The position numbers were made by a program, and so were the translations under genes. Under the pieces are notes generated by a model. The model saw only the letters and a program-made list of their open reading frames with translations, did not search any database and was not told the DNA's origin. DNA of 64,000 nt from a virus, in the IMG/VR virus record IMGVR_UViG_3300025030_000058, positions 1 through 64,000 of that record; one strand, 5' to 3'. Below are positions 1-64,000 of the stretch, piece by piece. Numbering within the stretch: position 1 is the first letter of the stretch; the number at the start of each line of letters is the position of its first letter.

Positions 1-162
1 TCCAGCGGGGCAGAAGATAGTATACCCCCCCCCCTCCCCTGCGGCGAACGCGACGGCAGCAAGCAGCTTGTCCTTGTAGGTGGCACCGGCGTACCGGCGG
101 ATGTCCAGCCAGGGGCCGGATGCTATCACTCGGGGGGCGTAATTCCAACCACTCAATGGCAT
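1..162 (-). CDS. Pectin-lyase-like tailspike, 5' part only
   Basis: Gene start that runs off the left edge; 54 codons are visible. The ATG at 160-162 follows AAGGA at a 6-nt spacing. Residues 29-46 read YKDKLLAAVAFAAGEGGG and are followed by a TIFCPAG-like strand. This is the pattern at the N-terminus of beta-helix tailspikes and pectate lyases, where an Asp/Ala-rich helix leads into GGGxVxxPxG. The inferred role is binding or cutting a host surface polysaccharide. A run of ten C (25-34; ten G in the coding strand) sits inside the glycine codons. A strong terminator upstream (231-253) separates it from the preceding operon. The catalytic part is outside the window, so a non-enzymatic fibre is possible. 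Confidence 0.6.
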   Translation of the reverse strand, partial: MPLSGWNYAPRVIASGPWLDIRRYAGATYKDKLLAAVAFAAGEGGGYTIFCPAG

Positions 163-230
163 AAAAATTCCTTGCGCGCGGTCATACTACTCTGACAGGA
201 AGCCGTTTTGTTCCAAGCGCAGAACACAAA

Positions 231-253
231 AAGACCGGGGAAACCCCGGTCTT
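231..253 (-). terminator. Rho-independent terminator
   Basis: A perfect 10-bp stem (AAGACCGGGG / CCCCGGTCTT) with a TTT loop is followed on the minus strand by TTTTTGTG. It ends the transcript carrying the lipoprotein gene at 277-666. Apart from this hairpin, the stretch 163-276 holds no gene. Confidence 0.9.
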
Positions 254-276
254 AGGTATGCATGCTGTAAAGAACC

Positions 277-666
277 CTACTTTACGTGGAAAGTGAATTT
301 GTACAAAGTTCCGTCAGGACTAGCTTGCCAGGAGATGTTGGAGAACGTGGCATAGGCCCCAGGCTCATTAGGATTATAAATGGCCGTGTACAGGCGGACC
401 GTATGCGGCACCGTCGGCAGACAGTCCATGGAAATCCGCATGACCTGATCGGAGGGCAACTTGTCCTTGTCCAGGTCGTTGCACGCTCCCAGAAATTCAA
501 ATTCCCAACGGTAGCCCGTAAGATCCTTCTGGCTGTCGGAGAGGAATGTGCCTTCGTAAGCGTACACGGTTTTGTCCGGCTCGATCGGGGTTTCGCTGGT
601 GAACCAATTGTCACATGACACGAGCGGGAGCATGAGTAGAATGAAGATAAGAGCAAACTTTTTCAT
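277..666 (-). CDS. Putative lipoprotein
   Basis: 129 residues starting at the ATG at 664-666, which has a perfect AGGAGG five bases upstream; the longer reading with four extra residues lacks this. The N-terminus is a lipoprotein signal: MKK, a hydrophobic stretch, then LVSC as lipobox, with Cys about residue 18. The mature part has two further cysteines and no domain I recognise. It is the last gene before the terminator at 231-253 and follows another exported protein. A role in lysis (spanin-like), superinfection exclusion or the virion is possible; the sequence does not decide. Confidence 0.7.
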   Translation of the reverse strand: MKKFALIFILLMLPLVSCDNWFTSETPIEPDKTVYAYEGTFLSDSQKDLTGYRWEFEFLGACNDLDKDKLPSDQVMRISMDCLPTVPHTVRLYTAIYNPNEPGAYATFSNISWQASPDGTLYKFTFHVK

Positions 667-677
667 GATAACCTCCT

Positions 678-977
678 TCAAGGTTTAACGGCTTCGACGG
701 TGTACCATACTTCCATGGATCCCGCAGGGGAGACCCTCTTAAACTTCCACCCCACGCCATCCGTCAGCATGAAGATTTCTTTGGGTGGAATGGCGGTCCC
801 CGGTGACTTGAACTCCGCTTGAATCAGGCCGGATGCGCCCGAGTCCCACTGCATGGAGCACTTCGTGAATGGGACGGGAAGCGGCTCAGCATCTTTCTTT
901 GACCAGAGCCATCCGAAGGCCAAGGTCCCGGCGAACAGAACGACCAACGAAAACACCAACACACTACGCAGTTTCAT
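678..977 (-). CDS. Small exported or membrane-anchored protein
   Basis: 99 residues. A positively charged start (MKLRS) is followed by about 20 hydrophobic residues and then WLWSKKD, so it is either a signal peptide or one membrane anchor with an outside C-terminal domain. There is one Cys in the mature part. I recognise no family. It overlaps the upstream gene's end by 14 bases and lies just before the lipoprotein gene, so the two may act together at the envelope. A TTGACAAA promoter just upstream (1006-1034) could give it extra expression. Confidence 0.65.
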   Translation of the reverse strand: MKLRSVLVFSLVVLFAGTLAFGWLWSKKDAEPLPVPFTKCSMQWDSGASGLIQAEFKSPGTAIPPKEIFMLTDGVGWKFKRVSPAGSMEVWYTVEAVKP

Positions 978-1440
978 AAACCCTCCTTTTCTGGATTGCC
1001 GCCTTTAAATACCATGTGAAATTCCGTTTGTCAAGGGCTTCACGATGCTCTGTGTACCGCCGCACGTCGGCAATCAGGATGGCGGAGTACACGGGATCGA
1101 AGTCATGCATGATGACCACGCGCGCGTCGATATAGTACCGGTGATCGTACGGAATGAAGTACGTCAACGTCACCAGATTGGACGCAGCCGCGTCGGATTC
1201 GGAGTGATCCACGCGGCGGAACTGTGCGAAATATTTCCGTATCAGGAGATTTCCTAAGGTATGAATCGGCGACCAATCCTGCCACGAAATGTTGGGTTCT
1301 TGGAAAATATCTCTCCCCAAGGCTTGAAGTTCCAACTGAAATGCGTACGGACCCAAACGATCCCGATGGGGGGATGTATCCGATCTCCCCAATTCCAACA
1401 GAATGCGATTAGCCGCCCGACGAGCGATTCCCCCGAGCAT
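964..1440 (-). CDS. Hypothetical protein
   Basis: 158 residues; the ATG overlaps the upstream stop (TAATG). Basic N-terminus, then a mixed alpha/beta composition with HRYYIDARVV and ILIADVRRY strands. No signal peptide or motif that I recognise. It belongs to the run of coupled genes 2849-277 downstream of the head module and may be a virion or neck component, but this is only positional inference. Confidence 0.6.
   Translation of the reverse strand: MLGGIARRAANRILLELGRSDTSPHRDRLGPYAFQLELQALGRDIFQEPNISWQDWSPIHTLGNLLIRKYFAQFRRVDHSESDAAASNLVTLTYFIPYDHRYYIDARVVIMHDFDPVYSAILIADVRRYTEHREALDKRNFTWYLKAAIQKRRVYETA
1006..1034 (-). promoter_or_regulatory. Sigma70-type promoter of the TTGACAAA family
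   Basis: On the minus strand: TTGACA (1029-1034), 17-nt spacer, TATTTA (1006-1011). It lies inside the 3' end of the gene at 964-1440 and would serve 678-977. The -10 box is the poorest of the set but has the TGG just before it that several members share. It is the only member of the family outside 13-53 kb. Confidence 0.5.
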
Positions 1441-1661
1441 TACTGAAGCAGTCGGTCCACGACCGCAGGAATGCTTTCCAAAACTCCGTCAAACTCCCGC
1501 AGGTTACTCCCGTCAGAGCTTACAACGCCCGCGAGGCGCAGCCACTTCCCGCAATCCCGGAATCCATCGGGGATCTGCGCGAATGGGCACACGTCATGGT
1601 CCAAGATGCATAATTCCTCCGTGTAAAACGGGCAAGCAAACTTCTGCACGAATGCATCCAT
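1440..1661 (-). CDS. Small Cys-rich protein ending in VDRLLQ
   Basis: 73 residues from the ATG at 1659-1661; a GTG one codon upstream is an alternative. Five cysteines in the first 37 residues (CPF, CIL, CPF, DCG) suggest metal binding or disulphides. The last residues are AVVDRLLQ, which matches the core of the LLxE motif seen in the head-region proteins at 54-60 kb but lacks the final Glu. Function unknown; translationally coupled to both neighbours. Confidence 0.55.
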   Translation of the reverse strand: MDAFVQKFACPFYTEELCILDHDVCPFAQIPDGFRDCGKWLRLAGVVSSDGSNLREFDGVLESIPAVVDRLLQ

Positions 1662-1933
1662 CACCCTACATCCTCAAAAATGTCCTTGATCGCTGTTTCG
1701 CCTTCTTGCCCAACCTGCTTCAACGCCCTTGCACGCGCCTTCCACAGGTCACTACGCAAGAACAACATGAGCAAGTCGTCTCCATTGGGACGGAGGAACC
1801 GGACGGGGTAGTATATCTCCCCCACGGCAATTTCGCCAACCTTATACTCCCGGTTTTTCACTCCCTCGGCCTCCACGAGCACCGATTGGATGTCGGAGCG
1901 ATGAAATAGCCTCTTCCAAAGAGCCTTGAACAT
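1661..1933 (-). CDS. Hypothetical small protein
   Basis: 90 residues from the ATG at 1931-1933, which overlaps the upstream stop (TGATG). The 11 residues before this Met in the longer open frame lie inside the upstream gene. The N-terminus is basic and aromatic (MFKALWKRLFHR), followed by a beta-rich part with KVGEIAVGEIYYPVRF and two hydrophobic leucine runs. No family recognised. Confidence 0.55.
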   Translation of the reverse strand: MFKALWKRLFHRSDIQSVLVEAEGVKNREYKVGEIAVGEIYYPVRFLRPNGDDLLMLFLRSDLWKARARALKQVGQEGETAIKDIFEDVG

Positions 1934-2277
1934 CAGATACCTCCCAGAGCGTAGTCTACGGAGCATGCCCCGACCGCTTGGACGGAAACTGCCGTGAATT
2001 CCACCCCAACCAACAGCAGGAAGTCATCGCACGGGAACACGATAGTATCCCCATCATTGTCCAAGGTGACGTTCACATACCCACCGGACACGGAGATCAA
2101 TAGCGCCTTGATGGTAGCCATGCCAGACAACGGCAAGGAAAACACCACCCCGGATAGAAGTTCAATCTGCCCGTCATGGACGATGGTACAGGTCTGATTT
2201 GGGGCAAATTCCCCAAGCAGCGTTGTTCCCAACGTATCCGAGCGGGAAATGGACAAATCCGCCGATAGTACGGTCAT
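1933..2277 (-). CDS. Probable virion protein, beta-rich
   Basis: 114 residues with few charged residues and many Thr, Ser, Val and Gly in alternating patterns, as in small beta-sandwich decoration or tail proteins. The start ATG overlaps the upstream stop (ATGA). It sits between head-assembly genes and the tailspike, which fits a structural role. No specific family recognised. Confidence 0.55.
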   Translation of the reverse strand: MTVLSADLSISRSDTLGTTLLGEFAPNQTCTIVHDGQIELLSGVVFSLPLSGMATIKALLISVSGGYVNVTLDNDGDTIVFPCDDFLLLVGVEFTAVSVQAVGACSVDYALGGI

Positions 2278-2849
2278 CGCGTTAGCAACCCCTCCAGTGT
2301 TCGGTCCAAGTCCGCCAAGCGACCGACGAATTCCAAGTACTGCGCCTCCATAAATGGAATCGCGTGTGCTGCCTCAAGCATGTCCCGCATTTGGGATAGT
2401 GCTCCGTGGATGGATTCCAAGAACTCCTTGATCCTGGGGGCCGTAGAACGACCCCTGTCAGCGCCCTGAGCAGCTATAGCGCGCAATTCCTCCTCCGCCG
2501 TGGCTTCCAGACCCTCATACAGGGCAATGAGGTCCTGGAGGCGCTCAGAGCCCTCCTGCATGGTCGCCTTAGGCATATCCGAGTCCGGCCAAAGCTCCAA
2601 AGTCTTGCCTTTCCGGCGGAGAATGTACTTATTCTTGCCCCAAGTGCCCTTGAATGCCCCGTCGTTGTGCGCTCCAAAGGCGGAAATCAGGATTCGACCA
2701 TCCACGGAATCCGGATTGTACACGGTGACGAAGGCGGGAGTCTCTCCAATGCTGGCCGAGGACACAAACCCGTCCTCAAACAGATCAAACCGGCGCTTCC
2801 GGCGTCCGCTTGGGTTCCTTTGGATGACCAACTCCTCGGAAAGTGTCAT
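2274..2849 (-). CDS. Hypothetical protein with basic N-terminus and helical C-terminus
   Basis: 191 residues. The first 90 form a basic beta-rich part (GRRKRRFDLF, then KNKYILRRKGKTLELW). From about residue 100 to the end it is helical and acidic, with a coiled-coil-like pattern. It could bridge DNA or a capsid surface to another virion protein, but this is conjecture. Coupled to its upstream neighbour by ATGA. Confidence 0.6.
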   Translation of the reverse strand: MTLSEELVIQRNPSGRRKRRFDLFEDGFVSSASIGETPAFVTVYNPDSVDGRILISAFGAHNDGAFKGTWGKNKYILRRKGKTLELWPDSDMPKATMQEGSERLQDLIALYEGLEATAEEELRAIAAQGADRGRSTAPRIKEFLESIHGALSQMRDMLEAAHAIPFMEAQYLEFVGRLADLDRTLEGLLTR

Positions 2850-2956
2850 ATATCCCCGGAACTCAGCATGGCCTTCAGTTCATCCTTAACGCGACGGGCG
2901 GTATCCCCCCGCCAATCCACGGAACGGGAGTAGAGCATCTCCAACAGGGAAGTCAT
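2846..2956 (-). CDS. 36-residue hypothetical protein
   Basis: Short frame that exactly fills the gap between its neighbours: its ATG (2954-2956) overlaps the upstream TAA (TAATG) and its TGA (2846-2848) overlaps the next ATG. The product starts MTSLLEMLYSRSVDW and is helical and basic. MTSLLEML resembles the beginning of the LVxxLLxE motif of the neighbouring gene. The tight fit is the main evidence that it is translated. Confidence 0.55.
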   Translation of the reverse strand: MTSLLEMLYSRSVDWRGDTARRVKDELKAMLSSGDI

Positions 2957-3198
2957 TAGGACTTTAACCCCGCGCGGGCCATGTCCCGGATCTGCGCCAG
3001 ATCCAAGGCATCTCCGGTCAACTCGATGCTCTTACCGAGAGCATGAAACTTCTGTTGCCGACCCGCAATCATAGCTACGGCGGCCTTCTCAATCGCCTGT
3101 AAGGCGGCTACAGCCGAGGACTCCTGAACGGGCGTCTCTTCCTTCAACAGTTCTTCGACAAGACTTGGCATGCTATTCTGACAGCCTGGAGAGACCAT
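2956..3198 (-). CDS. Small head protein with LVEELLKE motif
   Basis: 80 residues, probably all helical, Ala-rich after residue 26. Residues 12-20 read SLVEELLKE. This is the same motif as in the block at 54-60 kb and fits the T4-type prohead protease rule (Leu-x-Glu before the cut). It lies directly after the MuF-like gene, as expected for an internal head or scaffold component. The start used is the ATG at 3196-3198; the Met at residue 10 is an alternative that would put the motif at the very N-terminus. Confidence 0.6.
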   Translation of the reverse strand: MVSPGCQNSMPSLVEELLKEETPVQESSAVAALQAIEKAAVAMIAGRQQKFHALGKSIELTGDALDLAQIRDMARAGLKS

Positions 3199-3199
3199 C

Positions 3200-4054
3200 T
3201 TACTTACCGCCGTGAGCCTTCATGCCTGCCAGGAGTTGCGCGCGTGTGGGCGCTTTCTCTGAAAAGGCTTTGAATTTTTCATCGGAAACGAACCGCACGA
3301 GCAATCGGCACTTACAACCAATTACGCAGGCGGTCCGAGCTTCCTTTGGCAAGGTTGGTATATTCTGCTTGGAGAAGGGAGACATTTTTAGAAGCCATTG
3401 GCAGGTCTGGCAATGCTCAGCTTTTGGATTCATGATCCAGTAGATCAAGGCATTACCAGGTGTGGCCATGACTCTGCCAGACTCGAAGGCCATGCGTAGG
3501 GAGTTCCCGTAAAGCTTGGTCCGGTCGGCCATGTTCATCTTACTTCCACGACCCACGCGCTCGGCCGCCACGTCATCCACGAATTTGTTGAAGTACTTGG
3601 ACTCGTCCGTCAGCGTTCGCTCCAACCACTCCCGATCCTTGGCCGTTAGCGGCGGAGGCTCATCCTTTTTCATGCTGGCCACGTAGCCCCGGACGCCTCC
3701 GGCCTGCAACCCCAAGGAAAAGGCCCGCCGGTACATCTCCCGGAACAAGCCTTTAGCGTCCCGTTGGAACTTGGCGCGGGTTTCATCCCCATAGCGGAAT
3801 TTGCGCAACAGTCTCCCGAGGGTTTCCGTAAAGTCCGCTTCCACGACCTTGTAGTCTTCCAAGGCGCGCTTGGCGTCTTGGCGCTTGACGCGCTGGAGGT
3901 ACTCGGGGGATATGGACGCGACATATTTCCCCACAAGATCACGGGTGCTCGGCTTATGCAATCCTGCGTGCTTGGTGAAGGACTTGGCCTCGGTGAGATA
4001 CTCCACCGTGTCCAAGAGGTCCAGGACCTCAATTACTGACCGTTGAGGATCCAT
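3200..4054 (-). CDS. MuF-like head morphogenesis protein
   Basis: 284 residues. The C-terminal third has the features of the phage Mu F / SPP1 gp7 minor head family: IYWIMNP, then HCQTCQWL, then a Pro-rich stretch, then CVIGCKCRL, giving paired cysteines that may hold a metal. Known members sit on the inside of the portal end of the procapsid. Location just downstream of the portal and an HU-like gene supports this. Residues 20-23 (LTEA) also match the Leu-x-Glu cleavage pattern of T4-like prohead proteases. The start overlaps the HU gene by 22 bases. Confidence 0.65.
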   Translation of the reverse strand: MDPQRSVIEVLDLLDTVEYLTEAKSFTKHAGLHKPSTRDLVGKYVASISPEYLQRVKRQDAKRALEDYKVVEADFTETLGRLLRKFRYGDETRAKFQRDAKGLFREMYRRAFSLGLQAGGVRGYVASMKKDEPPPLTAKDREWLERTLTDESKYFNKFVDDVAAERVGRGSKMNMADRTKLYGNSLRMAFESGRVMATPGNALIYWIMNPKAEHCQTCQWLLKMSPFSKQNIPTLPKEARTACVIGCKCRLLVRFVSDEKFKAFSEKAPTRAQLLAGMKAHGGK

Positions 4055-4359
4055 TTGATGGCGTTGGCGCAGGCCTCTTGCAAGGCAGGAGCGGGCGTAA
4101 ACTTCAAGCGGGACCGGCGGTCAAACTCCTTGGATCTGCGGTTGCCCGAGAATCCAAAGGAGTAAGACCGGGGCTCGATGATGCGAATGGAGAAAATGCC
4201 CAGCCCCCCCACCTGTACTTCCTCCCCGTGTCTCAGCGCATCCGACGCCACCGTAGACATCGTGGCCAAGATAATGGCCAATTCCTTGTTGGGAATATCA
4301 ATTCCTTGGGAGAATAGAACGTCTCGAATCCGTTGTAAAAAGTCATTTTTGCGTAGCAA
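4033..4359 (-). CDS. HU/IHF-like DNA-binding protein (head operon)
   Basis: 108 residues. The pattern matches the HU/IHF family: an N-terminal helix pair (NDFLQRIRDVL), then GEEVQVGGLGIFSIR, which corresponds to the conserved G-F-G-x-F strand, then a basic arm and a C-terminal helix. TTG start at 4357-4359 with GGAGG upstream inside the end of the portal gene. Known HU proteins bend DNA as dimers. Its place between portal and MuF genes suggests a packaged or packaging-related role. A second HU-like gene is at 51971-52291. Confidence 0.7.
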   Translation of the reverse strand: MLRKNDFLQRIRDVLFSQGIDIPNKELAIILATMSTVASDALRHGEEVQVGGLGIFSIRIIEPRSYSFGFSGNRRSKEFDRRSRLKFTPAPALQEACANAIKWILNGQ

Positions 4360-4360
4360 C

Positions 4361-5926
4361 TTATGCTTCCTCCGTTAAGTCCTGTGCGATACTACCCGCC
4401 AGCCGGTCCCGGATTTTCTCAAGGCGACGGCTCAACTCCGCCAATTGCTTGTCGGAGGCAATGCCCTCCATGCCGGAGAGTAACGTCTGTACCACGCCCA
4501 CCCCCAGGTTCTGGTCCGGAGCCAACGCCAACTTCTGCATAATGTCCGATGGGATTTGCATGAAGGCGGAAGTCAGCCACTTAATCCACTCCGCCTTGTT
4601 CCAGCCCGCCACGTCAGCAAAGTCCGAAACGGCGGAAATGGCATCGGCAGATTCCCGAAGGTTGTCCAGCACCTGCTTGACGTAGACCTGGGACGCCACC
4701 TCCGTCATGATCTCAAACTTAGGTATCCCGTTCGGGAATAGCCCCTTCATGGTCACGTGTCGTAAGACCATTTGCTTAACGCCTGCGCAGAACGCCAACT
4801 GCAACCGCTCAATGACCCTGGCAAATCGCACGTCCTGGAACATGAGATAGCGCCCCTTGTCCCACCCAGAGGAGTCGTTCTCATCAAAGAACCCCTTGGG
4901 AAGGCGGGTGGCTACGCGCAGCTTGTTCCGGAAGTACTGCAAGTCCAGGATTTCCCCAACATTCCCCTCGGCCTTGATGTACTCCACGCTGGAGTTGTTC
5001 CCCTCCTTCGTGGGCCAGAAAATGTCTTCCAGGACGTTGTTGGGATCGACGGCGATCTTGAATTCCCCCGTGGCGGGGTCAATGACGGACCGCCCCTTGA
5101 CGAACTTCATGTACTCCTGGACGAGACGCATCTGATCGTAGAGCGTCGCCGCCGACCCCACGTCCACTTTGAACACCCTGCGGTCGATGGACCGATTCAA
5201 CCGGAAGATCTGTACGGTGATTTCCAGCATGTCAAGAATTCGCCAAGGCTTGATGGCGGGATCCAGCATGCTCTTGCCTTCGATCTGGGATGCAGAGAAA
5301 TCCGGGATGCGGAAGTGAACGAAATCGGATGCAGGGTACAAGCCGTTGACGCCCACGGGAAAGATTTCAGCCAATTGCGGAGCCCGCCATCCAATGAGCT
5401 TGCCCTGTTCCAGTTCCGGCTCCGCTAGAGACGGGTGCAGGAGAATAAACCGGTAAACACCTTTCTCCTTGCTTTTACGCAGGTAGACCAGGATTTCGCC
5501 ATACTTGGCCAAGGCGCGGCAGATACCGAACGCGAAGTTCTCCAGACCGGTGGCTTGGATCATCGCGTCCGCTTCCTTCTGAATGGTGGGGTCTTTACTG
5601 ACGGCCCAGGTGACGCGCTTGGTGGCGAAGTTCCGTTGTGTGGCCTCCTCCGCATAGGTATCCAAGGCGACAGATATCTCGCCGCAGTCCATATCCATGA
5701 TATCGAAGTCTACGAAGCGGGAATTCCGGTCCAGATAGCGCCGGAACATCTGGCGCTGGTACGCCTCCAGGGATACCACGCGGTCCAGCGCCTGCGTGTT
5801 GGCCAATTGGCCCAACCGGGCGAACGTCTGGTCCATCCCCCTTATACCCGGATCCGCCGCCCTGGCCCATTGCCTCGGCGTCACATGCGCGATACTCAGC
5901 ATCCTCTTGAGCAATGACTGCCCCAC
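4361..5926 (-). CDS. Portal protein, T4 gp20-like
   Basis: 521 residues, close to the 524 of T4 gp20. Family marks include DMDCGEISVALDTYAEEAT, the block LEDIFWPTKEGNNSS, and NVGEILDLQYFRNKL leading to LPKGFF. These match the wing and stem regions of T4-type portals, which form the dodecameric DNA channel at the head vertex. GTG start at 5924-5926 with AGGAGG four bases upstream. It follows the large terminase gene by 8 bases, the usual order. The last residues are acidic. Confidence 0.85.
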   Translation of the reverse strand: MGQSLLKRMLSIAHVTPRQWARAADPGIRGMDQTFARLGQLANTQALDRVVSLEAYQRQMFRRYLDRNSRFVDFDIMDMDCGEISVALDTYAEEATQRNFATKRVTWAVSKDPTIQKEADAMIQATGLENFAFGICRALAKYGEILVYLRKSKEKGVYRFILLHPSLAEPELEQGKLIGWRAPQLAEIFPVGVNGLYPASDFVHFRIPDFSASQIEGKSMLDPAIKPWRILDMLEITVQIFRLNRSIDRRVFKVDVGSAATLYDQMRLVQEYMKFVKGRSVIDPATGEFKIAVDPNNVLEDIFWPTKEGNNSSVEYIKAEGNVGEILDLQYFRNKLRVATRLPKGFFDENDSSGWDKGRYLMFQDVRFARVIERLQLAFCAGVKQMVLRHVTMKGLFPNGIPKFEIMTEVASQVYVKQVLDNLRESADAISAVSDFADVAGWNKAEWIKWLTSAFMQIPSDIMQKLALAPDQNLGVGVVQTLLSGMEGIASDKQLAELSRRLEKIRDRLAGSIAQDLTEEA

Positions 5927-5934
5927 AGTGCCTC

Positions 5935-7881
5935 CTAAGGTTTATAACCCTGCGTAACCCAGGATTCGTCTTCGGTTTCGGTTGCTACTGTTCTGACAAG
6001 TCCGGCCCCCTTCGGGACACTACGCGCCGTTGTCGGTTGGAGAATGCTTATTTTTCCAGCGGCATACTCCGTCAACAACCTGTAGGCGGCGCAGACTACG
6101 GAATCGGCCACGTCCTTCCCCTTGTCCCGCTCATGTTCTATTTTGATGGTCTTGCGACTGCTGTCTTTGATGAGATGCTGAATCTCCCACAACAGAAAGT
6201 CATGGTTGTACATTTCCATGCGCCGGGAGATGCAGAGTTCCAGGAACTGCTTGTACGGGTCCGGCGTCTTGTCTGGAGATACCTTTTTAACCTCAAATCC
6301 TGATTTCATCAGCAGTTGCAGGGCGTGGGTACTTTGAAAACTGTCAAAACTGACGAACCGAATAGGGAACCCAAAGCCGTCCCTTAGTAGGCAGATGAAC
6401 TCCACGATTTTGTCAAAGTCAATCTGGTCCCCTTTCATGGCGACGATGCGCAGAGCAAAGTCCAGCCACACCACGGGAAGGAGGGAGCGGATTTGTTGAT
6501 CACCTACCTGCTCCACGGATACGGCCAGGCGGGGGATGCATTCCATGGATATCCCCGTGGCGTCGATGGATTCCGACAAATCAACGTGAATAGCGCGTGA
6601 TGCCCCCGGATGGTGAATGGGCCGAAACCGGCCATCCAACCCCTTGCGGACGAGATGCTGGAGAAGGAGATGATCGGTGATGGTGGTATTGGACTTGACA
6701 CCCAGACGGATCTGCGGCGTCGTGAACTGCGCGAACTTCTCCCCGGAGAATGGATGCTGCCGCGTTGAGCGCATGGCGTCCTTGACCACCTGGATATTCC
6801 CGACAAAGTAGTTGAACGCCCCCGTGCTGACGCCCCCGATGTCCTGGATGGCGCTGGGAAGGTCCCGCTCGAATTCCGCTCGGAAATCCTCGGGAACGGG
6901 GAGCACGGCCGGGAACGCCCGGCGTACCTCATCATCCTTCATAGTTGGTTTAATGCCTAAGGCGGTAGCTTCCTCAGGAGACATAATCTTATGCTTTCCT
7001 GTGGACTCTCCGATAAACACGTAGAACCGCTTCTTAGAGTACTTCTCAGGCTTCTTCACGTCCCATACCGCATAGGACGAGACTTTCACCTGCGGATTGC
7101 CCCTGGATTTCTCAATGTGAATATCTAAGAAGGAAGAGGTCGCCGTGCAAGAAGATACCAACACAAGCAAGCCGGGGACGCGCCCACGTTCTTCAAACCG
7201 GCTCTTGCGTCGGCGTTCAACGGAATTGTACATGTTCAATGCGCTGTTGATGCCTTCTGTGTCCCACCCCCCCTTACCTTCCCGGAAATTTACCTCATCC
7301 AGTATCCCGCCAATAATATCCTCCGACAAGGCGTGCCGGGTTTTTGATCCGATGACAACGCGCATATTTTTAGGAAGGATAATGGCGGAGTCTTCCTGTT
7401 GTTGGGTCTGGTCAAAGCTCTTTCGGCGTTTGTTGACGGGGAAGTGCTCCCGAAAGTATGGGCTGCTGTTGATCATATTGCTCAGCTTCGTCCACCCCAC
7501 CCCCTCAGCACGATACTTGTCCGAGGAAAACATGGCAAAACTAATGGGGCTGGTAGGCATCAAATCAAAATATCCATGTGGGTTAATGAGGCAACTTAGC
7601 TCATAGATTTTATAGAGCGTGGCCGCACACGCCACAGTAGTTTTGCCTGTACCCAAGGATCCCGAGATTAGCCATTCTATGATTCCATTCAGCGGGTCCA
7701 GGACTTCTTCAAGGTCCTCCAGCCACTTTGGGTACAGCCCCTTGGCCATAACGCCGAAGTAATACTCACTGGTGAAAAATTCTCGGGGAGGAACGGGGAT
7801 GCGCACGTAATCCGCCGACCATAGCGCATCGGCCATCTCCCGCCAGCGGTCCGGTGTGTTGACCCCCGCCCCACGCTTCAT
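5935..7881 (-). CDS. Large terminase subunit
   Basis: 648 residues. An ATPase domain has Walker A SGSLGTGKTT at residues 73-82 and Walker B ILDE near residue 195. A C-terminal RNase H-like nuclease domain has candidate metal ligands in HVDLSESIDATG, FVSFDSF and VADSVVCAAY. This is the motor that cuts and packages DNA through the portal. It starts directly after the upstream stop (TAG then ATG). The length is full for the family and I see no intein. A small-subunit candidate is far away at 36932-37567. Confidence 0.9.
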   Translation of the reverse strand: MKRGAGVNTPDRWREMADALWSADYVRIPVPPREFFTSEYYFGVMAKGLYPKWLEDLEEVLDPLNGIIEWLISGSLGTGKTTVACAATLYKIYELSCLINPHGYFDLMPTSPISFAMFSSDKYRAEGVGWTKLSNMINSSPYFREHFPVNKRRKSFDQTQQQEDSAIILPKNMRVVIGSKTRHALSEDIIGGILDEVNFREGKGGWDTEGINSALNMYNSVERRRKSRFEERGRVPGLLVLVSSCTATSSFLDIHIEKSRGNPQVKVSSYAVWDVKKPEKYSKKRFYVFIGESTGKHKIMSPEEATALGIKPTMKDDEVRRAFPAVLPVPEDFRAEFERDLPSAIQDIGGVSTGAFNYFVGNIQVVKDAMRSTRQHPFSGEKFAQFTTPQIRLGVKSNTTITDHLLLQHLVRKGLDGRFRPIHHPGASRAIHVDLSESIDATGISMECIPRLAVSVEQVGDQQIRSLLPVVWLDFALRIVAMKGDQIDFDKIVEFICLLRDGFGFPIRFVSFDSFQSTHALQLLMKSGFEVKKVSPDKTPDPYKQFLELCISRRMEMYNHDFLLWEIQHLIKDSSRKTIKIEHERDKGKDVADSVVCAAYRLLTEYAAGKISILQPTTARSVPKGAGLVRTVATETEDESWVTQGYKP

Positions 7882-8175
7882 CTAAGCCCCATGATAGGAT
7901 CGTCCCAACAAGGTCTTCCACGCTTCCTCAAAGGACAACTTGGCTTCCCCAAGTGTTGGCCCACACCCGGATATAGGTACGTCCCCTGCGATATTGACGA
8001 CCCACACCTTCCAATGGGTATTCTGGAGGGCGTAGTGCAACTTAGCGCGCTTTCCGCACCGGTAACATAGCACTCCATGAAAGTTCCAGCGGTGGCCCCG
8101 TAGGAGGCACACCGCTGAGCGTATCGTAGACAAGGAGATTGTTAGTTTAAGAGGTACGCCAGGGAATTTTTCCAC
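7882..8175 (-). CDS. Hypothetical protein with Cys pair
   Basis: 97 residues. CYRCGKRAKLH in the middle is a single CxxC knuckle; further Cys at residues 18 and 71. The C-terminal part has an amphipathic helix (LGEAKLSFEEAWKTL). The start lies 29 bases inside the end of the upstream gene. No family recognised; it precedes the terminase gene directly. Confidence 0.55.
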   Translation of the reverse strand: MEKFPGVPLKLTISLSTIRSAVCLLRGHRWNFHGVLCYRCGKRAKLHYALQNTHWKVWVVNIAGDVPISGCGPTLGEAKLSFEEAWKTLLGRSYHGA

Positions 8176-8389
8176 TCAGTACCTCCGCCGCCACTTCCAA
8201 AGCATCCCGGTTTGCGTGCTCGGGATACTTGGTTTGAATAGTCTTCTCCAATGCGCACAAGTGTGTCAAAACCGGATTAAGTTCCGCGTCCAAGGCGGAC
8301 TTCAACCGCCCCACGCTATCCGGCATGAACGCCCAGTCGATGCAGATGTCTACGACCCGTCGCCGAAGTCCCTGAATGGCGGCGCTCAT
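8147..8389 (-). CDS. Hypothetical helical protein
   Basis: 80 residues, predicted all alpha. The ATG at 8387-8389 follows the GroES stop by three bases. It has two Cys, no metal motif and no membrane segment. No family recognised. It sits in the head-assembly operon between GroES and terminase. Confidence 0.5.
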   Translation of the reverse strand: MSAAIQGLRRRVVDICIDWAFMPDSVGRLKSALDAELNPVLTHLCALEKTIQTKYPEHANRDALEVAAEVLSGKIPWRTS

Positions 8390-8392
8390 GGC

Positions 8393-8752
8393 CTATTCCT
8401 CTGTCTCCAGGACCTCCCCCACCGACCCCTCTTCCAGGACGGCGTGGACGTGCCGCTCGTGCATGAGGATGTAGGACTCGCCGTCAATCGTCAACGCGGA
8501 TCCTACAAACTGGTCGATCAGCACGCGGTCCCCCACTTTGACGGTCATAGGCTGGTCCAGTTGCTTGCCCTGCGCCGTCGTAGCCCTGCGCCCAACGGCC
8601 AGCACGAGCGCTTCCATCTTGGGCTTCTTGGCGTTGGCGGGGATCACAATACCCCCCGCCGTCATGTCCTGCTCCGGCACGCGCTTAACCAAGATGTTGT
8701 CGCTGATGGGGCGGATTTGGTTCACGTTATCTAAAATGCTCGTTTCCTTCAT
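8393..8752 (-). CDS. GroES-like co-chaperonin
   Basis: 119 residues from the ATG at 8750-8752. The family pattern is clear: IRPISDNILVKRVPEQDM, then the mobile loop with TAGGIVIP, then LVLAVGRR, VKVGDRVLIDQF, and a C-terminal EESYILMHE-type strand (ESYILMHERHVHAVLE). Known phage versions such as T4 gp31 replace host GroES so that the large capsid protein can fold in GroEL. Its place two genes after the capsid candidate fits that role. The acidic tail (GEVLETEE) is longer than in bacterial GroES. Confidence 0.85.
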   Translation of the reverse strand: MKETSILDNVNQIRPISDNILVKRVPEQDMTAGGIVIPANAKKPKMEALVLAVGRRATTAQGKQLDQPMTVKVGDRVLIDQFVGSALTIDGESYILMHERHVHAVLEEGSVGEVLETEE

Positions 8753-9051
8753 AACCCCTCCTTGGGCTGTTTTGCAATAGTCAGCCACCATTTGGCTTTC
8801 TTGACTAACATGCGAACGGTGCGACCGCGCACATATTTGAGCGTGATGGCCTGCGGGTCGTCCGGCGCGGCTTGGATATTGATGGCGCACTTGCCCGTCA
8901 CTTTGGAGTGCAGGCCGTAGCCGTTTTCCTCCAGCAGAGCCACGGCGGATAGAATGCTGGCCGACGTGTTGGCATACTTGATGAGTAAGCACGCCCGTTG
9001 CACGTCATGTTCCTCCATCAGGCACTTCGTTCGAGCTTGCCCGCGCGGCAT
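8749..9051 (-). CDS. Hypothetical protein
   Basis: 100 residues from the ATG at 9049-9051, which overlaps the QueE stop (TGATG); a longer reading inside QueE is unlikely. A helical N-terminal half (YANTSASILSAVALLEENGY) is followed by a beta part (KCAINIQ, AITLKYVRGR) and a basic C-terminus (VKKAKWWLTIAKQ). No family recognised. Coupled to GroES by ATGA. Confidence 0.55.
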   Translation of the reverse strand: MPRGQARTKCLMEEHDVQRACLLIKYANTSASILSAVALLEENGYGLHSKVTGKCAINIQAAPDDPQAITLKYVRGRTVRMLVKKAKWWLTIAKQPKEGL

Positions 9052-10667
9052 CAGGATACGATCTTGTCCGTGCCCCGGAGCACACGGATTCCCGGAGACC
9101 ACAGCAGACCGATGCGCCGCATGCGATCCATCATTTCATCAAAGGTATAACTGGTTCTGGAGGAGATAAAACAGAATTCCGGGCACGCCACCGTGGTTTT
9201 ATAGGAGCGCACGGCTTGGATGATTTCCTGCGCTTTCAGCACGTCCCCGTCATCCTGGGGGGAAAATAGCATGTCATCCCGTCCGCGCAAGGCCCGGACG
9301 TTGGATTCCAGCATTCTGTACCCAACGTCGGAACTGGGGAGTTTGTACTCCATCAAGACCCTGACATTATCATGGCGCAACAGTCCGAAGATTTCCACCG
9401 TTCCAGACGTGCGGACTTCAATATCTATCGGACGCCTGCCGAGAAGGCTAAGCATCTCCAATAACTCAGCGGACTGGAACAAGGGCTCCCCGCCGTTGAT
9501 ATGGAGCATGCTGGGCGATGGGAGTGCTGTGATCTCCTTGAACAGTTCGTCAACAGTCACATCCTTGCCGTCTTCCCCCAGGACTTTATCGCAGTATGAA
9601 CAATTATGCACCAGCAATCCGTTAGCAAAAAAATTACCTGTGCTCGTTTCTATATCCCACATTTCTCCGGTATAGCACTGTTCACCAACATGCAACCCTA
9701 CCTGTTCCAAAGCCTCTAATCCGGAAGGCCTAAATTTACGTTGAATAGCTGGATTAGCCCACATAAAAAATTTAAGGGAGTCTCTTACTTTATTAATCTG
9801 AATGCGGTATAAAACTTTTGGCTTCAACTTAGGAATGTCTTGAGTGTATAGAGCATTTGTGTATCCGAGATTATTTAGTCTTGAAGATACTTCTTGCATA
9901 AGATTTAAATCTTTTGTTTGTACCATCGTGATTCCGCAGTGCTTCGTCCAGCTTCCCTCGGCATCAAAAAATCCCGCTACCCACCCCCTGAAAAGTTCCC
10001 CTTTATCGAACTTCTTATTTCCAAGTAGAGATATAAAATTACGTTGCTTGGTATGAATTCGGTATAAAACCGTGTACTTTGATCCTTTGTTATACGGAGC
10101 AACGCTATATCTTATCTTAAAATTAAGTAGGCATGCCATAGCCACAAATCTATCCGCAAACTCCTTATCGACAGTATCCATGCTAAATTGTTTCGTGTTA
10201 AACCACCCATCTCCGTAGCATGCCCCGTTTATATACCCTAATGCATATGTTTTATTAAATTCACAGTTACAAGATGGGAACATTTTACCGGTACTTCCAT
10301 TACAGTTTCTTAACTCCGCGTAGGTCCCTCTGCGAGTAGAATAAATTTTATGCTTACCGCTTCCTATAATATTACCTGAAATAAAATCAAGACTGTAACC
10401 CTCTTTTATACCTGAAACCCAAACGTGCTGTACTAATTGACTACACAACATACTTCGTTTCTTCCTACCCTCCTTTGCCTTAACTCCTAATATCTCATCC
10501 CCGGGAATTAGCATAGAGATTTTCTTTTGGGTAAAATTACTCATTGTAACTAATGTGTCCGGATGAACACAATTTATATCGCACCCGTGAATGGAGAGAA
10601 TGCGCGCGGACCGGCCGACGTTCCGACCTGCCTGGATAATGCCGAAGCCTAAGTAGTCTATATTCAC
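9051..10667 (-). CDS. queE: 7-carboxy-7-deazaguanine synthase QueE, interrupted by an intein
   Basis: 538 residues from a GTG (10665-10667) that overlaps the upstream stop (GTGA). Residues 1-32 and 356-538 form a radical-SAM protein of the QueE type. Joining them gives GCDINCSYCDK, the CxxxCxxC motif that binds the 4Fe-4S cluster. HINGGEPLF follows, the usual GGEP element. Residues 33-355 are an intein (separate entry). After splicing the enzyme is 215 residues, normal for QueE. QueE turns 6-carboxytetrahydropterin into CDG, the precursor of preQ0. Phages use this path for 7-deazaguanine DNA modification or, by inhibiting cell division, host control. No QueD, QueC or DpdA partner is visible here. 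It lies between the capsid and GroES genes. Confidence 0.85.
   Translation of the reverse strand: MNIDYLGFGIIQAGRNVGRSARILSIHGCDINCVHPDTLVTMSNFTQKKISMLIPGDEILGVKAKEGRKKRSMLCSQLVQHVWVSGIKEGYSLDFISGNIIGSGKHKIYSTRRGTYAELRNCNGSTGKMFPSCNCEFNKTYALGYINGACYGDGWFNTKQFSMDTVDKEFADRFVAMACLLNFKIRYSVAPYNKGSKYTVLYRIHTKQRNFISLLGNKKFDKGELFRGWVAGFFDAEGSWTKHCGITMVQTKDLNLMQEVSSRLNNLGYTNALYTQDIPKLKPKVLYRIQINKVRDSLKFFMWANPAIQRKFRPSGLEALEQVGLHVGEQCYTGEMWDIETSTGNFFANGLLVHNCSYCDKVLGEDGKDVTVDELFKEITALPSPSMLHINGGEPLFQSAELLEMLSLLGRRPIDIEVRTSGTVEIFGLLRHDNVRVLMEYKLPSSDVGYRMLESNVRALRGRDDMLFSPQDDGDVLKAQEIIQAVRSYKTTVACPEFCFISSRTSYTFDEMMDRMRRIGLLWSPGIRVLRGTDKIVS
9603..10571 (-). mobile_element. Intein with LAGLIDADG homing endonuclease inside queE
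   Basis: 323 in-frame codons. The first residue is Cys (CVHPDTLV, a standard splicing block A) and GSGKHKI supplies the block B His. Two dodecapeptide motifs of a LAGLIDADG endonuclease follow: LGYINGACYGDG at intein residues 111-122 and LFRGWVAGFFDAEG at 193-206. The end is FFANGLLVHN followed by Cys, that is His-Asn plus Cys+1, as needed for splicing. It is inserted immediately before the second Cys of the QueE CxxxCxxC cluster motif. Base composition is clearly more A+T-rich than the flanking gene, a sign of separate origin. Confidence 0.9.
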
Positions 10668-11665
10668 GCTTGCACTCCGGCTATGATGGTTCCGTACGCG
10701 AAGGCCTTGCACAGAGCCGAACAACCATAGAAGGAAAAGGTTCCTTGGCAACAGGTGAAATCCGTGTTTATGTGTGGCATTGAAATATCCAGGAGATAGC
10801 CAGGAGCCCAAATGAAATTATGTGCCAGCAACCGTTCGTTATTCTCGGCTGCAAGCAGGATAAATGAATCATCATGAACACCATCCAAGGCGTAGACGGT
10901 GAAAGTCTTGTTACCCAAGGAAAGTATTCCCCGTGTTGAACGTTCTGTTTTTTCTAACAGAAAATCTGGAAGATGCTCGACGAAGGCAATTACGTTTTTC
11001 CCGCAGAGAAGCGTATCTGGGTAAACGGTTCGTGTTTTCTTGAGTACTTCGGAACACCCTGCAAAAAGCATAGCCGGAAAAGCTCTTACATTATGCTCAA
11101 ACCAGTCCTGAGCTACCGGCGGGGTTTTATCGTACAAAGGAAGTTCTATTACTACACCATTATCTCGCATAATATAGAAAAAGTATGCCTCGAAATCTTC
11201 AATAAGTTGTTGCGCGACTTCCCCAGGCGCTCTTGTCAGGAGATGCCGTATGCGCATCTTTCTAAGGAGCAGGCTGAGAGTGTGATGTGTGTCCAGCAGA
11301 GTTATTTCCGGTACGGTATCCGCGCTGCCCTCTTTAATTTCCACGCGACGGTATAGGAAGTCGCTTTTAATATGGTTTTGGCGCAGGATGGCGGGCTGAA
11401 TGGAAATGATATTCGGAAGGATAGTACGCTGGCAAAATTCCAAAATAGTGTCTCTCATCCACACGCTCATGCGCTGAAGGTCCTCCTTCCTTCTGACCTC
11501 ATCTACGCCTTCGGGAATAGGGACGGTTTGAACGTATTCCCAGTTGTCCAGAAGCGCGGACGCCAACAGACGCCGGTTCTCCTTTAACGGACTCACTACG
11601 TCGGCGTACTTGGTCAGGACTTCACGATAGAGGGACTCCAAAGGATGGCCTTGTATCTGGATCAT
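10664..11665 (-). CDS. Probable major capsid protein, T4 gp23-like (HK97 fold)
   Basis: 333 residues. An N-terminal helical arm contains LLASALLDNWEYVQ. It is followed by ILPNIISIQPAILR, which resembles the PNLIAxDxVxVQPM block of T4-like capsid proteins. The C-terminal part has the layout of the P and A domains: NVIAFVEHLPDFL, GNKTFTVYALDG, then FIWAPGYLLDI and YGTIIAG. Length is lower than T4 gp23 (521). Its position with GroES, portal and terminase supports a capsid role. The call rests on motif resemblance only. A different head protein is possible, since no other capsid candidate was seen. Confidence 0.55.
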   Translation of the reverse strand: MIQIQGHPLESLYREVLTKYADVVSPLKENRRLLASALLDNWEYVQTVPIPEGVDEVRRKEDLQRMSVWMRDTILEFCQRTILPNIISIQPAILRQNHIKSDFLYRRVEIKEGSADTVPEITLLDTHHTLSLLLRKMRIRHLLTRAPGEVAQQLIEDFEAYFFYIMRDNGVVIELPLYDKTPPVAQDWFEHNVRAFPAMLFAGCSEVLKKTRTVYPDTLLCGKNVIAFVEHLPDFLLEKTERSTRGILSLGNKTFTVYALDGVHDDSFILLAAENNERLLAHNFIWAPGYLLDISMPHINTDFTCCQGTFSFYGCSALCKAFAYGTIIAGVQA

Positions 11666-11668
11666 GGT

Positions 11669-12016
11669 CTACGCCTTGTCCTCATCCCGAGTGACGGTCA
11701 CACGCGGGCTATCTCCAAACTTGACGGTCACTTGGATGGCGCTGATACGATCCAGCCATTCCGCCTGTTTCAACAGGGTCAAGGTGCTTTCCATGACGGA
11801 GTTCGCCCACAGGGACAGCATGCCGATGGTATCTTTCACGTCTCGGGCTTCCAAGGCTTGCCTCAGCATCACCACCATCATGGGAACGGGGACGAAAGAG
11901 AACTCCTCAAAGGCGTCATGGGCTTGCAAGGTCAGCGTGCAGTGATACGGTGCAGGGCCGTAGAACCCGCGATGGTCAAACTCAATCCGATGCTCCTGTG
12001 CTTTCATAGCTTTCAT
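11669..12016 (-). CDS. Hypothetical protein
   Basis: 115 residues; ATG at 12014-12016 with GGGGG four bases upstream. A beta N-terminus (HRIEFDHRGF, YHCTLTLQAH) is followed by a helical middle with the hydrophobic PMMVVMLRQAL, and ends in a strand (IQVTVKFG). It ends 3 bases before the capsid candidate, so may be a head accessory. No family recognised. Confidence 0.55.
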   Translation of the reverse strand: MKAMKAQEHRIEFDHRGFYGPAPYHCTLTLQAHDAFEEFSFVPVPMMVVMLRQALEARDVKDTIGMLSLWANSVMESTLTLLKQAEWLDRISAIQVTVKFGDSPRVTVTRDEDKA

Positions 12017-12545
12017 ATTCCCCCGTCTGAGTATCCGGGCACGTGTGGGCGCGGTATAGTTCTTCCAACTTCAAGCGCAACTCCTCCCGATCCTTGGGGG
12101 ATAGCGCCCGTACCATGGTGACATAGCGGTTATCCGGCTTCTTTTCTTTCCCCTTGTCCATCTCCTGAAGGAACTGTGCCACAGAATCCAGGCGCTCCGT
12201 CGTGGCCTGGACGAACTCCATGACGCCCTTCTTGGCTTCCGTGATTCTCCCCAGCAGAATGGACATGTCCTGCACTTTCAGCCCTGAGAACCCGATGGAC
12301 TCCCGGCTGCGGTCCTCCAACTCATCCACCAAGGCCATTTCCACGGCATGTAAGCGTTGCAGGGCGGGCAACTCATCCTGGCCAATGGCCACGAGGATGA
12401 CGTTGAGCTTGGACAGGTATTCTTCAATGATCCGGCGAAGGTGATCCCGCGCGTCGGGACGGAACGCGCCGTCTTCCGATATCCAATTGAGCAGATCGCG
12501 GGACGTGAGCCTACTGGTCTTCGTCAGGCCCGGTTTCTCACTCAA
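11982..12545 (-). CDS. Hypothetical helical protein
   Basis: 187 residues from a TTG at 12543-12545, chosen because GGAGG lies six bases upstream and the longer frame runs inside the neighbour. Almost all helical with heptad-like leucines and many Glu, Arg and Lys (LRRIIEEYLSKLN, KDREELRLKLEELY). It could be a coiled-coil scaffold. It lies upstream of the capsid candidate, where T4-like phages keep core genes, but there is no direct homology. Confidence 0.5.
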   Translation of the reverse strand: MSEKPGLTKTSRLTSRDLLNWISEDGAFRPDARDHLRRIIEEYLSKLNVILVAIGQDELPALQRLHAVEMALVDELEDRSRESIGFSGLKVQDMSILLGRITEAKKGVMEFVQATTERLDSVAQFLQEMDKGKEKKPDNRYVTMVRALSPKDREELRLKLEELYRAHTCPDTQTGEYESYESTGASD

Positions 12546-12882
12546 GGTCGTCCTCCGTCTGCGCGTGCAGGGTCTTCTTAGCAAACGTCGTGGCGCGCTC
12601 CGAGCGTTCCTGATCCCGATCCACCAGGGGGCGTGTCACCGTGCTCTTTGCCATCGCCTCCGCCATCCCCACCAAGGCGGGAGCCATCTGGGCCAGTACG
12701 TCCACGATTTCCTTCAATTGCTTGCGGTACTCAGCCTCTGTTTCCTGGAAAAAGGCCCCCATGGCGTCCAGTTGGCCCGCGACGGCGCGGGTATACCGGA
12801 CAAGTTGCACGGTCATGGTCAGCAGGAATACCGTCAACGCCGCCAACAGGCTTAGGATCGTCCATCCCATCCAGATCGGCAT
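12538..12882 (-). CDS. Single-pass membrane protein with coiled coil
   Basis: 114 residues from the ATG at 12880-12882 (AGGA six bases upstream). Residues 3-30 form one strongly hydrophobic helix (WTILSLLAALTVFLLTM). The rest is a long charged helix ending with the acidic DDLE. The arrangement resembles i-spanins or other membrane coiled-coil proteins; function unknown. Confidence 0.55.
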   Translation of the reverse strand: MPIWMGWTILSLLAALTVFLLTMTVQLVRYTRAVAGQLDAMGAFFQETEAEYRKQLKEIVDVLAQMAPALVGMAEAMAKSTVTRPLVDRDQERSERATTFAKKTLHAQTEDDLE

Positions 12883-12884
12883 GA

Positions 12885-13019
12885 TCAGTCCTGGAGCAGA
12901 TGCTTCGAGCACAGCGAACACACTTTCTCCCCCGTCGCCGAATCCACGACCCAGACATGATGACACGGCTTGGGTGCCACGGCTACAGATTCATCCGGCC
13001 AGGGTTTGTTGTCTTCCAA
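12885..13019 (-). CDS. 44-residue zinc-knuckle protein
   Basis: TTG start at 13017-13019 with a perfect AGGAGG five bases upstream; TGA at 12885-12887 just before the next gene. The product holds CHHVW and, 15 residues on, CSLCSKH. The Cys/His arrangement C-x-H ... C-x2-C can bind one zinc. It fits exactly between two genes. Confidence 0.6.
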   Translation of the reverse strand: MEDNKPWPDESVAVAPKPCHHVWVVDSATGEKVCSLCSKHLLQD

Positions 13020-13028
13020 GGTAGCCTC

Positions 13029-13349
13029 CTAATCCAGCAGGGCGTCCATGCCCTGGACCAGCATGGGAACGTCGGCGATGCTGATGCCCGTTTTCTTGGC
13101 GATTTCCTCATCCGTCTTGCCCCATCGTTTCAATTGCCAGACATGCAACTTCTGATGCGCACGGGATATCTCGACCCCGGAAGGGAACTCCAACGTCTTG
13201 CCCGCGAACATTTCCAGAAGGCAACAGGTATTGTCTTCACCGATCACGTCCGCGATTTCCACGAATTTTGCGCCTAATAGCTTTAAGGACCGGGGGTTGG
13301 ATACAACCACGGCAAGGTGTGTGACGTGTTCCAGTCCGGTTTCAAGCAT
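13029..13349 (-). CDS. Helix-turn-helix protein, Mor-like C-terminus
   Basis: 106 residues. The C-terminal half (residues 57-104) reads FPSGVEISRA, then LKRWGKTDEEIAKKTGIS, a helix-turn-helix with the layout of Mor/C-type phage activators. The N-terminal half (VSNPRSLKLLGAKFVEIADVIG) is helical. It may regulate transcription. The ATG lies six bases after the -10 box of its promoter and there is no Shine-Dalgarno site, so its message is probably leaderless. Confidence 0.55.
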   Translation of the reverse strand: MLETGLEHVTHLAVVVSNPRSLKLLGAKFVEIADVIGEDNTCCLLEMFAGKTLEFPSGVEISRAHQKLHVWQLKRWGKTDEEIAKKTGISIADVPMLVQGMDALLD

Positions 13350-13355
13350 GGCACT

Positions 13356-13383
13356 ACTATAGAGGAAGAATTCATTTTGTCAA
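13356..13383 (-). promoter_or_regulatory. Sigma70-type promoter, leaderless layout
   Basis: TTGACA (13378-13383), 16-nt spacer, TATAGT (13356-13361). Only AGTGCC separates the -10 box from the ATG of 13029-13349, so transcription would start at or next to the A of the ATG. Confidence 0.8.
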
Positions 13384-13400
13384 GAGAAAGATTGGAAGTC

Positions 13401-13440
13401 AAAATAAAAACCCCAGAGCAGACTCCTGCTGGCTCTGGGG
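13401..13440 (-). terminator. Rho-independent terminator
   Basis: On the minus strand a 9-bp perfect stem (CCCCAGAGC / GCTCTGGGG) is followed by TTTTTATTTT. It ends the transcript of the lytic transglycosylase gene at 13518-14246. The stretch 13441-13517 holds no gene. Confidence 0.9.
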
Positions 13441-13517
13441 TGCGCCGTGAAGAATGGAACCCTGTGCTACCTGTCTATAATCCCTCCTGTCAAAAGGATT
13501 TAGGGCCTGGTAGTGTC

Positions 13518-14246
13518 TCAGTGTTTTGCCGTCCCGTAAAGAATTTCCTGCCACTCCGCCGCCGCGTCCAAGACAGCACGGGGATAGTCCTCGTACTTGG
13601 GTATATAGAAGGCGGACTTCCGTCCCGCGTGCTCCCAGATCAAGAACGAGCGTAGATTTTCCGCGCCGCCCAGGTACGCCAGCAGGGCATTACGCCAGGT
13701 AGGATCCCGCACGGTCGGTAACCCCTCGTAGACGACATGGAGGTCCACTAAGTGACGGCACCCCCACGTGATATTCAGTGTGGGATTGTAGAGCAAGTTG
13801 AGATCATAGGGATAGCCATCCCGCTCCATGTAGACCTTCGCCGTCTCCGGCATGAGTTGCATCTCCCCCATGGCCCCTTTGGCGCTCAACGCCGTGGGAA
13901 GGAAGTTGCTCTCCGTCTGGATCACGCCACAAATCATCGGAAGGGTAAGGCCAAGGTCCCTGTGTGCTTTGTACGCCCGCAGAATGGACAGGGAGATGTC
14001 GGATACCTCACGTGCTTTCAGCTTGGGGTTACGGGCCGCGATGCCGTCCACCAGGCGAAAGGTTAGGCCCATATCCTCGGAGATGCCGTTCACGGCCTCC
14101 ACGCGGCTGTCACTGATGCGGAGCTTGTCCTGCATGGTGATAATGTTGCGTTGCAGGCCGATGACCACGAGGCCCAGCCACACGGCCAGCACCAATAGCG
14201 CTACGACACCGAAATCCCTGCATACGGTGAGAATACGCTTAACCAT
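13518..14246 (-). CDS. Membrane-anchored lytic transglycosylase (SLT fold)
   Basis: 242 residues from the second of two adjacent ATGs (14244-14246), four bases after AGGAGG. A membrane helix spans residues 12-30. The catalytic domain has ICGVIQTESNF with the catalytic Glu at 112, then GAMGEMQLMPETA, then a C-terminal part with NALLAYLGG. This is the soluble lytic transglycosylase/goose-type lysozyme pattern. It cleaves peptidoglycan glycan strands. With its own terminator it ends an operon far from the M15 endolysin, so it may act in DNA entry or lysis. Confidence 0.8.
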   Translation of the reverse strand: MVKRILTVCRDFGVVALLVLAVWLGLVVIGLQRNIITMQDKLRISDSRVEAVNGISEDMGLTFRLVDGIAARNPKLKAREVSDISLSILRAYKAHRDLGLTLPMICGVIQTESNFLPTALSAKGAMGEMQLMPETAKVYMERDGYPYDLNLLYNPTLNITWGCRHLVDLHVVYEGLPTVRDPTWRNALLAYLGGAENLRSFLIWEHAGRKSAFYIPKYEDYPRAVLDAAAEWQEILYGTAKH

Positions 14247-14257
14247 CATGCCTCCTT

Positions 14258-14569
14258 TCAAAATGGGGGAGCCCATCGAGAGTTGTACGCCGTCACGGCT
14301 TCCACCCGTGTTGGTCTGACCGGACCCATGGCCCCACAGTTTCCATCCAAGCACACACCAAACCAGCCCTCCGGCATCTCCGCCATGTCGGCAACGTACC
14401 CACAGAAGGGGCAGGTATCCAGCTCACTTGGAGGATAACGCACAGGAGGATTGCACGCGGGTTTTGGTATGGGGGTCACACCGTCGCGCCAGACCTTCCC
14501 GCAATCGGAGCAACGCAACCAGCCGTGACGGGCTGTGATGTTGACGGAGTTGCAGGAAGCACATGCCAT
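14258..14569 (-). CDS. Zinc protein with restriction-alleviation (Lar)-like C-terminus
   Basis: 103 residues. The N-terminus has CASC ... CSDCGKVW, a zinc ribbon. The C-terminus has CPFCGYVAD ... VCLDGNCGAMGP ... AVTAYNSRW, which matches the small Lar-type family (CPFCG, then CGA, then eeAixxWNxR). Lar proteins of lambdoid prophages reduce type I restriction; many phage relatives have unknown roles. The tandem ribbon plus Lar layout is seen directly. Confidence 0.6.
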   Translation of the reverse strand: MACASCNSVNITARHGWLRCSDCGKVWRDGVTPIPKPACNPPVRYPPSELDTCPFCGYVADMAEMPEGWFGVCLDGNCGAMGPVRPTRVEAVTAYNSRWAPPF

Positions 14570-14889
14570 TAGCGATTCTGTGCCTTCACATCAACCGGTT
14601 CAATCGTCTGCCCCTTCTGTACAAACCCTATAAAGCCATCTTTAATAGAGAAATTGCAGAAGCCTAAATACTCCAATCCCTGAGCGTGGTCCCCGTGAAG
14701 GTGACTGATAAAGACTGCATCAACATCCATGTAATTTAATTTCTGTTCGGCGAGAGAATGCCGGATATCCCCTCCAGCATCAATCAGGAGACGGCGTACC
14801 ACCGTACCGTCTTCCACTTCGACCAAAACATTGCTTTGCCAGTTCTTGATTGTGAATGCGCTGCCTGTACCCAAGAATCTCATTCTCAT
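14569..14889 (-). CDS. Truncated metallo-beta-lactamase-fold protein
   Basis: 106 residues. It begins like a beta-CASP/MBL phosphodiesterase (MRMRFLGTGSAF) and has the metal motif FISHLHGDHAQGL. It then stops after FSIKDGFIGFVQKG. Full members need about 220-300 residues and further His/Asp ligands. The second half of the fold is missing and I do not find it in another frame downstream, where the Lar-like gene begins. It may be a decayed gene. Confidence 0.7.
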   Translation of the reverse strand: MRMRFLGTGSAFTIKNWQSNVLVEVEDGTVVRRLLIDAGGDIRHSLAEQKLNYMDVDAVFISHLHGDHAQGLEYLGFCNFSIKDGFIGFVQKGQTIEPVDVKAQNR

Positions 14890-14922
14890 AGTCTACTCCG
14901 TTTCTTTTTATTGCTCTGTTCT

Positions 14923-15246
14923 CTACTTCCGGAACGTCAGGCAGTCTAAAACGCGAGCGAATAGCGCCTTGGCCTCGTGCAGGTAGGACTTCGGATAGTC
15001 TGTAAAAGGCACTCGTGCCCTTCGCTCACCTACACCGGCATCATCCCACGTAGCCAACGGGAGTCCTCCACATTCAGGAGGAACTGTTCCACAGGCCATG
15101 TGCTGACCCGCATGATCGTTGATGCGCGTGCAGAGATAGGGCATAGAATTTCCTGGGGCCGTCCAAGAGGAAGTGCAAACCGAGACACTCTCCCCCTCTC
15201 GGGCCTTTTGAAGCATTCGTTCAAAATCGCAGGGGCAGCAGGACAC
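14923..15246 (-). CDS. Cys/His-rich protein with CTRxxxHxGxHxAC module
   Basis: 107 residues using a GTG at 15244-15246 just after the upstream stop; the longer open frame upstream is a shadow of 15258-15566. The N-terminus has SCCPCDF. The middle reads LCTRINDHAGQHMACG, then LATWDD. A second copy of this module is in 15624-16151. The pattern suggests one zinc site. The start is uncertain; an ATG at residue 13 is possible. Confidence 0.5.
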   Translation of the reverse strand: MSCCPCDFERMLQKAREGESVSVCTSSWTAPGNSMPYLCTRINDHAGQHMACGTVPPECGGLPLATWDDAGVGERRARVPFTDYPKSYLHEAKALFARVLDCLTFRK

Positions 15247-15257
15247 GACGGGTTGCC

Positions 15258-15566
15258 CTATTCCTTGGGGAGTGTCTGCATCACCTGTTCGGCAAGTTTT
15301 AGCGTAACCCATTCGGCCAGGTGTGCGTCCCCACGATTTCTCAGGAGGGTTTGGATGGTCTGTAAGTTCTTCCGGTCCTGGAGGTCTTCCGGCGACATCC
15401 CAGCCTCCTTCTTGGCTTGCGCCTCCGCAAACTCCACGCCCTTCTGGTGGTACTCCTTCAAGCACAGAGCGCAGGGGGCAATCAGGATACCTCCGTCCGG
15501 GGGCTCGATGGAGGCCACAACGTTCTTGCACCGGGAACACTTGTACTCCGTCTTGTAGATTCCCAT
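15258..15566 (-). CDS. Zinc-ribbon protein
   Basis: 102 residues from the ATG at 15564-15566, with AAGGAG upstream. Residues 8-40 hold CSRCKNVV ... CALCLKEYH, a two-knuckle zinc ribbon. A helical, charged C-terminus follows. Probably a small nucleic-acid or protein-binding adaptor; no family recognised. Confidence 0.6.
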   Translation of the reverse strand: MGIYKTEYKCSRCKNVVASIEPPDGGILIAPCALCLKEYHQKGVEFAEAQAKKEAGMSPEDLQDRKNLQTIQTLLRNRGDAHLAEWVTLKLAEQVMQTLPKE

Positions 15567-15567
15567 G

Positions 15568-15639
15568 TTAGTTCTCCTTCTTGATAATATAACCCAAGCG
15601 GGCCAAGCATAGTGCATCATGAATCAGACCATACACCAC
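15568..15639 (-). CDS. 23-residue peptide gene, tentative
   Basis: GTG-GTG start at 15634-15639 overlapping the end of the gene at 15624-16151, and TAA at 15568-15570 placed directly before the next ATG (TAACATG). It reads VYGLIHDALCLARLGYIIKK. The fit between neighbours and the protein-like composition argue for it; there is no clear Shine-Dalgarno site. Confidence 0.35.
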   Translation of the reverse strand: MVYGLIHDALCLARLGYIIKKEN

Positions 15640-16151
15640 GGCGCTTGTTTTTCATTGAGGCATAACACGCGCACTTCCTTTGGATCTCCGGTCCTCAAAG
15701 GAGTACCATGCGCGAGAATAGGACGATAGTCAATCGTGCCATCAGGGTCAGGAATCTCAACGTCAACCTGACACCTGCCTTCTTGGGGCAACTCGGACCA
15801 TACCAGAATAGGATGGGCGTCAGGCGCATCCAATGACCCACCCAGTCTACACGCAACGTGTGCTCCCTCATGTCCACGTTCCCGAGTGCAATACAAAATT
15901 CCCTTGCGGTTCTCGCATAGGTCGCTCGGAGATACACACGTGCCTTGCGGCGTATGACACCAGCCACAGACGCGCGAAAATATAGTAGGAAGGAGTTTCA
16001 TTTCGCTCTCCAGAAACGGCCAAAGCATGTGTCCATCAGGCGTTTCTCTTTGGAATGCGTAGACCCCATTACTGACAAACTTCCCCACGGATTTCTGTTG
16101 AAAACCAGGGAGCAAAACTGAGCCGTGATTGATGACCCATGTATAGTCCAT
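15624..16151 (-). CDS. Cys/His-rich protein with CTRxxxHxGxHxAC module
   Basis: 175 residues from the ATG at 16149-16151 (AGGA six bases upstream). The core is CGWCHTPQG, then LYCTRERGHEGAHVACRLG and HPILVWSE. This is the same module as in the gene at 14923-15246, here within a larger protein. The C-terminus has a beta part and a final CLNEKQAPWC pair. It is probably zinc-binding. No known name. Confidence 0.55.
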   Translation of the reverse strand: MDYTWVINHGSVLLPGFQQKSVGKFVSNGVYAFQRETPDGHMLWPFLESEMKLLPTIFSRVCGWCHTPQGTCVSPSDLCENRKGILYCTRERGHEGAHVACRLGGSLDAPDAHPILVWSELPQEGRCQVDVEIPDPDGTIDYRPILAHGTPLRTGDPKEVRVLCLNEKQAPWCMV

Positions 16152-16161
16152 ATCCATTCCT

Positions 16162-16626
16162 TCACCTAATATTTGGATGCTTGAGCCGGTTCACGAGGGC
16201 TTTCTTCTCCCCGCGTACCAAGCGTTCTTGCTCGCACTCCAAGTGCAGCTTGCGCCCCTTCTCATAGAGTTCCAACCGAAGGGGATCCTGCTCAAACAAG
16301 GCATCGCGGAAGTCTTTCTTCAGGTGCGCTTTTGTGTTGTCGGAGAATGTCAAGAAGTCCACGAAGTGATCCCAGTCCATAAACCCGTGGTGCATGGAAA
16401 GGAAGAATTCCTTGTGCGTGAACTTGACGCACCGGCGGCGGTACTGTTCCCCGTGTTCTTTGATTCGGGTAATGAACACATTCATGGCCTCACACATAAG
16501 ACGACGGGTTTCTTCTATAACCGCGCCGTCATCGTCGGCCGCGTTGCCTTTTTCTTGGACGGTACGGATGATACACGCCTCAAGCTGAGCTTCAAACTTC
16601 CGTGCCATCGCCTGCAATTCGTCCAT
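16162..16626 (-). CDS. Hypothetical helical protein
   Basis: 154 residues from the ATG at 16624-16626, overlapping the upstream stop (TAATG). Mostly helical and charged, with several His and aromatic residues in the middle (FFLSMHHGFMDWDHFVDFL) and a basic C-terminus. No domain recognised. Confidence 0.5.
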   Translation of the reverse strand: MDELQAMARKFEAQLEACIIRTVQEKGNAADDDGAVIEETRRLMCEAMNVFITRIKEHGEQYRRRCVKFTHKEFFLSMHHGFMDWDHFVDFLTFSDNTKAHLKKDFRDALFEQDPLRLELYEKGRKLHLECEQERLVRGEKKALVNRLKHPNIR

Positions 16627-16949
16627 TAGCGCCTCCGCAACCTTTTGCGATTGGGCGGGGGCCACAAGTACTGATCCACGCAGGAGGAAAGCAGAGCAAT
16701 GACCGCCGGAGGGAACTGCGCCGTTCTCCAGTGCTCATCCCCCGTGATTGTTGCTTCCACTTTGGCCTTTCCGTTCCCGCCTTCCATTGCCTTCATGCCT
16801 ACCAGGACACCAACGCCTAAAGCGCGATCCCGGCAATTGGCGCAGGATAGGACCAGCGTATGCCCCTTGCGATCCCACCACGTCAGCATAGCATTGCAGT
16901 GCCCGCACCGCAGCTCCACCGGTGGGTGAACTATCGGACCGCTCGGCAC
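16626..16949 (-). CDS. Zinc-ribbon protein with basic tail
   Basis: 107 residues using the GTG at 16947-16949 (GGGAG seven bases upstream). CGHCNAMLTWWDRKGHTLVLSC lies at residues 15-36 and continues ANCRD, a treble-clef or ribbon zinc site. The C-terminal RKRLRRR is strongly basic. An upstream GTG at 17007 would add 20 residues but collides with the small membrane peptide frame. Confidence 0.5.
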   Translation of the reverse strand: MPSGPIVHPPVELRCGHCNAMLTWWDRKGHTLVLSCANCRDRALGVGVLVGMKAMEGGNGKAKVEATITGDEHWRTAQFPPAVIALLSSCVDQYLWPPPNRKRLRRR

Positions 16950-17023
16950 AGGAGAACTCCCAAGATGATAAGGAACACTGCACAGCACACGAGGATACGC
17001 CACCGCCACGGGTTACCCCACAC
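16931..17023 (-). CDS. 30-residue single-pass membrane peptide, overlapping gene
   Basis: GTG at 17021-17023 with GGGGG six bases upstream; TAG at 16931-16933. After WGNPWRWR comes a hydrophobic helix ILVCCAVFLIILGVLLC and then RAVR. The frame overlaps the end of 17013-17261 and the start of 16626-16949. Small membrane peptides of this kind are common in phages (for example lysis or exclusion peptides), but no specific homology is visible. Confidence 0.4.
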   Translation of the reverse strand: MWGNPWRWRILVCCAVFLIILGVLLCRAVR

Positions 17024-17261
17024 AGGTTGCCCCCTCTTCCACTACCGGAGCTGGCCCCGGCGCACTGAATCTACTCAACAGCGCCCTAATCGCCTCCTCT
17101 TCCGTGTCGTACAAGGGGAGGATGCCCAGATCCAGCATCTCGTGTCCATCCTCATAAGAGTCCAAAACGGCCGCGTGCTTATTCCCATCCACCAGCAGAC
17201 AGCATGTCCCATTGGAATATTTCATGGCCGCGATTATCAGTTCCCTGTACACATCCTGCAT
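17013..17261 (-). CDS. Hypothetical protein
   Basis: 82 residues, AGGAGG four bases before the ATG, under a consensus promoter at 17285-17313. The N-terminal part is alpha/beta (LIIAAMKYSNGTCCLLVDG); the C-terminus is acidic then Pro/Ala-rich. No family recognised. As first gene after a strong promoter it is likely made early and in quantity. Confidence 0.6.
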   Translation of the reverse strand: MQDVYRELIIAAMKYSNGTCCLLVDGNKHAAVLDSYEDGHEMLDLGILPLYDTEEEAIRALLSRFSAPGPAPVVEEGATCVG

Positions 17262-17284
17262 GGTGCCTCCTATGATACTTGGCT

Positions 17285-17313
17285 ATTATACCCGCAATTT
17301 ATTACTTTGTCAA
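17285..17313 (-). promoter_or_regulatory. Consensus sigma70 promoter
   Basis: TTGACA (17308-17313), 17-nt spacer ending GGG, TATAAT (17285-17290); both hexamers perfect. It serves 17013-17261 and the following genes. Confidence 0.92.
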
Positions 17314-17550
17314 CTCAACGGCGCGTGTCTCTTGATCGAAGATATCCTTGCATGCAGGGCAGGCATTCTTGGTTAGATGGTAGGAGACCAGTTCGACGGT
17401 AAGATCCCAGCCTCGCCCTTCTCGCACGCGGCCACACAGGGACGGTGTATCTACGCCACCTCCAGTCTTCCTCCCCGCGTCCGTCAGCCTGCGAATGCAC
17501 CAAGGGCTCCTGGAAGAGGCTGTTGTGGACTCGCAGAAAGAATAGGCCAA
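17302..17550 (-). CDS. Zinc-binding protein with SLCGR domain
   Basis: 82 residues from a TTG at 17548-17550 with AAGGAG six bases upstream. It contains WCIRRL, then SLCGRVREGRGWDL, then CPACKDIF: one Cys, one Cys, and a CxxC. The same order occurs in 18433-18897 (LWCLRI ... SLCGRIQAGLGKD ... CLECARIY). The two are diverged copies of one unnamed domain. The promoter -35 box at 17308 lies within its 3' end. Confidence 0.6.
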   Translation of the reverse strand: MAYSFCESTTASSRSPWCIRRLTDAGRKTGGGVDTPSLCGRVREGRGWDLTVELVSYHLTKNACPACKDIFDQETRAVELTK

Positions 17551-17553
17551 AGT

Positions 17554-18417
17554 CTACTCCTTCGAGTCTTCGATGAAGGTTATCTTGCTCCGCTGGGAGA
17601 CCATTGGGTACTGGATGGGCGTCACAAGTTGATCCGCCAGTGCGCGCGGCTTTTGAATGCACAGCATCCGGGAGTTCACGCAGGTTCCACTGGCCTTGAA
17701 CGTCCCCTCCGGCAGTTCCTCGTCCACACGCACGGCATCCCCCACGCGCAACTCATTCAGCCACGCGCGGAAGGCTTGATACTTCTTCGCCGCGTTGAAC
17801 GTCCACGAGGGTGACGTGATCGCCACCAGGACACCGCCGGTGGAGAGTAGTGTGTAGGCGTGCTGGACGTGTGCAATGTCCTGTCCATCGGAGAATGGCG
17901 GGTTCATAATGATGCAATCGTAGAAAGCACGATGAGCTAAAAAGTCTTCCCCGGTGATGGCAACGCCGGGGATTTGCGACAGGGCCGCACGCATCTTCGG
18001 CTCCAGTTCACAAACAAAGACACGCGGGAAGCTCTTGTGTCTGCGGAAAATGGCGTGGACCAAGGCCCCTTTGCCTGCGCTGGGCTCCAACACGCGGTCC
18101 CCTTCTCTGATATTCGCCAACTCCACCATGCGGTCGGCCAGGTCATCTGGCGTCTCGTAGAACTGGAAGGTTGCTTTCTCGTCCACTACGGTTCCGCCGG
18201 ACAACGCTTCCTTCAACCGGTCCATAGAGTCCCCTTCCCCGACGTGGCCTTTGAACTTTTTACTCCACTTGAATCCGACGAGTTCCAAAACCTTGTTGGT
18301 CTTGACATAGAGGTCACGGGACAACTGGCCTTGGAGAACGAGCATGTTACCCATAAGCACTGCTTGCCGCAACACGGCTTCCACGTCAGGGGCGATGGTG
18401 ATGGATTTGATCTTCAT
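17554..18417 (-). CDS. N6-adenine DNA methyltransferase, TaqI-like
   Basis: 287 residues. A helical N-terminus of about 85 residues precedes the Rossmann methyltransferase fold. That fold has EPSAGKG (SAM-binding motif I) at residues 111-117 and NPPF (motif IV) at 172-175, followed by GGVLVAITSPSW. The NPPF/Y motif marks gamma-class amino-methyltransferases acting on adenine. No restriction enzyme is next to it, so it probably protects phage DNA from host restriction. A second methyltransferase is at 21543-23024. Confidence 0.8.
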   Translation of the reverse strand: MKIKSITIAPDVEAVLRQAVLMGNMLVLQGQLSRDLYVKTNKVLELVGFKWSKKFKGHVGEGDSMDRLKEALSGGTVVDEKATFQFYETPDDLADRMVELANIREGDRVLEPSAGKGALVHAIFRRHKSFPRVFVCELEPKMRAALSQIPGVAITGEDFLAHRAFYDCIIMNPPFSDGQDIAHVQHAYTLLSTGGVLVAITSPSWTFNAAKKYQAFRAWLNELRVGDAVRVDEELPEGTFKASGTCVNSRMLCIQKPRALADQLVTPIQYPMVSQRSKITFIEDSKE

Positions 18418-18432
18418 GTTTGCTCTCCTGAA

Positions 18433-18897
18433 TTAGCGTTGGCCCGCGAGTCGGCGCGCAATGTCAATATAAATCCTCGCGCACTCAAGGCATAGATGGG
18501 ATAGCTTCACACTCTCGACGGGCTGGACAACATCTTTGCCTAAACCAGCTTGGATGCGCCCACAGAGCGACGGTCCATCCACATTCAACAACTTGCCGTT
18601 CTTCCCAAGAATACGCAAACACCATAGTCTTTGCACACCAAGGATTTGACGGCTACCTGCGCCTGTTGGCTTGCAGAGGGAGAATTCGCGGGGCGGCGTG
18701 TTCGTTTTCCGTAAGTACGCTGAGAAGAATTGATCAACCCGAACAAAGGCTTCCTCGTACGATATGAACGGACCATCGGTTTCTTTTATGCTCGCACAAG
18801 TCACCATAAACTGTTCCGGCGCTCGGAAGTCTATGGACCAGAGAAATCCGAAGTTATTCCAGAGCTGCGTGATCTCCGTTGTAGGATGGTTGATCAT
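18433..18897 (-). CDS. Zinc-binding protein with SLCGR domain, longer copy
   Basis: 154 residues. The N-terminal half (FGFLWSIDFRAPEQFMVTC) has no recognised domain. The C-terminal 70 residues repeat the module of the 82-residue protein encoded at 17302-17550: WCLRI, SLCGRIQAGLGKD, CLECARIY. The predicted ligands are four cysteines. Downstream gene is the adenine methyltransferase. Confidence 0.55.
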   Translation of the reverse strand: MINHPTTEITQLWNNFGFLWSIDFRAPEQFMVTCASIKETDGPFISYEEAFVRVDQFFSAYLRKTNTPPREFSLCKPTGAGSRQILGVQRLWCLRILGKNGKLLNVDGPSLCGRIQAGLGKDVVQPVESVKLSHLCLECARIYIDIARRLAGQR

Positions 18898-19124
18898 AGG
18901 ACCCCCTCATCCGGTGCGCCGCAACCGGGGCAGTTACCCGTCGTGATCCCCCTTCGTCCGCAATACCGGCAACCGTGCGTAGGCGCGGGGAGTGGGATGT
19001 AGGGAAGAAAATTGGCAACTGGAGGGCGTGCGGGCATGTCCTCATGCAACACGACCCCCGGCATGTAAACATAATCCGAAGTGATTATTTTGACAAAGAC
19101 AGACGCCGTTGACTTTTCGCTCAT
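18894..19124 (-). CDS. Small zinc-ribbon protein
   Basis: 76 residues; the ATG overlaps the end of the DHHA1 fragment. The last third holds CRYCGRRGITTGNCPGCGAP, a compact two-knuckle ribbon. The N-terminal part is a short beta sequence with VVLHEDMPARPP. No family recognised. Confidence 0.55.
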   Translation of the reverse strand: MSEKSTASVFVKIITSDYVYMPGVVLHEDMPARPPVANFLPYIPLPAPTHGCRYCGRRGITTGNCPGCGAPDEGVL

Positions 19125-19765
19125 TGGTTTGCCAGCACGCGCAGGATAGCGTCCGCCTGTTCCAAGTCGCTTGCTTTCTCCTCGTCAGGCAAATCAATGA
19201 ACTTCGTCGCCATTTGCCGTTGCGCCCGGTCTACAACGTCTGGAGGTATCGCCAGCGTGTCATCAGATTGCATTGAGCATTTGGAGAACAAGTGCTTCGT
19301 CCAGCCTGTCCAAGCCTCATGGGCGTAGTTGGCCAGCGCCTCACGGGCTCCAGTGCCGATAGCTGGCTTGATCTGAAACTCCTGGGGCAGTGTGTCACAG
19401 ACCCATCCGGCGGCGTTCTTGTGCCCGCCTCCGCCCCGCTTAGCCGCGATTGTGGACACGTCCACGGTCTCACTGTACACCGTCACCGTCCAGCGCTTGC
19501 CGTCGAAGCAGAATGCCGCCATGAGCGGGGTGGCGTTGTCGCGCACGGAACGAAAGGCAAAGCTGCCCGTGTACGCGGTGTTGCATGCGACACAGGCTAA
19601 CCCATCCAGTTCCGTGCGGAAGGATAGGCCGCGCATCAGGTTGGCGCTGGCCTGCTCGGTATAGTCCAGAACAGCCTTTCCCCGTGTTTGGATGTTCTGC
19701 GTCAGCATGTCTTGCGTCATGCGCAACCGGTCACGGGAAGTTTTCATGCCTTTGGGGAGAAGCAA
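19121..19765 (-). CDS. C-terminal part of a DHH phosphoesterase (DHHA1 domain)
   Basis: 214 codons from a TTG. Residues about 90-125 contain GKRWTVTVYSE, STIAAKRGGGGHKNAAG, the DHHA1 substrate-binding signature with the GGGGH loop. The catalytic DHH half lies upstream in other frames (19744-19932 and 19884-20339). Reading through with two one-base corrections gives one continuous protein of about 400 residues. DHH-DHHA1 enzymes cleave nanoRNA or cyclic dinucleotides. Whether a start is really made here is unknown. Confidence 0.7.
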   Translation of the reverse strand: MLLPKGMKTSRDRLRMTQDMLTQNIQTRGKAVLDYTEQASANLMRGLSFRTELDGLACVACNTAYTGSFAFRSVRDNATPLMAAFCFDGKRWTVTVYSETVDVSTIAAKRGGGGHKNAAGWVCDTLPQEFQIKPAIGTGAREALANYAHEAWTGWTKHLFSKCSMQSDDTLAIPPDVVDRAQRQMATKFIDLPDEEKASDLEQADAILRVLANQ

Positions 19766-19932
19766 CGTTGCCCATAGGGTTGCTCCGGGCTGGTATCAAA
19801 GGAGTTCAACCCACACTGGAAGATATGCACAACATCGCCGTACTGGAATTTCCATAGGTCGAAGGCGTTGACCATCTGGAGCGTCAACGGAACCGGCGTC
19901 GAGGGAAGAGATACTCCCACACGAGCATACAC
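19744..19932 (-). pseudogene. Middle fragment of the frameshifted DHH phosphoesterase
   Basis: This frame supplies PSTPVPLTLQMVNAFDLWK and YGDVVHIFQCGLNSFD, which fit between the DHH and DHHA1 parts. Both ends need a shift of one base (near 19910 and near 19787), each equivalent to one missing nucleotide. It has no ribosome-binding site of its own. Confidence 0.65.
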
Positions 19933-20339
19933 CCGGCCTTTCCGACCGCACGTGTGCCTGGGATCCGATCCTTGTACTCCTGGAACTTCTCCACCGCCGT
20001 GACGTGATGGTCAAACCACTTGACATTGGGCGTGATGGCCAGGAGGCGCTCCCAGTTCTCTTTCGTGGCCAAGTGGAAGTCCACGATCCAGACTTCCTCG
20101 TTAGGTTTGATGCCGTCGAAGGGGAAGGGGTCCTTGTAGTCCACCGGCGTTAGCTGAATGTCCTGGGAAGGATACGCCAGCAGGACGATAGCCGCCGCAC
20201 ACTTACCGTCATTGTCCGTGTGATGAAAGACGCGCATGTTCCAATTAGAGGAGTCAAACACGCCGTTCGGAAACGCACATACCGGATCGCCCCCCTGCCA
20301 AGTCTTCCCTCGATTCTGGCACGCTGTACACTCAGGCAT
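19884..20339 (-). CDS. N-terminal DHH domain of a split phosphoesterase
   Basis: 151 codons. Residues 1-34 form a small module with CTACQNRG and CAFPNGVFDSSNWN, resembling an N-terminal domain seen on other predicted enzymes. Then come HHTDNDGKCAAA (residues 39-50), VWIVDFHLATKENW, and WFDHHV with the DHH signature. These are metal ligands of DHH phosphoesterases. The frame then breaks after EYLFP and ends with RRRFR. See the two downstream fragments. The alternatives are a sequencing error, a real pseudogene or programmed frameshifting. Confidence 0.7.
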   Translation of the reverse strand: MPECTACQNRGKTWQGGDPVCAFPNGVFDSSNWNMRVFHHTDNDGKCAAAIVLLAYPSQDIQLTPVDYKDPFPFDGIKPNEEVWIVDFHLATKENWERLLAITPNVKWFDHHVTAVEKFQEYKDRIPGTRAVGKAGCMLVWEYLFPRRRFR

Positions 20340-20898
20340 GATTCCCTCTTTTAGGCGCCGGCAACCTCAAGATCGTGAACGGGCGGCGCACACCGGCGGT
20401 AAAGCGCTCCGAGGCCCTCAGGGCCATTTCAATCCGGGTCCTGGGGGATTGTCCCGCCGCAGCGAACATCGCGCCCAAGGCCACCTCCCGGCCGCCTCCA
20501 ATAGCCGCGTAGGCGTCCGAGGGCTGCCCCACTTGGAAGTCATTGCTAATCTCAAACAGTTCTCCGGCTACGGCCACCAAGAACGTGCCACCAAACTCCT
20601 GATTATTGACGATCTCCGCGTAGCCGGAGTCTTTCAGGAGTTGGCGCACGACCGGCACGAACTCCCGCACCATGAACTCCGGCAGGGTATAACCGTTCTG
20701 TGACCACTCCGGAAGGGTCCCCTCATAGCGCAGGAGGTTCCCCATGCGAAAGGAGGAGGTGTAGCCAATCAAGTAAGACCCTCGCCGGAATACCTTAGGA
20801 TCCCGGCGCTGGATGATGTAGTGACCATTCGATCCAAGGGTATCTCCACCCATCCACACAACCCCGGAGCGTTCCACGAGCCCGACGACACACGTCAT
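20332..20898 (-). CDS. Proteasome/HslV-like Ntn hydrolase
   Basis: 188 residues. It begins MTCVVGLVERSGVVWMGGDT, the start of the proteasome beta/HslV family in which a residue just after Met becomes the N-terminal nucleophile (Thr2 or Cys3 here) and GGD supplies the lysine-side loop. Later AYAAIGGGREVALGAMFAA matches the conserved G-G/S-G-xx-A helix of these enzymes. Phage relatives have unknown roles, perhaps protein turnover or head processing. No HslU partner is visible. It starts by overlapping 20895-21122. Confidence 0.7.
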   Translation of the reverse strand: MTCVVGLVERSGVVWMGGDTLGSNGHYIIQRRDPKVFRRGSYLIGYTSSFRMGNLLRYEGTLPEWSQNGYTLPEFMVREFVPVVRQLLKDSGYAEIVNNQEFGGTFLVAVAGELFEISNDFQVGQPSDAYAAIGGGREVALGAMFAAAGQSPRTRIEMALRASERFTAGVRRPFTILRLPAPKRGNHA

Positions 20899-21122
20899 TG
20901 CGGGAGCCTTTCTCCGTGTACGGTAAACCCTTGCTTCTCAGGGGCAGCGAAAAAGCACTGCGCCCGCCTGTGGCCGACGGGCTTGCCGTCTTGCTTGGAA
21001 GGCTCCTTAATCCATTCGTTTCCAGCGTCTTCCCAAAGCAACGTGAAACGCCTTCGGCCTAAGCTATCCGGGCCGGAATCGCCGAACTCAATCCTGCAAG
21101 AGGGATTATCGCGTAAACTCAT
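20895..21122 (-). CDS. Hypothetical protein, leaderless start
   Basis: 75 residues, charged, with a short strand pattern (RIEFGDSG, RRFTLLWED) and a possible metal-free fold. The ATG lies six bases after a perfect TATAAT box and has no ribosome-binding site. It is first in the operon containing the proteasome-like gene, and its TGA overlaps that gene's ATG. Confidence 0.55.
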   Translation of the reverse strand: MSLRDNPSCRIEFGDSGPDSLGRRRFTLLWEDAGNEWIKEPSKQDGKPVGHRRAQCFFAAPEKQGFTVHGERLPQ

Positions 21123-21128
21123 GGTAGG

Positions 21129-21157
21129 ATTATATCATAGGTTAGTGGGTTTGTCAA
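21129..21157 (-). promoter_or_regulatory. Consensus sigma70 promoter, leaderless layout
   Basis: TTGACA (21152-21157), 17-nt spacer, TATAAT (21129-21134), then CCTACC and the ATG at 21120-21122. Transcription would begin at or beside the start codon. Confidence 0.92.
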
Positions 21158-21160
21158 TGG

Positions 21161-21192
21161 GAAAAGAAAAGGGCCGGACCTGTGCCCGACCC
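21161..21192 (-). terminator. Rho-independent terminator
   Basis: Minus-strand stem GGGTCGG / CCGGCCC (7 pairs including one T-G wobble) with an 8-nt loop, then TTTTCTTTTC. It ends the short transcript of 21220-21540, immediately before the next promoter. Confidence 0.8.
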
Positions 21193-21219
21193 GTGTGTTC
21201 ATGCTTCGTTGCCGGTGGT

Positions 21220-21540
21220 TCAGGCCGGAGGTGCGGCAGGCGTGTTGGCCAGAATGGCGGCCGAAAGGGAATCGGCGCTGGCCTTGAGCGACGCGGACAG
21301 GGCGGCGATCTTGGCCGGATCATCCTTGATGGCGGCGAGCTGCTCCGCAATCCCCGTGATCAGCGCGATGGCCGACTGCTCCAACGACGCATTGGCTTCG
21401 ACCTGTGCCTGCAAAGCATCCAGTTCCACGGACATGGCATCCTCCTTTCTCTGAACGGCCTCCAGCGCGTGGAGTATACGGTCCAGTTTTTCATTGGTTG
21501 CGCTGTCAATGTGATGATACACATGGATTTCAAATCGCAT
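21220..21540 (-). CDS. Coiled-coil protein with an internal start
   Basis: 106 residues from the ATG at 21538-21540. Residues 1-35 form an amphipathic helix after RFEIHVYHH. From MSVELDALQAQVEAN onward the sequence is a common phage helical family that normally begins at this Met and ends with Ala/Pro. That internal Met has its own AGGAGG five bases upstream, so a 71-residue form is probably also made. It sits alone between its promoter (21566-21593) and terminator. Confidence 0.65.
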   Translation of the reverse strand: MRFEIHVYHHIDSATNEKLDRILHALEAVQRKEDAMSVELDALQAQVEANASLEQSAIALITGIAEQLAAIKDDPAKIAALSASLKASADSLSAAILANTPAAPPA

Positions 21541-21542
21541 GG

Positions 21543-23024
21543 TCACTCCTCTTCTACAGGTGTTAATCTTACAGGCAATTTCTCGTTTGTCAAGTCAAAG
21601 TTTGGTAAGAGTCCAGCCATCGGGATATGCCGAGGCGCGTCCTTGCCCTTTCGGGGCTTGACGGCGCGCGGAGTCTTATTCAACGAGTCATCCAGGGCAA
21701 TGCGCCTGCTGGACAGTTCAACGTTGCCGGGGTGCAGGTCGATACCGATAAAGGACCGGCCATAGTGTTTGCACACGACGCCGACACTGCCGCTCCCGCA
21801 GAACGGGTCCAGCACAACGGCGGGGACTGGAGGCGCTTCACATGCGCATGTCGGCTTCCAGCAGGTTGTCTCGTATGCCATATATGCGCCCATGCGCACA
21901 TCATATTCGCCGCTTTGTACTTGCTCCGATCCAGCATGTTTCCCCACAGGTGCTTTTCCTGCTTTGCCGGATCCGGATAGGAACACTGTTTTCTTCCGGT
22001 ACTCGCGTTCCCAAGGCGTTCCGCATTGAGAACATATGCCATACTCACTCGTGGCTATCTGGATCATGGGTTCGATGAGCCGTAAGGGGAATACGGCGAA
22101 GTGATCCTGTGCGCCAAACTTCTTCCCGTTGAACGGAACGGTTGGAACGGACCACACTGTCCTCCGGTTGCGCTTGAAGCCTTCCCACGGAACAGACCTT
22201 CCGAGATGGCTACCTGGACGCCCCGCATCTTCACCAAAGCGGCGCTCTTTATTGCCGGACGCTGCAAGCCTAATGATTCCCGGTCCAACCGTCTGCATGT
22301 CTCTTCCTGAGCGGTTCGCCGGGCCTGACGGAGTAGAACGCTGGTGACCCTGGCCACGAAAGGCACTCTTGCCACCACGCGGACGGGAGCCCTTCTGTGG
22401 GGATTGTCCTGGCGCAGCGTACCCTTGGCCCGTCACGTCATGAGCGGATGCGGACACAGCGTCTTCCAATCCCGCCACGTAGTCATAAAAGTAGTTGGGC
22501 TTTTTAGACAAGAGAAAGATCGTCTCGTGATTGCATGTTGGTCTGTCCTTGACGGAAGATGGCATACAGTTTTCTTTCGTCCAGATTATGTCACGCCGCA
22601 AGTACCAGCCATCAGTTCTGAGCGCAAAGGCCAGCATCCAAGGCAGGCCAAGCATGTCCTTGGTTTTAATTCCCGGCAACTTTCCCGTCGGCTGACCGTA
22701 CGCCAGCCCACGCCCACTTTGACTCTTTTCCATTCCACCCCATATCTGTTTACCGCCCTTTCCCGTGCGACCACCACCGCAGTAAGCATCGCCCATCACA
22801 ATCCAGCACGTCCCACTATCGTGTAGAACTCGCCGAACCTCCCGAAAGACGGCTACCAAGTTAGCAACATACTCTTCCGGCAGGACTTCTTGCCCAATCT
22901 GGCCGGAGACTAAATAATCCCGCAACCCGAGATAGGGAGGAGACGTAACACAGCAACTTGCGAAATTATCGGGAAGTGTTCGGAGGACTTCCAGCGCATC
23001 ACCGCATAAGAGTGTTGTCTTCAT
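21543..23024 (-). CDS. DNA methyltransferase, N4-cytosine/N6-adenine beta class
   Basis: 493 residues. Motif IV TSPPY is at residues 27-31 near the N-terminus, and the SAM-binding motif DPFCGSGSVG is near the C-terminus with GIDLHPGNV after it. This circularly permuted order defines the beta class. TSPPY is most often linked to N4-cytosine. Between them lies a long variable, basic target-recognition region of about 200 residues, plus CSQCGTPW ... CWKPTCAC, which could bind zinc. No restriction partner is present. The ATG overlaps the stop of a 39-residue membrane peptide. Confidence 0.85.
   Translation of the reverse strand: MKTTLLCGDALEVLRTLPDNFASCCVTSPPYLGLRDYLVSGQIGQEVLPEEYVANLVAVFREVRRVLHDSGTCWIVMGDAYCGGGRTGKGGKQIWGGMEKSQSGRGLAYGQPTGKLPGIKTKDMLGLPWMLAFALRTDGWYLRRDIIWTKENCMPSSVKDRPTCNHETIFLLSKKPNYFYDYVAGLEDAVSASAHDVTGQGYAAPGQSPQKGSRPRGGKSAFRGQGHQRSTPSGPANRSGRDMQTVGPGIIRLAASGNKERRFGEDAGRPGSHLGRSVPWEGFKRNRRTVWSVPTVPFNGKKFGAQDHFAVFPLRLIEPMIQIATSEYGICSQCGTPWEREYRKKTVFLSGSGKAGKAPVGKHAGSEQVQSGEYDVRMGAYMAYETTCWKPTCACEAPPVPAVVLDPFCGSGSVGVVCKHYGRSFIGIDLHPGNVELSSRRIALDDSLNKTPRAVKPRKGKDAPRHIPMAGLLPNFDLTNEKLPVRLTPVEEE
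21566..21593 (-). promoter_or_regulatory. Sigma70-type promoter inside the methyltransferase 3' end
   Basis: TTGACA (21588-21593), 16-nt spacer, TAAGAT (21566-21571). Serves 21220-21540, which has GAGGAG before its ATG. Confidence 0.7.
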
Positions 23025-23140
23025 TCTGTAGCTTTGTCCTGGATTTCAATGACCTCAAGCCATTGGAGGATAGCGAATACGGCAATAGCAATAGATAGGC
23101 ACAGCGCTATAGCCTGTTGCCTTGTCAAGGCTATTTTCAT
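23021..23140 (-). CDS. 39-residue single-pass membrane peptide
   Basis: ATG at 23138-23140 with GAGG ten bases upstream; TGA overlaps the methyltransferase ATG. A basic start (MKIALTRQQ) is followed by the hydrophobic segment AIALCLSIAIAVFAILQWL and an acidic tail. Function unknown; the exact coupling to the next gene supports translation. Confidence 0.55.
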   Translation of the reverse strand: MKIALTRQQAIALCLSIAIAVFAILQWLEVIEIQDKATE

Positions 23141-23162
23141 CGTACTGATTCCTCAAGAACGC

Positions 23163-23312
23163 TCATTTAGTCCTCGGCTTCTTTGGCTTCTTTGCTTTAG
23201 CACCTTTTTCTTCGATCTCTTTGCATATCAGACACGGCTTGATGAATACGGCAATGCCTTGAGCAACAGGCACAGTATCTCCGGTTTGTAAATTGCAACC
23301 ACATTTTGACAT
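23163..23312 (-). CDS. Small Cys-containing protein with basic tail
   Basis: 49 residues from the ATG at 23310-23312. It has KCGCNLQTGD, then IKPCLICKEIEE (four Cys in two pairs, probably one zinc), and a lysine-rich tail KKPKKPRTK. The SD site is weak. Another frame here (ATG at 23327-23329) has a better SD but a less protein-like product. Confidence 0.5.
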   Translation of the reverse strand: MSKCGCNLQTGDTVPVAQGIAVFIKPCLICKEIEEKGAKAKKPKKPRTK

Positions 23313-23325
23313 AAGTAGCGTAGGT

Positions 23326-23526
23326 TCATACTTTGTTCCCCTTCTTATGTGATTCCCAATGCTTCCGTGCACGGCCCCAGACGCTCCACTCCTCCTTGCC
23401 ACAGAGCGGACAACGATGCAACCGGCCGCAGTGCTGATCCGTCATCACCACCGGCATGTGGTCCAGGTACTCCCGATGGGTTCCCTATGCCTTCTCACGC
23501 TCAGACCGACCGGTGATGTATGTCAC
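23326..23526 (-). pseudogene. Zinc-finger-like gene with an in-frame amber codon
   Basis: From a GTG at 23524-23526 (overlapping the upstream stop, GTGA) the frame reads VTYITGRSEREKA, then TAG (23485-23487), then GTHREYLDHMPVVMTD, then HRCPLCGKEEWSVWG and a basic helix KHWESHKKGNK. The parts before and after the stop look like one protein of about 65 residues with a CxxC-x-H-type finger. Translation could instead start at the ATG at 23455-23457, giving 43 residues. Nonsense mutation, readthrough or sequencing error are all possible. Confidence 0.5.
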
Positions 23527-24311
23527 GCAACACCCATCAGCAAGTAGTTGCGCACGATCTCCATCAGCAGTTCTTCCGCCTTGCGCGTCTGCGGCGTGGC
23601 AGGCAACGGCGACTTCGCAAAGGCAGTTTCAGCTTTCTTGAATAGCTTGGTGGCCTCCGCGTTCACGCTTTCCAGAGTCCGTAGCCCGGTTTTGATCTCC
23701 AACAGACCGGAGGCATCCGGACGCCGGACGCGCAGAATACCATCGCCAAGGAACTCAATGGCCATGCGCAAGAGCCGTATCAGGTGGCTAGCCGCAAGGC
23801 AATCATAACCGTACCGCTGGACGACCTTCCGCCGCTTCTCCCCCATGCGGGAATTGACGGAACGCTGTTCCATGTGCCGGAGCTGCTCATAGGCGTATCC
23901 CGCAAAGGAATGGAATATCTGCGTTGACGTGAAGAGATCTCGGTTATTCACTAAACATTGCCCTGCGGGGGTCTGATGGACGTAGCACTCATCAGGCAAC
24001 CACAGCAGGCTAAGCACGTTAGGATTCTGCTTGAGCAGGAGCCGGACGAACTTGCGGACTTCATAGGCTGTCACGTCCCACTGGCCCCGGATGATCTGGA
24101 CGTGATCCCATTGAGCCAGTCCCAGGTAGACTTCCGGCTTGGCGAACGCGACGCCCATCAGGTCTATGTCGTCAACGGATCCGGGAACCTCCGGCGGGGG
24201 ATAGGTGCCATGCGCTCGGGAGCCTGCGTAGCCCAACAGGAACGTCCCTGGCGGGATCAACTGCCTGCATTCCTCCTCAGTCATGCCGGGGACACGAATA
24301 GCCTCATTCAT
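23523..24311 (-). CDS. DNA polymerase beta-like nucleotidyltransferase
   Basis: 262 residues from the ATG at 24309-24311 (GGAG six bases upstream). The N-terminal domain has FLLGYAGSRAHGTY and then SVDDIDLMGVAF, the GS...DxD nucleotidyltransferase core with two metal-binding Asp. ALSLLWLP-like and helical C-terminal segments follow. It matches the large group of predicted nucleotidyltransferases related to the pol beta superfamily. Substrate unknown; RNA or protein nucleotidylation are both known in the superfamily. Confidence 0.75.
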   Translation of the reverse strand: MNEAIRVPGMTEEECRQLIPPGTFLLGYAGSRAHGTYPPPEVPGSVDDIDLMGVAFAKPEVYLGLAQWDHVQIIRGQWDVTAYEVRKFVRLLLKQNPNVLSLLWLPDECYVHQTPAGQCLVNNRDLFTSTQIFHSFAGYAYEQLRHMEQRSVNSRMGEKRRKVVQRYGYDCLAASHLIRLLRMAIEFLGDGILRVRRPDASGLLEIKTGLRTLESVNAEATKLFKKAETAFAKSPLPATPQTRKAEELLMEIVRNYLLMGVA

Positions 24312-24672
24312 GGGAGTCTCCAGCGTCGTGTTTACCCGTGTTAATCGTGCCCACCTGGTAGAACATCTTGTTGATGGGCCTCTGCGCATAGGCTCTAACC
24401 ATAGGCATCCGGGAGAATCTCCGATTGGCATAGCGACGCACCACGGGCAGGAAATAGAGCAGTCTCGCCCACAAGGGGCTGTACCCACGTACAATGTCAT
24501 CCATGGAAAGGGGTTTATACACAGGCGTATAGGGAAGGTAAATGAAAGGCCCTTTGCGCTTAAGTACATTGTCCCAGATCGCTTGCCGTTTCCTCCGAAT
24601 TGCAGGAATAAGGTTGGTCAGACGATACCACAGCGGGTAGTGGACCTTCCCAACACAGTTCTGTTGCGTCAC
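24304..24672 (-). CDS. Basic hypothetical protein
   Basis: 122 residues from a GTG at 24670-24672 with AGGAGG six bases upstream; the longer ATG reading overlaps the upstream gene. Rich in Arg, Tyr and Pro (YPLWYRLTNLIPAIRRKR, IYLPYTPVYKP, RRYANRRF). It may bind nucleic acid or membranes. No family recognised. Confidence 0.55.
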   Translation of the reverse strand: MTQQNCVGKVHYPLWYRLTNLIPAIRRKRQAIWDNVLKRKGPFIYLPYTPVYKPLSMDDIVRGYSPLWARLLYFLPVVRRYANRRFSRMPMVRAYAQRPINKMFYQVGTINTGKHDAGDSHE

Positions 24673-24694
24673 GGATTCCCTCCTATGCACTGCG

Positions 24695-25108
24695 TCACTG
24701 TCCATCGACCAGCACGGCGGATACCCCGCACAACTTGACATCATCACCAATCACCTCTCTGCCTTCCGCGTCCCTGCGTAATGACGCCGTGACGGCCAGC
24801 GTGAATGGGACGTTCTTCTTGGCGGCGAGGTCCTTCCGGAGTTTTCGACCAGCAGGCGTGTCTACCACGGCCACGTCACACACCAGCCGTTCGCGCTCCA
24901 GCCGAACGTTCCTGGCCGTGAAAGCGCACGTGTCTACGGAAGGCGGTTGCCAAGCGTCGGTCAGGTTACCGTAAAATCCTGGGATATCCGTTTTATCCTG
25001 ACGAGCTTGACACACCAGGGAAGCGAGAACACTCTTAGGATACACTCGGCCTGTCGCCGTCGGCTTGTCCGCTTCGATGCCCAAGAACTGTCCTATCAGA
25101 GGCGTCAT
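24695..25108 (-). CDS. Small protein resembling the prohead-protease fold
   Basis: 137 residues from the ATG at 25106-25108 (GGGGG upstream). The sequence order TGRVYPKSVL, then GFYGNLTDAW, then RLVCDVAVVDTPAGRKL, then VPFTLAVTASLR, ending VKLCGVSAVLVD follows the layout of T4 gp21-like prohead proteases (NGRxYP, GEL-HP, TPxGxxL, SxR, DI/V). However, the His of the GEL-HP element is absent, so it may be inactive or have another function. It stands under its own early-type promoter, not in the head operon. Confidence 0.45.
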   Translation of the reverse strand: MTPLIGQFLGIEADKPTATGRVYPKSVLASLVCQARQDKTDIPGFYGNLTDAWQPPSVDTCAFTARNVRLERERLVCDVAVVDTPAGRKLRKDLAAKKNVPFTLAVTASLRRDAEGREVIGDDVKLCGVSAVLVDGQ

Positions 25109-25139
25109 GGCTACCCCCATTAGAGTAATTTACTACGCG

Positions 25140-25167
25140 ATTATAGCAGATTTTCCGTGTTTGTCAA
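25140..25167 (-). promoter_or_regulatory. Consensus sigma70 promoter
   Basis: TTGACA (25162-25167), 16-nt spacer, TATAAT (25140-25145). Serves 24695-25108 with an untranslated leader of about 25 bases. Confidence 0.9.
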
Positions 25168-25169
25168 TG

Positions 25170-25523
25170 CTACTCGAACAGGACGCGCAAGGCTTTGAGT
25201 GGCGTCGTAGAGTTCTGCGATTTGAGGACGCGCAAGACAATGCCGATCACGGCTTCCTGTTCGTCTACGAACTTCATGCATGGGGCGCAAGCATCCACAT
25301 TCTGATGGCATGCCACTTTCAGCCGGGCATAGGACTTCTCCCGACCCTTCTTGCGGTTGTAGAAATCCCGATGCGAGCACACGGCCATCCCGATCTTCCC
25401 CGTGTCCTTGTCCAGGGCAACCGTCACACCTCCCAAGGGCTCAGCATCACGGGCACCTGGAAACAACTCGAAGTAGTTGATGCCGTTGAAGTGCCGTCGA
25501 AAATGGTAGTAGCGAATGTACAT
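25170..25523 (-). CDS. Hypothetical protein
   Basis: 117 residues. The N-terminus is aromatic and basic (MYIRYYHFRRHFNGINYFEL). VTVALDKDTGKIGMAVC forms a hairpin. CHQNVDACAPCMKF has a Cys triplet that could bind metal. No family recognised; SD is GGAGG before the ATG. Confidence 0.55.
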   Translation of the reverse strand: MYIRYYHFRRHFNGINYFELFPGARDAEPLGGVTVALDKDTGKIGMAVCSHRDFYNRKKGREKSYARLKVACHQNVDACAPCMKFVDEQEAVIGIVLRVLKSQNSTTPLKALRVLFE

Positions 25524-25544
25524 ATCCCCTCCGTTAAACTGTTG

Positions 25545-26021
25545 TTATTTTCCGAACTCTTGGGCCTGCCGTAGGTTGTTCTTGACCCGCCAAATGAGCG
25601 CATCCAAGGAGGAGGAAATTTCCAAGCTTGAATACGCCAACATCCCTTGAATGTACACGTCCTGACGACGTGGGTACGCCGGATGCACACCGACGAACAA
25701 AGGCTTAGTGCTCAAGGCCAGCCACCGTCCGAACTCATAGAGAACGATGGGTTGGATTTGCTCCTTGGCGAACCAGAACAGAATCCGATCCGCCAAAGCC
25801 AAACAGGAGAACTCCCACTTGATCTGGTCAAATGCCGCGTGCTTGTCCTCCACGGGGAAGTTGGCGCGTCGTGGGTTAATCAGCAGGACAGGCTCGTCTT
25901 TCAATGCTTCAACAACCTTTGCCTGCCATTCCTCACATCCGGTGATCCCTCCGGCCAGGAAAGCATAAGGCGGGTTGCCAGAACTCCAGAAAGTGCGGCC
26001 AACAGCAGAATCGCACATCAA
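25545..26021 (-). CDS. Nucleoside 2-deoxyribosyltransferase-like protein
   Basis: 158 residues. FLAGGITGCEEWQ (residues 21-33), LLINPRRANF, and LADRILFWFAKEQIQPIVLYEFGRWL match the nucleoside 2-deoxyribosyltransferase-like fold: glycine-rich loop, then the D-x-x-x-x-W/Y and E-x-G segments with the presumed catalytic Glu in YEFG. Known enzymes exchange bases on deoxyribose or hydrolyse nucleotides, for example in base salvage or DNA modification. The exact substrate is unknown. Confidence 0.65.
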   Translation of the reverse strand: MMCDSAVGRTFWSSGNPPYAFLAGGITGCEEWQAKVVEALKDEPVLLINPRRANFPVEDKHAAFDQIKWEFSCLALADRILFWFAKEQIQPIVLYEFGRWLALSTKPLFVGVHPAYPRRQDVYIQGMLAYSSLEISSSLDALIWRVKNNLRQAQEFGK

Positions 26022-26041
26022 CGGTCACGGGCATCTCGTGC

Positions 26042-26260
26042 TTAGATTTGCTCATGGTCAGATAACCTCCGGCAAGGGATAGGGTCCAGCAGATTGGCGG
26101 TGAACGCGATAGCAGGATAAATCAGCACAGCCAATACGTACACCCACCATGACGGATGGGGATTTCTAAGCACGGCCGCGATGTTCAACAACGTCAACGC
26201 GATGACCGTGGTGCTCTGAGGCTCGTTGGTGTGGCACGCCCGTCTCACTCGGTTCCACAT
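26042..26260 (-). CDS. Membrane protein with two transmembrane helices
   Basis: 72 residues with two hydrophobic segments: TTVIALTLLNIAAVL and WWVYVLAVLIYPAIAFTANLL. The first ten residues are basic. Its gene start overlaps the end of 26245-26490. Role unknown. Confidence 0.55.
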   Translation of the reverse strand: MWNRVRRACHTNEPQSTTVIALTLLNIAAVLRNPHPSWWVYVLAVLIYPAIAFTANLLDPIPCRRLSDHEQI

Positions 26261-26490
26261 GTTGGGGGCTCCAATAGAGCCAACATCTTCTCGGCCATGG
26301 CGCGTGCGTCATCCGGCTTCAACCGCACCAGGATAGGTTTCTTGTGCTCCCGCCAGACCATGATTTGAATGTCGTGGGCGCAGGCAGACACGGAGATTTT
26401 ATACCGTTGGTCACCATGCAGGACACTAAGGCACTCGGCCTTAAGCTCTTCCAGAAAGTTCTCGGCGGCGGTCCAGAAAGCGTCAGTCAT
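26245..26490 (-). CDS. Hypothetical protein
   Basis: 81 residues from the ATG at 26488-26490, overlapping the upstream TGA (ATGA). An acidic helix (FWTAAENFLEELKAECL) is followed by strands (YKISVSACAHDIQIMVW, KPILVRLKPDD) and a final helix. A small alpha/beta fold; no family recognised. Confidence 0.55.
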   Translation of the reverse strand: MTDAFWTAAENFLEELKAECLSVLHGDQRYKISVSACAHDIQIMVWREHKKPILVRLKPDDARAMAEKMLALLEPPTCGTE

Positions 26491-26642
26491 TCTTTTAGTC
26501 TCCATTTCTCGCACGTCATGGTCTCCTGCACCACCATCTGTACCGTGTCGCATTTCCCGTAGTCTTTGCCCTCCCGTGGATGATAGCTTTTGCACACCAG
26601 GCAAAGATGCTCTTTGAGGGCGTCAACCCTGGTCAGGACCAT
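26487..26642 (-). CDS. 51-residue zinc-binding protein
   Basis: ATG at 26640-26642 after GGAGG. Cysteines follow the order CLVCKSYHP, GKCDTVQ, TCEKW. The C-x2-C ... C ... C spacing is typical of tiny phage zinc proteins. The gene overlaps the end of the nuclease-like gene upstream by 20 bases. Confidence 0.55.
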   Translation of the reverse strand: MVLTRVDALKEHLCLVCKSYHPREGKDYGKCDTVQMVVQETMTCEKWRLKE

Positions 26643-27423
26643 TGGCTCCTCCAACAGAGTGATTCTCCGGAGATGCTTTACGAAACTCCTCCAACGCCTC
26701 TCGGATATCCTTGGCACTACGCTCGCAAGATTCCAGAAGGCGTTCCATCATACTCTCACCGCGCAACAGGCCGGAGTTGACGACAAAGCGCACGGCAGGA
26801 CCGATGTTGCACAGTTCCCAACTCTTGGCAAGCTTGACGCCGGAGAGATTCTCGAAGTGTTCTACGTTCTCTTTCAATTTCTTGTACTCGTATTCCAGGT
26901 GCTCTTTAAGCCGCTTATTTTGCCGTTCCGCTTCCTCCGCAATGCGGGTGTTCAAGGTTTCTTTAGAAATATAGCCTTCGGACACTTGGCGCAAGATAGA
27001 ACAGAGGAATGCCATGGTGATCGGGATAGGGGTCTGCTGAATTGGTGTCTTTACTACTTTGGCGCGATCCTTCTGGACCTCAATGTGGCCCCACGTCTCC
27101 GGTATGACCAACCCGTCGAGGAGCCCCTTGGGCGTCGCCACGTACCAGAAATGGCAGAAGCGATGAAACTCATGCGCCTTCGTGGGATCCTCCAGCTCCT
27201 TGCGATAGTCACTCTTGGATATTTTCACTTCCACACCCGCCATCCAGAGGCCCCGTGAGGGCCAGGTGGACAGGACCAGGGCATCCGCCGTGCGGACCTG
27301 ACGTGGAAAGCCGGTGGCATTGCGTACACCACGCAGGATCACATGGGACGTCTCAGGGAAAAGGTACGTCAGCCGGTCCAAGACCGAGTTCTCGGACCAC
27401 GCTACGGGAGCCTGGTCAGCCAC
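26623..27423 (-). CDS. PD-(D/E)xK nuclease-like protein (MmcB-like) with coiled coil
   Basis: 266 residues from a GTG at 27421-27423 (AAGG six bases upstream). RTADALVL supplies an Asp (47) and GVEVKISKSDY the ExK element (65-67), followed by FCHFWYVATPKG. This is the order of PD-(D/E)xK folds of the MmcB type. The second half is a long charged coiled coil (AEEAERQNKRLKEHLEYEY). It may cut or bind host or phage DNA; no activity can be assigned. Confidence 0.6.
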   Translation of the reverse strand: MADQAPVAWSENSVLDRLTYLFPETSHVILRGVRNATGFPRQVRTADALVLSTWPSRGLWMAGVEVKISKSDYRKELEDPTKAHEFHRFCHFWYVATPKGLLDGLVIPETWGHIEVQKDRAKVVKTPIQQTPIPITMAFLCSILRQVSEGYISKETLNTRIAEEAERQNKRLKEHLEYEYKKLKENVEHFENLSGVKLAKSWELCNIGPAVRFVVNSGLLRGESMMERLLESCERSAKDIREALEEFRKASPENHSVGGANGPDQG

Positions 27424-27877
27424 GTGGTGCCTTCTGACACGCCGCGACATAGCGTCGAATCATGTCCGAAGTCCAGGTCATTGTCCTACCGCCTATCGGC
27501 ATCGTCCGTTCGCCCGCCGTGTAGGTGTGGTTGGTATCCGTCAGGAAGGTGTGACTCCGGCGCACGGCTATATACGCTGCCTCCGCTAACATGCGAGCTT
27601 CCACGTCATAACGCACCCATCCATAGTGATGTTGCAATAGCACGGAGAACATCTCAAAGCCGCGCAAGGCGAAATTGGGTGTAGCCTTCTCCGCGAACCG
27701 ATAGGCAATGCGAGCATACACGGGAGCGATATCTTGAAGCGCCAAATTGCCCATTACACAGGCAATGCACAGCCGACCGTAGTGTTCCGCCATATCCTCA
27801 GAAGAAGCATTCTTTCCTTGTTCAAGAGTGGCAGCAATGAACTTGGACTCGATGGACCCCATTGACAAGCCATTCAT
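27416..27877 (-). CDS. Hypothetical helical protein
   Basis: 153 residues from the ATG at 27875-27877 that overlaps the upstream TGA. Ala-rich helices (DMAEHYGRLCIACVMGNLAL, RIAYRFAEKA) and a basic C-terminus (IRRYVAACQKAPRG). No motif recognised. Confidence 0.5.
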   Translation of the reverse strand: MNGLSMGSIESKFIAATLEQGKNASSEDMAEHYGRLCIACVMGNLALQDIAPVYARIAYRFAEKATPNFALRGFEMFSVLLQHHYGWVRYDVEARMLAEAAYIAVRRSHTFLTDTNHTYTAGERTMPIGGRTMTWTSDMIRRYVAACQKAPRG

Positions 27878-28344
27878 GCCATTGCCGCCCTGCAATCGGA
27901 TACCGTACAGGCCATCTCCACTTCCCGCAGGATAGACTTGTCTGCTAAGAGAAGTTTCTCGGCGACCTTACGATCCCGGAAGCATAGCCTGCGCAAGCGA
28001 CGACCGCCGGAACTGACCTGGTACATTCGGCCAAATAGCACACTGGTCACTGGTGTATCAGGTCCGGCAAGCCGAAGTACTTCCGTGACCTCGGCGGATA
28101 CGACGGTACGGGATCGTGGATCAAGCAGGAGTTGTCGCTGGATGCTGTACATGCGTGTCCTCGTGCGTGGATTTTGCAGACTCCGGTTTAGGGCTTTAGG
28201 GCGCACCCAATTCCGGTAGGTTTCCGGGTCCAAATCCCTGGCGCGAATTGCTTCTTCCGCCCAAGCGATCTTCTGTGCCGAGTGCTGAATACCCCGGAAC
28301 GGGTCCTGGACAACTTTGATCGCATCAATGAGCCTCATGGCCAT
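27874..28344 (-). CDS. Basic hypothetical protein
   Basis: 156 residues, Arg-rich (ALNRSLQNPRTRTRMYSIQR, GGRRLRRLCFRDRK). The N-terminal VVQDPFRGIQHSAQKIAWAE is helical. It is likely to contact nucleic acid. No domain recognised. Confidence 0.5.
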   Translation of the reverse strand: MAMRLIDAIKVVQDPFRGIQHSAQKIAWAEEAIRARDLDPETYRNWVRPKALNRSLQNPRTRTRMYSIQRQLLLDPRSRTVVSAEVTEVLRLAGPDTPVTSVLFGRMYQVSSGGRRLRRLCFRDRKVAEKLLLADKSILREVEMACTVSDCRAAMA

Positions 28345-28351
28345 GACGGGA

Positions 28352-29041
28352 CTATCCTTTGGCCTTGGATGCCGAAGTTATCAACGCAGCATGGTAGGTA
28401 TCGGACGCCTTGAACCCCTCGCAGGCCAAATCCAAGAGGTCCTTCCACGCGCCATCACTAATGGCCAACCCGGCTGCATGTTCATTAGCTAGGATATGCG
28501 CTTGCACACACAGTGCTCGCAACCGGTCATCCAGTGACTTGATAAAGGATAGCAACTCTATCTCCCCGATAAACTGATTCCTGACCCCCTTCGATGGGTT
28601 CTCGTGCGTTGCGCAATAGGACATGGAAACAAGGGTGGTCCTATCGCGTCGGGTCACTTTGCACCCGCAGGCAAATTCAAAGATTGTGATGATCTCAGCA
28701 TCTTCTCCCAAGTGATTCCTGCGTACTTTCTTCAGTATCGCCTGAGCTTCCGTGTCAAAGTCCTCTGCCCACTGTTCCGCACCCTTGCCTCCTCCGTCAA
28801 TGATTTCACGCCATCTCTGGATAAAATCCAACATCTTCGGCGCGAGAACTTGCGACTTGGAGGGCACTTTAGTTTTCTTCGCCTCGTTCCCTGTTTGAGA
28901 GCTTCCCCCATTCAGATAATGCGCGTGTCGTTGTGCTTCTTCGGAAGACGCGCAATCCTTTACGGGATGCCACGTTCCGTCAGGAGAGTAAAACCCGACG
29001 GTATACAGGCCTACCTCGGATTGCAGAACGACGTAGGCCAT
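28352..29041 (-). CDS. Hypothetical protein with Cys pair
   Basis: 229 residues. The first 50 resemble a small beta domain followed by a helix (VGFYSPDGTWHPVKDCASSE), common in phage proteins that adjoin other domains. A lysine-rich linker follows. The middle holds FEFACGCKVTRR ... YCATHE, a possible zinc site. The C-terminal third is helical. Function unknown. Confidence 0.5.
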   Translation of the reverse strand: MAYVVLQSEVGLYTVGFYSPDGTWHPVKDCASSEEAQRHAHYLNGGSSQTGNEAKKTKVPSKSQVLAPKMLDFIQRWREIIDGGGKGAEQWAEDFDTEAQAILKKVRRNHLGEDAEIITIFEFACGCKVTRRDRTTLVSMSYCATHENPSKGVRNQFIGEIELLSFIKSLDDRLRALCVQAHILANEHAAGLAISDGAWKDLLDLACEGFKASDTYHAALITSASKAKG

Positions 29042-29541
29042 TAGCGTGCCCCGTCCTTTGGCGCAGACGGAGGCAGGTCTTTTGGAAAAGCTTCACCGCC
29101 CCTCGTCCGCCACAGCTTGGCGCGCAGGCCATCGCCGGTAAACAATATCCGGCCCAAGATGTCCTTGTACAGGAAGATGGCAGGCATGTCCGTACCTGTG
29201 GTGCTTTTCAAATTCTCCGTCAGTTTATCCCACGCCCAGGCCGGAAAATCCTTGGCGGTGAACAAGCGGTCCCGCGCAGGGTCCTTTCCAACCGAAAATT
29301 CCGTTGTCTGCGTGATGTGCATGGTGGCGCTGACGAGGATTGGCAGCCTGCACTTTACGCACGTTCCTTGTTTAGCGCCTTCACTGTTGCCGAGGGCGAG
29401 CTTTCCCTTGTACCAAAGCGTTGCACTATCCCCATCGTCACCGTACTCGTCGAGTACAAAATCGTCGCCGGAGAAGAACTCCGTAACCGGGATGGGCTTC
29501 CTGCATGAGGGGCAAGGGTAGGTTTTCTTTTTGGTTGACAT
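29041..29541 (-). CDS. Zinc-ribbon protein
   Basis: 166 residues from the ATG at 29539-29541 after GGAGG. KTYPCPSCRKPI at the start and CVKCRLPI at about residue 62 form a two-knuckle zinc ribbon around an acidic loop (FVLDEYGDDGD). The rest is mixed alpha/beta with a basic end. Possibly nucleic-acid binding. Confidence 0.55.
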   Translation of the reverse strand: MSTKKKTYPCPSCRKPIPVTEFFSGDDFVLDEYGDDGDSATLWYKGKLALGNSEGAKQGTCVKCRLPILVSATMHITQTTEFSVGKDPARDRLFTAKDFPAWAWDKLTENLKSTTGTDMPAIFLYKDILGRILFTGDGLRAKLWRTRGGEAFPKDLPPSAPKDGAR

Positions 29542-29551
29542 GATAGCCTCC

Positions 29552-29782
29552 TTAGTACAGCATCCGGACGGACAGCGACCGTGCCCAACCCTGCATGGTG
29601 GTGGCGATCCACACCTGCCCAAGATCGTTGGAGTACGCCCAGATTGTGCCCGTCAACCGCACGGGTACGCGCACACCGGCCGCGAGGAGTTTCTTCTCAC
29701 ACCAGACCGGCAGATCCTCCCGGCGGTACAAGTGCTCCTGCTCGCAGATTTGATCGAGGGTCATTTTCGTCGTTCCGTTCAT
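29552..29782 (-). CDS. Hypothetical small protein
   Basis: 76 residues with AAGGAGG five bases before the ATG, and its own promoter at 29812-29840. LTGTIWAYSNDLGQVWIATT suggests a beta hairpin; the N-terminus is helical (MTLDQICEQEHLY). No family recognised. Confidence 0.6.
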   Translation of the reverse strand: MNGTTKMTLDQICEQEHLYRREDLPVWCEKKLLAAGVRVPVRLTGTIWAYSNDLGQVWIATTMQGWARSLSVRMLY

Positions 29783-29811
29783 ATGAGCCTCCTTGTAGTC
29801 TCTATGGCCGT

Positions 29812-29840
29812 ATTGTACCACGCCTTTTTCTGTTTGTCAA
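29812..29840 (-). promoter_or_regulatory. Sigma70-type promoter
   Basis: TTGACA (29835-29840), 17-nt spacer ending GTGG, TACAAT (29812-29817). Serves 29552-29782. Confidence 0.85.
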
Positions 29841-29847
29841 GTAGATA

Positions 29848-30072
29848 TTACAAGGAGGCATTGCCCCATCCGTGTGCAAGGGCTCTTCGGATCTCGGGAC
29901 GGAGGTTGGCTTTCAGAACAGGAAAGCTCATGCAGGTTGCACACCCATATTGGTCCAAGGGGGAGAACAGGTAGTGCTTAGAACTACCTGTGGCAAATAC
30001 CATGAACTTCCCACCTCGCCGGTTTTGCACGACGGCGACAAATTGCTTGACGCCGAGTTCGGGACGGTTCAC
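29848..30072 (-). CDS. Hypothetical small protein
   Basis: 74 residues. GVKQFVAVVQNRRGGKFMVF, a hairpin, and CATCMSF, a Cys pair. The stop falls just upstream of the next promoter. The ATG overlaps the end of the Thg1-like fragment. No family recognised. Confidence 0.5.
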   Translation of the reverse strand: MNRPELGVKQFVAVVQNRRGGKFMVFATGSSKHYLFSPLDQYGCATCMSFPVLKANLRPEIRRALAHGWGNASL

Positions 30073-30509
30073 GGCATCCCCGGCGCATTTGGCTTCTTAT
30101 CCGCGTCAAAGGTGAAAAGGCCACCTATAGCCGCTTGGACGCTTGGGAACGTTGGAAGGATATCCGTTCGGACTTCGATGCCTCCGCCGGAACGCCGGAT
30201 CAGGAACGCGCCGTTACGTTCCCGGTCGGATAGATTCGTAGTCCAGTTCTTGCCGACAGAATGCAACATCTCATGCATCGCGCCAATGTTCTTCTTGTGG
30301 AGCTGCTTATGGCTGAACAGGCTGTGCGCGTACATCTGGATGCTGTTGCGTTCCCAATCTTTGGCCCGCCACAGGAAGACGTTCACAACGTCATCCACGG
30401 GTACGGAGAATGCCCTGGCGTCAAAGACGGCCAACGAGGGCAAGCATTGGGATCGGGCGTGCATGGCGTGGACCGCTGGGACAGATGGAGGCGCGTATGC
30501 ACTCATCAT
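30069..30509 (-). CDS. C-terminal half of a Thg1-like tRNA-His guanylyltransferase, truncated
   Basis: 146 codons. From about residue 27 the sequence follows the C-terminal half of Thg1: SLAVFDARAFSVPVDDVVN, WRAKDWERNSI, AHSLFSHKQLHKKN, LHSVGKNWTTN. The N-terminal palm with the metal-binding RIDGxxFH and the SDE motif is missing. The upstream sequence codes for another gene (30421-30702). No ribosome-binding site suits the first Met codons. It is therefore probably a remnant, or a retained RNA-binding fingers domain. Confidence 0.65.
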   Translation of the reverse strand: MMSAYAPPSVPAVHAMHARSQCLPSLAVFDARAFSVPVDDVVNVFLWRAKDWERNSIQMYAHSLFSHKQLHKKNIGAMHEMLHSVGKNWTTNLSDRERNGAFLIRRSGGGIEVRTDILPTFPSVQAAIGGLFTFDADKKPNAPGMP

Positions 30510-30702
30510 GGGCTAAGATCACGAGCCGGGTCAGCCGTTCAAAGTCAAAGGTAGACCAGTCCCCGGAGTCGTTGACCTCCCAGCGTTCAAACGGCGTCTC
30601 CACGTTCTCTTTCTTGATCTTGGGAACATGGTGCTTGCCAAGGAATAACCGGTCCAACAAGCGCTCGGCACGTACGGAGAAGGCCTCCAGCGTGTCTGTC
30701 AT
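30421..30702 (-). CDS. Hypothetical protein with FDFERLTRLVILAHDECIR motif
   Basis: 93 residues; GAGG precedes the ATG by five bases. The segment WSTFDFERLTRLVILAHDE, then CIRASI and SGPRHAR, is a pattern I associate with small conserved phage proteins of unknown function. The N-terminal half is helical and basic. Its end overlaps the Thg1 remnant by 89 bases in another frame, which points to a past deletion joining the two. Confidence 0.55.
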   Translation of the reverse strand: MTDTLEAFSVRAERLLDRLFLGKHHVPKIKKENVETPFERWEVNDSGDWSTFDFERLTRLVILAHDECIRASICPSGPRHARPIPMLALVGRL

Positions 30703-30736
30703 TTTGCCCTCACAGCAGGCGCATCAACCATATGGG

Positions 30737-31093
30737 TCAAAATAACCGCAACTGCGCGCTCTGAGATTCCTTGGTCGGGTCCAAAGAGGGCACTTTTCCC
30801 AAATGAAGTGCCTCTATGACCTTAGCGTGACCAGCCGAGACGCCCAACCGAGTGGAAGGCTTAGAGGCCACCCAAGCATCCCGCACACGCGCGGAACGGG
30901 AGGAGACAATGGTGCTGACCGTATTGCCGCCGTCGTCACTCTCCACAGCGTAGAAATTCCGCTCATAGCCCTTCCGCAACCTGGACGCTTCCGCCTCCAT
31001 CTCAGCGACACGCTGCAAGAGCGTCTCGTTCTCCTGCTTCAACCGCATTCCCGATATCAGCAGCAGGTCGTAATCCTTACGGGAAATCCACAT
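30737..31093 (-). CDS. Coiled-coil hypothetical protein
   Basis: 118 residues. Residues 13-45 form a heptad-rich coiled coil (MRLKQENETLLQRVAEMEAE). A strand with FYAVESDDGG and a flexible Ser/Lys-rich tail follow. No family recognised. Confidence 0.55.
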   Translation of the reverse strand: MWISRKDYDLLLISGMRLKQENETLLQRVAEMEAEASRLRKGYERNFYAVESDDGGNTVSTIVSSRSARVRDAWVASKPSTRLGVSAGHAKVIEALHLGKVPSLDPTKESQSAQLRLF

Positions 31094-31110
31094 AGTCCCT
31101 CCTGTCTCTA

Positions 31111-31434
31111 TCAGAGTCGAATGATTTGTAACACGCGCTCCTGTTCGGCTTTAGTCAACTGCGCAACACCAGATGCCGATTCGTACCAGGAGGAGGCGTT
31201 GAATGTCGCAGCTCGAAATATTTGCTCCACCTGCGAGTCTATCTGGGCAGCCCGTTGCACGAAATACGCACAGGCGGCCCACAGCACGGTAACCCCATCG
31301 GGAGGTGTGCTGATATCCTGCACGGCTGGCCCGACGATAGTCCCGCAGGAAAACTTGCGCCCGAACGTGTTGCCCGAGATCCCCACCAGCACGTCCCTGT
31401 CATACGGCGCTCCACAGCGAGGACATTGTTTCAT
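31111..31434 (-). CDS. Zinc-knuckle protein, leaderless start
   Basis: 107 residues beginning MKQCPRCGAPYDR, a CxxC zinc knuckle at the very N-terminus; another Cys in KFSCGTIVG may complete it. The rest is helical (WAACAYFVQRAAQI). The ATG follows the -10 box by six bases with no ribosome-binding site. Confidence 0.6.
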   Translation of the reverse strand: MKQCPRCGAPYDRDVLVGISGNTFGRKFSCGTIVGPAVQDISTPPDGVTVLWAACAYFVQRAAQIDSQVEQIFRAATFNASSWYESASGVAQLTKAEQERVLQIIRL

Positions 31435-31440
31435 GGCTGT

Positions 31441-31469
31441 ACTATACCATAGTTTAGCGAGTTTGTCAA
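31441..31469 (-). promoter_or_regulatory. Sigma70-type promoter, leaderless layout
   Basis: TTGACA (31464-31469), 17-nt spacer ending ATGG, TATAGT (31441-31446), then ACAGCC and ATG. Confidence 0.88.
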
Positions 31470-32594
31470 CTAAGACGTGGTACTCTCTTCCAGCAGGGTT
31501 ACGTCAACGCCAACGGGACGGACGGTGAAGTCAATGCGGTTCCGGCCTTTGGCGCAAATAATGAACCCTTCCAGCGATGTCCCGCTGACGTGCCAGACTT
31601 TTGCAATCTGCACGCCAGGGATAGTTTCCAGTGCATCCTCCATTTTTCGCCAAGTAGTCTTAGTGGAATCTTGAAAGACAAACTTCGCCAAAGTAGCTTC
31701 CATTTGCAGTTTCATTTCGTTGAGCATAACTTGCCTCTCCTTTTCATGAACCACCTTTCTGCAATATTTTGTTAGGGAACCGCGAGTTTTTAGAAGTTCA
31801 CAAACGAAGTCTATATCAGGCTCCCGCTTTAGAATCTCTTCATCCAGCGTGTACAACGGCCCGTATTTCTGGTAATGTTCACGACGCACATTGTAGAGAG
31901 AATGAGTGCAGTCGATATGAGATACCTGCTGGCCAATATCTGTAACGACCGGACCGCAGTCCCATGCCGCTCCATGTCCCATTTCGTAGAAATGAACATT
32001 TGGGTCCGGAGGAAGAGCCATGGGACCAGCGCACACGGTCTGTTGAAAGTACGTGGCCCTCCGACTCGCCTCAGATCCTCTCCAGCCACAGACTAAGCAG
32101 ACCAATAGATGGTCTTGATCATTTTGGGCGCGCAAGGCCTCGTGGATACTGAATAAAACAGTTTCCGCATCACCGCTCCATACCAGCCCGTGTATGGCCG
32201 CGATCAATCCATTCCCCAAGCGCACTACGCAATTCGTATTGTATTGGCTGTGCTCACTTACGCCACGTGCGGTTGCAAGCCGTATCATGCTCTGAATTTC
32301 GGTGATAATTTCCGTTCGCGAAGGAGTAGCCCTATAGCCTGAAGGAATGTTTTCCTGAACACCATATCCTTTTTCTTGAATCTGGAGAAGAACATTATCA
32401 ACATCAAGAGCAATTCGTTTTTCTCCCTTATTCAACGATAGCTTTGTGAAAAAAACCAATTCCCCGAGGCTTTTGCGTAGCTCCGCTGGGACAACAGCAA
32501 GACCGTTAGATGTAGGAACTATTAAGAATTTCATTGATCCTGGAGAGGATGATTTTCTCACTTCATAGATTAGAACTTCCATGCTTTGGGTCAT
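31470..32594 (-). CDS. YcgL-like domain fused to an unknown Cys/His-rich protein
   Basis: 374 residues from the ATG at 32592-32594, overlapping the stop of a short upstream frame. Residues 5-85 follow the YcgL pattern: MEVLIYEVRKS, VVPAELRKSLGELVFF, KRIALDVDNVLLQIQEKGYG. The central part (TNCVVRLGNGLIAAIHGLV, LVCLVCGWRG, FYEMGHGAAWDCG, HIDCTHSLY) has several Cys and His that could form a metal site. The C-terminal third is helical. YcgL proteins are usually alone and about 95 residues long, so this fusion is unusual. Function unknown. Confidence 0.55.
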   Translation of the reverse strand: MTQSMEVLIYEVRKSSSPGSMKFLIVPTSNGLAVVPAELRKSLGELVFFTKLSLNKGEKRIALDVDNVLLQIQEKGYGVQENIPSGYRATPSRTEIITEIQSMIRLATARGVSEHSQYNTNCVVRLGNGLIAAIHGLVWSGDAETVLFSIHEALRAQNDQDHLLVCLVCGWRGSEASRRATYFQQTVCAGPMALPPDPNVHFYEMGHGAAWDCGPVVTDIGQQVSHIDCTHSLYNVRREHYQKYGPLYTLDEEILKREPDIDFVCELLKTRGSLTKYCRKVVHEKERQVMLNEMKLQMEATLAKFVFQDSTKTTWRKMEDALETIPGVQIAKVWHVSGTSLEGFIICAKGRNRIDFTVRPVGVDVTLLEESTTS

Positions 32595-32695
32595 CTCACG
32601 TTGCGCTCCGACGCATAAGCACAAAAAAGCCTGGGGCGACAGGGCTCCAGGGCAAAGGTAGGAAAAATAGCAGTGATGATTTGTGAGAGCTTCAT
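32591..32695 (-). CDS. 34-residue frame, tentative
   Basis: ATG at 32693-32695 three nucleotides after the upstream stop, TGA overlapping the next ATG (ATGA). It reads MKLSQIITAIFPTFALEPC and ends basic. A terminator-like hairpin lies inside it. The coupling at both ends favours translation, the hairpin argues for a regulatory region instead. Confidence 0.3.
   Translation of the reverse strand: MKLSQIITAIFPTFALEPCRPRLFCAYASERNVR
32623..32653 (-). terminator. Imperfect terminator-like hairpin
   Basis: Minus strand: GCC(C)TGG ... CCAGGC, six pairs with one bulged C, followed by TTTTTT. It lies 30-60 bases upstream of the YcgL-fusion start. It could end the upstream operon or attenuate entry into the next gene. 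Confidence 0.45.
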
Positions 32696-32699
32696 TATA

Positions 32700-32876
32700 T
32701 CACAGCCTTGGTTCGCCATCCCAAGGATAGACAACTGCTGGTTCGGGGGTACTCGACCAAGGAATCTGCACTGGAACCCAATACATTCCTCCAGGGATGT
32801 AATACTGCCACTCGAATCCTCCCGGGTAGGGAAAGACAATCCTGAGAGACCTGTAGTTTATTGGATCGGGAAACAT
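32700..32876 (-). CDS. 58-residue Pro/Tyr/Trp-rich protein
   Basis: ATG at 32874-32876 overlapping the upstream TAA (TAATG); TGA at 32700-32702. The sequence is rich in Pro, Tyr and Trp (FEWQYYIPGGMYWVPVQIPW). No known domain; perhaps a short extended binding peptide. The coupling to the sigma-like gene is strong evidence for expression. Confidence 0.6.
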   Translation of the reverse strand: MFPDPINYRSLRIVFPYPGGFEWQYYIPGGMYWVPVQIPWSSTPEPAVVYPWDGEPRL

Positions 32877-33589
32877 TAACGAGGCTCACTTTCAGGCGTT
32901 GCGCTCTCCGTCACATTCTCCCGGCCCGTGCCTGTGTCTCTCGTTTTCTCCCAGACGTGCCGGTACAAATCCGCTAAGTAGCGTCGGATGCGCAGATCCA
33001 CGGTGGCCTCCACCAACAGGCTGGCGCACTGACCTCCCTGTACGGCTTTGAGGGCGCGGCAGTGCGCCTTACACTGTGGACTGCACCGCAAGCGCAGGAC
33101 CAGGAACCGGCTGACCGTGCGTCCCAAGATGCGTTGGCGTAGGACATAGCGGGCTAAGTCCCGTTCCCGTTGGGGGAATCCGGCCAGCACAAAGGTCACC
33201 AGTTCCCGGTTGAACGCGGCGACTTCCTCTCGGGATAATTCCGTCGGCGGCTTGATGTACTCCGGCAGGATGGGGCACCACCACTCAAACCGTCCGAATT
33301 CGTTTTTCATGGCATTGCGGCAAAGCAACTCAAGGTACTTGAATAATTGCTCCTTGGACTCCAATTGCGTGCTCAGAATCTTGGGTAATTTCTCGACAAT
33401 CCGCAAACGTGCCGCCTGCATCATGTCATCGTCGGTTCCGTCCCGTACACCGGACAAACGTAGGAATGGCCGTAGGGTGGACAGGACAATCGGCTCCACA
33501 TGCTCGACAAAGTCACTAACTGCATGAGGGGTTGTACCTTCTGCCTGCATCAGCAGATATACGTCATAAGCCCGCTTCAACCAAGGCAT
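32876..33589 (-). CDS. Sigma-factor-like protein
   Basis: 237 residues from the ATG at 33587-33589. The N-terminal part resembles sigma70 region 2: GTDDDMMQAARLRIVEKLPKI, then LFKYLELLCRNAMKNEFGRF, the DLxQEaxxxL...FxxYLxxxxRN pattern. The middle (ELVTFVLAGFPQRERDLARYV) could hold a region 4-like helix-turn-helix, followed by an unusual Cys/His group (RCSPQCKAHC). It may direct late transcription, since late genes lack the TTGACAAA promoters. The assignment rests on pattern resemblance. Confidence 0.5.
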   Translation of the reverse strand: MPWLKRAYDVYLLMQAEGTTPHAVSDFVEHVEPIVLSTLRPFLRLSGVRDGTDDDMMQAARLRIVEKLPKILSTQLESKEQLFKYLELLCRNAMKNEFGRFEWWCPILPEYIKPPTELSREEVAAFNRELVTFVLAGFPQRERDLARYVLRQRILGRTVSRFLVLRLRCSPQCKAHCRALKAVQGGQCASLLVEATVDLRIRRYLADLYRHVWEKTRDTGTGRENVTESATPESEPR

Positions 33590-33599
33590 GATTACTTTG

Positions 33600-33908
33600 C
33601 TAATGCTTATTGGCGAAGTAGGACGACGGTGTGACCACGAGCGGAAGGTCAAAGACTGCGGGCTTGAACCCGCGCAAGTCATCCATGACTTTTTTATGCC
33701 GTCTAAGAAGGTAGGTGGTAATTTTGCGTGCTTTCATCATCCGGGATAGGTAACGATACCAGGAGCGTTGGCTATCGAAGGGGCGCAGGATATGCGAGGT
33801 TGCTCCCAACGGCTTTTGGCGGGAAGGTTGTTCTCCTCTCCGTTTGGCTAACTGACGGGCTCGATTCCGACGCTGGATGCCATTGGCTTGATGAGGGGCT
33901 CTAAGCAT
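33600..33908 (-). CDS. Very basic hypothetical protein
   Basis: 102 residues, strongly Arg/Lys-rich through residue 75 (RRNRARQLAKRRGEQPSRQK, RMMKARKITTYLLRRHKK). Likely to bind nucleic acid. No helix-turn-helix or zinc motif. Starts in the end of the upstream gene. Confidence 0.5.
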   Translation of the reverse strand: MLRAPHQANGIQRRNRARQLAKRRGEQPSRQKPLGATSHILRPFDSQRSWYRYLSRMMKARKITTYLLRRHKKVMDDLRGFKPAVFDLPLVVTPSSYFANKH

Positions 33909-34227
33909 GAGGACTCTCCTTAAGTTTTCCTTCTACGCAACCGTCCGTGGTGCGCATGATTCTATGGGTGAGGACGCGGCGCACATAGTCCTCGTTGCAG
34001 GCAGCGATTCCCGTGCCCTCGAACGTGCCCTCCACTTCGCACACATTGTCAAAGTAAACGCCTCGGGGCAACTTGCAATGCCCGACGTTGATCTCGTGGG
34101 CTACGTGGACGGGGCGGAAGCTCTGGCAGAATCCGCACGGAACCATGGGTTGCCCAATGGGAGTATCCTGTTGGTGTGGCGTGCTTATCTGTGCCTTGAA
34201 GGCAGGCTTCTCGTTTTGGCGTTTCAC
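33901..34227 (-). CDS. Cys/His-rich zinc protein
   Basis: 108 residues from a GTG at 34225-34227 with AGGAGG four bases upstream. CGFCQSF, HEINVGHCKLPRG, NVCEVEGTF and IAACNEDYV supply at least five Cys and two His, consistent with a zinc fold or small iron-sulphur site. No family recognised. Longer ATG reading overlaps the YopX-like gene. Confidence 0.55.
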   Translation of the reverse strand: MKRQNEKPAFKAQISTPHQQDTPIGQPMVPCGFCQSFRPVHVAHEINVGHCKLPRGVYFDNVCEVEGTFEGTGIAACNEDYVRRVLTHRIMRTTDGCVEGKLKESPHA

Positions 34228-34235
34228 CTTCCCTC

Positions 34236-34619
34236 CTAATTGTCCTGGGGTCCTGGTAACTCCCCAAAGGTCTGAGCGGATCCTTGGGGTGTATCCGTCT
34301 TGATTCGTTGCGCGATTTCCAGGACAGGGTTCACGGACCACAGATTATACGTCAACTCCAGCGGGCCTGGCAAGGCGCGATCCCAGAACCAGAACCCGCA
34401 GAGGTTGGTATCCCAATAGATCAGGAATTCCTTGCCGTCTACGTTGGGTTCACCATCGCATGTGACCCTCACCATATTGCCCTCGTAGATTTCCGCCCCG
34501 TGTTGATCGAATCGTCCCGTGGCCAGACGGATATCCTTGCCCTCGGGATCCTCCTCGGTGTTCAAATGCCTTGTCCAGAAGATGATATAATGCCGCTCTT
34601 TGATGGTCAACGGCTTCAC
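34236..34619 (-). CDS. YopX-like protein
   Basis: 127 residues. ATGRFDQHGAEIYEGNMVRV matches the core of the YopX family (TGxxDxxGxxIYEGDIV), an SH3-like barrel frequent in phages, function unknown. FLIYWDTNLCGFWFWDRA and the closing helix with NPVLEIAQRI (normally VIGNIYENPEL) fit in order, though diverged. Confidence 0.7.
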   Translation of the reverse strand: MKPLTIKERHYIIFWTRHLNTEEDPEGKDIRLATGRFDQHGAEIYEGNMVRVTCDGEPNVDGKEFLIYWDTNLCGFWFWDRALPGPLELTYNLWSVNPVLEIAQRIKTDTPQGSAQTFGELPGPQDN

Positions 34620-34933
34620 ACATCCCCCAAGCGAAACGCTACGCCGGATCCCGAACGATAGGCGATGTACCGACCCGGCTTGATTTGATTACCAAACCGC
34701 TTCAATAACGGCCGGGGGACCGCCGTGACGGCCCCGGATTTATTTTTACGATTGCAGTAGGATACCCGATAACCCGTAGTCCGCGCAATGCTACGCCGGA
34801 TCAGGATCACGTCCCCCGGAGGCATGACCACGAATTCCACGACGGATGGAAAGTGGAGTTCCTCCAAAAGTCTGGCGTTATAGGCGATGAACATCTTAGG
34901 GGTGATGCGGATAGCCATGTCAGGAGATTTCAA
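34616..34933 (-). CDS. Hypothetical protein
   Basis: 105 residues from a TTG at 34931-34933 that overlaps the upstream TGA (TTGA), with GAGG six bases upstream. Beta-rich and basic (VVEFVVMPPGDVILIRR, YRVSYCNRKNK). An AbrB- or SH3-like fold is conceivable but not shown. Confidence 0.5.
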   Translation of the reverse strand: MKSPDMAIRITPKMFIAYNARLLEELHFPSVVEFVVMPPGDVILIRRSIARTTGYRVSYCNRKNKSGAVTAVPRPLLKRFGNQIKPGRYIAYRSGSGVAFRLGDV

Positions 34934-35229
34934 GGCTTACCTCGTTTGGCACGCTTTCTTTTCTTCGGAAGCCCGTCGTCCACGTGGTCCAAGGCGTCAT
35001 CCTTGGGAACGCCGAGATTGATAAACTTCTTGGAGCGGTCTTCCCATGCCGTACCTGGAATGTCTTTGGAGGTCTGTCCGCAGTAGAGGCATTCCACCAA
35101 TCCACGGGCGAGATGCTGGTTGTAGCTGGTCCCCATGGGGATGGCCACCAGGAAGATGCTCTGGCAGTTGGCGCACCGCACGCTGAGCACGTAGACACTG
35201 GAATCCGTCTCAACGACTTGTGTTGTCAC
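34930..35229 (-). CDS. Zinc-ribbon protein with basic tail
   Basis: 99 residues from a GTG at 35227-35229 (GGGAG five bases upstream). VRCANCQSIF at the start and VECLYCGQTS 28 residues later form a zinc ribbon. The C-terminus is KKRKRAKRGKP. Probably nucleic-acid binding. Confidence 0.55.
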   Translation of the reverse strand: MTTQVVETDSSVYVLSVRCANCQSIFLVAIPMGTSYNQHLARGLVECLYCGQTSKDIPGTAWEDRSKKFINLGVPKDDALDHVDDGLPKKRKRAKRGKP

Positions 35230-35452
35230 AACGGCTCCCAGCGGCGTCTGGCGCGGCGGGCAACTTGGCGGCTTTGCAATGTTCCGCACAGCAATAGCTC
35301 CCATTATGCCGTGTCATGTTTTCACACCCGCGAAGGGCGCATTTGCGTAGGGGCTTTTCTTTGGGGAGTAAGCGTTTCGCCATTTCGTCCACCGAAGGGC
35401 ACATTGAATATAGAAAATAGAAATATGTGATTGTCTTGTCCAGGTCGGTCAT
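35210..35452 (-). CDS. Small zinc-finger protein
   Basis: 80 residues. CALRGCENMTRHNGSYCCAE, then HC, gives the C-x4-C ... C-x3-HC arrangement of small phage zinc fingers. The N-terminus is hydrophobic (ITYFYFLYSMC). Overlaps both neighbours slightly. Confidence 0.55.
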   Translation of the reverse strand: MTDLDKTITYFYFLYSMCPSVDEMAKRLLPKEKPLRKCALRGCENMTRHNGSYCCAEHCKAAKLPAAPDAAGSRCDNTSR

Positions 35453-35703
35453 GGGGCCACCGCATGCCGCTTGGCCATACGCTCCATGACCTGCATCCGG
35501 CGTTCGATGTTCTTCAACAGCGCTCGATCCTCCGGGCCGAGCGCACGTGTGTCCGTCTTTGTGTAGAGTTCAAAGAAGTCCGCCAGGAGTAGGCAGGTTT
35601 GCTCATGCGTCCACTCCGCGCCGCGCGACCATCCCACACCGTAGGCCATCAGGCAGAGGAAGAGGACCACTAAGATTTTGGCGAGCGTCCTATGCGATGT
35701 CAT
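35449..35703 (-). CDS. Single-pass membrane protein
   Basis: 84 residues from the ATG at 35701-35703, AAGGAG five bases upstream. Helix KILVVLFLCLMAYGVGW spans residues 9-25, then a charged helix that could form a coiled coil (RALLKNIERRMQVMERMAK). An i-spanin-like layout is possible. Confidence 0.6.
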   Translation of the reverse strand: MTSHRTLAKILVVLFLCLMAYGVGWSRGAEWTHEQTCLLLADFFELYTKTDTRALGPEDRALLKNIERRMQVMERMAKRHAVAP

Positions 35704-35705
35704 GA

Positions 35706-36005
35706 TCACTCCTTGTTGGGAATATTGATCACGTGAAGGGTCAAGCAATTTAGGGCGCGTAATTGCCAGCGCATTCCAGATTGTATGTTGGTCTTGCCTC
35801 CCAGACTGGCTTCCACAAAACTCCACAGCCTGAATCTGGCCGCCGAGCTGCCCGGGTCGTTGCGTGACTCATCCCACAGTTCAAAGACCTGTTCCACGTG
35901 TTCCTGCGGGATAATGTACATCAACGGAGGAGCATCCGATGTCTTCACATCTTTGTTGTGGTTCTTCATCAAGCCCAAGACCCTCTTCCAGAACCTCACG
36001 TACAT
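35706..36005 (-). CDS. Hypothetical protein
   Basis: 99 residues with a basic N-terminus (MYVRFWKRVLGLMKNHNKD), acidic middle (EHVEQVFELWDESRND) and hydrophobic C-terminus. No family recognised. Two bases upstream of the membrane protein gene at 35449-35703. Confidence 0.55.
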   Translation of the reverse strand: MYVRFWKRVLGLMKNHNKDVKTSDAPPLMYIIPQEHVEQVFELWDESRNDPGSSAARFRLWSFVEASLGGKTNIQSGMRWQLRALNCLTLHVINIPNKE

Positions 36006-36014
36006 GCCGTCCTC

Positions 36015-36260
36015 CTACAATTTCGTGATAGTCCAACTGTTCCCTTGCGCCTTGGAGTAGATCATCCGGCATGACAACAGGGTACAGTAGAGTTTCAACT
36101 CCGACGCGGAAGCCTTGACTTGATGGGCGTGGAAAGTCCCGTGCAACACGGTCACGCCATCCTTGACGACCGTCACCTCCACATAGCCCGTGGGGAAAAA
36201 GTTAGCCAGACTACACCCTAAAAGAGTCAGGACAAGGAACAACAACGCGCAACGCTTCAT
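36015..36260 (-). CDS. Putative lipoprotein
   Basis: 81 residues from the ATG at 36258-36260 (GGAG seven bases upstream). MKRCALLFLVLTLLGCS has a lipobox LLGC, so the mature lipoprotein is about 65 residues with beta strands (VEVTVVKDGVTVLHG) and two more Cys. It follows a two-helix membrane protein gene. A lysis or exclusion function is possible. Confidence 0.65.
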   Translation of the reverse strand: MKRCALLFLVLTLLGCSLANFFPTGYVEVTVVKDGVTVLHGTFHAHQVKASASELKLYCTLLSCRMIYSKAQGNSWTITKL

Positions 36261-36490
36261 ACACAATCTCCTCGTGCGAACTTCTGGCACTCGCGCAGAG
36301 CACCAACAATGCGCATGACTAAAATGATAGGCCATACAGATCCAAGGATAAACGGGACCACGGCGACAACAAAGGCTTGAATAGCCCTATGCACCGGCTT
36401 CCGGCGTAAGTACGCAGGCCCCTCGGGAAGATAGTAAAGGGCGAAGATGCAGGCAACCCCGACGTAGAGTTGCCATAGAGGGATTGGCAT
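36257..36490 (-). CDS. Membrane protein with two transmembrane helices
   Basis: 77 residues. Hydrophobic helices at about 5-20 (WQLYVGVACIFALYYL) and 37-60 (IQAFVVAVVPFILGSVWPII), separated by a basic loop with RRKPVHR. Both ends could lie on the same side. Holin-like in size; not assigned. Coupled to the lipoprotein gene by ATGA. Confidence 0.55.
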   Translation of the reverse strand: MPIPLWQLYVGVACIFALYYLPEGPAYLRRKPVHRAIQAFVVAVVPFILGSVWPIILVMRIVGALRECQKFARGDCV

Positions 36491-36732
36491 TACTTCTTCC
36501 GGATGGCCCCCGAGGAGGTCATGCCATCGATTTCCGTGTTGAACTTCTCGACGGCCTCGGGGATACCCAGAAACACGTCTTCCTGCACCTTTTCATCCAA
36601 CAATGCGCGCACGTCCTCCTCCGTCTCCCCCTCTCCCACCTCCGCCTCCATCATCGTGGACATCGTAAGGGGATGGAACGGCCGCGCCTGGATGGTCAAA
36701 GAAAAATGCTTGCTGATTTTCGTGATTTTCAT
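36490..36732 (-). CDS. Acidic hypothetical protein
   Basis: 80 residues; AAGGAG before the ATG, under a consensus promoter. A short strand (KHFSLTIQARPF) and then a very acidic helix (EAEVGEGETEEDVRALLDEK). The acidic surface could mimic DNA, which some anti-restriction proteins do, but nothing specific supports this. Confidence 0.6.
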   Translation of the reverse strand: MKITKISKHFSLTIQARPFHPLTMSTMMEAEVGEGETEEDVRALLDEKVQEDVFLGIPEAVEKFNTEIDGMTSSGAIRKK

Positions 36733-36902
36733 GTTCTCTCCTTCATTTCATCTGCATTATACCGCATCTTATACAGTTTGTCAAGTGAGGTAAGCATGTT
36801 TCCCCACGTTTCAGCACACCAAGCAGTCCAGGATTGAATTGGGCAGGATGACCGGGAGGAGGACACGGAAAATTGATCCGGGACGATCCTGACGCGAGCC
36901 AT
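36729..36902 (-). CDS. 57-residue frame, tentative
   Basis: ATG at 36900-36902; TGA overlaps the ATG of 36490-36732. The C-terminal part NMLTSLDKLYKMRYNADEMK is protein-like; the middle is Ser/Trp-rich. The promoter at 36756-36784 lies within it. Another frame is also open here, so the choice is uncertain. Confidence 0.35.
   Translation of the reverse strand: MARVRIVPDQFSVSSSRSSCPIQSWTAWCAETWGNMLTSLDKLYKMRYNADEMKERT
36756..36784 (-). promoter_or_regulatory. Consensus sigma70 promoter
   Basis: TTGACA (36779-36784), 17-nt spacer ending GCGG, TATAAT (36756-36761). Serves 36490-36732 with a leader of about 18 bases containing AAGGAG. Confidence 0.92.
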
Positions 36903-36931
36903 GACCTGCCAGACCGGGTTTGCGTGCCCAT

Positions 36932-37567
36932 CTACGCCCCCGGCTCCGGTGGTTTCTGCGCTTTCTTGGGCACGCGCTTCCGGCGAGGGGGGAGTTTGCG
37001 CCGTTTGTCCCGTTTGATGACCTTTCCGCCAAGGTCCTCCAGTACGGGGGAGACTTGCCCTGGTAGGGCGGGAGGTGTGGCTGGGGATTCGCCTCCAAGT
37101 GCCAACGTGGGAAGGTCCAACGCAGGGAGATCCCCGCCGATGTACTCCAATACGGTGGCAATGAGCTGCCGACGTTCGCCGTACACGTCCATGAGCAATT
37201 TGGCGGCTCCCTCGGCGCTGCGGAACGTGAGGGGTTTGCGCTCCCGATCCGTGCCCACGGCGTCCTCGGGGTTTTCAGGATTGTTGGGCCGGATGGCCGC
37301 CAGGGACATTTTCTGGAGTTCAGAGAGATCCCGGTCCATGTCCGACAACGTGCGCGCCAGCATGGTTCGCGCGCGCTCCTGCATGCCACGTTTGATTTTT
37401 TTAAGGAATCGGTCGCGTTTGCGCGTCCAGTCCAGGTTATCCTTCCAAAAGTACACCATCCGCTCGTTCAGCCCCAGCGTCCGGGCGATCACGGGCACGC
37501 TTTGCAAGGCCGTGCAGTACAACTCCTCCGCTTTTAGCTGGTTGAGTTCGTCGGCGCTGTCCCGCAT
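36932..37567 (-). CDS. Helix-turn-helix protein, small-terminase-like
   Basis: 211 residues. Residues 12-50 (AEELYCTALQSVPVIARTLG, then MVYFWKDNLDWTRKRDRFL) form a helix-turn-helix like that of phage small terminase subunits. A helical middle follows, then a Pro-rich linker and a very basic tail (KRDKRRKLPPRRKRVPKKAQ). It could recognise phage DNA for packaging, but it lies 29 kb from the large subunit gene. A transcription regulator is the main alternative. Confidence 0.5.
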   Translation of the reverse strand: MRDSADELNQLKAEELYCTALQSVPVIARTLGLNERMVYFWKDNLDWTRKRDRFLKKIKRGMQERARTMLARTLSDMDRDLSELQKMSLAAIRPNNPENPEDAVGTDRERKPLTFRSAEGAAKLLMDVYGERRQLIATVLEYIGGDLPALDLPTLALGGESPATPPALPGQVSPVLEDLGGKVIKRDKRRKLPPRRKRVPKKAQKPPEPGA

Positions 37568-38085
37568 GCGTCTTTCTCCCGGCGGCGCTCCTCCAGTAGG
37601 TCCTCCACGCCCAATTCCACGACCGGGGTCAAGGCGCGGAAACTCGCGTTCAGCCGGTTCTTGAAGGAAAGCATGGTCACCTCATTATCCCCGCCGACCA
37701 GGGACTCCACGAGACGAAGGAACCCACCGGAGCCGGATGCGATGACAAAGGCCGCATAGGGATCCGTCAACAGGGAGGTGATTTCGCCCGTCATCCACTC
37801 CGACCACCGGATACCATCGCCTCCAGCGGCTGCGGCCAGGTTCACGTATTTCTTCTTGACCCGATAGCCCAACGCTTTGAGCATGGTGACAAACCGGGAA
37901 CTGTCAAACTGATCGGACACGGCGACAAACGCCACCTTCACCACGTCCCGACCGTGAACTAATTCCGCCACACGCTTGTCGAGCTTCTGATAATCCAGCC
38001 GCGCCCATTCTCCGCTCAATTCCCGCGCGGAATAGAACAACTGCTGGCAATCCACCAGGACCAAGACCCGCCCGTTTCCCTGCAC
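37534..38085 (-). CDS. NYN/PIN-like ribonuclease
   Basis: 183 residues. VLVLVDCQQLFYSAR at residues 7-21 carries the first Asp of NYN (LabA-like) domains. KVAFVAVSDQFDSSRFVTML and then FVIASGSGGFLRLVE correspond to the later strand and the S-G-D-x-D loop. The loop reads SGSGG here, so one metal ligand may be lost. The C-terminus is charged. Known relatives are metal-dependent RNases. Confidence 0.6.
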   Translation of the reverse strand: MQGNGRVLVLVDCQQLFYSARELSGEWARLDYQKLDKRVAELVHGRDVVKVAFVAVSDQFDSSRFVTMLKALGYRVKKKYVNLAAAAGGDGIRWSEWMTGEITSLLTDPYAAFVIASGSGGFLRLVESLVGGDNEVTMLSFKNRLNASFRALTPVVELGVEDLLEERRREKDACGTAPTNSTS

Positions 38086-38086
38086 G

Positions 38087-38806
38087 TTAATTTTCCTTTC
38101 GTGGCGGAAAGGGAAGCGGTGCTGGTGAGGCTTGTTCCGCCGCTTCCAATTCCTCCCGTGTCGTAATGACCTGGACGCCCATGTCCTTTGCCAGCGCCTT
38201 CAACCGTTCCCGCTCCCGTTCGACGTTGAACTTAGCAATGCCCTTCACGTCCACCCATTGCACACCCAACCGGGTGCTGAGGCCGTGTTGTGTGTGCGCG
38301 TAGGCCTTGAGAAAGATAGGCAACGGGCACATTCCGTAGTATCCCAAACTGAATACCTGGTCAAAGAGAAGGGCTTCATCCTTGTAATCATCGAACTTGA
38401 ACACGGCGAACACGGGGAACAAGGGACGGCCCATAACAGCCAGCGGAGCATGGCCCTCAGGGCACTTCGTGCGCGTCTCTTCCAGAACTTTAATAGGGAA
38501 CCAGGAATCCGCAGTCTCCTGGAACGGACCCTTGAAGAGGTAATCGAACGACCATTGCCGGACGGTTCTGTACTTGCACTCGATGAACAGCGGACGGTCC
38601 CCGGTATCGAACACGCCGTCGCCAAACAGGATATCCGACGCATTCAAAGACCGATGCCCTCCGGACAGCGGCGTACGGAAACACTCCTTCTCGTCCAACT
38701 TCCAAGCATCCCGGATCAGATGATACACAATCCGTTCAAATGCGTTGCCGTGCTGCTTTGCCCGACGCCCGGATGCACTTCTGCTATGGTCTTTTTTGCG
38801 CGGCAT
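38087..38806 (-). CDS. PD-(D/E)xK nuclease, resolvase-like
   Basis: 239 residues from the ATG at 38804-38806 (AGGA upstream). The basic start is followed by GNAFERIVYHLIRD with a Glu. Then come ASDILFGDGVF and LFIECKYRTVRQW, giving Glu ... Asp ... ExK of the PD-(D/E)xK fold as in Holliday-junction resolvases. The C-terminal half (FAVFKFDDYKDEALLFDQVF) is unassigned. Neighbouring gp46/gp47 genes suggest a role in recombination. Confidence 0.6.
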   Translation of the reverse strand: MPRKKDHSRSASGRRAKQHGNAFERIVYHLIRDAWKLDEKECFRTPLSGGHRSLNASDILFGDGVFDTGDRPLFIECKYRTVRQWSFDYLFKGPFQETADSWFPIKVLEETRTKCPEGHAPLAVMGRPLFPVFAVFKFDDYKDEALLFDQVFSLGYYGMCPLPIFLKAYAHTQHGLSTRLGVQWVDVKGIAKFNVERERERLKALAKDMGVQVITTREELEAAEQASPAPLPFPPRKEN

Positions 38807-39176
38807 GATCTTCCTTTTTCTTGCGGTCGTTCTCGAAACGCACCGCACCCAGTATAGCATACCCAGCAATATCGCTAAACGGATTTTCTCCAAACGCATC
38901 CATACGACGTGAGGCGATCCGGAATAACTTGTCTATTGTCCGTACTAGGAACAGGAGGTCATCGTACTTCTCCACGGGCACACCGTCCGGGAATAGGACT
39001 TCTAAAATCTTCCCTGACTGACCAAATGCATCGCCATACGCGATATTCTTACTCTCCACGAGCTTCCCTATCTCCTCCCCCATTGCCGCATACGGTCCTA
39101 AGAGCAAGCCCTCAGGCTCAGGGTCTATTTCAAAGCCGCCTCCAACGGGGTGCATGCGCCCAACGTCGCTACTCAT
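38784..39176 (-). CDS. DUF1599/Nmad1-like protein
   Basis: 130 residues from the ATG at 39174-39176. The block ESKNIAYGDAFGQSGKILE, then FPDGVPVEKYDDLLFLVR, DKLFRIA and NPFSDIAGYAILG is the pattern of small phage proteins related to the DUF1599 (nucleotide modification associated) family. They are thought to act in nucleotide or DNA-base modification. The exact role is unknown. Confidence 0.55.
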   Translation of the reverse strand: MSSDVGRMHPVGGGFEIDPEPEGLLLGPYAAMGEEIGKLVESKNIAYGDAFGQSGKILEVLFPDGVPVEKYDDLLFLVRTIDKLFRIASRRMDAFGENPFSDIAGYAILGAVRFENDRKKKEDHAAQKRP

Positions 39177-39477
39177 GGCCGCCCCGCGCCCCTTGCGCTT
39201 GATCCGCCGCCCGCTCCATCTTGGTGACAAACTCTCTCCAGAAGTAGGTAAACGTGCGGCCGTACTCCTTCCGTGCGATAGCAATGGGATGCCGCGCGTC
39301 CAGCAGTCCAGCGCGCACGGCATCATCAATCTTCTCCGCCAAGGAATCGGCCGCCACAAGATCGGTCAGTATGCGCCCCATCTGACGGTATAACTTCTGC
39401 TCCTCACTCCCGTCCGGCGGCGTAGACGCGGGATCCACAGATGCTGGTACGGAAGGCAACGTAGTCAAATCAACCAT
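39169..39477 (-). CDS. Hypothetical helical protein
   Basis: 102 residues from the ATG at 39475-39477 (AAGGAG six bases upstream). A Pro/Ser-rich N-terminus (SVPASVDPASTPPDG) leads to helices (YRQMGRILTDLVAADSLAEK, YFWREFVTKMERA). No family recognised; directly follows the SbcC/gp46 gene. Confidence 0.55.
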   Translation of the reverse strand: MVDLTTLPSVPASVDPASTPPDGSEEQKLYRQMGRILTDLVAADSLAEKIDDAVRAGLLDARHPIAIARKEYGRTFTYFWREFVTKMERAADQAQGARGGHE

Positions 39478-39487
39478 TGAACTCTCC

Positions 39488-41485
39488 TTAACTGGCCACG
39501 GGAATGGAGTGGGTTGAAGATATGCCCGTGGGGTCTTTGACACACTCGATGTGTTGGTCGTACTGAATGGTATCTTCGGGAACATGGGTCACCACAAAGA
39601 CCTGACCCTGCGTCCGCATGGAGCCCACGGCGTCCGCCACGCTGTCCCGGCCGCTGCCGTCAATTTTGTCGAACACTTCGTCACTGATGAGGAAGCGGAA
39701 CCCATTGGGAAAGGATTGGCCCAATTTCCACAGGCCGAAAAGCACAATCAATACAACCCGGCGGCGCTCCCCTGAGGACAATTGCTCGTAGAAGTACTCC
39801 CGGTTATTAGCCGTGCGTAGGCATTTGATTTCAATCTTCCCCGTACTGCTGCCCGTGCGCTCCAAAACAAAGGACACACGGAAGCTGGGGAACGTCTGCG
39901 TCAACTCGGCCAATGTCTCATTGAGCACGTCGAGCACCCGTCCCAGCCGCCACGCCCTGAACCCACCGGCACCAAAGTGTTTTTTCCAGAACAAATACGG
40001 TTTGATGGCTTCCCGTTGCGCCACCAAGGCTTCGCGCAAGCGCGCGCGCTCCGCGTCCAATGCCTCAACTTGTTCCAAGTTTTCCTTAAGGGATTGTTCA
40101 TAGTCCGCGACGGATTTTTTCAGCTCTGCCAAGGTTGTCGTTCCACGCTGAATTTCACGCTCCAAGGATATCTTCGAGGAAGTCTCCGTGCGGATGGAGG
40201 ACTCTCGGGTTGATCGCTCATCGGACAGGCGCTTGCGCGTCTCCGCGAGGATACCCAACGCAGAGGCCTTGCGTTGAAGAATGGCGTCCCGCCTGGCCTC
40301 AATCGTCGCCCGTTCCGTAGCCAAGGCCTGCCCGTCCTGAATCTGCTGCGTCGCCAACGCCTCCACGTTAGAACTCGCGGCGCGTACAAGCGCAACAATG
40401 GATTCCAGTTTCTCCTCAAAAGCATCTTTCTCCTGCTGGAGTAGGGCGAGATGGTTCTCCTTGTGTGTGGCATCCACGGCCTGTTCGCACGTCGGACACG
40501 TCGGCCCCAGCGCTTCATACCGGGTGATGCGCGCGCCCACGGCGGTAATTGAGCCTTGAATGCCGCCCTGGTCCCGGATCAATGCCTCCTTATCGCTGGT
40601 GGCTTTCCGAATCCGGTCCGCGTACTTCGTCGGAAGACCCTTGATCCGCCGGTCCACGTCCGCCAGCATTGCCGGAGACGCTGTGTCCTGGATTTCCTTA
40701 GTGAACCGTGCCTCCGTGTCGGCGATCTGTGCGTCCACGCCTTGTAATACGGCCAGGGATTCCGTCTGCTCCGCTTCCAGTGCGGCCACGACATCCACGG
40801 AGACACGATAGCTGGCCTGGAGGGAGTCCAATGCCGCCTGCGCGGTCACTTGGGCCGCCGCCACGCTCTGCGGATCGAATTTCTCCGCCAAACTCTCGCC
40901 GACCTGGATCAGCGTGTCAACCTTCGTCTGATTCTTCTCGCTATCCCTCTCCAGATCGGATATCCTCTTCTCAGCGCGCTCGATTTCCCCCGTGGCCGCA
41001 TTCAAAGCCTTCTCCACGCGCTCCGCGCCAATGATCTTTTCCAAATGCTTTTGCCGCTCCGCCGGTTGCGCCGTCACAAAGGACACGGCAGTATCATCGA
41101 AGACGTTGCAGATGGAGAAGAGGGAAAACGACAGCAGGCTCACGGGACGCGAGGTGACCAGGACCGAGGACTTGCCACGTTTCTTCGTGCGCTCAAAGAC
41201 CAACGGACGCGGGTCGCTATCGTCATGGAATTCGGCGCGTCCGTACGCCTCGTCCTGGTCGTCTCGGATCAAGTCATTGGCGCGGGTTCCCCGTAAGTTT
41301 TCATCATAAACGATGAAGGACAGACCCTCGCCGAGCATTGTGCTCTTTCCACTGCCGTTGTCATCCTGACCGGGGTCAAATTCGTTCTTGCCAGATACTT
41401 TGACGGCTCCCGTCGGAGGAAAAGACTGGTCCACGGACCCAAACGGCCCGAAGTTTTTCAGAACAAGCCGCGTGAGGGTCAGCAT
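39488..41485 (-). CDS. SbcC/Rad50/gp46-like recombination ATPase
   Basis: 665 residues. Walker A DDNGSGKST is at 41-49. Long coiled coils flank a zinc hook CPTCEQ near residue 330. The C-terminal ABC signature LSSGERRRV and Walker B FRFLISDEVFDKID close the ATPase. With the SbcD/gp47 partner (41720-42892) it forms the end-processing nuclease used in recombination-dependent replication. The N-terminal loop before Walker A is longer than usual. Confidence 0.9.
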   Translation of the reverse strand: MLTLTRLVLKNFGPFGSVDQSFPPTGAVKVSGKNEFDPGQDDNGSGKSTMLGEGLSFIVYDENLRGTRANDLIRDDQDEAYGRAEFHDDSDPRPLVFERTKKRGKSSVLVTSRPVSLLSFSLFSICNVFDDTAVSFVTAQPAERQKHLEKIIGAERVEKALNAATGEIERAEKRISDLERDSEKNQTKVDTLIQVGESLAEKFDPQSVAAAQVTAQAALDSLQASYRVSVDVVAALEAEQTESLAVLQGVDAQIADTEARFTKEIQDTASPAMLADVDRRIKGLPTKYADRIRKATSDKEALIRDQGGIQGSITAVGARITRYEALGPTCPTCEQAVDATHKENHLALLQQEKDAFEEKLESIVALVRAASSNVEALATQQIQDGQALATERATIEARRDAILQRKASALGILAETRKRLSDERSTRESSIRTETSSKISLEREIQRGTTTLAELKKSVADYEQSLKENLEQVEALDAERARLREALVAQREAIKPYLFWKKHFGAGGFRAWRLGRVLDVLNETLAELTQTFPSFRVSFVLERTGSSTGKIEIKCLRTANNREYFYEQLSSGERRRVVLIVLFGLWKLGQSFPNGFRFLISDEVFDKIDGSGRDSVADAVGSMRTQGQVFVVTHVPEDTIQYDQHIECVKDPTGISSTHSIPVAS

Positions 41486-41486
41486 G

Positions 41487-41717
41487 CTATTTCTTCACGA
41501 CGCCACAGGCGCACTCACAGTAATCGCAAACGTACACTATGGTTGGCCCATCAAACATCTCTACCGTCGCGTGGTATACGCGGGATTGGCAACAATCGGA
41601 GACATAGCGGTCGTCGGACCACTGGACGCCTGATGCTCCCCATTCGCGCAGAAGGCAATCCACATCCGCTCGGCTGCGGTGAATGGGGACCAACGTGTTA
41701 CGGGCGAATGTGGTCAA
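41487..41717 (-). CDS. Cys-rich small protein
   Basis: 76 residues from a TTG at 41715-41717 with GGAGG seven bases upstream. YVSDCCQSRVYH and VYVCDYCECACGV place six Cys in two clusters, likely one zinc ribbon. It lies between the two nuclease subunit genes. No family recognised. Confidence 0.6.
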   Translation of the reverse strand: MTTFARNTLVPIHRSRADVDCLLREWGASGVQWSDDRYVSDCCQSRVYHATVEMFDGPTIVYVCDYCECACGVVKK

Positions 41718-41719
41718 CG

Positions 41720-42892
41720 CTATACCTCCAGCAGTTTCAATCCCGTGTTCAACACGAGAGCGGCGTCTTTCTCCTTGCATACGTTGCCAACGTAGGAGGA
41801 CAAATCCTGCTCAATAGGAGCCAACAGGTCCGAGGGCTTTCCCACGGTTTGCGTGTCGGCGAGGAATAGGCTCCCCTCCCACGCGACAAATGCCTCGATG
41901 CCCAACTCCTGCACACGGGATTCAAATTCCGGCGTCCTGGGACAACGGAAGAATCCCACTTTCTCCCCCGGCGCGTATAACTCGTCCGGCGACACAAGCG
42001 CAGGATGGAAAAATGGCCCAAGCGGATTATTGATCGGCGTCACATCCACCTGGCCCGCGTCCGGGATGTCCACGATGACGCCGCCAATTTCTCCAACATC
42101 ACCGAAGGTATGGTGACAGGGAGGGCCAACATACACCCAGGAACACCGGTCCGGGATGTCCAGCAGCATGCGGTGATGAATATCGCCCGAGATGAATGTC
42201 GTTCCCGCGCGCGCCACCTTCATCAACTCCTGCACGTCCACGCCCTCCGGCAAGGTCGCGCCCGTGGCCAACGGAACTCCCGCCAACGGTTGATGGCAGA
42301 TCACCACGTCCGCCTCGTCCACACCCGCCTCGGCCAGCATGCGCGGAAAATGCTCATCAGGGACCCACGGCATCACAAGTAATCGGCGTCGGCAACTTTT
42401 CAGCGCGGGCACGTAGACCGTCTGTTTGGTGTCGGACGTGTAGGACACAACACGCCAAGGGTCAAATCCAATCAGCGGAGCTTCCGTGGAGTAGGCATCC
42501 GGCCAAAGGGACCGCTCCAGAACAACGGAATTTCGGGGAGCGACCAAGCCCACCCCACTCAGGGTGTTATCCCGGCGGCCCGTGATAAGGTCGTGGTTCC
42601 CATCCATCAGGAACAGGTTCACGCTATGAGAATGTACAAGGTCCCAAAGAATTTTACGAATGAGCACCAGGACATGCCCCGATGTTTTCTCGTGATCCGC
42701 CAAGATATCTCCAGCCAGAATGATATCCTGTGCTCCCCGTGCCGCACACTGGCCAACCACATAATCCAACGCGCGCGCAATCAACGCCATCCTGGGCGGC
42801 ATGCCAAGGATAGGAAAGGGAACCGGGACCGCCCCGAATTGACGGGACGGCCCCAGGTGAATATCCGTGATGACGCCAAACCGATAGGTCAC
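41720..42892 (-). CDS. SbcD/Mre11/gp47-like nuclease
   Basis: 390 residues. Metallophosphoesterase motifs in order: FGVITDIHLG (Asp10, His12), ILAGDILAD, LMDGNHDLITG, VICHQPLAG and FISGDIHHRML. These supply the two-metal site of Mre11-type nucleases. It works with the gp46-like ATPase encoded next. The C-terminal part, which should contact the ATPase coiled coil, is diverged. Confidence 0.9.
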   Translation of the reverse strand: MTYRFGVITDIHLGPSRQFGAVPVPFPILGMPPRMALIARALDYVVGQCAARGAQDIILAGDILADHEKTSGHVLVLIRKILWDLVHSHSVNLFLMDGNHDLITGRRDNTLSGVGLVAPRNSVVLERSLWPDAYSTEAPLIGFDPWRVVSYTSDTKQTVYVPALKSCRRRLLVMPWVPDEHFPRMLAEAGVDEADVVICHQPLAGVPLATGATLPEGVDVQELMKVARAGTTFISGDIHHRMLLDIPDRCSWVYVGPPCHHTFGDVGEIGGVIVDIPDAGQVDVTPINNPLGPFFHPALVSPDELYAPGEKVGFFRCPRTPEFESRVQELGIEAFVAWEGSLFLADTQTVGKPSDLLAPIEQDLSSYVGNVCKEKDAALVLNTGLKLLEV

Positions 42893-43825
42893 TCATTTGC
42901 CTTTTTTCAGCGCCGCCATTTTCTCCTGAAACTTGCGCTTTGCTTCGCTCAACTTTTCCGTGGGAACTTGCGGAACCGCCGGAGGTGCGGCAGGCCCGGA
43001 CGCAGTTGGCGAAGCAACCGGAGGAAGAGGGGGCTTGGGGGCCTCCACAGGAGGAGCCACGGGAGCAACCGGTGCCGGAGGCGCGGGGGAAGCGGGAGGC
43101 CGCACCACGCGCGGAGGAGGGGGAGGCGTGGAAGGAGCCGGGGGAGGAAGGGGCGGAGGGGCCGCTCCCATGTCCGCAGGGGAGAAGCTATCCGCTCCGC
43201 CGTCGAGAATCGCCATGATCTCATCCGGTTCCTTCGGACAGTACGCGCGCGTTAGGTCCGGGAGATCGGCCAAGATAGCCTCGATTTCCTCCTGTGTGGC
43301 TCCAATGGAGGTTTTCTCAGGGCTGGGACGGAAATCGTATTCCGTGTCGATGCCCTGTCCCGGTCCGCGTTCCATCGTCCAGTCCCGGCCCTCATAGGGA
43401 TCCAGGATATCCCCCCACGCGGGGTCGCAAACGAATCCCACGATCTTGCGGAAGAACTTGGGAGCCAAGTCCCAGCACAGGGGCTTGGGATCCCCGTCCA
43501 CGAGAACCACGAAGGCATACCGCTCCTGGGCCAGCATGCCTTTGCCCAGGCGTTTCTCCTTCTCGTCCGTCGAGCGCATCAACTCCTGCGCCACTTCGTC
43601 AATGGGACAGTCGGTGGCGTGGATGGTCCGTCGGCAGAGAATCGGAACCTTCTCCGTTCCGATGTTGGAGTGTTGGTAGAACGGGAGGTAGAACTCCTCC
43701 ACGTTCGGACGCTGGAGAATGCGGATGGTGTGCGTCGCCCCCGGTTTGGGCCTGAAATACAACCCGCCACGTTTTTGCGAGGAATCCAGGCGCAGTTTTA
43801 GAGCCATCAACTTTTCACGATTCAT
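42893..43825 (-). CDS. Single-stranded DNA-binding protein, gp32-like
   Basis: 310 residues. The first 210 resemble T4 gp32-type proteins: FRPKPGATHTIRILQRP, FYLPFYQHSNIG, then CRRTIHATDCPIDE (Cys/His group in the place of the zinc site) and PKFFRKIVGF. Residues about 225-290 are almost entirely Pro, Ala, Val and Gly. The tail is basic (KRKFQEKMAALKKGK), unlike the acidic tail of gp32. It sits between gp47 and polymerase genes. Role inferred: coat ssDNA in replication. Confidence 0.7.
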   Translation of the reverse strand: MNREKLMALKLRLDSSQKRGGLYFRPKPGATHTIRILQRPNVEEFYLPFYQHSNIGTEKVPILCRRTIHATDCPIDEVAQELMRSTDEKEKRLGKGMLAQERYAFVVLVDGDPKPLCWDLAPKFFRKIVGFVCDPAWGDILDPYEGRDWTMERGPGQGIDTEYDFRPSPEKTSIGATQEEIEAILADLPDLTRAYCPKEPDEIMAILDGGADSFSPADMGAAPPPLPPPAPSTPPPPPRVVRPPASPAPPAPVAPVAPPVEAPKPPLPPVASPTASGPAAPPAVPQVPTEKLSEAKRKFQEKMAALKKGK

Positions 43826-43834
43826 GGTGACCTC

Positions 43835-44293
43835 CTATCGTTTGATTACGGGATCGAGATACTGTTGCTCGTGGCGCTGCGTCGCGCCCAGGGAGATCAG
43901 CATCTCGGATTTTCGTTCATAGGCGCGAACACAGGCCGTCAGGACGTTGACGAGGTAGGCCAGATGCGCCACGGAACGGAGCTTCTCGTTGTACTTCGGG
44001 TCCAAGCGCATCTGCTGCTTGACCTGCGTCTCCGTGCATTTCGTTCCCATCCCCTCCCGGATCGGACCCGCCAACCGGGCCTCCAACTCCTCGCATTCCA
44101 TTGTGTCCAGTTCATGCAGGCGTCTGGTCTCGGCCAGTTTCAACGACCATCCGCAATACATGGCGCTGTACGTGGAGTACTCCAAGCTGAGGTTGGTCGT
44201 GTCAATGGCCAACTCCGCGTTGACTTGCGCAAGGATTTCCTGCGCGTCAGCCGGAATTTCCAGTTCATTGATTGGTTCAGGTTTGATTTTCAT
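43835..44293 (-). CDS. Hypothetical helical protein
   Basis: 152 residues from the ATG at 44291-44293 with AAGGAG upstream and its own promoter. Helical, charged, with a TKCTETQVKQQMRLDPKYNE segment. The position before the SSB gene suggests a recombination mediator or accessory factor, but no homology is visible. Confidence 0.55.
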   Translation of the reverse strand: MKIKPEPINELEIPADAQEILAQVNAELAIDTTNLSLEYSTYSAMYCGWSLKLAETRRLHELDTMECEELEARLAGPIREGMGTKCTETQVKQQMRLDPKYNEKLRSVAHLAYLVNVLTACVRAYERKSEMLISLGATQRHEQQYLDPVIKR

Positions 44294-44320
44294 GGTCTCT
44301 ACTCTCCTTGTTAGGTCTGG

Positions 44321-44348
44321 ACTATACCACACTATTTCACTTTGTCAA
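44321..44348 (-). promoter_or_regulatory. Sigma70-type promoter
   Basis: TTGACA (44343-44348), 16-nt spacer ending GTGG, TATAGT (44321-44326). Serves 43835-44293 and the SSB, gp47 and gp46 genes. Confidence 0.88.
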
Positions 44349-44362
44349 GAGGCAAAATTACG

Positions 44363-44689
44363 TCATCGGTCCTCCTCCGCCACAAGTTGCTTAATCTGCT
44401 TGTGCAGGCCAACGACAGTGGCCAGCAGAGTAGCCGACTGAGCCTCCAAACTCCGCAGTTTGGCTCGTTTGGACGTTGGCGAGCGTTCTATGAGCCGTAT
44501 ATCCGTAGGTTCCGAGGGGGCAACCAAAGCATCCGGTGCGATAGGAAGCAATGGTTTCTTGGGTTGCCCTTTGTCAGGGGGGGGGGCTTCGCCCGCATAC
44601 TTTCTCGCACGTGCCCGAGCCATTGCCTCCCGAAAATTCTTCTTCTGCTCATCCGACATCCGAAACCCGACCGGCCTCCCACGTCCCAT
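44363..44689 (-). CDS. Basic coiled-coil protein
   Basis: 108 residues. RGRPVGFRMSDEQKKNFREA resembles a DNA-binding AT-hook-like start. A Pro-rich linker contains a C10 run in the coding strand (44577-44586), and a coiled-coil end follows (LRSLEAQSATLLATVVGLHK). It lies directly downstream of the polymerase gene. Function unknown. Confidence 0.55.
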   Translation of the reverse strand: MGRGRPVGFRMSDEQKKNFREAMARARARKYAGEAPPPDKGQPKKPLLPIAPDALVAPSEPTDIRLIERSPTSKRAKLRSLEAQSATLLATVVGLHKQIKQLVAEEDR

Positions 44690-44699
44690 AATTTTCTCC

Positions 44700-47177
44700 T
44701 CAGCCCAATATCTTTTCAGTGTTACCCCAGTTCATGCCAAGCTGCACGTCCAGGGAGAACGGAATCCCAAACTCCGTCAACTCAGGGAATGGCACGTCCT
44801 CACACCGGCGCTTGTACTCCGGGATCATATCCAGTTCCTTCTCAGGAACCGACAACAGGATGGAATCATGCACGGTTCCACGCAAGGTTGTTCCCAATTC
44901 CTCCGCGCGCAGGAACGCATAGAGCCGAACAAGGGAGTTCAAGCAGATATCGGAGGCCGTGCTTTGGATGGGACTATTCACGGATCTCCGATCCCGCTCA
45001 GAATCAGAGAATCCTTGCAGGGTTCGGATGCGCCCCAGTGGGGTGGCGCACCAACCGTGCTTGCGCGCAAATGCCATGGCCTCCTCACGCCACCGCGCCA
45101 CATCCGGGAACGTCTGGAAGTACTCCCTGTAAAATTTCTGCGCCTCCAACAGGGTTATTCCCAGGTCCACGGACAATGACTGCGGTTCCTTCCCGTACAA
45201 CAGTCCAAAGGTGATGGTCTTGGCGCGCTTGCGTTCCTCGTCTGTCACGTCCTCAGGGGGCTTCTTGCCAATGGCCGCCGCGACCTGACGATGCAAGTCC
45301 TGGCCAGACAGAAAGAATGCCCGCATGCGAGCATCCTGCGCTAGCACGGATACCACGCGCACCTCCAGTTGGCTAAAGTCCACCACGCACAGGAATTCAT
45401 CTTCCTCAGGTAGGAACAGTTCCTTGATATCCGAGTCGCGGGGAATGGTGTGAAGACTCGGATTTGAACACGATAGCCGTCCCGTCACGGTGCCGCCGTG
45501 ATCCTTACCGTCGTCATACCGGGCGATCCAGTATGTTGGGTACACACGTCCGTTGACCACGGCGGCCTCCAGGCCATCCAAGTACGTGGTTTTCAACTTA
45601 CTCAGTCGCCGGTATTCCAGTAACAGCCCAGCCACACCCTCAGGCCCCGTCTGCTGTGACAGGAGTTTCAACGCCTCCTTGTCCGTGCTGGGGCGAGCAT
45701 GGCCTGTTTTCCCTCCAGCCGTCTCCTTCACGATGGGATAGCCCAGAACTCCGTACAAGAGGGTTCCAAGCTGTTCTGAGGAGGCGATGTTCATCTCCGC
45801 CACGGCGTCACGAGAGATTACCCCCTTAGCGATAGCGCGTTCCACTTCCGCGTGCCAGCGAATCCGTCCGTCCAGTTCGATAATGCGCGTGGCATAGCTG
45901 ACCTTCTTTTCCTGCAACGCCGACACGTCAATGCGGATCCCGCCGGATTCCATATCCGGCACGGCCATAGACGCTGGAGCAAGAATTTGATCCATGACAA
46001 CCGTGCGTTGCGCCCCCTTCAATCTCCGCTCCCGGATGAACCGGCGGTAAATGAAGTTGGCCACCACCACGTCCGCCCCGTTGTAATAGCGCAGGTTGTC
46101 GAGCGGGCAATGCTGCATGCCCTGCTCTATGTCGTAATCCAACGCCTCCTCATACCCTCCGTAGGGCGTCAGGCTCCACGCTATCTTTTTCAAGCTGGCC
46201 GAGGACTCCTCCGTCAACGAGTGCGCAATCATCGTGTCGTAGACAATTCTTGGTCGCCAGGCCCAATGTGCCGTCGTAAACCAAGCGTCAAATTTGACGT
46301 GGTGACCAATCCATCCGCATCGTGACTCCCGTAGGAGGGTGAGGAATTTCTGCCCACCGGGGGACTCCCACGCGCCGCCGTCGTCATGTCTCCATAGGAC
46401 AAAATATACCTCATCCATTCCGCCGGAAGGTAAAGGCTTGGAAACCGTAAAGGCCATGCTGACAATGAATGCGTCCGGCGCATAGGGTTCCTTGCGAGAC
46501 GTTTCCAGATCCATCACCACAGACACGTCGGGATCCTGCAAAAAGGGCAGCATGGAACTCAGGTCCTGCTCCGTTGTATCCGGGTGCATCAACATGGGCG
46601 TCAGGTCCAAGAGGTCCATCGGCACGGTGACGCTGGATCCGCGCTGTTCCCGCATGGCAACCTGGACGGCTTGGGAAAGCAATGGCACGTCAGCCGGATT
46701 GCGCAGGACATAGGCGGGATGAACGCCAAGCACGACGGCGTATTCTTTTTGCGTGACGGGATGCAACCACTTCACCACGGTCCCGGACGCCTTCGCGATC
46801 TTGATTTTAGCGTTCCCGGAGAAGAACACGGCCGCCAGCTTCCCTAAGGCCAGGATGACCTTCGGTTCCAGCGCAGTGATCTCATCCAGTAGCCACGCCT
46901 GCGTACAGACAGCCGCCTGCTCCGGGGAAGGCGTCTTTTGGATGGAGGGGAAGCACCGGCAGATATTAGAGATAGACACGGTATCTCGCGCGATGCCAGA
47001 CTCTTTCATGATCTCCATGAGCAGTTCACCGGATTCCCCGATGAACGGACGCCCCTTAGCATCTTCGGCGCGACCGGGCGCTTCGCCGACAATCAACAAG
47101 CCCGAGTAGTTATCCCCGATCTCCGCCGGAACGGGCGCTCGGCATTCAACGCGCAAGCCACACTGTGAGCAGATCAT
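44700..47177 (-). CDS. Uracil-DNA glycosylase / family A DNA polymerase fusion
   Basis: 825 residues. Residues 1-180 are a family 4 uracil-DNA glycosylase. Cys3, Cys6, Cys75 and Cys91 have the spacing of the 4Fe-4S ligands; GEAPG is at 31-35 and HPAYVL near 153. A 3'-5' exonuclease follows with DLET at 223-226 and HHVKFDAW. The polymerase domain has VDFSQLEVRV (motif A), KTITFGLLYGKE (motif B) and VHDSILLSV (motif C). It replicates phage DNA. The glycosylase part may remove or merely sense uracil. SPO1-type polymerases are thought to carry a similar N-terminal domain. Confidence 0.92.
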   Translation of the reverse strand: MICSQCGLRVECRAPVPAEIGDNYSGLLIVGEAPGRAEDAKGRPFIGESGELLMEIMKESGIARDTVSISNICRCFPSIQKTPSPEQAAVCTQAWLLDEITALEPKVILALGKLAAVFFSGNAKIKIAKASGTVVKWLHPVTQKEYAVVLGVHPAYVLRNPADVPLLSQAVQVAMREQRGSSVTVPMDLLDLTPMLMHPDTTEQDLSSMLPFLQDPDVSVVMDLETSRKEPYAPDAFIVSMAFTVSKPLPSGGMDEVYFVLWRHDDGGAWESPGGQKFLTLLRESRCGWIGHHVKFDAWFTTAHWAWRPRIVYDTMIAHSLTEESSASLKKIAWSLTPYGGYEEALDYDIEQGMQHCPLDNLRYYNGADVVVANFIYRRFIRERRLKGAQRTVVMDQILAPASMAVPDMESGGIRIDVSALQEKKVSYATRIIELDGRIRWHAEVERAIAKGVISRDAVAEMNIASSEQLGTLLYGVLGYPIVKETAGGKTGHARPSTDKEALKLLSQQTGPEGVAGLLLEYRRLSKLKTTYLDGLEAAVVNGRVYPTYWIARYDDGKDHGGTVTGRLSCSNPSLHTIPRDSDIKELFLPEEDEFLCVVDFSQLEVRVVSVLAQDARMRAFFLSGQDLHRQVAAAIGKKPPEDVTDEERKRAKTITFGLLYGKEPQSLSVDLGITLLEAQKFYREYFQTFPDVARWREEAMAFARKHGWCATPLGRIRTLQGFSDSERDRRSVNSPIQSTASDICLNSLVRLYAFLRAEELGTTLRGTVHDSILLSVPEKELDMIPEYKRRCEDVPFPELTEFGIPFSLDVQLGMNWGNTEKILG

Positions 47178-47188
47178 TTGACCCCCGA

Positions 47189-48076
47189 TTAAAAATACAC
47201 ACGTTCCGCCGTGGGGAGCAGACGTTGCATCGCGCCCACGGGTAAGCTGCCAGGATCGCCGGTCGGCAGATTGAGGATGTAGGTTTCCGTATACGTCGCC
47301 ATGCGTTTAGCCAATGCCAGGCGCTCCGTCAACCGCGTATCCGCGTCCAAGCAGAAGTATATCCTCTTCCAATTGCCTTGGACCAGCTTTCGCATCTGTC
47401 CGGGGGACGCCGATTTCCCCAACAACGCCACGGCATTATATCCCGTACGGATCGAATCGAATGGGCCTTCAACAACGACGCATTCATCAAAGGCCAGCGC
47501 GCGGTCGAAATTGAACAGGCAGTCCTTGCCGGAGTTGGCGTCCATGAGCATCTTCGGTTCCCGGTCTGGCGTCCATGCCCGCGCCGCCCAATTGATGACC
47601 TTGCCGGATTCCCGAATGGGGAATATGACGCGGTGCGCGCAGGGTCCTGAAAAGGCATACCCGATTTCATACACCCGCCATTCGTCCGGCGTGACATTCC
47701 GGGAAGTCAAATAACGCCGCGCCACATCAGCCAAGTAGCCGTCCAGCCACACGGGCCGATAGCCTTCCGGCAACGCACCCACAGGTACGTCCGGCTCCAC
47801 CTTCGGCAATCGCGCCAAAAGCCGGTCCATGAGTTGCCGGTCAAATTGGTCTGGATGATAATCCGTCCCAAAAGCGTCGTTGTACGCATGCAAGAACTTT
47901 CGGAACGCCCCCTTGCCGGAGCACTTGTAACATTGGAACAGCCCTGAGCCAAGGTGGAGATACATGTGCCCCTTCGTGTCCCGGCACCCCGGCAAAAAGC
48001 AACACAAGACCGCGTTCTTCCCATCGGTGGTGACGTGATGTTTGGGGAGTCTGGTTACCAGGTCAAGAATTTTCAT
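47189..48076 (-). CDS. DNA primase
   Basis: 295 residues. The N-terminal zinc domain has Cys at about 25, 31, 49 and 52 (CCFLPGC ... FQCYKC). A DnaG/T7-type RNA polymerase domain follows with a TOPRIM core: FDECVVVEGPFDSIR (catalytic Glu) and IYFCLDADTRL (Asp-x-Asp). It makes RNA primers. The helicase is a separate protein encoded directly upstream (48084-49349), unlike the fused T7 gp4. Confidence 0.85.
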   Translation of the reverse strand: MKILDLVTRLPKHHVTTDGKNAVLCCFLPGCRDTKGHMYLHLGSGLFQCYKCSGKGAFRKFLHAYNDAFGTDYHPDQFDRQLMDRLLARLPKVEPDVPVGALPEGYRPVWLDGYLADVARRYLTSRNVTPDEWRVYEIGYAFSGPCAHRVIFPIRESGKVINWAARAWTPDREPKMLMDANSGKDCLFNFDRALAFDECVVVEGPFDSIRTGYNAVALLGKSASPGQMRKLVQGNWKRIYFCLDADTRLTERLALAKRMATYTETYILNLPTGDPGSLPVGAMQRLLPTAERVYF

Positions 48077-48083
48077 AGGCAGT

Positions 48084-49349
48084 TTACTTCATCCTCACGA
48101 ATTGCATCCTGGAAAGGTCCTGGAGGATGCGGAAGCGATGGCCCGTGCGCCCGCCACGGTTGGCCGCCAAGCTGATGCCGAATACGTCCGCGTCGTCACT
48201 CTTGCGCAAACCCCCGACCAGCAGGTCCGCCACCATCGCCTTGCCATAGGCTTCCGCCACATCCTCCTGGTCAAGCCACTCCTTTTGCGCGCCTTTCCGT
48301 CCCGCCTGAGTCGCCGTCCACATGTACAAGTTCCGCTCGTCGGCCAGCTTGCGTAGTTCCTGGAACGTGTCTTTGTGCTCGTGCCGCTTCTCGTTGTACC
48401 GGCGGGATGGCATCAGCTCATCCCCATAGTCCACGACCAGGAGTTCAGTCTGAAATCCGCGCGAGGCGTGATCGTCAATGATGGCCCCAATGTCCTGGAC
48501 GCCGATGGAGCCGCCGGGGTAATGCACGATGCACAGCCGTCCCGTGTACTTCCGTAGAGCCGCCTCCAGTTCCGATGACAGCACGTCCTCTGATGTCAAC
48601 TCCTCCCGCGTCCGGCCCGTGAACGTTTGGTCAAAGCGCCGCGCGATCTTCTCCTCACTCATTTCCAGGGACACGTACAGGGTGTTCTTGCGCATGAACA
48701 AGGCAATTTTGGAAAGGTGGATCAACGCCGCTGTTTTCCCGGACTTTGGTGGTCCCATCCAGACGTTCAATTCCCGGCGGAAGATCCCACCGCCAATCTG
48801 TTCATCCAGTTCCGAGATCCCCGTGGACAACGGCATCAGCCCGCCCTCATGGCTGGCCGCCATCCAGCGCATCAGGCGGTCCACAATGTTTGTGTACTCG
48901 TACATCTCCTTGCCGACGCCGCGATTCTTCAACAGCGTGTCCGTGCGCAGTGCTCCCGAAAGGTGCTCGGCCGCCGCGTCACACCCATCACGGGCCAGGG
49001 CGTCAATCGCCGCCGTTAGTTCCGCCTTCATCTTCGAGGCGCGCGCAAACTCCAAGGCATGGGACCGGAGCGCACGCACTTCGGATACAGGAAGCGGTTG
49101 CGCCTCCATCTTCTCCAGCAGAGGGCGTAGGAAATTCCCATCAGACCCCCGCAGGACCAGCGCGTCCAGTTCCCGGCGCATCTCTGTGTACGAGGGGCGT
49201 GTCTGGTGATTCCCGTAGAATTTATCCGTGATCTCCGCCAACACGTCCACGCCGTCGTAGCCCCGGAATACGTCGGACCAGTGCCCGGCGAACAACCCGA
49301 ACACCTCCTCGCTTTCCAGAACGGCCTTGAACGTGTCGAGGATCAGCAC
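48084..49349 (-). CDS. DnaB-like replicative helicase
   Basis: 421 residues. The N-terminal helical domain is followed by a RecA-like motor: GISELDEQIGGGIFRRELN, Walker A GPPKSGKT near residue 200, YVSLEMSE, Walker B TELLVVDYGDEL and LAANRGG with the arginine finger region. It unwinds DNA as a hexamer together with the adjacent primase. An about 180-residue N-domain is normal for the family. Confidence 0.88.
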   Translation of the reverse strand: MLILDTFKAVLESEEVFGLFAGHWSDVFRGYDGVDVLAEITDKFYGNHQTRPSYTEMRRELDALVLRGSDGNFLRPLLEKMEAQPLPVSEVRALRSHALEFARASKMKAELTAAIDALARDGCDAAAEHLSGALRTDTLLKNRGVGKEMYEYTNIVDRLMRWMAASHEGGLMPLSTGISELDEQIGGGIFRRELNVWMGPPKSGKTAALIHLSKIALFMRKNTLYVSLEMSEEKIARRFDQTFTGRTREELTSEDVLSSELEAALRKYTGRLCIVHYPGGSIGVQDIGAIIDDHASRGFQTELLVVDYGDELMPSRRYNEKRHEHKDTFQELRKLADERNLYMWTATQAGRKGAQKEWLDQEDVAEAYGKAMVADLLVGGLRKSDDADVFGISLAANRGGRTGHRFRILQDLSRMQFVRMK

Positions 49350-49735
49350 TTAGTCTTTCCCTTCGACGGAAATCCTTTTATCTGTTGCGATAAATCAATG
49401 TTGGGTCTTTCAGGTCCTGTGGGGGGGACCCACATGTTATCATCTGATCGTGGACGTGTAGGACGGTCCGGAAAGTCCAAGTTTTTGTCCAACAAAACTT
49501 GCATCTTAGCCTGTCCTTCTTCGGAGCCCCAAAATCTCGCAAAACTCTGTACGCGGCACAGATGACGATTCCTCCGGTTCATTGGAATCGCCACGATGTT
49601 TCCAGCGGAAGAACCTCCTTCAATCAGGCATAGTATATGACTCAACGGGAAGGAGACAATATAGTCTAAAGTCTCCTTGGACAGGTTTAACTTTCCAAGC
49701 GCGACTGCTTTCAGTATCTTCCTAATGGTCAGCAT
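49343..49735 (-). CDS. Hypothetical protein
   Basis: 130 residues. An N-terminal helical part (IL..VALGKLNLSKETLDYIV) is followed by a basic middle (NRRNRHLCRVQSFARFWG) and a Pro-rich C-terminus with KGFPSKGKTKC. A helicase loader or primase accessory would fit the position; nothing in the sequence proves it. Confidence 0.5.
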   Translation of the reverse strand: MLTIRKILKAVALGKLNLSKETLDYIVSFPLSHILCLIEGGSSAGNIVAIPMNRRNRHLCRVQSFARFWGSEEGQAKMQVLLDKNLDFPDRPTRPRSDDNMWVPPTGPERPNIDLSQQIKGFPSKGKTKC

Positions 49736-50175
49736 CAGACCGCCACAGTCAATCGGAGCAGGGGATCATTAGCGATGGATTCCACGGATTCCCCCGTTGC
49801 TTGAGCGATGCGGGCCAGCAGGACTTTCCCCATCGCAATGCCCTCCATGCGCAAGTCGCCGCGTAGCAAGGGAGCCTTGCGTATGCCCAACTGCTTAAAA
49901 GCCAGATACCGGTCAATCGCGCCCTGCGTCACCAGCACGTCCGGCGTGGGGTACGTTCGGAACCGCGTAGGCCGGAACATGACCATTTGCGCTTCCAGAA
50001 ACCGCTTGACCGACCATCGGTGCAGGTGGCAGAGGTCCAGGAGCCGGAGAAAGTAGGGCTCATACGTGACGGAGGTTTTCTGTCTTCCAAACACGTGAAT
50101 GCGACCCGTCTTGACAAAAACCATCTCCTCGTAGATCCGACGGACCTCCTCCACTTCGGGTATCGCGCCCCCCAC
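49735..50175 (-). CDS. Hypothetical protein
   Basis: 146 residues, helical and basic (YFLRLLDLCHLHRWSVKRFL, RPTRFRTYPTPDVLVTQGA). The start overlaps nothing; 30 bases separate it from the helicase-type gene upstream. No family recognised; may belong to the replisome. Confidence 0.5.
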   Translation of the reverse strand: MGGAIPEVEEVRRIYEEMVFVKTGRIHVFGRQKTSVTYEPYFLRLLDLCHLHRWSVKRFLEAQMVMFRPTRFRTYPTPDVLVTQGAIDRYLAFKQLGIRKAPLLRGDLRMEGIAMGKVLLARIAQATGESVESIANDPLLRLTVAV

Positions 50176-50205
50176 GTTACACCGGCGTCCGTTGTCCTGG
50201 TGCGC

Positions 50206-51849
50206 TCATACCACGACTTCCTGAATCTCCATGAAAATTCCCTCCTCTTCGTAGAACCGCTGACGCGCTCTTGAATGCGCGGATAAGAACCGTGATCCCT
50301 TGTCCTTGAAGTCTATCACTTCCACGCCGTTGACCTTCGGGCGCAGGCCCCGTCCGATGCGTTGCACGATCTTCACGTAGGACTTGCCCCCGTATGCCAG
50401 CAGCACGCAGTCCAAGTCTGGACAGTCTATTCCTTCATCTAACCAGATCGTGGCGATGGCAATGTCCACATCCCCTGAGTTGATTTCGTGGCGTAGGCGC
50501 GTCGTCTCCTTCACACCGTCTTCCGTAGCCGCCACAAAGCGCGTGCGCAGTGCAGGATGTCGCTCCTGAAGAAGGGTTTCCAGCGCGCGGCCATGCGCGA
50601 TGGAAGTTCCTACGATAATGAGTATTTTCTTCCCGCTTTCAGAACGCTGGGCCGCCATGCGCACGATGGTATCATTGCGTTCGATATTTTCCACAACGGA
50701 GAATTTTCGCACAGCTTGCCAGGTCATGCCGCGATCCGAAGGGACCTGGTTGTCCACCAGAGTCAGCACGGCCTTGGACAGATACCCAGCCTCCTGGAGT
50801 GTCGTCGTCGGCAGATCGAAGACCAGGGGACCCACCACGGCGGATAGTTTCATGTCCTCCACAACCATCCGGCGATAGGGGGTGCCGGACATCCCCCAAT
50901 GCAGGGGCGTGGTGATTTTCATCAGGACGGAGTACCACGTCTTGGACGTGGCATGATGGGTTTCATCGTTCACCACGGCGGGAACCGTCTTGAGGATACG
51001 CTTGACTTCGGGATCCGCCGAGCGGGAATCCAGTGTGTCAATCGAGGCTACGGTGTATTTCCGGTAGTCCACCGTATTCTCGCCGATGATGCCAATTTCC
51101 TCTCCCAGGTACTTGTGAAAGACCTCCCGCGATTGGGCCAGCAGGTCACGCCCCTTCACAATCAGCATGCCCCCACCATAGGCGTAGAGTATTCCGGCAC
51201 CTATCAAACTTTTTCCCGATCCCGTTGGCGAATGCACGACTCCACCACCCATCAGGCACGCGGCTTCGACGGCCTCCCGTTGATATGGGCGGAACACCTT
51301 GTCTCCCAGTTGGTCGGGAATGACACCGGGGAACACAGTCCGGAGGCACGCGGCGTTTCGGGCTAGGAAAGCGGGCACATCACGAGGCTTTTGCTCGCCA
51401 ATCAGTTCCAGCACCATGTCCCGGTAGAGGAGAAACTCCGGCGGCAGATGAGGATAGACCCCTGTGGAATCCGACACGTTCACCGTGAGCCCCTCCGCGT
51501 CCGGCCAGGTCATGGTCTCCCACAGCAACCCCGTGGGGAACCCGCGTGTGGCCACGCTGTAAAAATGCTTCCGCCCGTCCCACTTCGTCCAGCCCACCGC
51601 CTTACAGGAAGCATTCAGGCAATGGAACACACCATCGAATGGACGCCGGTTGTACTTCCCGTTACCGCGATATCCACACTTGCCGCATGTGTTAAACGCC
51701 GTCGAGTACCACGCCGTGGGATCCGCGATGGATAGACGTTCATCAATCACCGACGCCGGGAGTGTAGTCACTACCCGCGTCGTGTTCCCCGAAACCGTCA
51801 GTACCAAGCTGGGCACGGCCCTCGACGCCGTGATCTCTACGTGTGACAT
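50206..51849 (-). CDS. UvsW-like SF2 helicase with N-terminal zinc site
   Basis: 547 residues from the ATG at 51847-51849. The N-terminal part has CGKCGYRGNGKYNRRP ... HCLNASCKAVGW, a zinc ribbon. Helicase motifs: FRPYQREAV, SPTGSGKS (Walker A, near 205), NDETHH (motif II), GMSGTPYR (III), IWLDEGIDCPDL and QRIGRGLRPK (VI). UvsW-type enzymes remodel branched DNA and R-loops and help switch replication mode. It is first after the promoter at 51857-51884 and probably leaderless. Confidence 0.85.
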   Translation of the reverse strand: MSHVEITASRAVPSLVLTVSGNTTRVVTTLPASVIDERLSIADPTAWYSTAFNTCGKCGYRGNGKYNRRPFDGVFHCLNASCKAVGWTKWDGRKHFYSVATRGFPTGLLWETMTWPDAEGLTVNVSDSTGVYPHLPPEFLLYRDMVLELIGEQKPRDVPAFLARNAACLRTVFPGVIPDQLGDKVFRPYQREAVEAACLMGGGVVHSPTGSGKSLIGAGILYAYGGGMLIVKGRDLLAQSREVFHKYLGEEIGIIGENTVDYRKYTVASIDTLDSRSADPEVKRILKTVPAVVNDETHHATSKTWYSVLMKITTPLHWGMSGTPYRRMVVEDMKLSAVVGPLVFDLPTTTLQEAGYLSKAVLTLVDNQVPSDRGMTWQAVRKFSVVENIERNDTIVRMAAQRSESGKKILIIVGTSIAHGRALETLLQERHPALRTRFVAATEDGVKETTRLRHEINSGDVDIAIATIWLDEGIDCPDLDCVLLAYGGKSYVKIVQRIGRGLRPKVNGVEVIDFKDKGSRFLSAHSRARQRFYEEEGIFMEIQEVVV

Positions 51850-51856
51850 GCCGGGG

Positions 51857-51884
51857 AGTATACCATAACTTTTTTGTTTGTCAA
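51857..51884 (-). promoter_or_regulatory. Sigma70-type promoter, leaderless layout
   Basis: TTGACA (51879-51884), 16-nt spacer ending ATGG, TATACT (51857-51862), then seven bases to the ATG at 51849. It would drive the replication operon. Confidence 0.85.
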
Positions 51885-51890
51885 GACAAT

Positions 51891-51955
51891 AAAAAGGCGC
51901 GCCGAAGGCAGCGCGCCATCCCCGTTGCGGGGAGCGGGACGAGGGCGGTCCCGCT
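51891..51955 (-). terminator. Tandem hairpins ending in a T-run
   Basis: Three perfect hairpins in a row on the minus strand: AGCGGGAC/GTCCCGCT (51933-51955), CCCCG/CGGGG (51920-51932) and GGCGCGC/GCGCGCC (51896-51917), the last followed by TTTTTATTG. This is a strong terminator for the HU gene operon, immediately before the replication promoter. Confidence 0.9.
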
Positions 51956-51970
51956 GGGATAAACAATGGG

Positions 51971-52291
51971 TCAGTCTTCGCCGGTCTCGTTCACGTCCTC
52001 CGCTTCCGCCGTTCCCCGGATGAAGTCATTGAGCCGTCGCCCGATCTTGCAGGTCACGACACGATGCTCGGGAACCGTCAACGGGGAACCATCCACGGGG
52101 TTCCGGTAATTCCGTTCCTTGACGATCTTGGTGCCAAAAGTCGCCAACCCGCGAATGACCACGACCTCATCCCGATTCAGCGATTCCCGAATCGTCCGGA
52201 TGAAGACGTTCACCGCCTCCAGGGCTTGCTTCTGGGAGAGGGGCAACTGCTGCTCAAGGGCGTGCGCCAGTTCGTGCTTCCGCGTGGTCAT
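51971..52291 (-). CDS. HU/IHF-like DNA-binding protein (early operon)
   Basis: 106 residues. LAHALEQQLPLSQKQALEAV, then VVVIRGLATFGTKIVKERN, with NPVDGSPLTVPEHRVV as the DNA-binding arm and a final helix GRRLNDFI, follows the HU/IHF family in order. The acidic tail (EAEDVNETGED) is unusual. It probably compacts or bends phage DNA early in infection. It differs clearly from the HU-like protein in the head operon. Confidence 0.8.
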   Translation of the reverse strand: MTTRKHELAHALEQQLPLSQKQALEAVNVFIRTIRESLNRDEVVVIRGLATFGTKIVKERNYRNPVDGSPLTVPEHRVVTCKIGRRLNDFIRGTAEAEDVNETGED

Positions 52292-52292
52292 A

Positions 52293-52583
52293 CTACCCTC
52301 CGAAGGCGGAAGTCAGGATCTCCACGGCCAGCTCGATGAGCAGATTGATGCGATTCTCCTTCACCTCACGCCCCTTGGCCTTAAACCACTCCACCAGGCC
52401 GTCGTATACGAACTTGTACTTCGTGTCCCCGTCCCAGTCCGTGTGACTTTCCGCCTCTTTGACGAGCGCGACCGCGCGCTTGTAGCCGTCCATCCCGATG
52501 GTCAGGAAGAGATGCTTCAAAGCGGGATAAATGGCCTTAATGAAAAACGCGAACAGGACTTTCAGATCGATCTTTACTTTCAT
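52293..52583 (-). CDS. Small protein resembling LL-H-type holins
   Basis: 96 residues. A hydrophobic N-terminal segment (VLFAFFIKAIYPALKHLFLT) is followed by a helical part with KYKFVYDGLVEWFKAKG and INLLIELAVEIL, similar in order to phage LL-H holins. The hydrophobic part contains Lys and His, so membrane insertion is uncertain. An AAGGAGG lies 11 bases before the ATG. Confidence 0.45.
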   Translation of the reverse strand: MKVKIDLKVLFAFFIKAIYPALKHLFLTIGMDGYKRAVALVKEAESHTDWDGDTKYKFVYDGLVEWFKAKGREVKENRINLLIELAVEILTSAFGG

Positions 52584-52615
52584 GGCTTGTATAGCCTCCT
52601 TTCAGATTTCGATTA

Positions 52616-52645
52616 TATAAAAACACGCCAAATAGCTTTTGTCAA
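52616..52645 (-). promoter_or_regulatory. TTGACAAA-family promoter, weaker -10
   Basis: TTGACA (52640-52645) with TTTATA at an 18-nt spacer (52616-52621); a perfect TATAAT (52612-52617) exists at a 22-nt spacer. Serves the holin-like and HU genes. Confidence 0.65.
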
Positions 52646-52649
52646 GAGG

Positions 52650-53390
52650 AAGATGCGGAATCCTGGAGTTAGCGCGCTGGCCCAAACCTCCCGGCTTACG
52701 GTTGCATCTCGAACAGCGGAGCGGAAACGTATTGGCATGGCGCAAGGGTGGGGGAGGGAGGACTGCGCCTGCCAATACCCGAGACTCGTGGGGGCTGGGA
52801 GGGTGTGAAGAGTCTCGCAGAGGAACAAGGAATCGGAACGAAGGGAAGTACAGGAAGAGCGTTGAGAGATAGTGGAGAGAAAGCCCATACCTGTACCAAT
52901 GGCTCGTGGAGTGAGTTTGGAGAAGAGAACCGTTGCAAATAAGAGTAAACTTTGTTTCTACTCTGCGAGTCTAAACGAAAAGCTGAGGTAGAAAACCTGA
53001 ACAAGTAGCGAAGCTACTTGGAAGGTTTTCGATCTAAAACTCTCTTATCTATCTATCTTTCCTTATATGGGTTTTCTTCCTTCCTTTTCCCTCTTTTGCC
53101 TAAATCCCGGCCCCTCCGCGCGAGTTCATGTGGCAAGCACGGAAGGATCAACATAGACTATAACATATTAAATAACTGTGCTGGCAGACAGTACAAGTGT
53201 ACCAAGTTCCCATAAACTTATGCCAGTTATTGACAACTAAAGACTTAGTACAACTAACCAGCGCATTCATTGTGTATGTTTGCACAAGTAACTGTAGAAA
53301 ATATCAGTAGTTTAGATACACTTTTGTTATAGGTGTGGATATAACACGGAAATATTCCGTATGTCAAAGCGTCACTCAGACATACAAAGT
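52650..53390. ncRNA. Structured non-coding region, candidate large RNA or replication origin
   Basis: About 740 bases without a credible gene. Three strong stem-loops are visible. (1) 52729-52778: GTATTGGCA/TGCCAATAC plus GGCGCA/TGCGCC with one bulged T and a 19-nt G-rich loop. (2) 52780-52817: CGAGACTC/GAGTCTCG with a 22-nt G-rich loop. (3) 52991-53030: GAAAACCT/AGGTTTTC and CAAGTAGC/GCTACTTG around a GAA loop, with a GAA/GA internal bulge. The plus strand is purine-rich at 52740-52920 and pyrimidine-rich at 53040-53110. 53130-53390 is A+T-rich with two small palindromes (53346-53360, 53359-53385). It matches no RNA family I can name. Confidence 0.55.
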
Positions 53391-53412
53391 GGGGGCTGAT
53401 GGTTTAGCCCCC
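53391..53412 (-). terminator. Hairpin at the end of the structural operon
   Basis: Perfect 7-bp stem GGGGGCT/AGCCCCC with an 8-nt loop, 39 bases after the last structural gene. The following sequence on the minus strand is ACTTTG, a poor T-run, so termination efficiency is uncertain. Confidence 0.6.
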
Positions 53413-53450
53413 GACAAGGCTGTATCGGTTCTGGAGGTGTATGAAGGCTT

Positions 53451-53990
53451 TTACGAGGAGAGTTTTCCAACCAGATTGGCAATGTACCTTTCGATGCGGA
53501 GGAGGTCCATTTTGTCCAAGGAACCATCCATTCGGGCACGCACGATATCACCAACGGAGGTGACTAAGGATTGGACTTCCGGCGAGGATAGCCCCATGCG
53601 TTTCAGCACAGTGGTAAACACCTGATCCATGCGGTCCAGATCATCCGCGTGGTCAAACGCCTCCGATTCCTTGACAGTGTGTATCTTGGCAACTTGGCTG
53701 GCGTGGTAGGCTTCCAGGATCTTGCGGACGGGGCTATCGGCCATGAGACTTTCCTCCTGTGCTGTGGCGTCGTACTGAATGAACTCATTCTCATCCGGTC
53801 CCAGATAGAGAATGATCTTAGCGGGCTCGTGGTCAGTCTGATCCGCATGCTGGACATTCTTGGCGATTGCGGCCAGGCGCGGCGGTGTGGAACCGGACAC
53901 GCTATGCGCCCATTCTACCGGTTGCATCTTCTGTGCCTTAATGATGGCAAGGGCGCGTTGGGGATCAATAGCCGTGGTGGAATAGCCCAT
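53451..53990 (-). CDS. Hypothetical head-region protein
   Basis: 179 residues. The N-terminal half is a small beta domain (KIILYLGPDENEFIQYD). Residues 89-94 (RKILEA) fit the Ile/Leu-x-Glu|Ala prohead-protease rule. A helical C-terminal half follows with a repeated pattern (DRMDQVFTTVLKRMG, DKMDLLRIERYIAN). If cut there, the helical domain would be released into the head. Last gene before the hairpin at 53391. No family recognised. Confidence 0.55.
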   Translation of the reverse strand: MGYSTTAIDPQRALAIIKAQKMQPVEWAHSVSGSTPPRLAAIAKNVQHADQTDHEPAKIILYLGPDENEFIQYDATAQEESLMADSPVRKILEAYHASQVAKIHTVKESEAFDHADDLDRMDQVFTTVLKRMGLSSPEVQSLVTSVGDIVRARMDGSLDKMDLLRIERYIANLVGKLSS

Positions 53991-54000
53991 GAGTTTCTCC

Positions 54001-54855
54001 TTAGAAGGTCAGCGGCTTCATCTTAACAACCGCCACCGTGAATTGATTCAACGCTGCATCATTGCTTGGAGAAGCATCTTTTAGGAAGCTATAGAGCTTG
54101 CTTGGATCTACGTTGTACTGCCGCATCCAGCCCTCGATGCGATCCGCGCGCATGGCCAATCGGCGGGCCAGCAGCTTAGCTACTGCCGTCGTCTTATCCC
54201 ATGCGCCCGGAGCGTCTTCACTCTCCAGCAGGGCGTCAACGATGACTGAGACCGATTCCAGCTTCAAATGTCGTTTGCCAGGGTACACGGCATCTGGGGG
54301 TGTATTGCGCTGTGCGGAAACATCCACGTGGACGCCAAGATCCTTGGAGATGGACTCGGCCGCCTTTTTGGCCAGCGCCAGGTCCTTGTACGTGAACTCC
54401 CACACGGGATCGGTTGAGACACGAACGTGGATAGTGCCTCCCGTAGGCGGAACAGCGGCCAAGGCGCTCTGGAGCGCATCCGGCATCATCCCGGCCTTGG
54501 ATAGCCCCTCACGGGTCAGCAGAGCGTCTGTGAGAGTGGCTATGCGTAAAATTGACTCCGTGCTGGAACCGGGGGCCTTGTTCAAGAACGCCTCAATGCC
54601 TTTATATGTGTTGGGGATTTTCAATTCCTTGGTCGTCCACACAAAGGCCTTGCTATTGATGTTGACATGGCCTAAGCCTTTCACTACCACCACGTCTCGA
54701 ATTTTTGAGGTAGTGGCTTCTGCCTGTTTTCGTGCTCCGGCCGGACCTTGTTCAGGGTCAAATCCATAGTCGGCGGGGTACTTGAGAATCGCCTTCTCCA
54801 AGTTCTTAACATACAGGGAGAAGAACTGATCTACTTGCTCAGGAACGTACGGCAT
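54001..54855 (-). CDS. Head-region protein with two LLxE-like motifs
   Basis: 284 residues from the ATG at 54853-54855; the longer reading runs inside the upstream gene. Motif copies TLTDALLTREG (108-117) and SVIVDALLESED (203-214) divide the chain into three parts. The middle part (GGTIHVRVSTDPVWEFTYKD) is beta-rich and the last is helical (RRLAMRADRIEGWMRQ). The pattern suggests processing during head maturation, not yet shown. Confidence 0.55.
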   Translation of the reverse strand: MPYVPEQVDQFFSLYVKNLEKAILKYPADYGFDPEQGPAGARKQAEATTSKIRDVVVVKGLGHVNINSKAFVWTTKELKIPNTYKGIEAFLNKAPGSSTESILRIATLTDALLTREGLSKAGMMPDALQSALAAVPPTGGTIHVRVSTDPVWEFTYKDLALAKKAAESISKDLGVHVDVSAQRNTPPDAVYPGKRHLKLESVSVIVDALLESEDAPGAWDKTTAVAKLLARRLAMRADRIEGWMRQYNVDPSKLYSFLKDASPSNDAALNQFTVAVVKMKPLTF

Positions 54856-54862
54856 ATAGGGC

Positions 54863-55138
54863 CTACTTTTCCTCACCGGACAGAATGCGTTCGGCATGGG
54901 CCTTGGCCTCTTTGGCGTTGGCCTCTCCGTACAGCCCGGCGATTTCTCCGATTTTCAGTCCGCCTGCCATTTGATAAATGATGCCTTCGATGTTCGTCTT
55001 GAACAAAATATCGTTCAACGAGGCACCGGGACGAGTCTTGGTAACTACATAGAACTCTACCGTGGGCAGCCCTTTGCCGGGGAAGCGGTTTTCTTTGAGT
55101 AGGCCGTCCACGAGAGAACGGACAGGGAACTTTTTCAT
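54863..55138 (-). CDS. Small head-region protein with N-terminal LLKE motif
   Basis: 91 residues. SLVDGLLKE at residues 8-16 sits at the N-terminus, like T4 capsid-targeting sequences. The rest is alpha/beta (TVEFYVVTKTRPGASLNDIL) with a helical charged end. A preceding GGAATCC gives only a moderate SD. Confidence 0.55.
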   Translation of the reverse strand: MKKFPVRSLVDGLLKENRFPGKGLPTVEFYVVTKTRPGASLNDILFKTNIEGIIYQMAGGLKIGEIAGLYGEANAKEAKAHAERILSGEEK

Positions 55139-55148
55139 TGTGGATTCC

Positions 55149-55688
55149 TTACAGCACGATCACGCGGTAGCTTTCGCCACCGGCTTGGCCACGCAGGTAG
55201 ATGCTGGTCCGGCTGATCCAGTCCATCTCAAACGGCGGATCCCCGAGTTCCAGGCGACCCGCGACGGCCAGACCATCCCAGGACCATTCAATCCAGTTGG
55301 CCCCGTCGTCGTTGTATAGCACAACCTTACGTGCTGTGAAGCCGAAAGCCTGCTGGACAAAGGCGTTGGTCAGCGCCGTACCCGCCTGGTTCTCATAATA
55401 GGCATTGGAAGACCGGGCCATAGCCGTGGCGAGGAGCGCCAACGTGTCTTCCGTGGCTGGGTTGACCGCCGCAGCGGCGATATTCTTCAAGCCAACGGGG
55501 TCAGGCGTCAGGACCGCCGCCGTCTGGATTTCCTCAAAGGAGAACCGTTCCACGCCACTCCAATTGGCCCAGAACGTTGTGTCAGCCTGCGCCAAAGCCA
55601 CGGCGGCAAGGCTGGTGGCGGCCGCGTAGATTTTCCCGCCAATGACTCCACCATCCGGGTGATGACCGATGATGAGGTAATTTGCCAT
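55149..55688 (-). CDS. Probable virion protein
   Basis: 179 residues; the only gene of the 54.0-60.4 kb block without the LLxE motif. Ala-rich helical middle (LKNIAAAAVNPATEDTLALL) and a beta-rich end (KVVLYNDDGANWIEWSWDG, DWISRTSIYLRGQ), like small tail-completion or decoration proteins. No family assigned. Confidence 0.6.
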   Translation of the reverse strand: MANYLIIGHHPDGGVIGGKIYAAATSLAAVALAQADTTFWANWSGVERFSFEEIQTAAVLTPDPVGLKNIAAAAVNPATEDTLALLATAMARSSNAYYENQAGTALTNAFVQQAFGFTARKVVLYNDDGANWIEWSWDGLAVAGRLELGDPPFEMDWISRTSIYLRGQAGGESYRVIVL

Positions 55689-55697
55689 GCTGTGCTC

Positions 55698-56480
55698 CTA
55701 CTTTCCCATCGGGGGCACGCCCGCGAGGTCTTCCAACGCCCCACCACGCGGGACCAGCTCATTGATGACTCGCACGGGTAGCGGCTCATCCGGGTCCATT
55801 CCCTTCGGCAAGGGCTTGGTGGCGGCCTTGATCTTGGCGACGACGGCGGGCGTGAAAATGTCTTTGCCCTTGTAGGTGTACCCCGCTTGGATCTGTCGGG
55901 CTTGGATGGCCAGCGCCGCGTTGTAGCTCACGCGCACGCCGGATGTAATTGCGTCCTCAGACAGAAGATCATCTACTGCGGCGCTTGGAGAAACTGATTC
56001 CACTGCCCCCTGCTTGCCCGTGAACACGGCCGCGTCGCCCATGAGTTTGACGATAGCAGACAACTCATCCGCGAATCCCGAGACCAGAGAGGCCTCGATT
56101 TTCCACGTCCTGGCGTCAATCTCCGGCATCTTCTGCGTGAGGATGTCGGAAGCCCTCTCGATTTGTCGGGACACTTCACCCAGGCGATGGATGGCCTCGT
56201 AGCGCACGTCCTTATACTCCAGTTCCTTCAACAGTCTATCCAGCAGAGGTCGAATAGGCATAGAAACTCCTTCTTGAATGCGTAATCTTCCAGCGTGCAG
56301 TGACTTTTCCAGTTCCGCCGGAGTCATTTCAGACATCCGGTTATCCTGCGCGCGCTTCAAATGAATTGCCACAGCATTATACTGTCGAGTTTCAACTTCG
56401 GTTACCATAAATATCTGACCGTCTACGGGTTCTCCTGGAGCGTGCAGCACGTACTTAGTCCCAACAGGAGGTATCTTCAC
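55698..56480 (-). CDS. Head-region protein with two LLxE motifs
   Basis: 260 residues from a GTG at 56478-56480 that overlaps the upstream TGA (GTGA). The N-terminal 70 residues are a beta domain (GTKYVLHAPGEP, FMVTEVETRQYNAVAIHL). PLLDRLLKE (78-86) and VDDLLSE (169-175) follow, with a helical part between them and an Ala/Pro-rich end. The layout is that of a precursor cut into two or three products. Confidence 0.55.
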   Translation of the reverse strand: MKIPPVGTKYVLHAPGEPVDGQIFMVTEVETRQYNAVAIHLKRAQDNRMSEMTPAELEKSLHAGRLRIQEGVSMPIRPLLDRLLKELEYKDVRYEAIHRLGEVSRQIERASDILTQKMPEIDARTWKIEASLVSGFADELSAIVKLMGDAAVFTGKQGAVESVSPSAAVDDLLSEDAITSGVRVSYNAALAIQARQIQAGYTYKGKDIFTPAVVAKIKAATKPLPKGMDPDEPLPVRVINELVPRGGALEDLAGVPPMGK

Positions 56481-57007
56481 GCTTTGCCCTTCGTCCCGGC
56501 CACAAGATCTTCCAGCCATTTTGTGTCTCGGACCAGGCGTTGAATATCCTCGTGCGCCTCTTTCTCAGCGGACTCCTTGGAACTGCAATCGTCCCGTGTG
56601 AATAACTCTTTGCCTTTCCAGTACACCGTAAAAGACCACTCTCGCGCACCAAAAGCGTCAGGGTTCTTGAAGACTTTGAACTTCAAGTCCTTCTCCAAGT
56701 ACTCTTTCAACAAAAGGGTATTGACAACATGGGCAATGGATTCTTCTTGGCCCAGGACTTCGATACCAAGGCCAAGACTTTCCAGCTTGCGCAACATCGC
56801 CTCGTACTCAGTCTCAGTGATGGAACCTCCAAACCCAAGGGATCGCATGATGGCTTGGTCCGCGAGGGTATTCCCATAGAGTTTCCCGTGAAGTCTCTTT
56901 AGCCGTACGGCTCCAAAGTCCCATACAGATGAAACATCCACGCCGCCCAAACGCTGGGCAGGCTCAGCTTCTAAAAGCATGGCGTCAACAAGACTTCTGC
57001 GAGTCAC
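56477..57007 (-). CDS. Head-region protein with N-terminal LLEA motif
   Basis: 176 residues. SLVDAMLLEA at residues 5-14 fits Leu-x-Glu|Ala exactly. The body includes REWSFTVYWKGKELF, KESAEKEAHEDIQRLV, which resembles a small modifying domain fused in many phage proteins. Coupled to both neighbours. Confidence 0.55.
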   Translation of the reverse strand: MTRRSLVDAMLLEAEPAQRLGGVDVSSVWDFGAVRLKRLHGKLYGNTLADQAIMRSLGFGGSITETEYEAMLRKLESLGLGIEVLGQEESIAHVVNTLLLKEYLEKDLKFKVFKNPDAFGAREWSFTVYWKGKELFTRDDCSSKESAEKEAHEDIQRLVRDTKWLEDLVAGTKGKA

Positions 57008-57312
57008 ACCGTCCCCTTCACGAAACGAACAATTGCGGTTTTCTCCAGTTCATTCAATTTTGTTTGAACCTTAAACAGGTCAGACTTAATTGTGTGAAAC
57101 TCCACCGCCAGCTTGGCAACGGCTTCAGGGTCCTTCAACTTGACATCCCCGGCTTTGGCCTTTGCCTGGAAATCCAATAAGTTCTGGAGCGCGTATTCGA
57201 TAGTGTCTTGGACGGCGGAGATATCCTTGTTGGCCTTCTGGGCAAATGACGCTGAGCTGCCGCTCATGAAACCTTCGGTCAACAATCGGTCCGTGAGTCG
57301 CTGAATGTCCAT
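57004..57312 (-). CDS. Small helical head-region protein with LLTEG motif
   Basis: 102 residues. RLTDRLLTEG at residues 5-14 is a perfect T4-type prohead cleavage site (Leu-x-Glu|Gly). The remainder is an almost continuous helix (SAVQDTIEYALQNLLDFQ, LFKVQTKLNELEK), as expected of an internal scaffold peptide. Confidence 0.6.
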   Translation of the reverse strand: MDIQRLTDRLLTEGFMSGSSASFAQKANKDISAVQDTIEYALQNLLDFQAKAKAGDVKLKDPEAVAKLAVEFHTIKSDLFKVQTKLNELEKTAIVRFVKGTV

Positions 57313-57322
57313 GACATTCTCC

Positions 57323-58696
57323 TTAGCCCGAGGTGACCGTGAAATCCGGGTTGGTTTGCGCCGCCGCGTCTAAGATTGCTTTGACCACCACGTCATAGGG
57401 TTTCTGCGCCGTCTTGCAGAACCCAAACTTGTCCCCTTCACGCTGGATTGTACACGTCTCGTACCCATCGGGGTTGGCTCCATTGAACATCACAACCTTG
57501 TCGTCTACGACAGGTTTCCCAGTTCCGTTTCCACCGGCAAGGACAATCTTCTTCCGCGCGGCGGCTTGGATAATCTGCTTGGCCTTGGCCGTGAATGCCG
57601 TCCACTGCTCATCTGTGAAGCCGTCAGGGTTCTCCCAATAGCGAGAAAATCCTTCCAGTAGAAGGTGATCTACCAAACGAGGCAAAGACACCTTCTGGGA
57701 TTCCATGGGAGAAACCGCCGTGGGCCGATAGCGGGCAAATATCTGGAAGTACCCTCCGTTCCCAGAGTGTTGCCCAAGGGGTTTTCCATCATAGCTGGAG
57801 AATCCAAGGGCGTTGAGCTTTTCAGCGGCGTCAAGCGTCCAGTTCTCGTACCCCTCCAACCCCTTTCCACGGACCTTGTTGTAAATCCGCCAGGTGCCCC
57901 GCATGCTTCCCTTGTCAATGTACATCGGCACCGCATTGGGGAAGCCATGGGACCGTAGAAAAGCCTGCATGCGCTTGTTATGGTCAGCCTGCACGCCGAT
58001 GGATGCCATTTCTGGGAGTAACCGGTCCACAAGGGCAGATAGGCTAAACACGCGAACCTTTGTATGAGATTCCAAGGGGTTCTTAGTAGGCAATTCAGAT
58101 ATTTGAACTTTATGCCCGTCGTCAGCGAATAGCGTTGCTTCCGAATTCAGTTCCATGTACCCGCGAATCTCCGGGGTCAGGCGTACAATCGGAAGACCCA
58201 TTTGACCATGCGAATGTGCCGAGATATAGAGCTTTCGGAACACCCAATCTGGGAGATCGCCCGCAGGATAGGAGACTTCATTCTTTATACCCTCCAAAAG
58301 ATATGCTGTCGTTCCGTCCAGGCCGGTCAGGCGCTCATCAAGGCAGTCCTTAAGTGTCATCCCCCCGACAAGCCCCGCCGAACGATCCTGGGGCATTTCT
58401 GAGGGCGTTTTCACACTTTCCACCTTGACAATCCCTAAAACATCAAGCGGAATGGGCTCGTTAGGGTCTAAGAAGCTGAATTTTACACCCTGCTGGTTCG
58501 CAAGGGCGGTTACGCGCTCCGGTTCCAACGCCAGGACGGCCATTTTTCCGCCGACGGTGAACCAGCGCACGGGCATTTGCTGGAGAAGGATGGCCTCCGA
58601 GAACGTCCGAAGTTGATCCGATCCAGGTTGGAGGGCCGGAAACACCACTGCTCGGCTGGTCTTATTGGAGGTCGGGTTCGGCGTACTGGAGGCCAT
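57323..58696 (-). CDS. Large head-region protein, possible polyprotein
   Basis: 457 residues. SALVDRLLPEM (220-230) and RLVDHLLLEG (340-349) split it into about 229, 119 and 109 residues; AYLLEG at 131-136 is another possible site. Segment 1 contains FTVGGKMAVLALEPERV and IYISAH-like strands (KLYISAHSHGQ). Segment 2 has GTWRIYNKVRGKGLEGYENW and GYFQIFARYRP. Segment 3 has WTAFTAKAKQIIQAAARKK. Each segment could fold on its own. No known enzyme motif was recognised. Confidence 0.55.
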   Translation of the reverse strand: MASSTPNPTSNKTSRAVVFPALQPGSDQLRTFSEAILLQQMPVRWFTVGGKMAVLALEPERVTALANQQGVKFSFLDPNEPIPLDVLGIVKVESVKTPSEMPQDRSAGLVGGMTLKDCLDERLTGLDGTTAYLLEGIKNEVSYPAGDLPDWVFRKLYISAHSHGQMGLPIVRLTPEIRGYMELNSEATLFADDGHKVQISELPTKNPLESHTKVRVFSLSALVDRLLPEMASIGVQADHNKRMQAFLRSHGFPNAVPMYIDKGSMRGTWRIYNKVRGKGLEGYENWTLDAAEKLNALGFSSYDGKPLGQHSGNGGYFQIFARYRPTAVSPMESQKVSLPRLVDHLLLEGFSRYWENPDGFTDEQWTAFTAKAKQIIQAAARKKIVLAGGNGTGKPVVDDKVVMFNGANPDGYETCTIQREGDKFGFCKTAQKPYDVVVKAILDAAAQTNPDFTVTSG

Positions 58697-58703
58697 TGAG
58701 AAC

Positions 58704-58949
58704 CTACTGAGCCAACGAATTGACTAGAGCTTGAATCTTTGCCGTTCCAGCCGGGGTCAACGTGTTTCTTCCCGTCATGATGATCAAGGCTTTGACAATG
58801 TTAAGAACACGCTCTTTAACCACTGGAGGCGTTTCCTTGAAGGAGGAAAACTTGGAAGAAAGCGCGGAGACGGCTGCGTCGGCAATCTTATACTCTTGTC
58901 CAGATTCTTCGGAAAGCAACTTATCAACGGCTTCGGCGATATTGACCAT
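58704..58949 (-). CDS. Small helical head-region protein with LLSE motif
   Basis: 81 residues. AEAVDKLLSEESG at residues 5-17. The rest is helical (AAVSALSSKFSSFKE, RVLNIVKALIIMTG). Similar size and design to 58959-59240 and 57004-57312, so probably one of a set of internal head peptides. Confidence 0.55.
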   Translation of the reverse strand: MVNIAEAVDKLLSEESGQEYKIADAAVSALSSKFSSFKETPPVVKERVLNIVKALIIMTGRNTLTPAGTAKIQALVNSLAQ

Positions 58950-58958
58950 TATGTCCTC

Positions 58959-59240
58959 CTACTTTGCGGCGCTAATATGCGCGTCGTCCAGCATCGTTAC
59001 AATCTGTGTGACCACGTCCGTGCGCAAACCGCCTGTGCCCGCGCCGACGATGAGCCTGTAGATGATATCGGCCACAGGACCCACCAGCGCGGCGCGGTCT
59101 GACGACAGGTTCATAGACAGGGTTTTAGCCACGTCGCCAGCTACCCTATTGGCGTCGTCAACGGCGCGGTCGTGCTTCTTCTGGAGGTCGTTGTCCTGCT
59201 CCAGAAGTGCGTCGAGGCGGGCACGGAAAGTATGTGTCAC
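58959..59240 (-). CDS. Small helical head-region protein with ALLEQ motif
   Basis: 93 residues. RLDALLEQ at residues 8-15 is a variant of the shared motif (Leu-Leu-Glu). A charged helix and a C-terminal part with VADIIYRLIVGAGTGG follow. Start ATG overlaps the stop of 59237-59881. Confidence 0.5.
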   Translation of the reverse strand: MTHTFRARLDALLEQDNDLQKKHDRAVDDANRVAGDVAKTLSMNLSSDRAALVGPVADIIYRLIVGAGTGGLRTDVVTQIVTMLDDAHISAAK

Positions 59241-59881
59241 TCGTCCTCCGGCAGCATAATCGTCGCGGTTGGAGCGTCAGTGTCCCCAGGACCGATGATG
59301 GCCAAGAGTTTGACAGTGACGTGCTTTTTCCCCTTGGCGAAGATCACGGGATAGGTCATGCGCGACCCGCTGGTGCGCTTGGCGTAGACGGTAAACATAT
59401 ACACCACGTCCCACAGTCTTCCTTGGAGGTCTTGGCCGTACTTCTTATCCTCAGCGCTGGGTTCAATCCATTTGGTGAATAGATTCCGCGTGACTGCCGT
59501 TGGGAACTTGATTCCGGCTTCCTTGGCGATCTTACTCACGTCCACCAGTTCCCCATCTTCTAATGCCTGCGCGCGGGAGTAGCTGGAAATGACATCGCCG
59601 AAGGAGCTATCTTCTTTCAGAAGCTGGTCAACGAGCGAGGCCGGTTTCCGGGCAGACTCCAACGGCTTAAATACTCCCTTATTGGAGAGGGCAAGATTAT
59701 GTTTTTTTGCTGCTGCAAATACCTTCGGGGCGGATTCATCGGACACAACCAGCGTACCCTCGCGGCTGCTGATGTATCCATCCCACGCGAACGTATTGAG
59801 TGCTCGCAGGAATTCCTTCCACTCGGGACTTCCAAGAAGACTTCCACCATTCGTATCTAAGACATACTTGCGATAGGCCAT
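59237..59881 (-). CDS. DUF6573-like domain behind a cleavage-type motif
   Basis: 214 residues. The N-terminal 80 residues form a small alpha/beta domain (EFLRALNTFAWDGYISSREG, KVFAAAKKHNLAL). SLVDQLLKE lies at 82-90. Directly after it, residues 94-214 match what I recall of the DUF6573 pattern: FGDVISSYSRAQALEDGELV, AGIKFPTAVTRNLF. The mature domain would thus start right behind the motif, which supports a processing site. The role of DUF6573 proteins is unknown. Confidence 0.6.
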   Translation of the reverse strand: MAYRKYVLDTNGGSLLGSPEWKEFLRALNTFAWDGYISSREGTLVVSDESAPKVFAAAKKHNLALSNKGVFKPLESARKPASLVDQLLKEDSSFGDVISSYSRAQALEDGELVDVSKIAKEAGIKFPTAVTRNLFTKWIEPSAEDKKYGQDLQGRLWDVVYMFTVYAKRTSGSRMTYPVIFAKGKKHVTVKLLAIIGPGDTDAPTATIMLPEDE

Positions 59882-59895
59882 GCCGTCCCTCGTCG

Positions 59896-59934
59896 TTAGT
59901 TCTCGGCCAACAGGTTCAAGGCCATGGTCTTCAT
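59896..59934 (-). CDS. 12-codon frame, tentative
   Basis: ATG at 59932-59934 one base after the upstream TAA, ending TAA at 59896-59898. It reads MKTMALNLLAEN, with LLAE recalling the shared motif. It fills a 54-base gap. Too short to judge; could be a leader or chance. Confidence 0.2.
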   Translation of the reverse strand: MKTMALNLLAEN

Positions 59935-59935
59935 C

Positions 59936-60394
59936 TTACAGGTCTAGGAAAGCGTCCCATTGGACGGGGCTATAGTTGTCATTGAATAGCCTGGACATAG
60001 GCGCACCAGGGTCACTCCGCTGATACTTGGGGACAAAATCCCATGCCCAACTGGTGATCTTCTCCGGGCGATCCAGCATCCGCAAGTACCAACTGACAAA
60101 CTCGTCAACGGTAATGGTGGTGGACTTGATGGAGGACACTGGCTTGGGAAGAGCCTTGACCAAGGCGTGAATCGTGGCCGCGTGACGACCAATGAATCCC
60201 ATGCCGAGTTCCTTGGCTTGGGCCTCGATCTCAGGAGTTACTTCCTGGCCCTTTGGCTTCAAGGCGTACATCTGCTTGAGCGTCTTCCACCCGTCCCGCG
60301 CCATGGCCAGGGCCTTCGTCCGAAGATCATCCGGCAACCGCGCAGCGGCGGATTCCTCCGTAAGCAACCGATCAACGACCTGAGCGACGTTCAT
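59936..60394 (-). CDS. Head-region protein with N-terminal LLTE motif
   Basis: 152 residues. QVVDRLLTEES at residues 5-15 right at the N-terminus. The body is helical and basic first (RTKALAMARDGWKTLKQMY), then has a Trp-rich end (FVSWYLRMLDRPEKITSWAW). First gene of the block after the endolysin. No family recognised. Confidence 0.55.
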   Translation of the reverse strand: MNVAQVVDRLLTEESAAARLPDDLRTKALAMARDGWKTLKQMYALKPKGQEVTPEIEAQAKELGMGFIGRHAATIHALVKALPKPVSSIKSTTITVDEFVSWYLRMLDRPEKITSWAWDFVPKYQRSDPGAPMSRLFNDNYSPVQWDAFLDL

Positions 60395-60406
60395 CTCAAA
60401 CTCCTC

Positions 60407-60895
60407 CTACACTTGCCGCGCGTATTGAAAATGTTGCCCGTCGGGGCGACGCCATGCGCCCCCCCACACCCATCCCAGATCAGTAAACGCTGTTACCAAG
60501 GCATCCGGCATCTCGGGCTTCTTTCCCAGGGGGTTTGAGACGCAGCAGAAGTCCAGTGCCATCCCAAAACTGTGAACCGACAGTTTACTGGCGTATCCCC
60601 GCTTGGTGCGGTACATATACGCTCCACCGAAGTCCTCCAACAGACTCCACAGTCCGTTCGTGTACAGAACCATAAAGGTATCCGTTACCACGTCTTGAAT
60701 GTACTTATGCACCCACACCTGTGTAGCCTTGGTCTTGGGATCCCACGCTAGGGGAATAGGAGCTAAGAACGGGACGCGAACGAGGTTATGCGCCTCCCAA
60801 TTGCGCCTGTGCTCCATGTCCTCCGGGGGCTGACTGCACACGCGGGTCAACCCCTCGTAGCCGACCGGAACATCCGGCCGACGCGGGTCCTCCAT
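60407..60895 (-). CDS. Endolysin, M15 family peptidase
   Basis: 162 residues from the ATG at 60893-60895. LSVHSFGMALDF gives zinc ligands His108 and Asp115; DLGWVWGG and PDGQHFQY give the third ligand His155. This is the M15 (VanY/L-alanyl-D-glutamate peptidase) pattern, SxHxxGxAxD ... W-G ... D-x-HF. It cuts peptidoglycan stem peptides. There is no cell-wall-binding domain or signal peptide, so export needs a holin; the membrane protein at 61280-61537 is a candidate. Confidence 0.85.
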   Translation of the reverse strand: MEDPRRPDVPVGYEGLTRVCSQPPEDMEHRRNWEAHNLVRVPFLAPIPLAWDPKTKATQVWVHKYIQDVVTDTFMVLYTNGLWSLLEDFGGAYMYRTKRGYASKLSVHSFGMALDFCCVSNPLGKKPEMPDALVTAFTDLGWVWGGAWRRPDGQHFQYARQV

Positions 60896-60896
60896 G

Positions 60897-61283
60897 TCAC
60901 TTGCCCTGCCAAACGAGACAGATGTTGGGTTCGCCAGGCTTCTGCGTCCAGTCCACGAGGTTGAAATACGTGTGGAGCTTGACCACACGGTACTCTTCAC
61001 CGCACGACTTGGTGCCCGGTTGGTAGTACCGGCACGTGGCGCATTTCTGATCGTTGGGGTCCGTGGCTTCGGTCAAGGCGTTGAGACGTTTTAGGGCCTC
61101 GTCAAACTTGCTCATGAGAGCCTCCTGCTTAGGGTTGCGCTGCCACTCGCGCACCGCCGATACCGCCTCAGCGATAATGGCCGCGCGCGTGGATTTTCTA
61201 TCGTTGCCCATTTTCTCCTGGCAATATTCCAGTTCTGTAATCGCTTTTTGCAATGCCAGGACAAGACGGTCAATAGGCTTCAT
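60897..61283 (-). CDS. Hypothetical protein with two possible starts
   Basis: 128 residues from the ATG at 61281-61283 (GGAGG six bases upstream, ATGA overlap). The N-terminal half is a charged helix. The C-terminal half has CATCRYYQPGTKSCGEEYR, a Cys triplet likely to bind metal. An in-frame Met (MSKFDEALKRLN) has a perfect GGAGG five bases upstream and would give a 66-residue protein holding just the Cys domain. Located between holin-like and endolysin genes. Confidence 0.6.
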   Translation of the reverse strand: MKPIDRLVLALQKAITELEYCQEKMGNDRKSTRAAIIAEAVSAVREWQRNPKQEALMSKFDEALKRLNALTEATDPNDQKCATCRYYQPGTKSCGEEYRVVKLHTYFNLVDWTQKPGEPNICLVWQGK

Positions 61284-61537
61284 TGGATTCCTCCAGGTTG
61301 GACCTCCGGTGGTGCCGGGGGGATTCCTTGAGTGGCAGTCATACGCTGGACGAAGTAGAAGACCATCACCATGCCAATGACTTCCGGGGTATCGGAAAAT
61401 GCGTCCTTGACCGTCGCCCCTTGTACCATAATCGCCCACCCAACAAAAAACAGCCACCCCGAAACTAACAGGAGGGATAAAAGGGCGCGAACGGAGCCAC
61501 GCGGGAGTCCCAGCGGTTCATCCAGTCTGAATTTCAT
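61280..61537 (-). CDS. Small membrane protein, holin candidate
   Basis: 85 residues. Helices at about 17-40 (VRALLSLLLVSGWLFFVGWA) and 52-68 (VIGMVMVFYFVQRM), then a Pro-rich tail. Two membrane helices and the position two genes upstream of the endolysin suggest a class II-type holin. The start region ATCCT...AGGAT could form a hairpin that covers the SD and ATG. Confidence 0.6.
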   Translation of the reverse strand: MKFRLDEPLGLPRGSVRALLSLLLVSGWLFFVGWAIMVQGATVKDAFSDTPEVIGMVMVFYFVQRMTATQGIPPAPPEVQPGGIQ

Positions 61538-61593
61538 CCTTTTCTGACAGGATTTAGCCGGGCTTCCAACCCCCCACCGCTATCAGGAACCTC

Positions 61594-63849
61594 CTATCGG
61601 TACAGACCGTTGAAGCCCAGCGGGCCATTCGACCAGGACCCTATAGCCGCCTCAATAACGTCTCCCGTGTGCAGAAACCCCTTAAAGGGATATGGGCCGT
61701 AGAAGAACGTCGTCGGAACGGATTGGACCGTGTAGGACAGAGAGACCTCATCCAAGTCACGGGACATAACCTCAAATCGTAAGATGCTATTAAGCAAGGC
61801 TTCCCGATTTTTACACCCCACTACAATCTCCACGAGGTCGCCTTGGTTTGGGTGAGAGTTGCCGAGCACAACCTCATCCGTCCCCATAAAGGCAAGGGAT
61901 CCAAATGTCGGGGAGCCTCCCTGTGTCCAGAACAGGATTTTAGTCCCTGCCGAAGGCTTGTTGACGACCGACCCAGCAGTCCGATACGTGGAGTTGTCTG
62001 CGTCGTACGTGTGCAGAGGAATATAGTTATCGTTGCCCATCAAGGGGTTGGCGACGATATCGTTGTACGCGACTCCAACCGTAGCGGTTACCCCAGGATC
62101 AGCAGGGTATTTATTGGAGTATTTCCCTGTTCCTGTTCCCCAGGTCCCACCATAAGAACCGTCAAGCGAGGTTGCCGGGAGCATTTGATAAATAGGGTTT
62201 CCACCTGACAGCCCGAGATAATTGATATCATGGGTGGTCAGCCCTAGCTTATCATGCACGAGTTTCGGGAAGGACACGGCGGCAATCCAGGCGGGATATT
62301 GTGCGGAATAGGAACGCAGAAGGAACCGAAAGCTACCTGTAGGTATGAACATCCAGCGCACGGCGGTTCCGCCCGTTAAGGTAGCCGTAGAATTTCCCAA
62401 CCCTCTGCGCGTCACATGGAATTTCGCGGTTGTGCCCGAACCGGTATAGCTGTCGTAAAACATAATCTCGTGGTCATACGGCGCGAAGTCTCGGATAATA
62501 TACAAATACCCGATGCTGTTCCAAGACATATCGCCCGCCGTCAGATTGGTTAATTCCCAGTTTCCGCGCCCCAAGTAAGTGAGATCAATGGTGTCGGATC
62601 TCCATGTGGTTGTATACAAGTTGCCAGGAGATTCATCCATCCATTCCCGGCTACTGACATAACGCGCCCATTTTTCCAGCAATGTGGACCGCTGTTTGAC
62701 GTATAGGATGAACCGGGCGTAGTAGTTCGTCCATGCGGCTTTGGTCTCGGAGAGAATATCCGTCGGTTGCCAAATACCCCCCGCAATATCGCCGTACGTG
62801 TCATGGAAGAAATCCAAGTTGCTCCCCGCATTGCCAAAGCCCCAATCCCGCATGTAGGGGATGCTGGCCTGAATGGCTGGGAACACGCCCCGATTGAATT
62901 TGAGTTTCATCTTCAACCAGTCCAGGATATCCCGCCATTCCCCCGTCGCAGACCCATCGTTTTGAAGCACCCACACACCGCTGTTAACGTCCAGGTTCAC
63001 TTCGTCCGTGATGTCGGGGCGCATGTAGAGGGAGATGAACGTTTCCCCCACCTGCGCGGGATTCTCCGAGGCGTCGTAGGTTGTGTCACTGACGCCGCTC
63101 CATCCGAAGATGCTATTCGCCGTGCCCGTGGACTTCACTACGATCTGCGGACGGGTCCCCGTCGGCCCCGTTGGTTGCCGGGAGAATAGTGCCAAGTGAT
63201 GATGACCGGAGGTTTCCACGAAATCAAAGGCTCCGATTTTAGCCATGTCGGACGCAAATGAGGGGATATTTTCCACCGTGTCCAGGACTTCGCAGATGCA
63301 CCGGATCACTTCCCGCATGGGAACGTCCCCCGTCAGCGGGGCACCACCAGCATCGTTGAAGTTGATGGTCTGATTCCCTCCGCCATTGATGGCGACGATG
63401 AGTGTTTCCCCGCCCATGAACGAATAGCAATATTCACTACCAACCAGGGTGGCTTCCGTCGGGGCTACGCCCAACGCCGCCTTCGGGTGATAGATACCGC
63501 TGTAGACGCGGGAACGGGTCAGAAACGCCCATGTGGCTCCCGTCCAATAGTAGATATCTTGGTCGTTACTCCCGTTGGCTCCTAATTTAGTCTTGATCCA
63601 TACCGCCTTCTGTGCATCGGGGACGGCGGGAATCAATCCCGTTCCGGAGGGTTCCGTTGGAGTGATATACACGTTGCCCAGAATGAACCGCTGGTAGAGC
63701 CACTCACTGCGCTGCGCCTCATCCTCGACAGGCAGGTTGTCATACGTGGACACATACGGGTCGGAGGACACAAACTCCTCGACCGTGGCGGGCCAGTTGT
63801 CATTGCGGGCTTCCGTGATAATGGCGCTGGGGTCATACGGGATAGTCAT
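61594..63849 (-). CDS. Large virion protein, probably tail or baseplate
   Basis: 751 residues, beta-rich with many Gly, Thr, Tyr and Trp and no enzyme motif. The N-terminal NVYITPTEPSGTGLIP and DQDIYYWTGATWAFLTRSR resemble tail-fibre carrier or baseplate wedge proteins. GGNQTINFNDAGG and GTANSIFGWSG are repeats typical of attachment proteins. SD AGGACTGACA is moderate. It follows a baseplate-like gene, so a receptor-binding or baseplate role is likely. Confidence 0.6.
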   Translation of the reverse strand: MTIPYDPSAIITEARNDNWPATVEEFVSSDPYVSTYDNLPVEDEAQRSEWLYQRFILGNVYITPTEPSGTGLIPAVPDAQKAVWIKTKLGANGSNDQDIYYWTGATWAFLTRSRVYSGIYHPKAALGVAPTEATLVGSEYCYSFMGGETLIVAINGGGNQTINFNDAGGAPLTGDVPMREVIRCICEVLDTVENIPSFASDMAKIGAFDFVETSGHHHLALFSRQPTGPTGTRPQIVVKSTGTANSIFGWSGVSDTTYDASENPAQVGETFISLYMRPDITDEVNLDVNSGVWVLQNDGSATGEWRDILDWLKMKLKFNRGVFPAIQASIPYMRDWGFGNAGSNLDFFHDTYGDIAGGIWQPTDILSETKAAWTNYYARFILYVKQRSTLLEKWARYVSSREWMDESPGNLYTTTWRSDTIDLTYLGRGNWELTNLTAGDMSWNSIGYLYIIRDFAPYDHEIMFYDSYTGSGTTAKFHVTRRGLGNSTATLTGGTAVRWMFIPTGSFRFLLRSYSAQYPAWIAAVSFPKLVHDKLGLTTHDINYLGLSGGNPIYQMLPATSLDGSYGGTWGTGTGKYSNKYPADPGVTATVGVAYNDIVANPLMGNDNYIPLHTYDADNSTYRTAGSVVNKPSAGTKILFWTQGGSPTFGSLAFMGTDEVVLGNSHPNQGDLVEIVVGCKNREALLNSILRFEVMSRDLDEVSLSYTVQSVPTTFFYGPYPFKGFLHTGDVIEAAIGSWSNGPLGFNGLYR

Positions 63850-63858
63850 TGTCAGTCC

Positions 63859-64000
63859 TTAAAACTGAATTTCCCACGTGTAGATGAGGGAGATGGCATC
63901 GGTTTTAGTTACGTCTGGATGTGTTGTGCGGGAAAAGAGTATATCATAGGCCGCCGCGTTGTCACAGAACAGCCCCGCCTCGGACAGCACGGTGGAATCG
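63859..64000 (-). CDS. Baseplate/tail protein, C-terminal end only
   Basis: 47 codons visible, entering from the right edge. STVLSEAGLFCDNAAAYDIL, then TKTDAISLIYTWEIQF and stop. This matches the typical end of phage tail or baseplate proteins (SEAGLF ... K-T-D ... V/I-x-W-x-I-x-F). Ten bases separate its stop from the next ATG. Confidence 0.6.
   Translation of the reverse strand, partial: DSTVLSEAGLFCDNAAAYDILFSRTTHPDVTKTDAISLIYTWEIQF

Follow-up and report, generated by a model that had tools for sequence, protein, structure and literature searches.

A motif repeated in late proteins of an uncultured T4 relative very probably serves as a T4-style capsid-targeting and processing tag

With no sequence in common, the proteins that phages package in their heads are difficult to recognise. 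The closest described systems are as follows. The T4 internal proteins IPI, IPII and IPIII, together with Alt, carry the tag MKTYxEFIxE, which is cut by gp21. The first ten residues of IPIII suffice as a tag; positions 4 and 7 serve targeting and positions 8 and 10 serve processing, and since a residue change at position 10 stops cutting but not targeting, the two functions are separable (PMC9026906). Ejection proteins in the heads of the giant phages SPN3US and phiKZ are likewise cut after x-x-E by a gp21 relative (gp245/gp175), and their N-terminal propeptides can pass 100 residues (PMC5694885); they differ from the case presented here in that the site is A-x-E or S-x-E and that no portable tag repeated within one protein is described for them. 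An N-terminal segment of the P1 protein DarB is also enough for capsid delivery (PMC9024508), although in this case the packaging signal has 30 residues and belongs to a single large protein, and phage and protease are unrelated. Polyvalent proteins of phages and conjugative elements, found in phages and plasmids alike, join several unrelated payload domains and are predicted to be injected (Iyer et al. 2017; PMC5512222).

The DNA analysed here (the window) comprises bases 1-64000 of a record of 97,296 bp. It comes from an uncultured phage that is a deep-branching T4 relative; a search of the annotated phage collection with the first 25 kb as query found no near phage relative. Both record ends carry a near-identical repeat of 154 bases, which makes a complete, circularly permuted genome probable. 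Another copy of this phage, 99.5% identical, is found in a metagenome-assembled genome and gives almost no variation data, because it ends inside the gene block that is the subject of this analysis. Three head genes serve as landmarks:

4361..5836, minus strand: T4-type portal gene
86707-88107: gp23-type capsid protein
88145-89677: gp21-type (Peptidase S77) prohead protease

The protease matches PF03420 (5e-9) and phrog_207 (5.7e-30), and the regions of its His (ELDHP) and Ser (GVSSR) are conserved between this phage, T4 and five relatives. Its C-terminal part is long and acidic, which suggests a fused scaffold. (In other phages, comparable proteins have annotations that combine protease and scaffold.) The capsid protein has a candidate cut site, INNLEE/D (the slash marks the cut), that fits (L/I)-x-E, and the capsid proteins of relatives have candidate sites at about the same place, for example LINE/A and LLRE/A.

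Eight genes of the 12-gene block at 53451-60394 contain the motif L-V-D-x-L-L-x-E (54863, 55698, 56477, 57004, 57323, 58704, 59237 and 59936, each named by its first coordinate), with 10 copies in register. Looser variants accompany these: gene 54001 has two copies with one extra residue before the Glu, the second copy in 56477 is of the same kind, and 58959 has a loose variant. A ninth tagged protein lies outside the block, near the portal gene. All genes of interest are on the minus strand. The copies and associated features are:

3139..3162, minus strand: LVEELLKE (MPSLVEELLKE), N-terminal; gene 2956-3171/3198, a candidate small prohead-core protein
53391..53412, minus strand: stem-loop of 7 pairs, 6 of them G-C, immediately past the final gene of the block (consensus match only)
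54217..54243, minus strand: IVDALLESE, internal variant in which an additional residue precedes Glu; gene 54001-54855/54897; Glu-Ser at 54258-54253
54508..54534, minus strand: LTDALLTRE, internal variant with one extra residue; gene 54001-54855/54897; Glu-Ser at 54558-54553
55091..55114, minus strand: LVDGLLKE, N-terminal; gene 54863-55138
55956..55979, minus strand: AVDDLLSE, internal; gene 55698-56261; Glu-Ser at 56000-55995
56223..56246, minus strand: LLDRLLKE, N-terminal if gene 55698 starts at 56261 (MPIRPLLDRLLKE), which is its probable start
56702..56728, minus strand: VVNTLLLKE, weak second, internal tag that has an additional residue; gene 56477-57007; Glu-Ser at 56743-56738
56969..56992, minus strand: LVDAMLLE, N-terminal from a GTG start; gene 56477-57007
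57274..57297, minus strand: LTDRLLTE, N-terminal; gene 57004-57312
57653..57676, minus strand: LVDHLLLE, internal, residues 341-348, followed by GFSRYW; gene 57323-58696
57698..57703, minus strand: Glu-Ser before this second internal tag of 57323-58696, a candidate second cut
58010..58033, minus strand: LVDRLLPE, internal, residues 222-229, with Met next; gene 57323-58696; Glu-Ser at 58072-58067
58908..58931, minus strand: AVDKLLSE, N-terminal; gene 58704-58949
59240..59611, minus strand: DUF6573 payload domain, residues 91-214 of 59237-59881, beginning directly after the tag Glu
59612..59635, minus strand: LVDQLLKE, internal, residues 83-90, in a flexible linker between two folded domains; gene 59237-59881
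59654..59659, minus strand: Glu-Ser before the tag of 59237-59881
60356..60379, minus strand: VVDRLLTE, N-terminal; gene 59936-60394

The core pattern VD.LL.E occurs 7 times in the block (2,295 aa) and is absent from the remaining 118 predicted proteins (25,650 aa), against 0.00 and 0.07 occurrences expected from composition shuffles; the wider pattern [LVIA]D.[LM]L.E occurs 9 times in the block and never outside it. An unsupervised search of all 129 proteins returned the motif as the best 9-residue motif with a score of 259; two shuffled runs reached 237 and 246, a gap that is indicative only, because these runs had fewer seeds. Chance or composition as the source of the motif is ruled out by the counts relative to shuffles and by the unsupervised search. 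(A first BLOSUM seed search and a motif search restricted to N-termini were uninformative in this genome.) The sequence-only reading from which this analysis started had placed the motif in about ten consecutive, otherwise unrelated proteins and had proposed a search of the whole proteome. Every copy that it listed is present in the frame given, and the proteome-wide search bears it out; 53451 and 55149 lack the motif, and the list did not include MPSLVEELLKE.

The unrelatedness of the proteins also holds. In an all-against-all BLASTP comparison the tagged proteins align with one another over the motif only, which rules out whole-protein paralogy, and codon choice differs from copy to copy, which rules out repeats at the DNA level; the two observations together show that recent DNA duplication is not the source. 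Erosion over a longer time, leaving worn-down paralogues of one small ancestor with the motif as a last remnant that has no present role, might be read from the neighbouring small genes of a compact block and from the position of the motif near the N-terminus (within about 10-20 residues) in seven proteins (2956, 54863, 55698, 56477, 57004, 58704 and 59936). Nevertheless, this origin is extremely improbable: there is no likeness outside the motif, two of the payloads belong to unrelated families with free-standing homologues, and a motif that is kept while all else changes implies selection.

When the Glu is taken as P1, positions 4, 7, 8 and 10 of the T4 tag become P7, P4, P3 and P1. The phage motif has V or L at P7 (T once), L at P4 (M once), L at P3 and E at P1, and all 10 in-register copies of the block as well as LVEELLKE end in (L/I)-x-E; the two 54001 variants and the weak second tag of 56477 are off register with a tag of this kind. 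This residue-by-residue match to the T4 tag ties the motif to a known mechanism more strongly than any other observation. As in the T4 internal proteins, the tag is short and hydrophobic, has the same spacing of key residues and the same (L/I)-x-E ending, is borne by proteins that are otherwise unrelated, and is accompanied by a gp21-type protease in the genome. It differs in sequence (LVDxLLxE), about twice as many proteins are tagged, the block is contiguous and follows a lysis gene, and there are internal copies with an upstream Glu-Ser. That the motif is the form taken in this phage by the T4 capsid-targeting and processing tag is highly probable and by far the best explanation of the observations as a whole. 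Sitting less easily with a tag are two T4-type relatives (G013 and G019) without clear enrichment of such patterns, the off-register variants, the lack of L or I at P3 of the Glu-Ser sites and the distance of the block from the head genes.

The ends of the payloads bear on where the tag would be cut. Residues 91-214 of 59237-59881 are a DUF6573 domain (PF20213, 2.6e-23), for which no paper was found in the literature searched. Free-standing DUF6573 proteins are encoded on plasmids, many of them predicted to be conjugative; Met1 of the best match (Cytobacillus, plasmid) aligns with the tag Glu90, and the starts of further homologues lie no more than a few residues from there. No such tag is carried by other viral DUF6573 proteins (L143-L153); L143 has a MIAE-like start, on a contig without a match to the capsid protein of this phage. 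The second family is found in 57323-58696, which has at least three segments. The segment after its second tag (GFSRYW..., module 3) matches five free-standing proteins, two from phages and three from plasmids, with the start MG(Y/H)xxY(W/F), and Met1 of all five coincides with Glu348 of the tag in a multiple alignment. The pairwise alignments with Big4, MAL1 and Paenibacillus start at residue 2, opposite Gly349, and those with Streptomyces and Thermus start further in. Since the Met of two payload families aligns with the Glu of a tag, a cut after this Glu would restore a native N-terminus, and the alignments thus support cleavage at the end of the tag.

Structure prediction for 59237-59881 (with 36 DUF6573 homologues) is confident for domains 1-71 and 100-214 and weak for the linker between them, 72-99, in which the tag is a short helix at 83-89. 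This position of the tag, in a flexible linker between folded domains, is further support for cleavage after the final Glu. Fold searches with this protein gave no match at E below 0.001; the top matches among solved structures, none of them below that threshold, suggest a ferredoxin-like fold for the N-terminal domain. A single-sequence model of 57323 was poor (pLDDT 40), and this protein has no relative in viral contigs. Five other block proteins have no relative in phage or plasmid records, and PADLOC and NCBIfam gave no matches of note. The amphipathic character of the motif helix would also suit a docking element that stays uncut, in the prohead core or in another phage structure, and the separability of targeting and cutting in T4 makes such a restricted role conceivable. 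Docking of this kind is unlikely, in as much as the P3 and P1 residues required for cutting are conserved in addition to those for targeting, and the end of the tag is the start of the native protein in both payload families.

The sequence-only reading had taken the motif for a portable tag with a gp21-type cleavage site. Both elements are sustained, the first by joints that coincide precisely with the start codons of two payload families, and the second by the register of the T4 capsid-targeting sequence and a protease encoded with its active-site residues. The further idea of N-terminal capsid targeting would suit the seven proteins that are tagged at the N-terminus; about half of the copies are internal (in 55698, 57323, 59237 and 54001), and N-terminal targeting alone does not explain these.

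Upstream of the internal copies lies a second recurrent feature. Each of the seven internal copies (the three looser ones included) has Glu-Ser among the 17 residues that precede it, while the next commonest dipeptide is found at 3 of 7; the background frequency of Glu-Ser is 5.7% of 17-residue windows of the proteome and 12.8% within the block. The segments from this Ser to the tag Glu are 13-20 residues long, which is about the length of the N-terminal tags. This pattern, which was noticed after the fact and has no L or I at P3, counts as a third result in favour of cleavage after the final Glu; it suggests that Glu-Ser may be an additional cleavage site and that the proteins concerned may be polyprotein-like chains of payloads. 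The two-cut version of this arrangement is about an even bet. A possible resemblance to polyvalent proteins lies in the two folded domains of 59237 and the several segments of 57323, but those have been suggested to contain built-in peptidase domains or to stay whole, whereas the joints here carry a site for the head protease. As far as the literature searched shows, the internal, chained form of the tag is new.

The block was originally assigned to the head region. Its genes are separated by at most 12 bases or overlap by 4, except for one gap of 54. The endolysin gene (60407-61000) lies 12 bases upstream, preceded by small genes and tail genes on the same strand, and the positions of the portal (4361-5836) and of the capsid protein and protease (86.7-89.7 kb) rule out the head-region placement. 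The block adjoins lysis and tail genes and is the end of the late (tail-lysis) gene run, which the stem-loop possibly terminates. This distance from the head genes, the payloads' lack of known function, and the general commonness of short helical docking motifs could be taken to mean that the motif is unconnected with the head and serves to bind a different partner from phage or host, such as a host protease adaptor, a polymerase or a membrane protein. The late operon position, the T4-type protease, the match with the T4 register, the copy beside the portal gene and the Glu junctions argue against such a partner, which we consider very unlikely.

A targeting-site pattern ending in (L/I)-x-E was counted in the first 22 residues of the proteins of T4 and six T4-type contigs; the counts are approximate, given a simple pattern and predicted gene starts. 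T4 itself has 15 where 4.9 are expected (among the 15 are the start of gp24 and two MKTYQEFIAE proteins), G010 has 15 against 3.0, G011 has 16 against 3.6 and G015 has 6 against 0.5. Enrichment is not significant in G013 and G019, and is weak in G022. The present genome has 6 against 2.6 expected (p=0.06), a weak test here, since it does not count the many internal copies and since the pattern or the gene caller missed two at N-termini. The tags differ between lineages, being MKLTKxxLxxIIKE and (MKLLM)ESWRKYLNE in G011, MKIIITESQ in G010 and MI(K/L)LTDL(I/L)xE in G015, which implies that lineage-specific tags are probably a general habit of T4-type phages. (The start of the G022 protease, LLIDTLLFE, was discarded as independent support, since 44 protease starts show it to be a form of a conserved N-terminus, LLVDxxPFE or LLIETxLFE.) The broadest version of the proposal, in which injected cargo is made as polyproteins whose tags are ejected by the head protease through cuts at Glu-Ser before and LLxE after, and in which other T4-type phages use their own tag 'dialects', is given slightly less than an even chance.

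A T4-style tag would act in steps. The amphipathic helix LVDxLL would bind the prohead core, where the acidic C-terminal extension of the phage's gp21-type protease is its probable partner, and would bring the tagged proteins into the prohead. The protease would then cut after the Glu of LLxE, a site that is backed by the module boundaries, and free the payload with its native N-terminus; at internal tags the upstream Glu-Ser may be cut as well, yielding several payloads from one long protein and releasing the tag as a peptide of 13-20 residues. By analogy with T4, it is plausible that the payloads remain associated with the DNA and pass into the host along with it at infection, where they would probably disarm defences or redirect the cell.

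The packaged proteins known from T4 inhibit restriction enzymes of the host (PMC12373910). With a shared tag, the cargo of an uncultured phage can be listed from sequence, and the tagged set provides candidate anti-defence proteins, including DUF6573, which is also found on plasmids, with exact predictions of their mature N-termini. If the 'dialect' reading is true, cargo sets would become readable lineage by lineage once the tag of each is found, and the internal tags, if they work as proposed, would be a new way of delivering several cargo proteins from one gene.

The tagged gene at 57323-58696, whose product carries two internal copies of the L-V-D-x-L-L-x-E motif proposed as a capsid-targeting and processing signal, has segments that resemble proteins encoded elsewhere in the same genome. 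Residues 126-199, in the first part of its product, are similar to the products of 29041-29541 and 29552-29782 (pairwise E 6e-4 and 3e-4, respectively), both of which are untagged; residues 38-88 are similar to the product of 74273-74617, in the tail region (7e-5). These similarities suggest that one genome may hold tagged as well as untagged versions of payload domains. The prohead protease of this phage (L003:9146-10678, a piece beyond the window; genome 88145-89677) appears to have a long acidic scaffold-like part fused on at its C-terminus.

Other genes in the window include:
9051-10811, minus strand, a QueE-like radical-SAM protein that includes a LAGLIDADG domain (PF14528, 5.1e-10)
21543-23024 and 17554-18417, genes for DNA methyltransferases (an N6_N4_Mtase match at 1.2e-36 and a weaker, Eco57I-like one)
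4033-4359 and 51971-52291, a pair of DNA-binding proteins from one family (phrog_379), the gene of one adjoining that of the portal
The radical-SAM protein probably carries an intein, because an intein-like junction, GLLVHN|CSYC, located at the radical-SAM cysteines, accompanies the LAGLIDADG domain.

Nearly the same phage (99.5% identity across 6 kb) is found on the 32-kb contig MGZO01000005.1 (L154, L234), binned with a Hydrogenophilales bacterium genome; this is a weak hint of the host, or else a misbinning.

In two T4-type relatives, N-termini are likewise common to several proteins (MKLTKxxLxxIIKE and (MKLLM)ESWRKYLNE, each in G011; MKIIITESQ in G010). Likewise ending in the (L/I)-x-E pattern of gp21-type cleavage, they are candidate tags of those lineages.
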